64,000 bases of DNA from Antedon mediterranea (taxonomy: Eukaryota > Echinodermata > Crinoidea > Comatulida > Antedonidae): contig NC_092675.1 of NCBI RefSeq assembly GCF_964355755.1, positions 2,948,312-3,012,311 on the forward strand, given 5' to 3'. The notes below the pieces were generated by a model. The model had not been told where the DNA came from, made no database searches, and saw nothing but the letters and a program-made list of their open reading frames with translations. Positions within the stretch are counted from its first letter, which is position 1, and every line of letters starts with the position of its first letter. Positions 1-64,000 of the stretch are shown piece by piece. Position numbers and translations under genes: made by a program.

Positions 1-135
1 AAATATAAATATGAAATTGAAAGGTGCATATAAACTTTATCAGAAAAATAATACTACAGTAAAAGTATATAATATACACTAACTATTATAGTAAAAACAA
101 CACAGGTTTACATATGTACGGTATATTCTCATGTA

Positions 136-417
136 AAGCTCTGTCTACACTATTAAACTTTATCTGACAACAAAATGTGATGTACCCATATATGGACATG
201 ATGACATCATATCACTACCATATTTGGGTATATCACTACTATATTTGGCCCATCACAGTTTTTTTGTTGTCAAATAGTTTGTTAATTTTATAATTTTAGT
301 TTGATAGGGTCTTATAGTATACGTGACAAGAACAATTTTATTTTTCTAGTATAGATCCTTAATTTGATATTGAAATAAAAATAATCGTTGACGGAAAAGA
401 TAGTGTAGACAGTTTTA
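136..417 (+). mobile_element. Inverted-repeat MITE, family R1 (copy 1)
   Basis: Starts AAGCTCTGTCTACACTATTA and ends TAGTGTAGACAG, with the family centre ATATCACTACCATATTTGGG between. The right half carries an extra insertion of about 110 bp. Confidence 0.8.
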
Positions 418-889
418 GGGTAGGTATAAACCTTAATACATGTATTTATACTTTTGTTTTTTTGCATTCGTCTAAAACATATTTTCATTTAAATAATAGA
501 GATTTGTCTCAATGCACATAGTAATATTAATTCAGCAATTTGGTATTTGATAATTGATAATCTACATTGAAATATTGAGAAGGTAAATCTTTTTTTAAAC
601 TCTTACATTTTAAATGAACACTCTTTGTTTATTAGTGAACAAAACTACTCCTACTAATGTGATGGCCGTTTTTAAGCATAATTTTCAGTGTCATTGTCAC
701 AACAAAAACTGTCAAATTTTATTTCACAGGCTAATTTTGCGATATGAGAGAATATACCTGGTACATTTTTTTTTTACAGAAGTAACAGTACAGTAGTGAA
801 CATTACAGTAGTGAACAGTGTACTAAGTGTCATACTAACTCAAATTAAACCCATTCTCTCCAACCCACAAATTATTAGCTATTACTACA

Positions 890-975
890 GCAGAACCTCT
901 ATTAAGGGGACACATTAAAGACCCAACTAAGTTCATATGGGTGTCCCCTGTATAGGGGGTGTACTTGAATACCGA
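890..975. mobile_element. AAGGGGACAC-family MITE fragment
   Basis: AACCTCTATTAAGGGGACAC followed by GGGTGTCCCCTGTATAGGGG: partial inverted symmetry typical of this family in the window. Confidence 0.55.
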
Positions 976-1151
976 TTGACAGCTGTATTAAAACATATAC
1001 TATATTCCCCTTCATTAATATTGGTATCCTGTGACTATAGTACAAAATCATTGGTAAATGGAATGGTTTAACAATTTTTTTTTTAATCCCGAGATGATAT
1101 TAACATTACATTTGGTTTTACAAAAAAAAACCAGCTTCAAAGTTTCTATTG

Positions 1152-1157
1152 TTTATT
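1152..1157 (-). other. Possible polyadenylation signal for DAPK
   Basis: AATAAA on the minus strand, about 295 nt after the candidate stop at 1452. Such hexamers are common by chance in AT-rich DNA. Confidence 0.25.
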
Positions 1158-1451
1158 TTAAAATATAAACCTTTGAAGCAACATTGAAAATAACCCCACT
1201 TATTTTTGTCAGTGGTGAAGCAGAACAAGCGCTGTGTTGAAAAAAAAGTGGTATAGCATCAATGTTGTAGAAATGGTTAATATTTTATAACAATATACAT
1301 TTTAAACCAGGAGTCACCCTGTAAACTGAAAACTGCTAGGATTTATCAAAAGGAAAAGAGCATGGGCTTATTTATATTAATATGACACTTTACAATAGAT
1401 GAACATATCTAGTAGTTAGTGCTATCCATTGTACCATGTGTTCAACTTGTT

Positions 1452-25697
<24,246 letters not shown>

Positions 25698-26608
25698 GTC
25701 TGCTCAAATAACATTTGTCCCCATTCTAAGTAAGTCCTGTTTCGTTTCAGCCCAAGCCACGACTGTACCAACTTTCCACCAGTGCCAGCAGCAGCAGAGT
25801 GACAGAAAACCATGTGTAGTTGTTTGATGTTGTGTAAAAATAGTTTTACAACTATAGAGGGCGTACAGTACATTTTCACGCTGCTGCGCCAGCTTTAGCC
25901 AGTAGCCAGCTACATCCCCAGAGGACTACTCATTCAGAAGCTATATCAAGCAGCAAGTTATTGTTCTAGAGGCTGACGTTTTTGATAATTTGTAAACTAG
26001 GATGGGTCATGCTCAAATTATAAACCCCAAAGCACGTCTGGGAGAAGAGAGTCTATATGAAAGCATTTGCTGACAATACAGTATTATATAGATGCATGTA
26101 GACGGTAATCTGTAAAATCTTGTTCAATAAACAATTACTTTGTTCTTGCTGTTAACCTAGGCCAGTATTATAATAATTCACTGTCAAATAATCAAAACAT
26201 TATTATGACTGTCTAGGCTGGTATCTGTCTAGGCTGGTATTTACAATGAGTCCCATTTGACTGTCAATATTATAATACTGTAATTCGCTGTCAGATAATC
26301 ATTGAATTGTTATCAAAACAGTCCATATAATAGTAAACTTTTTGTTTGTAATAGGATACAATTTATTCACACTTAAAGCATCTAGGCTTGATTAAGTGAC
26401 CCACAGACTTGACCTTATAGCAATAAAATAAACTAAAGTGACAGAAATTGAGACCGTTTAGTATAATAAAGTAATATTATTTAGACATCAGTTTTATTTA
26501 AATTATTTAATAAGCACATCATCTTTTACAGATTCAGTATCTTTTATTTTTCAATTTCAATTGCACAATTATGATATATCAAAGTATGAATTATTGTTGT
26601 ATTTTACT
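25698..26608. promoter_or_regulatory. DAPK upstream region
   Basis: Between the DAPK start codon and the decayed Ig pair. 25700-25930 is GC-richer than the surroundings and probably holds the DAPK 5' UTR and promoter. No TATA box is convincing. The rest is AT-rich with a short CTGTCTAGGCTGGTAT duplication near 26205-26240. Confidence 0.35.
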
Positions 26609-28291
26609 TCAAATACAAAAGTTATTCTCTTTATTAAACCCATCATAAACTACTCTACATGTCGCTGTTTCTTTAAGATCATCTTCTTGAAAGTTCAATA
26701 TCGTTAGAATGTTTTTATCACTTGATAAACTTGTGACAAATGAGAGAATTGTAAGTGGAAGATCCCCGTCGATGTCACATTTAAATGGTATGTTGTCACC
26801 GAAATCCACCAGTCCATTGGGAATGATATTAATATTGGTATCCTAGGAAAAGGTATAATTTGGCATGATTCAACAGATTCCAATGCAGGACTGGTGATGT
26901 CACATCTGAATTTCACGATCTTCCTCCTGCAGACTAGACGAATCCATTGACATTGAATCAACTTTTAATGTCATTTTCTTGATTCTGTCATTCCCAAACC
27001 ACGAAATAGTTGGTCTGGGATCTCCGCCTGGAGCAGTACATAGAATCGATACGTCATTCCCTATGACAGGAAAATCAATTCCACTTGGGTATGTTACACT
27101 ACATGATGGAGAATTTGGCCTTGTGATAATATCAAGGAAGGCACTGGCAAGAAAAACATAATCAGTTCTAACTCCACGAATTGCGGAAAAACCACATTTA
27201 TACTCGCCTTCGTCTGCATAGCTAACATTGTAAATAGTTAAGTTTAACCAACCGTTGTTATCAAGAAAAACATTCTGTGTTAAAACCTCGCTTGATTCAG
27301 TATGAAACCATATAACCTGTTCGTTAAGAAGTTTTGAAAACTGGCATCGAAACGTAACATCTTTACCAACCAATTCAGTGATGTCGTCTGGTTCTTGAAT
27401 AACATACAAGGCGGTTTCAAAATCTACAGTAGATGTGAACTCTTTATCAAAACCATCATAAACTACTCTACATGTCACTGTTTCTTTAAGATCATCTTCT
27501 TGAAAGTTTAATATTGTTAGAAGGTTTTTAGAATTTAGAGTGAAGCGATCACTTGCTAAACTTGTGACAAATGAGAGAATTGTAAATGGAAGATCCCCGT
27601 CGATGTCACATTTAAATGGTATGTTGTCACCGAAATCCACCAGTCCATTGGGAATGACATTAATATTTGGTATCCTAGGAAAATGTATAATTTGGCATGA
27701 TTCAACAGATTCTAATACAGGACTGGTGATGTCACATCTGAATGTCACTCCACGATCTTCCTCCTGCAGACTAGACAAACTCATTTTCACTGTATCAACT
27801 CTTGATGTCCTAGACATTAATACGTCATTCCTAAACCACGAAATAGTTGGTGTGGGATCTCCGCCTGGAGCAGAACATAGAATCGATGCAGGAAAGTCAA
27901 TTCCACTTGTATATGTTGCATTACATGATGGAGAATTTGGCCTTGTGACAATATCAAGGAAGGCACTGGCAAGAAAAACATAATCAGTTCTATCTCCACA
28001 GACGAATTGTGGAAAATCTACATATATACTCGCCTTCGTCTGCATAGTCAACATTGTAAATAGTCAGAGTTGACCAGTCGTTGTTATCAAGAAAAACATT
28101 CTGTGTTAACACCTTTTTTGCTTCAGTATGAAATCATATAACCTGTTCGTTAAGAAGTTCTGAGAACTGGCATCGAAACGTAACATCTTCACCAACCAAT
28201 TCAGTGATGTCGTCTGGTTCTTGATAACATACAAGGCAGTTATGAAGCCAGGTAAACAACAAAAACACAAGTACAGCACTAGATTCGACAT
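26609..28291 (-). pseudogene. Two fused, decayed Ig-receptor copies
   Basis: Two paralogues of the neighbouring Ig receptors joined head to tail. The first copy (28291 to about 27413) keeps the start MSNLVLYLCFCCLPGFITA. It is then broken by a 1-nt deletion near 28223, a TGA replacing the Ig1 Trp near 28133 and a 4-nt insertion near 27997. Its Ig2 and Ig3 stay open. It lacks the membrane span: Ig3 (STVDFET) runs straight into ALYVIQEPDDITELV of the second copy. The second copy has intact Ig1, but a 4-nt deletion near 26917, a 1-nt deletion near 26836 and an in-frame loss near 26720 break Ig2/Ig3. It stops at 26609 without a membrane span. Breaks are judged against the intact copy at 29928-30983. 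A spliced transcript avoiding them seems unlikely but cannot be excluded. Confidence 0.85.
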
Positions 28292-28420
28292 CGCAAATGT
28301 ATGCTACATTTAATACTAAATAATCATGTTTTTGATCTTATCACAAGAATGACACTAGATTCGACATCGCAAATTTATGCTACATTACTAAATAATCGTA
28401 TGTACTTATCACAAGAATGA
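28276..28420 (-). repeat. Tandem duplication of Ig leader/5' flank
   Basis: A ~70-bp segment containing CACTAGATTCGACATCGCAA, TACTAAATAATC and TCACAAGAATGA occurs twice (28277-28353, 28354-28420). The outer copy restarts ATGTCGAATCTAGTG but soon meets a stop, so it is a duplicated, non-functional start. Confidence 0.75.
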
Positions 28421-29172
28421 GTAAGCCGCGATTTTTGCATTAGAGTGTAACAGAGAGTGATGCCCGCCCTCATAAGGACGGATGTATTGATTTAATAGAT
28501 ATTATACATGTACATTAAATATAATTATGATAATATATTTTGCAATTATAAAACATTTTATAAACATATCTAATAAAAAAACTAGTGTACATTCACTTCT
28601 ATAGACAATTATTTACCACCATGCTATATTAGTTCACAAAGAAAGGCCGAACAGCAACAACAAAAACCATCAAGCGTTACTCAGCACGGCCTATTCTTTG
28701 CCATTGCCGTGTACTAATCTACGCCCGGTAAATTAAGTAATGTTTTTATGATATAAACTAGTATAAATACATGTTATTAATAGAATTAATATAAATTTTT
28801 TTTACCAGAAACAAGTTAAATATAAAAATATTATTAAACTATCCTTCGTGAAAACGCGTAAACAGCAACACGGCCGGTGTAGCGCCCGGTTAATTGTTGA
28901 TGAAGCGAACTGTTTATTCGGCAGTTTTTTACAAAATAAATTGCATGAAACTAACAATTAAATATTCAAAAAACATTTAACATGATGTTGGCATGTAGTT
29001 GATAACATTTTTTATCATGAAAACATTACCGGTGGTGGTCTAGGCTTAGATTAGTGAGACCGTCACACAAATTTAACAAAAAGTTATATACATCCTGACT
29101 TATGGCGGCGCCCTACCGAATGGACAATATTAATGTTACAGGGAAAACTGCGGATTACTCATTCTTGTGATA
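28407..29172. mobile_element. Inverted-repeat element between Ig copies
   Basis: TIRs of about 30 bp: TATCACAAGAATGAGTAAGC at the left, complement ACTCATTCTTGTGATA at the right, both flanked by TACT (28403-28406, 29173-29176). The interior is GC-richer than its surroundings and has no long open frame. It sits just upstream of the decayed Ig pair. Confidence 0.62.
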
Positions 29173-29269
29173 TACTATATATTCTTTCATCTTATTAAAA
29201 TCTCGTCAGTGCAGCAGCCGCGCCCATGTTTCAAACTGCGTCACACAACAAAATAATGACAAAAAAACA

Positions 29270-29455
29270 AACAATAGGCCAAGTCGTTGTTATTATGTAA
29301 AATATTTTTGTTATTAAAGATCGCATCAATACATATGGTATAATAATAATCATTATATATTATAATATCATTATGGTATAATAGCAATAGAAAAACGTAG
29401 GCCAAGTCGTTACGCAAAATATTTTTATTATTGAGAATCGGATCAATACATCATA
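29270..29455 (+). repeat. ~125-bp imperfect duplication
   Basis: TAGGCCAAGTCGTT ... AAAATATTTTT.TTATT and GATC.CATCAATACAT occur near 29275 and 29398. A diverged third copy is near 33685-33745, upstream of Ig copy A, so it belongs to the Ig duplication unit. Confidence 0.65.
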
Positions 29456-29927
29456 TTATCATTTTGTGCTACGGAAGCCATCTTGCAGAGATGACAATCA
29501 ACTTGACAAGCCAACAAGCCAACAACATGCAGCAGAATTTTCAGGGGATTTCCGGACACCATGTTAATTTAAAAATCCTGAACGGAGGGTCGTACAATAT
29601 TCTTAAACGATTAGTTTAACTTCCATCACTGCATGATTTGTTAAAAATTGAATAATTGTTTGATCTCCTTTTTTTTTAAATCAGAAAATGTAATTGTTTT
29701 TTGTAAAATAGTATTATTATTACTGCTTTTGGACACAATAACAAAATAAAGATCTTCTATCATAAATCAGAACTATTAAAAAACAAAAATTAACTTCCAC
29801 AGAGTCCAGTCCAGTGGCCTCACATGTTTTCACTAACTTAGTTCATTATATTATATGTAACATATAAAATGGTATTTTAAGGTTCTAGCAAAACTAAATT
29901 CTAAATCAAATTTACCGGTATCTAATT

Positions 29928-30983
29928 TTAAGTTGATCTATTTTGATTTTTACGATAATACCATATCAACGCCGTAGTTACTAATATTACAATGATAACA
30001 GCTAAAACACCCAGAACTATAGCTAAGGTAGGTGTGGTTTCTGTATTTGGACTGACGTCATTATCTCTGTCGTCATTTAAATCTGGTAAGATGGTTTCAA
30101 AATCTACAGTAGATGTGAACTCTTTATCAAACCCATCATAAACTACTCTACATGTCAATGTTTCTTTAAGATCATCTTCTTGAAAGTTTAATATCGTTAG
30201 AATGTTTTTAGAATTTACAGTGAACCGACCACTTGCTAAACTTGTGACAAATGATAGAATTGTAAGTGGAAGATCCCCGTCGATATCACATTTAAATGGT
30301 ATGTTGTTATCGAAATCCACCAGTCCATTGGGAACGATATTAATATTTGGTATCCTAGGAAAAGGTATGATTTGGCATGATTCGACAGATTCCAATGCAG
30401 GACTAGTGATGTCACATTTGAATGTCACTCCACGATCTTCCTCCTGCAGACTAGACAAAACCATTGAAACTGAATCAACTCTTGATGTCATAGACTCGAA
30501 TACGTCATTCTTAAACCACGAAATAGTTGGTCTGGGATCTCCGCCTGGAGCAAAACATAGAATCGATACGTCGTTCCCTACGACAGGAAAGTCAATTCCA
30601 CTTGGGTATGTTACACTACATGATGGAGAATTTGGCCTTGTGACAATATCAAGGAAGGCACTGGCAAGAAAAACATAATTATTTCCGTCTCCTCGTGCTG
30701 TCATATATCCACATTTATACTCGCCTTCGTCCGCGTAGCTAACATTATAAATAGTCAGATTTAACCAGTCGTTGGTATCAAGAAAAACATTCTCTGTTAA
30801 CACCTTGTTTGCTTCGGTATGAAACCATATAACCTGTTCGTTAAGAAGTCCTGAGAACTGGCATCCAAACGTAACATCTTCACCAACCAATTCAGTGATG
30901 TTTTCTGGTTCTTGAATAACAGACAAGGCGGTTATGAAGCCAGGCAAGCAACAAAAATACAAGTACAGCACCAGATTCGACAT
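29928..30983 (-). CDS. Intronless Ig-domain membrane receptor, copy B
   Basis: A 351-residue type I membrane protein in one uninterrupted frame. The start at 30983 is preferred over an upstream ATG at 31046 because MSNLVLYLYFCCLPGFITA is a good signal peptide shared with both neighbours. Three Ig domains follow. Ig1 has FGCQFSG, the Trp in QVIWF and YADEGEYKC (V/I-set like). Ig2 has ILCFAPGGDPRPTISWF and FKCDITS. Ig3 has FKCDIDG and LTCRVVY but no core Trp. A membrane span (AIVLGVLAVIIVILVTTALI) and a very short basic tail YYRKNQNRST follow. It has no known signalling motif, so it may pair with another chain or act as decoy/adhesion protein. I do not recognise a named orthologue; the role as immune or cell-recognition receptor is inference. 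Confidence 0.82.
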   Translation of the reverse strand: MSNLVLYLYFCCLPGFITALSVIQEPENITELVGEDVTFGCQFSGLLNEQVIWFHTEANKVLTENVFLDTNDWLNLTIYNVSYADEGEYKCGYMTARGDGNNYVFLASAFLDIVTRPNSPSCSVTYPSGIDFPVVGNDVSILCFAPGGDPRPTISWFKNDVFESMTSRVDSVSMVLSSLQEEDRGVTFKCDITSPALESVESCQIIPFPRIPNINIVPNGLVDFDNNIPFKCDIDGDLPLTILSFVTSLASGRFTVNSKNILTILNFQEDDLKETLTCRVVYDGFDKEFTSTVDFETILPDLNDDRDNDVSPNTETTPTLAIVLGVLAVIIVILVTTALIWYYRKNQNRST

Positions 30984-32335
30984 CGCAAATACTATGCAAC
31001 TGAACGGTGCTTCAGATATGTGTGCCTTTGTTGAATGAAAAGTCACCTTATAGGTACAATGGTGTATTAACTAGCTTACTGTCAAGGTTGTTTCTGTTTT
31101 AGTACAGAGTTATTAATCAAACAAAAATAATACAGTAGTACGAATGACGTCACACAAAGCAATACTATCAATGACAATACATATTACAGTATATATATAT
31201 ATAGCAAACCTTAAACTGTGGTAATCCTTTTTCACACTAAAAAAAAACAGGAAACCGTAGTTACAGAAACGTGTTAAGGAAATGACTTTGCTACGGCCTA
31301 CAATCGTCAACATTCCTTTGGGATAAATTATACCATAACATGATATTTCCTATGACGATAAACGAATTCCTTTACTATGCTGGTGCGCATTTATTATGTC
31401 AATTAGGATTTGGTTCAATAGGTCTAGGATATACTAAACATATTCCGGGCATAAAATAAACATAAGTCTACTGTAACCGTAAATTAGTGGTAGGGAAAGT
31501 CAAAAGAGGCGATACTGAAAAATGTTTAACGTCACTATAGACATGATACTGCTCGTGTATCTGATAGAATTTGTATATCTATTCATTGTAAAGAGTGAAT
31601 CAACCTTATGCACGTTTATTGAAGAGTTAATAGCTCTGTATACACCATCACACTTTGTGACACAAAAATGTGATGTGCCCATAATAGACATGATAATGTC
31701 ATATCACTACCAAATTTGGGCACATCATACTTTTTTTGTCAAACTATAGTTTGATAGTGTAGACAGAGCTGATTGTAGGGTCCTAGGTCTACTTGTAGGC
31801 CTACAAGTTACAAAATCGATGGAAGATAACTTCAATAATGGATTTATTAGCTTTTCCAAGTCAGTTTAATCTCACAAGCTGTGGCATTTGTGATACAATA
31901 CAACATAAAATGCCAGCAATTAAGTTGTTAATTATTATAAAAGAAAACGCTTATTGTACAATGTCACTGCCAATTTGTGAATAATCACTAGATGAGGTAT
32001 TAAGTTTCGGAAAATTAATAGTCTATGAAGTCTGAAAAACTTCAGCAGTTATTTAATAGATTATTAATTCAAAAATTTACAAAAATGTGTACAACACGTA
32101 CGAGATTAAAATACACCATGAATCATGTAGTGTAGCATGGTATAAAACTTCAATGAAATTAAACATTAAAAGCAGAAAAATAGGAAATAAAATTGTAAAC
32201 AAATTTACTCCCTCCAAAAAACAACCCCCATTAAATGTTACTGCTGTCTCCCGGTATATCTTAACTAACTATTGACAGTCGTGTATGAAATAAAATAAAC
32301 AAATTCAAAACTCAAGCAACAAAAATATATGTTAA
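30984..32335. other. Spacer between Ig copies B and A
   Basis: Holds R1 copy 7 and AT-rich DNA; a possible minus-strand AATAAA for copy A is at about 31838-31845. No further exon seen. Confidence 0.6.
31633..31771 (+). mobile_element. R1 MITE (copy 7)
   Basis: AGCTCTGTATACACCATCAC to TTTGATAGTGTAGACAGAGC with a single internal ATCACTACCAAATTTGGG unit. Lies between Ig receptor copies A and B. Confidence 0.82.
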
Positions 32336-33454
32336 TTACGGAGGAGGAATTGCTGGAAGTTGGTTTGTTTTCGGTAAAGCAGTGAATCCTATGTCGTAGT
32401 TACCAGTTCGTGTCCTAAAGCACATGGCCTTAAAATGCCAGAGCAACGCTGTAGTTACTAAGATTAAAATGACTATGATTACAGCTAAAACAGAAAGAAC
32501 TATTATTAAACTGGATTTGTCGTCTGTATTTTGACCGATGTCACTTAAATATGGTAAAATTTCTTCAAAATCTACAGTAGATGTGAATTCTTTAGCAAAC
32601 CCATCATAAACTACTCTACATGTCACTGTTTCTTTAAGATCATCTTCTTGAAAATTTGATATTTTTAGAACATTTCTTTCAGAGTTAAGAGTGACTCGAT
32701 CACTTGCAATGCTTGTAAGAAATGAGAGAATAGTTAAGGGAAGATCTCCGTCAAAGTTACATTGGAACGGTATGTTGCTACCGAAATCCACCTGTCCATT
32801 ATAAGTTATATTGATTATTGGTATCTCAGGAAAAGGTATAATTTGGCATGATTCGACAGATCCCAATGCAGGACTGGTGATGTCACATCTGAATGCCACT
32901 CCACGATCTTCTTCCTGCAGACTAGACAAAACAACTGATAATGATGAATTCATTTCTGATGCCATAGACTTGACTTCGTCATTCCTAAACCACGAAATAG
33001 TTGGATTGGGATCTCCGCCTGGAGCAGAACATATAATCGATACATTGTTCCCTATGACAGGAAAGTCAATTCCACTTGGGTATGTTGCACTACATGATGG
33101 AGAATTTGGCCTTGTGATAATATCAAGAAAGGCGCTGACAGGAAAATAATATTCCGTTCTATCTCCACGAATTGTGGTATACCCACATTTATACTCGCCT
33201 TCGTCTGCATAGCCAACATTATGAATAGTCAAGTTTAACCAGCCGTTCATATCAACATTCGGTGTTAACACCGCGTTTGATTCAGTATGAAACCATATAA
33301 CCTGTTCTTCAACGAGTCCTGAGAACTGGCATCGAAACGTAACATCTTCATCAACCAATTCAGTGATGTTGTCTGGTGCTTGACTAACATGCAAGAAGGC
33401 GGTTATGAAGCCAGGCAAACAACAAAAACACAAGTACAGCACTAGATTCGACAT
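32336..33454 (-). CDS. Intronless Ig-domain membrane receptor, copy A
   Basis: A 372-residue type I membrane protein from a single exon. Signal peptide is 1-19. Ig1 is about 20-115 (Cys42-Cys90, Trp54, ADEGEYKC), Ig2 about 118-208 (Cys142-Cys190, Trp155), Ig3 about 210-300 (Cys232-Cys279, no core Trp). The membrane span is about 314-339. The ~33-residue tail contains GNYDIGF and ends in PAIPPP; that Tyr and the Pro run are the only possible signalling features and fit no strict ITAM or ITIM. Several N-glycosylation sequons (NIT, NLT, NVS, NSS) are in the ectodomain. It is clearly paralogous to the copies at 29928-30983 and 26609-28291, but more diverged in Ig1. Function not recognised; a recognition receptor is plausible. 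Confidence 0.84.
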   Translation of the reverse strand: MSNLVLYLCFCCLPGFITAFLHVSQAPDNITELVDEDVTFRCQFSGLVEEQVIWFHTESNAVLTPNVDMNGWLNLTIHNVGYADEGEYKCGYTTIRGDRTEYYFPVSAFLDIITRPNSPSCSATYPSGIDFPVIGNNVSIICSAPGGDPNPTISWFRNDEVKSMASEMNSSLSVVLSSLQEEDRGVAFRCDITSPALGSVESCQIIPFPEIPIINITYNGQVDFGSNIPFQCNFDGDLPLTILSFLTSIASDRVTLNSERNVLKISNFQEDDLKETVTCRVVYDGFAKEFTSTVDFEEILPYLSDIGQNTDDKSSLIIVLSVLAVIIVILILVTTALLWHFKAMCFRTRTGNYDIGFTALPKTNQLPAIPPP

Positions 33455-34340
33455 CGCAAATTTAGGCCTAATTATACTACACTACCAAAATCCGTAGCAT
33501 ATAGTAGAAAACCATCGGATAGGAATGCGGAACCCCAGGTTCGAAGTTCTAATTCCAAGCAATCGTTCCAAGGGTCTTTGATATTTTCTATTGTTGATGA
33601 TATTTATTCAATTGTCTACGTCACACATACAAATAATAACCACAATTTAATCGCCAGTGGCAATTTAAAAGCAAACAAAGCAGGTTGTTGTTATGTAAAA
33701 TTATGTTTGTTATTGGGGATTGTGGGATTAAAGATCGGTTGACTAGACACAATGATGTGCTCTTACCTGCTATTATTAATTATCTACGTCAACATTAGCT
33801 ATAAACTCCCATAGCTGCTATTTATAATCGAATTGCACATTATATCACGTTGATGAGATTTTTAGGTCGTATTATAATAAGAGAGCAAACTGCCGGTCAT
33901 TGTATGATCAAACACCACGAGTGACGATCACTAACAAAACCTCTACAGCTGGTGCATCTGCATAGTATGCAATTGAATTGAACTAAAAATAAGCACAAGC
34001 TTAATGCAAATTTGTCTCCAAAACATTCCGTTTGGTTGACACATGTAAAGTACTGCACATCTGGAGCAAAACTGCCATATTATATTAAACAATCTATCAT
34101 ACTGTTAATGTAAACAAATGGTTACAATAATGCAAAAAAAAACAACAATTTAAAATTCAAATATTCTTTTATTGTACAAAAATATCAAGTATATAGAAAA
34201 AAAAAACTATTAAGGCAGATTATGTAGGTAATTATTTAAATCACAAAATTATAGAGTTTGTTCTGATAATGCAATGATATTGTTTTTGAAAAAACTAACA
34301 AAAATTCGAATGAACTACAAATATGCACTCCATCTAGAGT

Positions 34341-34656
34341 AGGTACAGTTATACTTTTAATATTCCTTTCACACACGGTAGTTTTGTACGCGTGCACGCA
34401 GTGCACTTGCAAACTCCCGAGTTTTGCGATGTGAAAGAGGGCATAACTCACAAATGTGTTTTATGTGTTTGTACTGCAGAAGAACCCCAGGACACCTCCA
34501 GGATTTGGACTTTGTCCATTTAATAGAAAAGCGTCCCCTTAATAATAGCGTTCCCTTAACTTTGATGTCCTCAAACTCGGGAGTTTGCAAGTGCACGCAG
34601 TGCACGCGTACAAAACTACCGTGTGTGAAAGGAATATTAAAAGTATAACTGTACCT
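34341..34656. mobile_element. 316-bp palindromic element
   Basis: AGGTACAGTTATACTTTTAA at the left and its exact complement ending GTACCT at the right; arms of ~85 bp. Each arm contains GTGCACGCAGTGCAC in the same orientation, itself nearly palindromic, so this sub-block breaks the arm symmetry. The centre carries an AAGGGGAC-family piece (34515-34560). No target duplication seen. Overlapping open frames on both strands mirror the palindrome. Confidence 0.85.
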
Positions 34657-35012
34657 CCTCAAAGGATTCCTACTGTATTTTAGACATTAAGACCATTCTT
34701 TATGAACAATTAACAAAAAACGCTGCTTCTAAATAATTAAATTGTCAGTTTAGATGTATCGGTATGGGTTGCATTGTAGTCATAAATCATATATATTTTC
34801 TCCTTTAAGTACTAACCCGTAATTATACCATTTAAGCAAACATGACGGCAAAAGAATTACAATTGTTTATAAGCCACACCTGGAAGAGTTGATTAAATAG
34901 TATATAAATATATTTTTCTTCTTTTACACCATAAAAATATACTAAATCAATATAATTATTTATGTACGAAAGTACTATAGCCTACTGTACAAACATATCA
35001 CATCGTTAATAC

Positions 35013-36333
35013 CAGGGAAGTTCACTCTTCCCCATGGAAGTTCACTCTTCCCCATGGAAGTTCACTTTTCCCCATGGAAATCCACTCTTCCCCATGGAAG
35101 TTCACTCTTCCCCATGGAAATTTACACTTCCCTGGGGAAGTTCACTCTTCTCCATAAAAGTCCACTCTTTCTCATGGAAGTCCACTCTTCCCCGTGGAAA
35201 TTTATTCTTCCCCATAGAACTCCACTCTTTCCCATGGAAGTTCATTTTTCCCCATGGAAGTTCACTCTTCCCCGTGGAAGTTCACTCTTCTTCATGGAAG
35301 TCCACTCTTCCCCGTGGAAGTTTATTCTTCCCCATAGAACTCCACTCTTTCCCATGGAAGTTCATTCTTCTCCATGGAAGTTTACTCTTCCCAATAGAAG
35401 TTCACTCTTCCCCGTGGAAGTTCACTCTTCCCCGTAGAAGTTCACTCCTCTTCATGGAAGTCCACTCTTCCCCATGGAAGTCCACTCTTCCCCAGGGAGG
35501 TCCACTCTTCCCCGTGGAAGTTCATTCTTCCCGAGGAAGTCCACTCTTCCCCATGGAAGTTCAGGCTTCCCCATGGAAGTTTAGGCTTCCCCATGGAAAT
35601 TCACTCTTCCCCATAAAAGTCCACTCTTTCTCATGGAAGTCCACTCTTCCCCATAGAAGTTCATTCTTCCCCGTTGAAGTTCATTCTTCCCCATAGAAGT
35701 TCACTCTTCCCCATGGAAGTTCACTCTTCTCCATGGAAGTTTATTCTTTCCCATGGAAGTTCACTCTTCCCCAGAGAAGTTCACTCTTCTCCATGGAAGT
35801 TTATTCTTTCCCATGGAAGTTCACTCTTCCCCAGAGAAGTTCACTCTTCCCCAGGGAAGTCCACTCTTCCCCGTGGAAGTTCACTCTTCCCCGTGGAAGT
35901 TTATTCTTTCCCATGGAGGTTCACTCTTCCCTAGAGAAGTTCACTCTTCCCCAGGGAAGTCCACTCTTCCCTGTGGAAGTTTATTCTTCCCCATAGAACT
36001 CCACTCTTTTCCATGGAAGTTCATTCTTCCCCATGGAAGTTCACTCTTCTTCATGGAAGTCCACTCTTCCCTATGGAAGTTCACTCTTCCCCAGGGAGGT
36101 CCACTCTTCCCTGTGGAAGTTCATTCTTCCCCACGGAAGTCCACTCTTCCCCAATGGAAGTTTATTCTTCCCCATAGAAGTTTATTCTTCCCCATAGAAG
36201 TTCACTCTTCCCCATGGAAGTTCACTCTTCCCCATGGAAGTTCATTCTTTCCCATAGAAGTCCACTCTTCCCCATGGAAGTTCACTTTTCCCCATGGAAG
36301 TTCACTCTTTCCCATGGAAGTTCACTTTTCCAT
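35013..36333 (+). repeat. 20-bp minisatellite, about 66 units
   Basis: Consensus TTCACTCTTCCCCATGGAAG, period exactly 20, with frequent variants (CATAGAAG, CGTGGAAG, CCAGGGAAG). Because 20 is not a multiple of 3, all three plus frames stay open for long stretches; these frames are artefacts, not a gene. Some variants recur in blocks, e.g. near 35750-35960, suggesting segmental amplification of several units at once. Confidence 0.95.
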
Positions 36334-37562
36334 GTCAGTAACATACAATTCGGTGTCTAGCTTTTGAATAAGATTTCGATAACAAAATAGGTCTTAAAAT
36401 TAAAAGCTGGTCTATAAAGGGTAATTAATTACAGGAAGACAAATAATGGTAATAAGATTTATCAATATTATTTTATAAACGAATGTTCAGTATATTACAT
36501 TTTAAATATTACTATAAGAGCAATAAAATCGAACTGTTTCTTTAAAATTTCAAATCATAGTTGATTCGGCTTTACCTTTTGCATTTAAACGGTTTCAAAA
36601 TATACTTGTTTTACACAATCATTTTCATATTTCTAAGCAGTGCGTGTCTCCATAGACAAATTTACTTTTCCCTAGTTAATCTTATTCCATCTAAAAAATA
36701 ATGCTATGAGAATCTCTCTCGTTCAGTTTTAAAGAATCATGCAAACGGAAGCACACAGTTTGTTCATTTTGCCAACTACAGTATATAAATATATGATTGG
36801 CAAATGCAGTTTAAATATATGGTTGTAACAACATTTCAATAGTATTCCTTTTCATCGCCATTAGTAAGTCATACATTGCCGACTACCGTAATTTTTTACT
36901 TTTTCAGTAACGATCTGACACTTTCAACTTAACTTACTTTTGTTGGAGAGGTGTTTGTAATTTGTTCACACCATTTCAATCTCCATTTTAACTTAAGCTT
37001 GGCTCCCTGTTAGACCCAACGCAATGCTGTAATCGCACTGCAAATAATTTGACCAATCACAAGGCTTGGATCGTCCGAACTATCACATACGATTGGTCAA
37101 CTCACTTGTGTTACACTTGCGTCAAAGTGAGAACCAAGCATTAACCTGTACCAGTAGACTTGCTTCATTTTCATATTGCCTACCACCTGACTTCCATAAA
37201 ACTGGATTAATAGAACACCAGATTTAACATCAAATTAGCAGCAAATTATGCTTTTAATTTATTTTATATATATATATATATATATGTTCATTTGTTTTTC
37301 AAACTATTTTGTATTATAACTTCTTACAGGCATTATAACTCCTATTATTATTTATCACTACTTTATATTATATAAATATACCTCAAAATAAAATAGAACT
37401 TTAATTTTAAATTGGCAATTTGAGTTGTTTTATCTTTTATTTTTAGATAAATGTTATCTTACATTAATTACAAAAGTTGATTGGAAAGTACTGTCCTTTA
37501 ATAAAAAAAAACAATAAAAATTACAATAAAATTAGCAATAATACTGTATATGAATACAAAAA
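36334..37562. other. Intergenic DNA between two tandem arrays
   Basis: AT-rich. TTGACCAATCACAAG (37049) and GATTGGTCAACTCA (37093) form a short inverted repeat within an eroded inverted-repeat element (about 37000-37135: AGCTTGGCTCC ... GAACCAAGCATT). No gene seen. Confidence 0.5.
37262..37286 (+). repeat. (TA)n microsatellite
   Basis: About 12 TA units in intergenic DNA between the Ig cluster and the convertase. Confidence 0.9.
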
Positions 37563-38178
37563 AAGTATCATGTACACATATAGAACTCCTATAGATCTGG
37601 TTGGTGTTCATACATGTTGTATCAAAGTAACGTAAACTAATACATAGCATAGTAAGGTAATTAAGTATCATGTACACATATGGAACTCCTATAGATCTGG
37701 TTGGTGTTCATACATGTTGTATCAAAGTAACGTAAACTAATACATAGCATAGTAGTAAAGGTAATTAAGTATCATGTACACATATGGAACTCCTATAGAT
37801 CTGGTTGGTGTTCATACATGTTGTATCAAAGTAACGTAAACTAATACATAGCATAGTAGTAAAGGTAATTAAGTATCATGTACACATATGGAACTCCTAT
37901 AGATCTGGTTGGTGTTCATACATGTTGTATCAAAGTAACGTAAACTAATACATAGCATAGTAGTAAAGGTAATTAAGTATCATGTACACATATGGAACTC
38001 CTATAGATCTGGTTGGTGTTCATACATGTTGTATCAAAGTAACGTAAACTAATACATAGCATAGTAAGGTAATTAAGTATCATGTACACATATGGAACTC
38101 CTATAGATCTGGTTGGTGTTCATACATGTTGTATCAAAGTAACGTAAACTAATACATAACATAGTAGTAAAGGTAATT
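37563..38178 (+). repeat. Six near-identical 100/104-bp tandem units
   Basis: Units start at AAGTATCATGTACACATA at 37563, 37663, 37767, 37871, 37975 and 38075. Lengths alternate between 100 and 104 because of AGTAAGG versus AGTAGTAAAGG near the unit end. Units are otherwise almost identical, so the array is young or kept uniform. It lies about 0.9 kb past the convertase 3' end. Confidence 0.95.
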
Positions 38179-39068
38179 ACACTACATCTAAATGTGCAAT
38201 TCTTCTTCAATACCAAAGTTTACGCTGCCCATTTATAATATTAAGATAATTTCATCTACGAGGAATATATAAAAACTTTTTACTTCCATAAAACACATTA
38301 TTATTATTATTATTATTATTAGTATTATCATATCACTTATAGGACTCTATTGCATGTATAGATAGTATAATACATTTAAAAATTATAAAACTAATATATT
38401 TTATTTTTAAACTTGTTTTAAAGAGATTTACCGACAAGGTACTGTACATTGGAAGACATTTTGTGGACAAACTTTGACAAAAGTTAACAACTTATGTTTT
38501 GTGTACAGTGGTTGTCATGGATACTAATATGTGAACTCACAAAATCATATGTACTATTTTTGTTTAGAAATTTCGTCTATAAAATATTTTCAAAAATAGG
38601 CAGTAAAAATATCCAGAAAAAGGCATTTAAACGTAAAACTAAAGCTTGAAAAAAAAATATTCATAATATGGTGAAAAAACACTAGTAAGGTAAGGTTTGA
38701 AGTACACCATTCGTTTTCAAAGGGATAAATAAAAGTCAGATTTAGAATTTCCTAACATGCTACAACCGACCAAAAGATTATATTTGTAGTGAAAACGTCA
38801 TTGTGGAGTAAGAAAGCCTTACTCCACGTATGTGCTGAGAAGCAAACAGATGGATGCAAAGTAGCACAGAAGATTCGGCACGTTTGGGAGAACATCGGTT
38901 TTCCCTTCTGGAAACAAATGGCGTACCACAATTCTCAATTTAATTCCATACACTCGAATCATCTAAAGAAACCTAACTAGATTGTCCAATATTTCTAAAT
39001 TAATTAAAAAATTATCATATCATATAAATATATTTTTTTTTTGAAAAAATAATTTCATTATAAAATAA

Positions 39069-40519
39069 TTACATAGAATAATTTGCATCTTCGAAAACTC
39101 TTTGCTGCAAAATATCATTTTCTCCTAATTTTTGATACCTAACATCCTTAAACGCAGTTTCATTTCTTCTGAGTTTGAAAAATATACAAAATGCTAACAA
39201 AACGCATATAACTATCAGGATTGAAACTACGCCGACAACTTTTACGTATGCGTTGTTTTGTAGAGGAAGATATAAAAGAACGCAAACTGTATCACGCTTG
39301 GTGTAATCTTTACTGCATTCAATGCACTCTGTCTGCATCCCGCCGTAACACGTAGAGCAAGACTCATGACACTCTTTGCACCATGTGTCCTTCAGATAGA
39401 AGCCATTTTGACACTTACTAGACCCGTCGCGTCTACTCGTGCATCCATTAACACCAGCACCTAAACACGAGGAACACTCTTTGTGACAAGGTAAACAAGA
39501 TTCTTTGAATCCAGTCTCCCAAGGCTCTTTAATTGCTGCTCTATATTTGCCTTCTGGACATGGTTTGGTTGTTGGACGTTCTTGTAAACAATCAGTTTCT
39601 TCTCCACCGTAACAGGTGAAACATCGTTGGTGGCAGTGTTGACAGATTCCTAGACCATGATCAAGATATGTTCCATCAGGGCAGTTGTCAATTGTAGTTG
39701 ATTTCATTAAAATACAATCAAATGGGTTTGGCCCGGTGCATGATGTACAATCTGAATGGCATTGTTTACAAATGTTGCTGGCAATTTCCAAAAAGAATCC
39801 TTGAGAACAGGCAGCGACTTCTGGAGTGGTTGCTGCTGCTTCATCTAAACAACTATCATAGTTGTTACATTTTAAACAACCTTCAAGACAAGTCCTGCAT
39901 TGCCAAGTTGACACATCCAAGTAGCTACCAGTTACCACTTCACCATTTATAACTGGTCTACATTCTGGAACATCTTTTACCTCTATGCATCCTTCTGTAC
40001 CTTCTACCATACATGTGTGACATGATGGATGGCATAAATTACAGGTTCCTTCCCGTTCTCTGTAGTAACCTTCAGTACAGTCATAATCTGTCTTGTTTGG
40101 TGGTGCGTCAGTCATTTTTCTGTTTGTAGTTGCTATTTGTTCTTTAGTGCTAGGATTTGGCTTGGTGGTTAATTTCTGAGTTGTATACTTTTTCTCAGTG
40201 GTAGATATTGGTTTAATAGTTGTTCTTTCCACATCTGTAGTTTTTTCGGTGGTTGGGTTAGATTGATTGGTCCTTAGTTGACTACTTGGTTTTTCGCTTG
40301 TTATACTCTCGGTGAAAGTTACTTTAGTGGTTGACTGTGATGGTTTAGTGGTTGGTTTTAATAGTTCAGTGGTTGGTTTTACTGGTTCAGTGGTTGGTTT
40401 TACTGGTTCTGTGGTTGGTTCATATGGTTTAGTGGTTTTCTGTGCTGCAATAGGTTCGCTAAGTGGTTCATTTACTGTTTCTGTGCCGTATAATTTTAAC
40501 GTCCAGGAGGTCAAGAAAC
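39069..40519 (-). CDS. Convertase: linker, Cys-rich repeats, TM, tail
   Basis: Large last exon. After the end of the P domain ([13 protein letters not shown]) comes a ~110-residue Thr/Pro/Lys-rich linker with near-repeats [12 protein letters not shown], probably O-glycosylated. About six furin-type repeats follow, each with CxxCHxxCxxC and a closing Cys, then a partial seventh. Next is a membrane span ([20 protein letters not shown]), a basic stop-transfer FKLRRN, and a ~27-residue tail [14 protein letters not shown]...NYSM. YQKL fits the YxxPhi sorting signal used by furin and TGN38. TAA stop at 39069-39071. The mucin-like linker between P domain and repeats is not usual in vertebrate PC5. 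Confidence 0.95.
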
Positions 40520-43500
40520 CTGAAATAAAAAGAAATATTTGATTTATATTGAAAAGAAAATCAAAAGATTTTCTACAAATTAAGGTATCACTTACAAATG
40601 ATTTCTGATTGTAGTATTAATCAATAATGATTTCTATTTTAATAAATAAATTTAATAATTTTAATAATACAAAACTAGTACTGTTAAATAATCCAGGGTT
40701 ATTTAAATGTAGCAGAAAAAAGTTTTGAATGCCTACCGGTGTTATATGAGCTTCCTTTGTTTTCTATCTGCAATGTCCATTTTCCTTGAGGTTGTTCTCC
40801 CCATGTATGAGTGCTCATAAACTCCCAGTTAGAAAAGCCAGTTCCTGATGCATCATGTGGTCTCTTAGGCAGTAGCATCGCAGACGTACCCATTGGAGAC
40901 GTCAGATGGATAACCAGGTCTCCGCGCCGAGGGAACGTTATAGATAACACTGCATGCACTTTCTCTAAGTAATTCAATTTCTCAGAGGTTCCTGCACAAC
41001 CATCGCTTATATGGTCTAACAATAGTTTTCCCTTGATTTGTCTAATAATATAAATATAAAATAAGTTGAAGACAAAGGTCAAAGCTTCAATTTCTGGAAT
41101 GTAATAATTTGAGTGCAAACCATTTATTTTATTAATATTCATATTTTATTAATAATACAAACAGTACAATAGAGGAATATTAAGACAAGACATAAGACAA
41201 GACATAAAATAAGACAAACTAAGACCTAGGAAAGCTAGCACTCATAGACTACCAACACCACTGTTGGTTTGTGTGATTTATTGTGGGCATACAGGGACAT
41301 TGGGAAGTGTTTCTTCACTCGAATCTTTGACAGTTCTGGGAGACAACATACATACTGTATTGTATAATAAAAGCACTGATATTCTTACTAGGTCTACAGT
41401 GTAATACAGTATCAAACTAACAACATTATTCAATGAGGTAAATACAGTAAGTTCATCTCATTCAGCACATTGCTATACCCACAGTATTACTAATCAAATG
41501 GAAATTATACAGTAGGCCTGCTTCAGGACAGAACACCACAAATATTTTATACCAAGTACATTAACACTTACAACCTTGGTACAATGGTAGTGCTCAAAAT
41601 TACCCACAGTATGACTAATCAAATGGAAATTATACAGTAGGCCTGGTTTAGAGCAGAATACCGTTGCACTGGCCCAAATATTTTATACTAAAAGTACATT
41701 AACACTTACAACATTGGTAGTGCTCAAAATTACATGAGTGTTAATATGATAAGCATATGAGATTGCTCACATTTACATTTAAGCATAAAAACTACATATA
41801 TTTTACCAATAGTTTATCTGATAATATAAGAGTAACACTTACTTGCGTTGTGAGACAACAGCCTGACTACATGTTTTCATAGGAGGTACAGTTGGCCACC
41901 TTAATGCTAGATCTACCATAGCTGAAGCATCCATCAATCCAAATCCATATGAATGACTTACTGAAAACCGAATGAAGAATATACTTTGAGAATAAAGAAC
42001 TATATTTCTCCTTCCTTCATTCATTCATTCATTTATTTTATCAAAATCACCAAAAAAAAAATAAAAAGGTTCATGAATAAAACAGTATTAAAAACAACAT
42101 ATAAAACAGTGATGAAAATATTTTAAAACATCCACTCAATGCAAGTTGATGTACTATTTGGCATATATATGATATCATATGATAGTGCAGTGCTGTTCTG
42201 TGCGAGTGAGTGGTCGAGCGGTTAAGACACCGCAATTATGTAGCCATAACATTGGCAAGGGTTTAAGGCTTACTCGCTCATGGTTCTGGTGGTAAAACAA
42301 GTCTTCTTGGATAAGGACTAGAAACCAGTGTATACATCTAGCTCATGTGCACTTTAAAGAACCTAGTACATCTTTCATTACCCTGGTGTACTAGTACACA
42401 CACAGCTTCTGATAATAACTGGGCCCTCTGTGAGACCCAGTATAAATAAATTCAAATTCAAATAGGTGTAACCTCCACTTTTGAGAAGAGAATTATGGAA
42501 AGTCATGGTGGCCAACCAATAATGCTTAGTTTCCACTTTGATGCAACACAAGGACTAGAAAGCAACAGTATACAAATGCATAGGATTAAAATTCCTTCAT
42601 TGACTAATACCTTTAAATCCAGCTCCATTTGTTATCCAGTCAGATTCATCAAGATGTTCCGGCCTGGCAGTATTTACCACAATGTGTTGCAGGTCACGCC
42701 ATGTCAGATTAGGGCTGAAAAAAATAAAATAAATGGTGATATTAAATGATAGCATGGATGGGCAGTACCATAGACTGAGAAACAATGAAGCATGACATAC
42801 ATTTGTTTAATGCCGACTACAATGATTGGTTTATACATGCTAAATAATCTTTGGTACTGCATTATACAATTATAAAAAAACTTAAATTTAACAAGTATTA
42901 AACTCTGTCTATACTATCAAACTCTATGTGACAACAAAATGTGATGCACCCATATATGGACAGGATGTCACTACCATATTTGATAGTGTAGACAGAGCAG
43001 AACATTCATGCAATCTAGAAGTAGGCGACAACTTACTTGGCTTCTAATGCCAAAGCACAGATAGCAGCAGCAAGTGGAGCAGAGGCTGATGTCCCACTGT
43101 GTTGCTTCGTACATCCCTTTCGAAGATCAACAGTTACCTGTAAAATATATCAAGTAAAAATAAGTTATTATGGTTTCAATGTTGTATATTAGTTGTTTAT
43201 TTAAAGATGTATTGTCCCCCTGAACAAATAATTTTTGGTTGAATATGCCATTTTAATGTCAAATAATAGTTATCCACTTTGACCAAAAAAGGGATCGAAA
43301 AAAAATTATTTACCTGAAAAAACATGGTCAAATTGGCTGCCAGCCAATGGATTTTTGGTTGAATTTTACCATTTATTAAGTGAAAATTTTATAAGTGAAA
43401 ACATGATTTTATTAGTTTTTTTTCTATTGAAGTGATTAACTTGATTAAAACTACAAAATAACATATTCAAAGTCTGATTTAATTAATCTTCATTTTTCAT

Positions 43501-46500
43501 GTTTTTGGGAGACAATACATCTTTAAGGGACTATGTCAAAATCAATTTATTACAGTAACTTTAAGCAGTTAGTAACTTATTTAAAAAATATAATTAAATT
43601 TATATTAAACAAATATTTAGTCGAAGATTTACCACTTGTTTTTCTCTAGTGCTACCACTACTATACGTTGTCGCCAGCGTTGATGCACATCTCTCGGAAT
43701 ACCATGGAACTTTTCCGTTCTCAGACACGCTGCTGACCGATAATGTATAGATGGTGTTGGTATACCCATCGCAGTTACAACTATCTTCCATCCTCCCTCC
43801 GTTTCCAGATGCCCATACAAATATCGAACCTAGACCACCTCGTCCCTGAAAACAAATAGTATGGTATTTAAATAATCAATCTAAAAGGCAAACCTAGATT
43901 GATACAGATCTATACAACTCATACTACTGTATTTTTGACATATTGTAAAACATAAAATAGTTTACAATCAATTAACACTCAACTTGTGGATGGGTTGATC
44001 AATGATGTTTTTCTTGATAACAAATGTACGAGATTTCCAGGAACGGGTGCGGGGAAAGCGTTATGTTTATAACTTTTCAACTCCACAACCAAAACCCTAC
44101 CACATTTTTTTATATTAAATTCAAGATGAATGTGGTGGATTAATTGAATAGAAGTTTACTTTACTATTTAAAACAGTAGATGTGTTTAAAAAAAAGGTTT
44201 TATTTGTTGTATGGTTGTACGACTGTTTCATTAAATTTTACTCCACCTTATGGAATAGAAACCCTATTTAATTGTTTGCATGGCAACATCAATGTTGATA
44301 TAAAGTTTGCGGTACACATATATACTTTGATCGTCCACAGGAGTGAAAATGAGGAAGTCCGGAGGATGATGAAAAGTATTTTGATCAAAACGTCGCAAAG
44401 TTTAACAGTTTATTTTCAGATCTACGCACATGGTTACCGCAAACTTTATATTAAAAACCATAATCATCTACTATTTATATACCACTAGAATAGCATAAAA
44501 AACATGTAGCATTTCAATTCAAAATAAAATATTTTTAAAAATACATAAATCATAAGATTAAACTCCATAACCTATACAGACATATGGTAATACTTTATAC
44601 CACCATATGCTGGATAACGTGCTGTTAAAATGTTTATATCCTGACCGAAAGCAAAATACCACACATATCCCTTCAGGAAACCAAGAAATGTGGTTAGCAT
44701 ATGTTTAAAAACAGATCATATTTCAAATTCATATAATAAATGTATTAATATTACATTATATTATGGTAAGTACGAACTCCCACAAAAATAAAAATATTCA
44801 TAATCATATACAGTGTGGGTAGGTGTCAAAATGTATTAAAGGTAATCTGAGGTTCTTTAATGTCGGTACATTGTTGAAGCTGGATGGAATGCCATCAAAT
44901 AAGCTTTAGGTGGAAGACTTGTTATCCCATGGAGGTATCATGACTGTCCCCACCTACAGTAGCACACCACAATTACATTGTTATTTGATCTTTTATGTGT
45001 AAAGAAACTTTGGTTATATATTGTTTTAAGGTTTCAATGTCCAAAAGCTGTTTTGATCAATATGTTTTGATTGTTCTCAAGAGTGAAAGTGCAGGTAGTT
45101 CAGGAAATGGGATTATAACTAAAGTTGGGTGGGATTATTTGTGAAACTAGCTACAGACCAAGGATGATCAAAGCTATTCATAAACACTTTGAGAAGCTTT
45201 AACAGTTCTTTTTTACATGGTGTATTGCAAACTTTACATACAAACACATTATTTTTGTTTTTTTTGCAGTTTCTTCAGTTCTTCTATGTCATTTTACAAG
45301 ATTCTTTGCCAATTTATTCAATGCTTGAATTTGGATTAATTATAATTGTATGTTACGCATCTGTGCACGGTTTGGATTTCTTGAATTGGCTTTACATCAG
45401 TCACACAAGCTTTCACCTCTAGTCATGCTTTGTTACTCTTGCAGGTGTAGTGTCAGATTTGTATAGGACATTTTCTGAATCGATTTGGATTTAATTTCGA
45501 AACTTTCGTGACACGGCATCTGTATGTACAGTAAGTAAAATTCCTTCATTCATCACATTCACAGTAGGGGACTTCAAACATAATAACTTATTTCTTTCCA
45601 AACATTCTTCATGGTAGAGCATTTACAAAAAACACCTATACTGTATGGCACCAATACATATATATATAAAATGAACAAAAAAAAAAGTACCGGTAGTAAT
45701 AATATATTTATAATAAATTGCATTATGTGAAATTAATATAAAAAAAAATATAATAATGTAATATTAAACCATAGTTAGTAACACCAATGATTCTTATAGT
45801 TAGTTTTCAATAATTATACTTATATCAATATATGTTATAAACGTTCAATACCAACATTTTATTGGTTGGTAAATAAGAAAGTAAAGATGACATATTTGTT
45901 CATCTTTACAATTTCTAAAAAAGGATTTTGAAACAATATAAAAGAAAAAATGTAATGTATGAAAAGTTCCCCTACAAACGCAAACTAAGATAATACTATT
46001 CTAAAAGGTCATGTTACATATATGTATATTTTTTTTTAAACTAAAAGGAGAAAAAAATAAAATAAAAAAAAAATCCCCTAAAAACCAAAAATGCAATCAT
46101 GCTACCCAGCAGGGTTTCATTTGCAGTATAATCGATACTTACTGGAAGTTATTATAAACAAAATGCAATTCTTCCAAAGATAAAAAACAACATTGTTACT
46201 ACATAAACAGAATGTTCTAAATACGAAAGCATAGTGACATCATAATTCTTGAATGATGCTGTATGCAGTATTTCCTTGTGGTTATTATGACATCATAGAT
46301 CCTGTTGTCTGTCATATCATATGACACATTAAAAATATTTTACTTTTTACAAACAAAAAAAGCACAACAGAAACAAGTTTGTTTTTCAATAAATTTCAAT
46401 AGCTTTTTAACATCGTTTTTTGCCATTTTACCAGTAATATTTATAAAGCACCCATTGCTATGATAAGCTGATAATCAGCAGCGCTTCACATACTGCCATA

Positions 46501-49500
46501 ACATTTGGTAAAAAGTCTTTGAATGTTTTTAAACTGATAATAGTCATTCAAATGTTTAATGTAACTTGGCACATTTTTCCGGATTCTTGGTCCACCAAAG
46601 GAAAACAAGCGGTCAGGAAATGCCTTTCCTTTGTGGAATGGCTAACATCACTAATACTAGAACATGTACTGCAAGCTACATCCCATAGAAAGTAAATCTT
46701 TTAAGTAACTTGGTGCAGAACATTTAAAGACCCATTCTCTACAATTTTTGACGTTTTGCAAAAATAAATAGATAATTAGATTAAATAAATAATAATTAAA
46801 TCTAAAAAAGTAGGAAATGGGACTTTAAGTGAACACCAAACAAGGCTTGTTATTTTACACAAACATTTCAAAATAAATTTACCTTCAAGGCTCCATCTTT
46901 AAATGCCTGACGCGCTAATTTCCCGGGGCCATCAACCGTTTTGCCATCATCATCCGGACCCCAGCTAGCACTGTAGATGTCTACGTGTTGAGGTTGATGT
47001 GCCAGTGAACGGGCTTCCACTGCATCTGTCACATCACCATCAAGCATCCGTACACCTATAAAAAAACAGGTTCACAACTATTATCTATAAAAACTACCTA
47101 TCCTTGCCATATGATTGGTTAATATATATCACATGCCATCCATTATTTAGTTCTCATTGCATTGTAAAGGTTCTAATTATTGGTTCTATTGTAGGCCTAT
47201 TGACTGTTGCATACCAATTTGTAGTGTGTGCCATCTACAACTACTCTACTTTGTGGCATAAATCGGAGAAATGCGTTTTTGAATGGCAGTTTATTTGTAT
47301 ACAGTATCACATTTTATAGGTTAAGAGTAATCAGTAGAGATGTTTGATATCATGATAGTGGTATTACCTTTTACAGAACAATACAAATATCAAAGTATCA
47401 TTCTATACACAAGTGTTTTTAAACAACTGTGTATAACTAACAGTACCAAAGATGCAGTCATTACCAAAAGGCTATTTATTCAAAATGACATCTTGATCAT
47501 TAAAACACAGATCTGTGACGTCAGTCTAAGTCTAAACTGTCATCGTTAAAGACAAGATCATTAAGTGTGCAAATTTTGCATTAGAGCAAAACCATTACAT
47601 GAAATCTTTAAGGTTATTTTAAAGTAATCTTTAAGGAGGAAATTGAAATATGTTAAAGCTCCAGGCATAAAAGATTTGAAGTAATAACAATGTAAATATG
47701 CTCTATATGTAACCTGTTCTTGAGGAAAATATATCCTTAGGTTGAAATTGAAATAAAAATAAATAAATGTCAAAATTCAACTGATTAAAGAATGCATGTA
47801 AAAGATGAGAGTTCATCTTGTACAGTATGGTTTAATAATGAAAATAACTATTACAGTCAACAACCTTCTCATTTACAAACTGCTTTCAGAGCAATGAACC
47901 CGTAAACTTTATAAAACAATTTCTCAATCTTTTCCAGTTCTTGGTTTACAACTATCAACTCAGGTACTATATTCAGCACAAAGACCTCTTTTGTAATCGC
48001 AAATAGAAATCAGAAGTCAACGAACATACAAATGAACAGTGTACTACAAACAACAAACTTTCCTTCCTGCGATTAGTACATACTTTTTAAACAAGGTAAT
48101 ACAGCCAACACTCTCAATACCTGTAGGCTAGCCTAATGTGTCTGGCTTTCCAGAAATTTTAGTAATCGGAATGTGTTTTTAATTGTTAAACATATTATGG
48201 AATCTTTTGAACCTCTGGTTCTTACTTAGAGAACCTGGTGTTTAGGAGTCACATCAAATGGAAACAAGTATTTAAAAGAAAGAGTACAGAACAGAAAGAT
48301 TTTGATGGCGTTTTGATTCCATCCACTTTAAGAATAAATTAATATAAGTATACTATAGGCAACTATGGTTGGAATTATGAAAACCTTCAGTTTTTTTAAT
48401 GATGTTGATATGATGTCCCAATACTAATTTCTTGTTTATAAATAAGTTCAGTGTTACCTCCAATATTAGCGTTGTAAGCGACGCCAACAGAACATACATT
48501 GTTATTGGCTTCAGCAGCTACTTCTCCAGCACACCGAGTGCCATGTCTACAAGAAATTATGAAATTCATGAATGAATAAGCAGCATTCAAAGAATTATGT
48601 CAAATATGTATATAATTGATTATATCATTTTACAAGTTGATTGAGTGCAAACTCCGTAAAATGATAGGTCATCAAATATTATCATTTATCATTTCTTCTG
48701 CTCATCTTTGAAATGATCTGCCATCAAAGCTATTATTGGCAACATCAATCAACAATGTTTTCAAAAGTTTTAACATCATCTTAGTTTTTCACTCAAGCTC
48801 TTGTGAATACTGTTCTGGCGAGGTCTCATATGGGAGATGCAGATACAGATACATTTATTGTCCAATAAAAATGAAAATGACAGTGCTTATAAAAAGGGGG
48901 AAAAAAGAACTATTTAACAAATCTTTTGTTATAATGCCTTATCCCAGCTGGGTAGAATGAGTACTTGTAACGTTCACCGTCCTCATCCTACCACTTCTGA
49001 TGATAACGTAGCCGATAATGAGGATGATTGGTGTCTTCCAATGTGGCATGGAACACATCGGCAAGACGTTCGCTTTAAAGTGCTGGAGAACGGAGTGATG
49101 TAAATGGTTCCTCTGCTTCTTATTCATTTTTCTTAGGATATTTAATGTGTGTTTTTTTTTGTGTGTAAAGCGCTTACTTTACATTAGGAGCTATATAACG
49201 CTACCATATTATTATTATTATTACAGTATTTATATGTTATTTATATACTGACCTGTTTTCATTGCGGATGTCATAACGTGGTTGTGGGTCGTTGTCATGA
49301 TCATTTACATCATAACTTGCTTTACTATCCTGAAATATACAAATGTATTCAATATTAAAAATCAAAGTGTGTCTAAAAAAATAATAGGCAGCTTTCAAAT
49401 TGCAATGACCAAGGTCAGGTCAATCATTGTGTCATCAGTCATAAACTTGCCTTTCTATCCTGAAATATACTGTACAAATGTATTTAATATTAAAAATCAA

Positions 49501-52500
49501 AGGTAAGTATCTGAAAAGAATATTTAAGCTCTGTATACACTATCAAACTTTATGAAATAAAAAAAGTGATGTACCCATACATGATGATGTCATATCACTA
49601 CTATATTTGGGCATATCACTACCATATTTAGGCATATCACTACCATATTTGGGCATATTATTACCATATTTGGGCACATCACACTTTTTTTTTGGTCAAA
49701 CTATAGTTTGATAGTGTAGACAGAGCTTAATAGAGAGCTTTCAATTTGCAACAACCAAGGATCGTCAACCAAGGTCAGGTCAACCAAGGTCAGGTCAACC
49801 AAGGTCAGGTCAATCAAGGAGTCAATGCCTACAAAATAAACATAATATCATAATTCAAGAATGTTTTATCAAATGATGAAAAATATCATAGTTGAGACGT
49901 AAAATAATAAATATTTTGATTAGAAACATTACCAAACAATAGGATTATTAATCTGCGTTTTGACCTTTAAATGTCAAGAAACAATAAACAATAAAATATG
50001 TTGACACATACATGTATGTTTCTGTAGGAGTGTAGGTACAATAAAGCATGGTTCCCAATTGGACCCAGCTTTACACAGAATCTAATTGGATCAATGATAA
50101 ACAAAAATACCGGAATACTGTATGCACACAAAACAAAATTCAATGTGTAGTTTTACTCTTTAAAAAAAAGATTTATTTTCCAATTATGAAAATCCAAATG
50201 TCAAAACACAAAATAGACTGCCAAACTCAGTAGGGGATTTTTGTATTGTGAACATGTACAAAGGTAACCAGGACATATTGTACACTGTATTTAGTTTAAC
50301 AAAAATAGAAAAATAGAAATAACCTTTGAATATTATTATTCACTTACAGTAGTATTGGTATTGATCACAAATATACATTTCATTTCCTTTTTATTAATTT
50401 TCGTTCATTTTTTCTTTTCCATCTTAATTTATCTTAAAGGGCAATTTATATAGACGAGCGGAAACGGTAAACAGAAAAGTCAGTATAGCTTGTCCCACAT
50501 AGAATCTGTATTTATCTTAAGCGGAAACCACCCAGCAGGTCTGCGGCGTTGTGTGCAAATGGTCGTAAGGAGTAACATACAGCGGATTCTATATTTTTAT
50601 TAATGTAAATTATCCTTAAGGCAATAAATTGATGGATGTTTGCAAAGAATTCAAAATTACCGATACCTGCAAACATCAAAGGGCAGTGAAATGATAGATA
50701 ATGATCCTAACTTGTTTTAAAACAAAACTAATTGCCATGATTATTTAAATCTAATTATCGGAGATAAAAAGTTGTTGTTTGTCCGCCATCAATAAAAGCA
50801 TCTTTCACTTGCTACATCCATTGGTTTATATATTAATGTTGTGTTAATCTTTTTTGCTTTGAGTTAAATCTAGTACGTGACATTTAGACTTTCTTTTCAC
50901 TACCAATTTGAACCGAGAAGAAGTCTGCTGCATCTGAAAAGCCTTTAATGGTTTGCCAAGGTAAAATTAGATAGTAATTCATGACGAAAATAACTAAATG
51001 AGAAGGTTTTTCTTGTTGCCAATTGACAAGCAATGGTTAATTTCTAAATGATCAAGAGATGACAGTAGTTAAATGTTGTGTTGTTTCTACCATAGAGCTA
51101 TATTACAGTAAAACTAAACATCCTATATTTGATCTACAACTATAGTACAGTACATCATTAGTAATTATAACAATGTGAAACTATTAATTTATTATAGTAG
51201 TTATCACTTTGACCAAAAATTGTGTGTGTCTTAAATCTTACACTTTTACAGTCAATGTTGTCTTTGTGAAAATCATTTTTTTCCCTTAGAAGGGAAAAAC
51301 TTGATTCAAATTACCAAATGGCCTATTTAAATTGTATTGATTATATTTGGGGACAATACTTATTTAATAAAAAATATAATAAAACAAATTCCAATGCACA
51401 CAAAACGAAAGATCTTTATAACTATTAGCAATTGCTATAAAATCTAATACTACAGTACCTGATATACTGTTTTACATTTATAATTAATCTATTATTTAAA
51501 AAAAAATGATAATACCAAAAGATGATATAATATGTGACTGTGTATTCCACATTTAGATACATCATTCGGTATACAGTATTGTTGTGAAACAAGTCCTTTT
51601 ATTTCAACAATATTTTACGAGGGTGGTCCATCCAGCAGAAGCTAATCATTAGAGACCCTCACAGAAATACATCATTACAAGACATAAACATGTAACAATA
51701 AAAATTAAAATAAATATAATTTATAAAGATAAAATAAAGCACAAAAAAATTAGAATCAAAAATTAAATTAAATTGGCCATCTCAGGAGAAAAGATTGGAA
51801 AAAGGAAGCAACTAAACAAGAAGATGGTTCTTGAGCAGACATCCGAAGGAAGAGTAAATGGTTTTTGCCAGTTTAGACTAGACAGAAAATAATATGGTCA
51901 TAATTTACTGATAACATACTGCATGTGTCCAGTGATAAAGGAAAAGTTATCATGAAAATCTCCTTACTGCAATATCTAAAGTAGATGGTGGTTGTGTAAA
52001 CAGACCATATGGAGGTTTAGAACACTAAGTGCAGTATAAACAGTGTTAAAATAGATGCAAGTATTGAAATGGTGCATGTGGGAATAAAAAATGCATTTTG
52101 CCCGATTATTAGACGGCAATAAATGAAGCATAATTGTAGCTGAAATAAGTTCACAAAATCAGATGTTAAATATTCTAAACAAATCACATACTGTAGATGA
52201 CTTTGTAAAAATCTGAAATTGAAGTCAAGTATAAAGAAGTGGAAACCTTTAATTACGAACGGATTGTTTTAAAATGAAGTCAACACACGCAATGCAAATT
52301 TTCTACCTAAATGTACTGTAAAAACAATTTGATCAAGAACTCTATTAAATACCATAAAGCTACATTATGGAATTCAATCCATGTAGATATTAAAACGGCA
52401 TCTACAACTAAATTTAAATTAGTATTTTTTTGTTTGTTTGTTTGTTTCTTTATTTCCATTCACAACAAAATAAAACCATTAAAATACATAAATATTCATT

Positions 52501-55500
52501 ACAAAAATGAAAGAATGGAAAGGGGGAATCTCTGAAGCACAGCTTATAAGTAGAAACCCCCTGTTACAAAACAGTTTATAAATAGTAATATGAAAAAAAG
52601 GCACAACGGCATAGGCAAACAAAATGTAACTTTTAAGAAAGTTTCTTGTTTTTTTCTTTATCTTAAAAAAAAAAAAGATTTCTCAGAGAGTAAGATGTAA
52701 TTGTAAAAAGAAAAAAAAAAAAAAACCTGTTCTAATCAGAGTATTGCAAAAGTAATTTATTTTTGTATTTTATTTTAAAAGTTATAGGATTCTTAAGTAA
52801 CTTAAGAGTCTCAGGTATATCACGCCAAAGTTCAACCCCTTTACTAACTAAACTTAATGATTTTTGAGTGGTTCTTTTAAATTGTGGGTAGAAATGGTGT
52901 TTTTGTCGCGTGTATTTATACAAGAAGTATACAAGAACTATTTACTTTCAAGATATGACGAACGTTAAATATATATTTATAAGACCAGTTAAGATCGGAT
53001 AATATGGTTTAAGTAGAAATTGTAGCTTTGTTTTCTTTTATTTATTATTAGTTTATGTTTTCTTTTCTTTATCGTATTAATGTTATATATTTGGGATGGG
53101 TCAAGTCTTTCTGACTTATATGACCCGACATGATTACTTCCATTTTATTTATCACCCTGTATGTTATTATGTTGTGGAAATAAAATTAAATTGAAAATTG
53201 ATATTGAAGTATTGCACATCTATCTAAGACAAGATAATACCCCACTGGTTTGAACGTTGATTGTCTCCTTTTTGTGAATCTAACATCAACATCCAGGTCA
53301 AAGAGTCACAGATATACCGGAGGGTTGCAGCTTCTCAGACGGAATGATACCAACTATTAATTTCCCTCCCAGTACTATACTTTTGACAGTATGTAAAATT
53401 GTATACTTTTAAACATAACACTTTTTGTTTACATAAGCAACAACCAATTAACATGAAATTTGGTGTGTACATACAAATAATTATATACTAATATCTAATA
53501 ACATACATAATTGGTTTCGAGGTCCGGGTGGTTCTTTTCCAAACCATCATCCAGGATTGACACAACAACTCCTCTCCCTGTGTAGCCTTGTTCCCACGCC
53601 GGAATCACGTTCATGTCTCGATGATTGCCTCGATTCTGTAATGAAACAAGATGATACAGTTGACATGTTATTTCAAAATTAATCAATGAATAATTATGAA
53701 ATACCTCAATGCAGGGGGTATGGTGTAAGTACGGCTGCCAAAAACATAAAGTACAAGATATATTGTAGTTTGACATTGGGTGAGTTAGTTTCAGTCAGGG
53801 GGATTAAATAGCAAAAGGCAGTACAGTACTTTCTAGGACTTTCTGGTTCAGATATTGTAACATGACCACAGCCATCTTTCTCCTAACTGGATTTAAAAAG
53901 CCGTTTTGCACAAATGTCCTTTTGCCAAACTTTTTAGCATAAAAAAAAGCTTTAAAAAAAGGTAATCAAAGCGACGATTGGTATTGAATAAGTAGGTTTG
54001 TGTAAATAGATAAAAAATGTATTATCTTCTACAATACCTTACTTGTATTGTTAATGTTATCTCTCATCATATGATGATATACAGTATAATAATAAACTCA
54101 CATGAATTAGGAATTGATATTTTACAAACTAAATTTCCTATAACTGGTCACATTTTTGCATAAAAACAATTATTTGTCAGTAAATGATTTATGATGTGAT
54201 CAATAAAAGGGATAATAAATTGGCACATGCTGCTAGCTAATAGCCAGCATTCATTTAAATTATGAGATAAACATTCTGTATGTAGTAGAAAGGTTATAGA
54301 TGATAGATACTACATTTGGCATTAAATTATTCTTTTAGTCTGGACTTATTGTAATTATCTCATTTCTCACCTGTACATAATTGAATAGTTTTATAAATAA
54401 TGATCTTCGTACAACAACTATGGGACACTTACTGTACTGTGTAGCATAGAGTATATTTACTGTACAGTACTGTAGTACAGTATAGTAATAAGGAACTTAA
54501 CTATACTGTGTGTACAATTTTTAAAACTGAAGGCTGTACTGAAAGTGTGCAATGGATAATTGACAACACTGTGTACATTTTTACATTTTTAGATTTTACA
54601 GGTATCGATGTTTAAATTTGAAACTATTATAATCAAAACAGTAATGTTTGAAGAGTTGTATTTATGTATAAAATCAACAGCTGAAGCATATTGATCAAAA
54701 CTGTGAGAAACTCAATGTTCAAATACTACAAACATGTTCTTAATTGTGTACAATGAATTTATAACTGTAAAACACGCTTTGAAATACTGTACCGTAGTCA
54801 TTTCGACCACACTTCATTCATAGAAAGCTCCAAACAAATACTGTATTATCTCTGAAAAGATTATAAACATCTTTACCAGAGGTAATAGAAAAGTTCAAAC
54901 TTGGGGTACAGTACAGTACTTGTTTACTAAATACTGTAGGCCTATTTTTAGATAATTGTCCCTGGAGTTAAAAGTCTGTGACGTACGTTTCGGAAAACAA
55001 TGACGTCACTAAAAGTAATAACAAAGGAAAAAAAATAAAGTATTGTTATTAGTACAGGCTATATCATACTTAAGTATTTAATAGTATTTTGAAGTATGGT
55101 AAATTAACACCGAGAAAAAATAACAATAAAGCCATACATTGATATTTACGCGACAAAATCAGTCCAGTAGTACAGTATGGCTTCACAGTAGTTTGGGGCC
55201 AAGCAAACATAATAATGGTATAATGTCATTGTCAATGGCATAAATGTGTTAAATTTACAGACTTTTGAATTATAATTAGTCACAATATACAGTTTAAATG
55301 ACACTATTTGAATTCATGTTAATTGTTATTCACAGACAGTTTATGTAAAGTTATAATATTGAACAATATGAATGAATTCATTTTAATTTAGAAAAAGATA
55401 AAAATACTATTCATCTCATAAAATGAAAACAAGTGAAACATTTATTAAACATTAAATTAAATATTTTTTTGGTGATTTTATTATAAACAACGTTTGACCT

Positions 55501-58500
55501 ACACTGTAGTACTTACTATAGCAGCAGACTGAATGCTGCAAGAAATTAGCAAAAAGTAACATTTTGATTTTAAACTCCAAACTTTATGTAACAAAAATGT
55601 GATGCGACAATATATGGACATAATAATGTCATATCACTATTATCACTGCCATATTTGGGCACATCACACTTTTTTTGTAAATGTTTGATAATGTACAGTA
55701 GACAGAGCTTTAGTTAGATCCTATAAATGTTTGTTTAGATGATTGTAATTGGATGTTTGCTGATATTACAGTACACTTATTAAAGATAATAAAATTCTTC
55801 AGTTTCAGTTTCTCATATAAACCTTAAACCATTAACCAGGATGTTGTAGAAAAGTAATCTATTCTTTAATATCAATACTTGCTAATGTCTACTATGCTAG
55901 TATTAGTAATCAATTTGAGTTAATTAATGCACTCTTTGTCTTGTTTGTACTGTAATTGTGGTGCACTTTTATATAAAGGGCGTTTGTGGTTATTATTATT
56001 GAACATTGGATTCTTCTACTTTATTTGATAGTTTCAGATTTTCACCAATGTACACAGCATGCAATTTATTTAACAAAAACTTTTCAAGATAGTCACTTGT
56101 ATCATTTGTATTTATATTATTTATTCTACTCAGGTACAAAACATATCTCGAAATTGTTAACAATTTTGACAATAAAGTTATCTTGTATCTTGTAGTAGTA
56201 AATGCCCTACTGTACCACCATTCTTTTAATTCCAATTTGAATACTGTACTGTATCAATCACATAATTATACTGTACAATACAAATTAAATCATAGTTTCA
56301 AATGGTAATTAAGTTAATAAACAACTTACCAGTAGAAATGTCATAACAACAAGTTAACACAAACAGCTGTTTCGATTGTTAATTAAAAATGTTTATAAAT
56401 CTCATCAAATCTCTAATTAAACATAGCAGCAGCCTCTCATAATGTAATAATCAATCAAGTAGGGAAAAAAAAAAATGTACTCTTCTCTGGTAAAAAAATG
56501 CTTTGCTACACACTACAATACTAATACTAACTAGAATTTAATTCGTCACTTTGACGAACTAATACTAATAATAATAATAATAAACAATATTTACAGTATA
56601 TAGCGCCTAATGGATCACTGACCCCTCTAGGTGCTTTACATTAGACCCTAACTAATGGTAATAAACTATCCTCCGCCAGAAACCATTCCGGTATTTCTTA
56701 GTCGAGGTTTCGGGGATGGAAATAATAATAAATGAAAGAGAAACCCCTATTAAGGGGACACCGTCTTTAGGAACTCATTAAAAAGTGTCCCCTTAAAAGA
56801 GGGCTGTCACAAAAATAGGGGTTGGAATGGTAAAACATATTACCTCATTGGAAACTTTCCCCTAAACAGGAGGGGTTCTATTTTGAGGCCATTTCTGTAA
56901 ACAAAATGAAAGGCAATTTTGCAGTATGTTTTAACATTTCGGCCACACCCTTATTTTGGGATACTGTTATTAATGGGTCACTTTGTTTGGTCCTAAAGGT
57001 GTAATTGTAGTATATTTTGTTGGAATTGGACAATTTGATGTTCAATACTTCAACAAACTTGTTACTAATATTTAAGCATATTTAAAGGCAACCAACAACT
57101 GCTTTAATACTGTTATTATAACCTTTGGTTTACAAGGTAAATTAGTGCCATGTAGAATATTCTTTTCAAATTGAAGATAAGTGAATCAGCATTTCTAACT
57201 ATAATTTAGAAAACTTGTCAGACAAGAGTGAGTTTTATAGATTTGCGTAACCTTTTGAAAAAGGCTATAAAAGCGAGACATTTATACAATATCTATCATC
57301 CAAAGCGAACACTGCTAGCCAATGTTATGTCACGATAATTGAGTTAATTATGCAGTACTGTAGTCATATCCATTAAGTACTTATAATTGTTGCTAATACT
57401 CTAGGCTTTGAGTAGAATTCCATTAATGAATAGTAACGTGCAAACCCTTGGATGGGAGCCTGGTGTCTGTCTAGAAATGTTCATTTTGTACTTGATAGTG
57501 CACTTCCAATCCACTTGGGTAACAGTTATAGTTTAATCCATAATTGTTTAAATTCATTTCTTTGATGAAAAATGTAATTTAAAGCAGAACATAGTCAAAT
57601 TGGCTGCCAGCAAATGGTTTTAGGTTTAATTTAAACATTTGTTTTTTCTTTTTATATTAAAGTTTAACATTTTTATATATTAAAATGTAAACATTTTTTT
57701 CGTTTTTTTCTATGGAAGTGATTAACTTAATATTAAACTACAAAATGGCCTATTAAAAGTCTAATTTCATGTTTTTGGAGGACAATACATCTTCAAAAAT
57801 AATTTAACACAATTTTGTTTCTTCAGGTGTGAAATATAGATTTATAAGGATACTACATAATCTTGTTAGTATGTCACAAATATTTACATTTTTAACAAGT
57901 ACTTATTGATTTAGAATGTTTAAAAGCCTTACTTCCAACTATTGATTGTTAACAAGAAATATTGAGTTAAGAATACCATATAAAGTAAACATCTAACAAA
58001 ACATCAATAAGACTTGTTTCTTAACTGGTAATTGATTGGAAAAAATTCAATTTATATTGAAGTCGTTTTGACGCATTTTCATGCAAATGATCAATACGGT
58101 TAATACAGTTGTTGTACAATGTGTTACAAGCCAACAATTCAATTATTTTTTGGTTTTCTTGAACGCTCACGCCATCGATCAAATGTCATGTTCCAAAACA
58201 AGCTTATCTGGTTAAATATCATACAGACAACGTTTCAAATATCTACTGTACTATCTGAAACCCTTTTCACAAGTTTCAAAAGGTCTCAAATTCATTTTTA
58301 CCAATAACACATTCACAATAGTTTTTTCGTAAGCCAGTAAAAATCTCTTTCGCATGGCAACGAAATAGGGCACCGTCCAAAATATGACTGCGGTAAATTT
58401 GAGCGAAGCGCAGGTATGTGTTGTTTGGTGCTTGGCTGTCTAGGCCTAGCGTAACATCAAAGCAAATTGACCTGGCATTTTAGTAAAATACTTTAGTAAT

Positions 58501-61500
58501 TTACTTTCAATAAAAGTATAATTATATTATAATCATTAATCATTCCTGATTCAAATGCAAAATGTCAAAATAGATCAATATCTACCAAGCCATCTTCATT
58601 GTTTTATACTTTTAGTATCTTTCTTTTTTCTTTTTTTTTCTTTTTTTTTTTTTCTTTTATCAGAATTTGTTTAGTAGTAGGTATCCCAATGTAAAAATTC
58701 AAATTAATGATGGTACTTTTTCTTTCAGTTAATCAAAAGGAACTTACTGAACATAAACTTTTGCAATTTAAATGATTGAAATCGGATTATCCATTCAAAA
58801 GTTATGGTCCGTTAAAGTGCCCAAAAAACAGTGATTTTTGCTTGAAAAATGGCACTTTTTCTAATTATATTTGAACCCATTTTTGAAGGGTTATAACTTT
58901 TATACTAATAATTTTAAAGTTCTTATTTTTTCCAAACCCATAGATACAACAGAGTTGTACAAGAAAAAATTTTTTTTGGGTGTCCTCAACATTTTTTTTT
59001 TTAGATATCGCCCTACAAAATTCGTCCGAGGGCTTTTTACGCGTGATTTTCCCAATGTCTCAAAAATGCCCAAAAAGTTCCTGTCTTTAAATGATTCATA
59101 ACTTTTGAACCAATGTGTGAATTAACTTCTTTTTTTTTGCATTGCATAAAATGTAATATGTATTTTAGTAAGGTTATTTATATTGACAGGTAGGTAATTC
59201 TGAAATACAACATAAAATATTGTTAAAAAATGTTAAAATGTGAAAAAAAAAAATATTGCGTTAAAAAACTGTGTGGGTATTGTTTCTTTTCATTAAATAT
59301 TATTTTTCGTAAGTATACATTTTTTTAATAATTCTAGTATTTAAAGTTATATTTATAATCATATATTATTTAAATTGATTTTCGAACCGCCAAAAATAAG
59401 AATTAAGCCCGTGCTTATTATGTGTTCGATTCCATTTGGAGCGCCGGGCCGAACGTAGACTCGGCCGCGCCTACTACAAGTTAAGATAGGCCCCTAGCTA
59501 GCAAGGTCTAAATAAAAGCCTGACGCTAAATTCTGCCTAAGAAATATCGGGAAGAAATTTTTTATTTAACAAAGTAATTACCTCAATGGTATAATTGTAG
59601 CATGTTTAATTTTATTTCCCTTTCGATTATTCTAACCGAAAGTTGCACTTTGAATTGAAATATACGGAATAAAATTTAGGCCTAGAAACAGCGTAGACAT
59701 ACAACGGCAACACAGGCCAAAACGCGTTTCGGCCGCCTACATAGAATGGCTTACGGCCGCTGCATAGCAAAATCAAAGCTTCTTAAATTTCTTCGGTACA
59801 TTTCTTCCTTAACGTACTTGCTTTATATAGTAGATTTATAAATATTCCACTTATTAAATAATTTAATAAATCGGTAAAATTGACGTTTCGAAGCAAATAT
59901 TCCATGAGAGGCGACATTTTTCGACATGCCTCGTGTGCGGCGAAGACTAGTTCAGAAAATGGAACAGTCCACTGCAGGGGTTATCCAATCATTAATTAAC
60001 GCGCTAATACATGCATACCATGCACATTGTGTGGGCGACGATAATTTAGTAATAAGCGGAGAACTGAATCCCCCCCTCCCTCCCCTTTTGTACCTCATTT
60101 TTAACTCGCGTTTTCTATTAAAATATTTAATAAACATAGATTAAAAATATATGAAAATAATCCCTTAAACAAGATCTTTCCAGATATATAATTTTTATTC
60201 ACATGGGTATATCAGAAATAGTATATTTTTAACTTCAAAGACACGTCACTTTTTGAAATTTCACGAACGTGTTAAAATCGCGGTAACGAAAATCCGCTTC
60301 ATTGGGATACCTATTAGTAGTACTGTAGTGTTCTCACCCTTTTTGAGGAAGATTTTAATATACTAAAATATCATATTTTTTATGTCATAATTCTGTAATA
60401 AACCAAGTAGAATAGAAGTCAAGGTTTTCTTGTCGCTTAATTCAAACAGGAACAAAAAAACATACAGAATGGTATGTATCGTGCATACAATTACAGAACT
60501 GTAAAGTTGCGTGTCTTCCACAAATGTGGACATTATGCTGCCTTGAAAACCTAAACACGACAAGTCAATTACCGACGCAGGCCAACAGTGGTTGTCTAGG
60601 ACCTGTCATTTTTTCCCCACAGGTGACAGGCAGGCAGGAACAGCAGGCAACTAGTTATCCGCACATATGATAAAGGAAGTCTCACTGGGATTGAAACTAT
60701 GAAAAAGCACTTCTACAAATACATTCAGAATGGTAGCATTTTTAATTATGTGAAACTTGGTTGATACAGATAATGTAAACATTGACTTACTGTACAAAGG
60801 TATAAATTACCAGGATGCAGTACATCCAGTTAGAGTTAGTACTATTATTTAATGTAATCCAACAAATTGAGAAGCTGTGTCATACTGTAGGTACTGACAT
60901 ACATCCCCTTGTGGACAGTAGTTCTAATTTAAAGAAATCTCACAAAATAAAAACTGACACTTGACAGGGTAAACTCTGGCCTCTGAATCCTTGGCAAATC
61001 CAGAAGGCCAGCTATTACAAATGCACAAACCACTGTCTTAGAGAAGAGTTCAGAACAACTTTTTATTTTTCGGGTTATGTTCTTCCCTTGAACGGGATAA
61101 TGCCCATGTCAGTTTATCCAGGTATTAGCTAGACACATAATAGACTTGTGAATTACAATAGTAATGACTTATTAAAGAGAAATCAACTTTTGTAAACACA
61201 CCCTATAGTAAGTACTCTATGAATGCTTGTAACTATATAGATTCATTTGCATCAACAAATTTATTACATTGGTTGATTTGCATACTTACCAAATACCATG
61301 TAGCCCTCCAATCAGGATCAATAAAAGTCAGTTTACTATCGGGTTCAATTCCAGGTAAACCTCCTCTTTTTGTTCTTGATTTTAATGTCTGTTGTTCAAA
61401 TGATTTTACCTAAAAATTCAAATGAAAAAACAGTTTATAAAAAATGTATACTTTTGGAACATTGAAAAGGACATTAAAAGAATTCTATAAATACTATACT

Positions 61501-63213
61501 TGTATTGTCTCCATGACAAATTATTTATACACAATTTGTTGTTAAATAGTCATAGTCATATATACTTTATTGTCCATTTAAAAAACAGAAATGTGATTTG
61601 AAATTTAATGTCAAATACTGTATTAACTTTGATCAAAGATGAGATCGTGACAAAATTGTTGATTTCTTTTTTTTATAAATAAGTGAAATCAATATTTTTC
61701 TAATTTTTTTTAAAGGGAAATTGAATAACACTAATAGCACTAGGCCTGCCCTATCAACATTCTTTATATTTAATTTACTCTTGTTTCCTCGCCATCCTGT
61801 TCTGTTTATTAGCAACATGTTTTCAAATTGGTTCTTATTAAATTAAATAGAAAAAAAACATGTATGTACATGTATAGATATAGTGCCTTTTTAGCTGTTA
61901 TATTGAATTTTATTGTTCTTTATTTTTATAAAAATGTTATATAATATATATTTGTAAAAGGAATGAATAAATGTGGGTGACCCCCACGAAAGAGAAAAAA
62001 AAGAAAGAAAAAAAAAACATGTAAAATCAAGTGTTTAACATTATATTCAGTTCATAAATAAATTCTTTGAATGCAGATGTAAAACAGATTTTAAAGCATA
62101 ACACCAGGCCTGCCGTGCATGTACAGTACAATCGTACCGTGTTATTGAACCATTTCATGATTAAATTAAAGCCTTTCATTAAAATGAAACAATGGTTGCA
62201 AGAGTATCTGTTACCATATTTTAAACACCATTCAGTTGTCACTTTCATTTTAAGTCAAGCATAATGTAAATACTGTTATAACAATAGGTACAGTCATTAT
62301 TAAGGCTCAGTAAAGCAAATATTGGTAGTTACAATTGGACAGTCAGATATGATTATTTTTATAGGAAAGGTGAAACATAATAATTTTTTCATCTCCACCC
62401 ACTGTCTTACAGTATACACATTAAATAATTAAGTGTATTTTACAAATAACTGTAAGTAATACAGTTATACAGTATCTTAATAAAGCAAGTAAATAAGTAT
62501 GTATCTGCCAAAAAAAGTACTGTACAGGTATAACATTTCAATGGAAATAAAGAAATTGGTCTAAAAAACATTGAATTACAATCGTTTAGTCATTAAAATG
62601 TAATTTCTACCTTAAAAACAAGACTTTCATTGACTATTATTTACTTATTAAACATTAATAACGCTAATTATTTTTTAATATAGTATTTGAGTGGTAAGCC
62701 AGTAACGCAATGTGCCGTTAAATCATTTAATAATAGCATACAGATCATGTTACATACTTAGGGTTATAGACGTTAAATACCATTCTGTAACATACTTGAA
62801 GCGGAATAATTACTTTATTTAATGTACTGTAAATTATTTTCTTGGCAAAAGTACTGTACAGTTTGTAGAATGTTATTCTTAAATAATGAGTTTAATTTTT
62901 TTTTGACATGAGAAAAATCCCACGCTCAAGTATAATCTCAATCCATTCAATTTAGGCTAAAGTAATTTTTTAAGCTATCTGAGTAGTACAGTGAATCCCA
63001 TTCAATACATTAATGGCTAAACATGATAAAATTCAAAACTGTTATTAGTAATTCATAATAGAATATTCATTTATTCGTTTTATTGTCGTTTACAGTGTGT
63101 AACCAACTTACATGTGGATGTGACCGAAGGTGATAGTGTCTGTCTCTCGATGGCTGTACATATCGCTTTCTTCGTTGTCGGTGATCAATAAAATGAAAAT
63201 GGTTATCTACAAT
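39069..63213 (-). CDS. Furin/PC5-type proprotein convertase, 5' end outside window
   Basis: Calcium-dependent subtilisin-type endoprotease that cuts precursors after paired basic residues in the secretory pathway. Twelve exons with matching phases: 63112-63213, 61290-61409, 53507-53635, 49253-49329, 48458-48546, 46883-47055, 43633-43845, 43037-43137, 42611-42714, 41843-41960, 40737-41041, 39069-40519 (994 codons with stop). Seen: late prodomain with internal RQRRKR and the autocleavage site RTKR, catalytic Asp (SILDDG), His (HGTRC), oxyanion Asn (ASGNGG), Ser (GTSASAP), P domain, Thr/Pro linker, about six Cys-rich furin repeats, a membrane span and a tail with YQKL. The Cys-rich repeats plus membrane anchor resemble PC5B and Drosophila Furin 2 more than vertebrate furin, which has two repeats. 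Poly(A) candidates: ATTAAA at 38939-38944 and AATAAA at 38400-38405. The signal-peptide exon is upstream of 64000. Confidence 0.96.
40737..41041 (-). CDS. Convertase: P domain exon
   Basis: 305 nt encoding the core P (homo-B) domain: [62 protein letters not shown] carries the RGD tripeptide found in many convertases. Acceptor tattag, donor gtaggc; the last split Gly is completed in the next exon. Confidence 0.96.
41843..41960 (-). CDS. Convertase: catalytic/P-domain junction
   Basis: Encodes (V)[20 protein letters not shown] then [18 protein letters not shown](K). [11 protein letters not shown] closes the catalytic domain and the P domain begins soon after. 118 nt; acceptor ttttcag, donor gtaagt. 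Confidence 0.96.
42195..42455 (+). mobile_element. tRNA-derived SINE with conserved tail
   Basis: GAGTGGTCGAGCGGTTAAGA is a Leu/Ser-type A box, GGGTTTAAGGCTTACTCGC a B-box-like element. The tail holds CTCATGTGCACTTTAAAGAA and ends in TATAAATAAATTCAAATTCA. Convertase intron 41961-42610. Confidence 0.68.
42611..42714 (-). CDS. Convertase: end of catalytic domain
   Basis: Encodes [20 protein letters not shown] and [14 protein letters not shown] (34 codons plus split codons). NLTWRD is a hallmark near the end of the subtilisin-like domain and contains an N-glycosylation sequon. Acceptor ttttcag, donor gtatta. Confidence 0.96.
42901..42999 (+). mobile_element. R1 MITE, short form (copy 8)
   Basis: About 99 bp: AACTCTGTCTATACTATCAA at the left and TTTGATAGTGTAGACAGAGC at the right, with one CACTACCATATTT. 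The shortest full copy here. Convertase intron between 42714 and 43037. Confidence 0.8.
43037..43137 (-). CDS. Convertase: catalytic Ser exon
   Basis: Encodes [20 protein letters not shown] then [13 protein letters not shown](N). The Ser in HSGTSASAP is the nucleophile. 101 nt; acceptor tttacag, donor gtaagt. Confidence 0.96.
43199..43526. mobile_element. MITE flanked by TTAA (family R3)
   Basis: TTAAAGATGTATTGTCCCCC at the left and GGGAGACAATACATCTTTAA at the right. The interior contains TCAAATTGGCTGCCAGCCAA. A second copy, without a clear left end, lies at 57560-57795. Convertase intron 43138-43632, of which it fills most. Confidence 0.8.
43633..43845 (-). CDS. Convertase: oxyanion Asn exon
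   Basis: Encodes [20 protein letters not shown], then [21 protein letters not shown] and [11 protein letters not shown] (71 codons). The Asn of ASGNGG forms the oxyanion hole; most residues around it match furin. The donor gtaaat after GTG is chosen over an earlier gtggta because it yields EKQVVTVDLR, the family sequence. Confidence 0.95.
43846..46882. other. Convertase intron before the oxyanion exon
   Basis: 3 kb. Contains two relatives of the palindromic family of 21838-22048 (44265-44460, 45050-45250) and a possible LINE-UTR-like stretch at 46550-46760. No exon seen. Confidence 0.6.
46883..47055 (-). CDS. Convertase: substrate-pocket exon
   Basis: Encodes [20 protein letters not shown] through [20 protein letters not shown] to [17 protein letters not shown] holds acidic residues that bind the basic substrate side chains. 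173 nt; acceptor tttatag, donor gtaaat. Confidence 0.96.
48458..48546 (-). CDS. Convertase: catalytic His exon
   Basis: Encodes (R)[20 protein letters not shown] and GVAYNANIG(G). The His of HGTRC is the triad His. 89 nt; acceptor ttgtag, donor gtaaca. Confidence 0.96.
49253..49329 (-). CDS. Convertase: DVND exon
   Basis: Encodes [20 protein letters not shown] and IRNEN (R), the conserved stretch between triad Asp and His. Acceptor atttcag, donor gtcagt. Its start and the adjoining intron are imperfectly duplicated downstream at about 49437-49515. Confidence 0.95.
49305..49515 (+). repeat. Duplication spanning the DVND exon start
   Basis: ATCCTGAAATATACAAATGT with flanking CATAACTTGC and TATTAAAAATCAAAG occurs at 49305-49370 and again at 49437-49502. 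The first copy contains the 5' splice region of the convertase exon 49253-49329; the second carries a decayed relic of the acceptor and first codons. Confidence 0.8.
49524..49730 (+). mobile_element. R1 MITE, four internal subunits (copy 9)
   Basis: Best-preserved copy. GCTCTGTATACACTATCAAA to TTTGATAGTGTAGACAGAGC, flanked by TTAA at 49524-49527 and 49727-49730. The centre holds four ~21-bp ATCACTACCATATTTGGGCA-like subunits. TTAA flanks would fit piggyBac- or Kolobok-type mobilisation, but this is inference. Confidence 0.87.
49745..49830 (+). repeat. 15-bp tandem repeat
   Basis: AACCAAGGTCAGGTC about four times, adjacent to the R1 MITE copy 9; a related CAAGGTCAGGTCAATC lies at 49408-49423. 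Confidence 0.85.
52426..52980 (-). mobile_element. LINE 3' end with reverse transcriptase C-terminus
   Basis: Minus-strand frame 52732-52923 reads [20 protein letters not shown] then [13 protein letters not shown] and a basic end. This is the characteristic tail of LINE reverse transcriptases (F-P-x-F-x-R ... G-x-x-x-W-x-x-I-P). It is followed by a 3' UTR ending AATGGAAATAAAGAAACAAA with (CAAA)n at 52426-52446. The rest of the element is missing (5' truncation). Convertase intron 49330-53506. Confidence 0.8.
53030..53200 (+). mobile_element. LINE-like 3' tail, opposite orientation
   Basis: TTTGGGATGGGTCAAGTCTT, TATGACCCGACATGATTAC, then GTTGTGGAAATAAAATTAAA: a 3' UTR-like end on the plus strand, directly beside the minus-strand LINE end at 52426-52980, so the two are joined back to back. 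Confidence 0.45.
53507..53635 (-). CDS. Convertase: catalytic Asp exon
   Basis: Encodes [20 protein letters not shown] then [21 protein letters not shown] (43 codons). The first Asp of ILDDG is the triad Asp, and the region also supplies calcium ligands. Acceptor attacag, donor gtatgt. Confidence 0.96.
55569..55712 (+). mobile_element. R1 MITE (copy 10)
   Basis: Left end eroded (TTTTAAACTCCAAACTTTATG), centre and right end clear (TGTTTGATAATG...AGACAGAGCTT). In the convertase intron of 53636-61289. Confidence 0.75.
56740..57010. mobile_element. AAGGGGACAC-family MITE
   Basis: ACCCCTATTAAGGGGACACC, AAGTGTCCCCTTAAAAGAGG, TTTCCCCTAAACAGGAGGGG and a later TTGTTTGGTCCTAAAGGTGT reversed end. It is the longest copy of the family here and lies in the large convertase intron. 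Confidence 0.55.
57560..57795. mobile_element. R3 MITE, partial copy
   Basis: Shares AGTCAAATTGGCTGCCAGCA, GAAGTGATTAACTTAA and the right end GGAGGACAATACATCTTCAA with the copy at 43199-43526. A further relic may lie at 51200-51365. Confidence 0.7.
61290..61409 (-). CDS. Convertase: autocleavage site exon
   Basis: Forty codons, [20 protein letters not shown] ... [14 protein letters not shown] is the canonical primary autoproteolysis site; the mature enzyme would start at the next Gly. [10 protein letters not shown] leads into the catalytic domain. Acceptor tttttag, donor gtaagt. Confidence 0.95.
63112..63213 (-). CDS. Convertase: prodomain exon
   Basis: Encodes [20 protein letters not shown] and on to RSHPH (34 codons, phase 0). 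[13 protein letters not shown] matches the secondary prodomain cleavage region, where the pH-sensing His and a basic site lie in furin. Acceptor tctacag, donor gtaagt. Confidence 0.9.
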
Positions 63214-64000
63214 CTGTAGAGAAATAAGTTTAATTATTATTACACTTAAAATGCTAATACATAAATTATATTTAGTTTTATAATATTGTCGTATAAGTTG
63301 TAAAATGTCAATTTGTATCACACATATTACCTGAACTGTGTCTTTCTCTAAACTATTTTAATTGTACAACATGGTATCTTGACTTTTTTTCTTTTTTTTT
63401 TATTAGAGATCATTCACAGCAATATACTGTACAGGTAGGAACATATGTGGCACATGCAAGCAAAATCGGACATACAGTAAGCCGCATTTGTAGATTTGTA
63501 GAAACAGCCAAAAACATTAAAAAAGGCTGAAAAATGACATTTTTTTATTTTTACAGAAAATGATAGCTGAAACAAAATTTATTTACATTTAAAACCTTGG
63601 TGTTTTTCTATTTTGAGACAAATAAATAGATACATTTTAACATTTTGTTTAGTATGTTGGTTAAAAAGATGGTGTAAATTATGTACTGTATGATTTAAAT
63701 AACACCTATCATGTTTTATGCTTAAATTGAAAGTGTTCCATTGGGTTGATTTTAATGAAATTTTGCATAATAATAGAACAATAGTTAATTAAGGAAGGTG
63801 CGAAGTTTCATTGAAATAAAACAATTAGAATACCCTTTTGCTAAGGCGTAAACTTAGACACCCTGTTTCTTTTGTTGTTGTTTTTTTTCATGTTACTTAA
63901 CTTTAAAAGCATTTTTCTCAAAACACTGATTGTAACAACCAAAACTTTAGGCTGAGATATCTCTGGAAGTAGAAATGGTATCATCAAGATATTTTTTTTC
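63214..64000. other. Convertase intron running off the window
   Basis: No exon found. AT-rich; the upstream prodomain and signal-peptide exons must lie beyond the edge. Confidence 0.7.

Follow-up and report, generated by a model that had tools for sequence, protein, structure and literature searches.

This locus raises the question of whether a cluster of immunoglobulin (Ig) receptor genes lacking introns, found in a 64,000-nucleotide window of the crinoid Antedon mediterranea (contig NC_092675.1), is a local peculiarity or part of a larger family, and where such genes came from and what they do. The first-pass annotation had described intronless three-Ig receptors at 26609-33454, two of them intact and two decayed, and this was confirmed, with all copies on the minus strand. 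Intact copy B (32336-33454, minus strand) encodes 372 aa comprising a leader, Ig1-3, a transmembrane segment (TM) and a tail of about 33-38 residues, and intact copy A (29928-30983, minus strand) encodes 351 aa with the same order of parts and a tail of about 10 residues. Each is a single uninterrupted frame, as had been claimed, "one exon" meaning here one open frame in genomic sequence, and a 5'-UTR intron is possible. In copy A, GTAAAA stands directly after the TM and could be a candidate splice donor.

The two proteins are 73% identical over 350 columns (BLASTP). Their Ig domains, three in each, score 66.8 and 75.2 bits with Pfam Ig_3 against a cut-off of 30, so that both are members of the immunoglobulin superfamily; NCBIfam gave no match. 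Since the frames exceed 350 codons, have Ig homology and recur across the genome, a chance origin of the two was rejected. Hydropathy places one TM close to the C-terminus and gives tails of 11 residues in A and 38 in B, the latter beginning where a 19-residue TM window ends. The earlier figures of 10 and about 33 are fair. The leaders are near-identical, as had been noticed, with one replacement in 18 aligned codons and one additional codon in B only. The predicted three-Ig structure model has a mean pLDDT of 89.4.

Both decayed copies are real, and they are joined to each other. Copy C (27425-28291, minus strand, border approximate) retains the leader and Ig1-3 without stalk, TM or tail, and its Ig1 has lost 1 base at one point, gained 4 at another and acquired a stop through a TGG-to-TGA change. 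It runs directly into copy D (26609-27424, minus strand, borders approximate), which consists of Ig1-3 without leader, TM or tail and is missing 5 bases within Ig2 and 1 base where Ig2 meets Ig3. The border between them lies at about 27410-27425, and the junction from Ig3 of C to Ig1 of D sits within a single 387-aa open frame. An extra leader-start fragment of 45 nt (28342-28386, minus strand, family D10) matches the leader start of C at 89%. The flanks of A, B and C showed no convincing homology past about 10-30 bases from the coding region, the best match (upB/upC, 31 bases, E 3.8e-6) being away from the gene start. Therefore, the three copies are alike mainly within the coding region, which we read as gene conversion; coding-only duplication is an alternative that could also account for it.

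The neighbouring genes had been described as heavily interrupted. On the right, a furin-like proprotein convertase gene (39072-53794, minus strand) with S8 pieces, a P-domain and a Cys-rich frame with TM has separate exons at 40702-41145, 43603-43875 and 53498-53794 (Peptidase_S8 twice, P_proprotein), and is therefore interrupted. The Cys-rich frame gave a sub-threshold match only, and both its assignment to this gene and the furin-like name are our reading. On the left, where one exon was identified, interruption holds by implication, since the protein-kinase exon at 23210-23458 (minus strand, Pkinase), which we take to be DAPK-like, spans only positions 9-79 of the 263-position kinase model.

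Beyond the window, the count of intronless paralogues that had been proposed as a check went far above the window cluster. Five additional searches of this genome, combined manually, yielded at least 219 different frames (A and B counted) that run for 350 aa or more with no stop; this lower bound takes in weak, putative members. Most are packed densely into arrays on C3, C7 and C11, and 67 of the 71 matches of copy B outside the window fall within frames that are likewise free of stops over 350 aa or more. An additional cysteine pair in Ig2 is common to all 24 aligned ectodomains, A and B among them (L011, L022 and L026 having been left out beforehand), the invariant Ig2 cysteines being C101, C122, C170 and C183 in copy-B fragment numbering; the added pair would form a disulfide linking strands A and G. 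By their single frame and the two extra Ig2 cysteines, A and B belong to the genome's family of single-frame three-Ig genes. In the tree they group with L005, L007 and L009 of C11 (support 98/96). Mosaics also occur: L055 and L061 are near-identical in Ig1 and diverged in Ig2-3, and L011 joins the leader of L007 to the Ig domains of L009. Spread by tandem duplication, already suggested from the window, is borne out by the genome-wide arrays, which are much stronger evidence, and birth-and-death evolution is backed by arrays, mosaics and broken copies across the genome.

As a whole, the earlier interpretation is partly supported, and its reading of a recognition receptor holds up as plausible. 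Hox homeodomains in the genome place the animal among the ambulacrarians, in keeping with an echinoderm or hemichordate lineage; a COX1 search gave no mitochondrial match. The explanation that we favour, somewhat ahead of even chances, is that the cluster belongs, as a small outlying group in part decayed, to a very large germline recognition-receptor family. The ancestor of this family would most likely have been an immunoglobulin superfamily gene stripped of its introns in one step, by retrotransposition. The family would then have grown as copies duplicated in tandem, converted one another and moved to other chromosomes, others being steadily lost. The retrocopy origin proposed earlier is plausible and has a precedent in kirrelL, an echinoderm Ig gene published as lacking introns (PMC8903837), but no parent with introns was found for the three-Ig family.

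This precedent is also the basis of the strongest competing explanation, namely that the family is an expansion of intronless kirrelL or a relative with a role in adhesion, fusion or wiring and not in defence, for which we would allow perhaps one chance in a few. The kirrelL passages of PMC8903837, where Ettensohn and Dey 2017 is cited on KirrelL, describe the gene as intronless in all echinoderms examined, suggest retrotransposition, and discuss it as one gene that acts in the fusion of skeletogenic cells. By that description KirrelL resembles the window family in being an ambulacrarian Ig-domain transmembrane protein without introns, and the intron-free coding region is found in the genomic sequence of the window and array frames as well; the description differs in that a single gene stands against some two hundred frames or more, the majority of them arrayed.

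The sequence matches point partly in the same direction. No named family had been recognised at first, which is right only in part, given the matches of two of the three members compared by sequence with solved structures, copy B being the third. The best match of L019 is the nephrin-type protein SYG-2 (5.5e-18), with Rst seventh, and SYG-2 is also best for L029 (3.3e-13), with SYG-1, Kirrel1 and Rst within the first 11 rows. A SYG-2 fragment gave 74 matches in the genome, of which 64 fall in frames of about 360-1213 aa with no stop, mostly at census places of the three-Ig family, in a search that scored 113 of 271 candidates and favours unbroken frames over split exons. In the predicted model of copy B, Rst D1-D2 aligns with Z 13.1 and rmsd 2.5 over 178 residues. 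However, the kinship is unspecific: DIP-theta is practically tied for L029 (4.3e-13), titin comes first and SYG-2 second for copy B, and CEA, Robo2, Dscam, titin, FCRL5 and contactin-2 outscore SYG-2 with the family profile. No signature specific to nephrin/Kirrel was shown, other superfamily members scoring equally or better for copy B and the profile. Moreover, Kirrel has five Ig domains, and nephrin/Kirrel family genes have more than three together with introns, while A and B have three.

A less probable explanation, which we consider unlikely, is that these surface proteins have been drifting since they were duplicated, their number raised by genome dynamics and their function weak and unspecific, and that the window cluster is disappearing. 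Two of the four window copies are decayed, many rows of the C7 array have stops or short frames, and dN/dS (w) was significantly above 1 in none of the comparisons made. Against this, w between A and B over the Ig domains is 0.53 (0.37-0.78), and with an upper bound of 0.78 the pair is therefore under constraint. In the C3 array the tails are strongly conserved, with pN/pS 0.18 and 93% DNA identity vs 0.41-0.52 and 70-79% in the Ig domains. The number of stop-free frames itself also argues against drift.

Ig1 had been expected to evolve faster than Ig2 and Ig3, and the window pair contradicts this (w 0.63, 1.25 and 0.28 for Ig1, Ig2 and Ig3). In the arrays, the expectation fails for C3, where all three Ig domains are under ordinary constraint (w 0.32-0.47), and fits C7, where w peaks in Ig1 at 1.33 (0.89-2.16) without significantly exceeding 1. 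The window pair, the C3 values and the lack of any w significantly above 1 weigh against the recognition-receptor family that we favour. The F-G stretch of C7 reached 2.37 (0.98-6.69), the stretches Ig1hv and FG having been picked post hoc after a sliding-window look. Synonymous differences between A and B number 5.5/65 in Ig2 vs 22.5/59 in Ig3 (Fisher 0.0002, values entered rounded), a contrast that agrees with conversion. Replacements in Ig1 of A and B affect 13 of 27 codons in the C'-C''/F-G stretches vs 11 of 65 elsewhere in the comparison (Fisher 0.0036, post hoc, the stretches being chosen after the alignments were seen). From these positions, Ig1 may bind the surface of another cell or a microbe through its C'-C''/F-G side.

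It is very improbable that the frames, instead of being complete genes, serve as large exons used alternatively within a few long transcription units. In one array of 18 intact frames head-to-tail in 30 kb, the distance from a stop to the following ATG is only 186-335 bases, and AATAAA/ATTAAA is absent from 14 of the 17 gaps, which would fit such units. Against them, each of the 18 encodes a TM of its own and a tail closed by a stop, whereas the variable exons of protocadherins have constant tail exons in common.

Returning to the recognition-receptor family, motifs were counted in 27 tails. YAxP was found 13 times, in 5 tails, vs 0.7 in shuffled ones, ITIM-like motifs 13 times, in 10 tails, vs 5.9, and YxxP 31 times vs 11.5, with no enrichment of ITAM (2 vs 0.8) or YxxM (3 vs 2.5). 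The YAxP and ITIM-like enrichment belongs to the tails of some long-tailed members, which would signal onward by these phosphotyrosine motifs. The tails of A and B contain neither YAxP nor, from their tyrosine contexts, an ITIM-like motif, and this, like the ITAM and YxxM counts, speaks against the favoured explanation. With such short tails, the window genes would more likely be adhesion partners, ligands or decoys of the signalling members. In our view, an immune or self/non-self role is the single most likely setting, compared with cell fusion or neural wiring.

More tentatively, and with odds that we place short of even, the at least about two hundred intronless three-Ig genes may be this ambulacrarian's main Ig-based repertoire for self/non-self or microbe recognition, with conversion-mixed variable tips and homogenised signalling tails, derived from one retrocopied Kirrel/nephrin-type ancestor. 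No such intronless three-Ig repertoire was found in the literature searched. According to the relevant passages of a recent review, echinoderms owe their diversity of recognition mainly to expansions of Toll-like, NOD-like and scavenger receptors (PMC13428168). If true, a germline single-frame Ig repertoire of this size would add to these a branch built on Ig domains, close to the base of the deuterostomes. Since cloning, expression and population sequencing are simple for single-exon genes, ligand, tissue and polymorphism are directly testable.

Among known systems, nectin/Necl, SIRP and DIP receptors share with the window copies three Ig domains in line, and the structure model agrees with the nectin/Necl three-Ig fold, in fold only. 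For the families in the VIA list, VIA-align gave the highest Z for Necl-4 (15.2, rmsd 6.8, 254 aligned), followed by SIRP-gamma (14.1, 7.7, 262), nectin-3 (13.9, 7.7, 258) and DIP-alpha (13.1, 7.1, 252), at 16-21% identity. The 50 matches listed for the viral fold library were of Ig type and low identity. The C-terminus of nectin/Necl is a PDZ-binding motif, which is absent from A (ending in RST) and B (PPP), and the tail ITIM of ITIM-type inhibitory receptors is likewise lacking in both. KIR, LILR and SIRP form tandem Ig receptor clusters in vertebrates; the present family is like them in its birth-and-death evolution and in having long tyrosine-motif tails beside short ones, but theirs are multi-exon vertebrate genes, and the TM of A and B has no charged residue, which rules out for these two a paired receptor with a charged TM residue. 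The Hydractinia Alr allorecognition genes are likewise clustered Ig-type type I receptors of an invertebrate, differing in their introns and in belonging to another phylum.

The minus-strand cluster of the Antedon mediterranea window contained, as the first-pass annotation had proposed, two intact and two decayed copies. Copy B (32336-33454, 372 aa) and copy A (29928-30983, 351 aa) are uninterrupted frames, each encoding a type I membrane protein with Ig domains above the Pfam cut-offs, and they are 73% identical. Copies C and D are both frameshifted and lack the transmembrane segment (TM) and tail, with an additional stop in C, which continues directly into D. On the right of the cluster, subtilase and P-domain pieces were found, each in separate frames, and on the left one partial kinase exon was identified. 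One dispersed repeat, about 140-150 bases long, lies in the spacer between A and B (30984-32335) and matches many other window places. Minisatellites lie near the cluster at 23757-24185 and 24790-25397 (both of period 24 bases), 35012-36331 (period 20 bases) and 37563-38000 (period 104 bases, reaching the end of the scanned stretch). The window observation is real and well read, and its importance lies outside the window.

The genome measures 354 Mb in 18 contigs, about 11 of which seem to hold nearly all bases (an estimate drawn from the lengths of contigs and the positions of matches, not a count). A homeodomain search gave one cluster on contig C2 (12 homeodomains examined), which we take to be the ambulacrarian set of Hox1 to Hox9/10 plus three Hox11/13 genes. 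Within its own genome, copy B gave 77 matches. Six lie inside the window; of the 71 outside it, 67 fell in frames of ≥350 aa free of stops, and one of these 67, with 2907 aa on C2, probably represents a giant Ig exon belonging to a different gene. When the copy B search was merged by hand with those of five outside loci (L019, L030, L025, L018 and L054), the census, which counts A and B, reached at least 219 different frames without a stop over ≥350 aa. This is a lower bound because each search scored only its best candidates, and other Ig genes may account for some of the weak matches. The main groups were found at C3 18.57-18.91 Mb (52 frames), C7 3.28-3.77 Mb (48), C3 11.73-11.90 Mb (22), C11 15.81-16.12 Mb (20) and C11 5.48-5.60 Mb (11), with the other frames spread over smaller groups.

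Forty-five members were read at sequence level (25 loci, 18 array frames, L053 and L054), as well as 20 further ectodomains. The layout of leader, Ig domains, TM and tail was found in 42 of the 45, the exceptions being L011 without TM, L022 with a stop and L026 without a clear start. The three-Ig make-up was checked by alignment in A, B and 22 other loci, in the C3 array and in the C7 ectodomains, while the remaining census members were counted on frame length alone. Across 24 aligned ectodomains, Ig2 and Ig3 keep their canonical cysteines without exception, and two extra Ig2 cysteines, C101 and C183 (copy-B fragment numbering), are likewise invariant. Since these are located in strands 99-103 and 180-184 of the predicted copy B model (mean pLDDT 89.4, pTM 0.71), an A-G disulfide in Ig2 is likely.

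The usual layout of Ig genes is separate short frames with one Ig domain each. It was read in L076, a piece of C8 whose separate frames measure 91-127 aa and in several cases consist of a single Ig domain. Around it, Ig_3 matches are numerous across C8 4.70-5.78 Mb, again in short frames, and this region seems to be a further, distinct large array, made up of conventional multi-exon Ig genes. A second, very long single-frame type was observed at L075 (G000:C5:20706000-20711000, minus strand), with two Ig domains following a Cys-rich, helical-looking part; 928 of its 1377 aa were read, as the locus end cuts the frame. Frames of similar length (about 1340-1377 aa) with Ig matches are also present on C1, C6, C9 and C10.

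A tree built from 34 ectodomains groups A and B, on a long branch, with L005, L007 and L009 (support 98/96), located at C11 16.10-16.12 Mb, and the window cluster is therefore an offshoot on another chromosome. At G000:C3:11873400-11904500 (L049-L052), a 30-kb stretch carries 18 intact head-to-tail frames. Each of the 17 gaps spans 186-335 bases, measured from one stop to the following ATG, and a canonical poly-A signal (AATAAA/ATTAAA) was present in only 3 of them. Their tails share 93% DNA identity (pN 0.033, pS 0.187), and their Ig domains 70-79%, with pN/pS of 0.41, 0.52 and 0.42; the low pS of the tails points to gene conversion besides constraint. Mosaics are present among the C7 ectodomains. 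Judged by its sequence, L011 (G000:C11:16105738-16109436) looks like a recombinant, as its leader is that of L007 and its three Ig domains nearly match L009.

All w and pN/pS values are weakened by this recombination. The expectation that Ig1 evolves faster than the other domains failed in the window pair, where w was 0.63 (0.31-1.28) for Ig1, 1.25 (0.56-3.98) for Ig2, 0.28 (0.14-0.55) for Ig3 and 0.53 (0.37-0.78) over all three. For the C7 array, 21 genes forming part of it were used, L054 and the 20 full-length sequences that matched it best. Their w values come from 9 disjoint pairs below a pS of 0.2, three of them nearly identical (pS 0.011-0.021), with 3 genes left unpaired. Values were 1.33 (0.89-2.16) for Ig1, 0.84 (0.59-1.30) for Ig2 and 0.92 (0.61-1.44) for Ig3, with bootstrap shares of 0.121 for Ig1 not above Ig3 and 0.064 for Ig1 not above Ig2. 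Two post hoc stretches, C-C'' and F-G, gave 1.96 (0.80-8.48) and 2.37 (0.98-6.69), and pN/pS over all pairs was 1.03, 0.83 and 0.72 for Ig1, Ig2 and Ig3. In the C3 array (7 disjoint pairs, 18 genes), w was 0.36, 0.47 and 0.32 for Ig1-3 and 0.16 for the tail. Diversifying selection is suggested, not proven, in the C7 array and not in the C3 array, and Ig1 may be the recognition domain.

Tail motifs were compared with 500 shuffles in 27 tails (25 other members, A and B). YAxP occurred 13 times against 0.7 in shuffled tails, confined to 5 tails, and ITIM-like motifs 13 times against 5.9, in 10 tails; YxxP (31 against 11.5) and PxxP (41 against 21.3) were also more frequent. YxxM and ITAM were not enriched over shuffles in the 27 tails, and both YAxP and ITIM-like motifs are absent from the tails of A and B. 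Members may signal through their tails, and the family could have an immune or self/non-self role.

The copy B model matches the three-Ig receptors Necl-4, SIRP, nectin-3 and DIP. By sequence, copy B found titin first and SYG-2 second; SYG-2 was the best match of L019 and L029, practically tied with DIP-theta for the latter. The family profile placed CEA, Robo2, Dscam, titin, FCRL5 and contactin-2 first, with SYG-2 seventh. A SYG-2 fragment matched 74 places in the genome; at 64 the match fell in a frame of about 360-1213 aa without stops, and most of these 64 belong to the census, although unbroken frames score better. Among the literature matches listed, with subscription journals mostly outside coverage, no report described a comparable receptor repertoire. 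The family probably has transcripts without introns and may have originated as a retrocopy. Khor and Ettensohn (PMC8903837) describe kirrelL as without introns in every echinoderm examined, and retrotransposition is suggested there.
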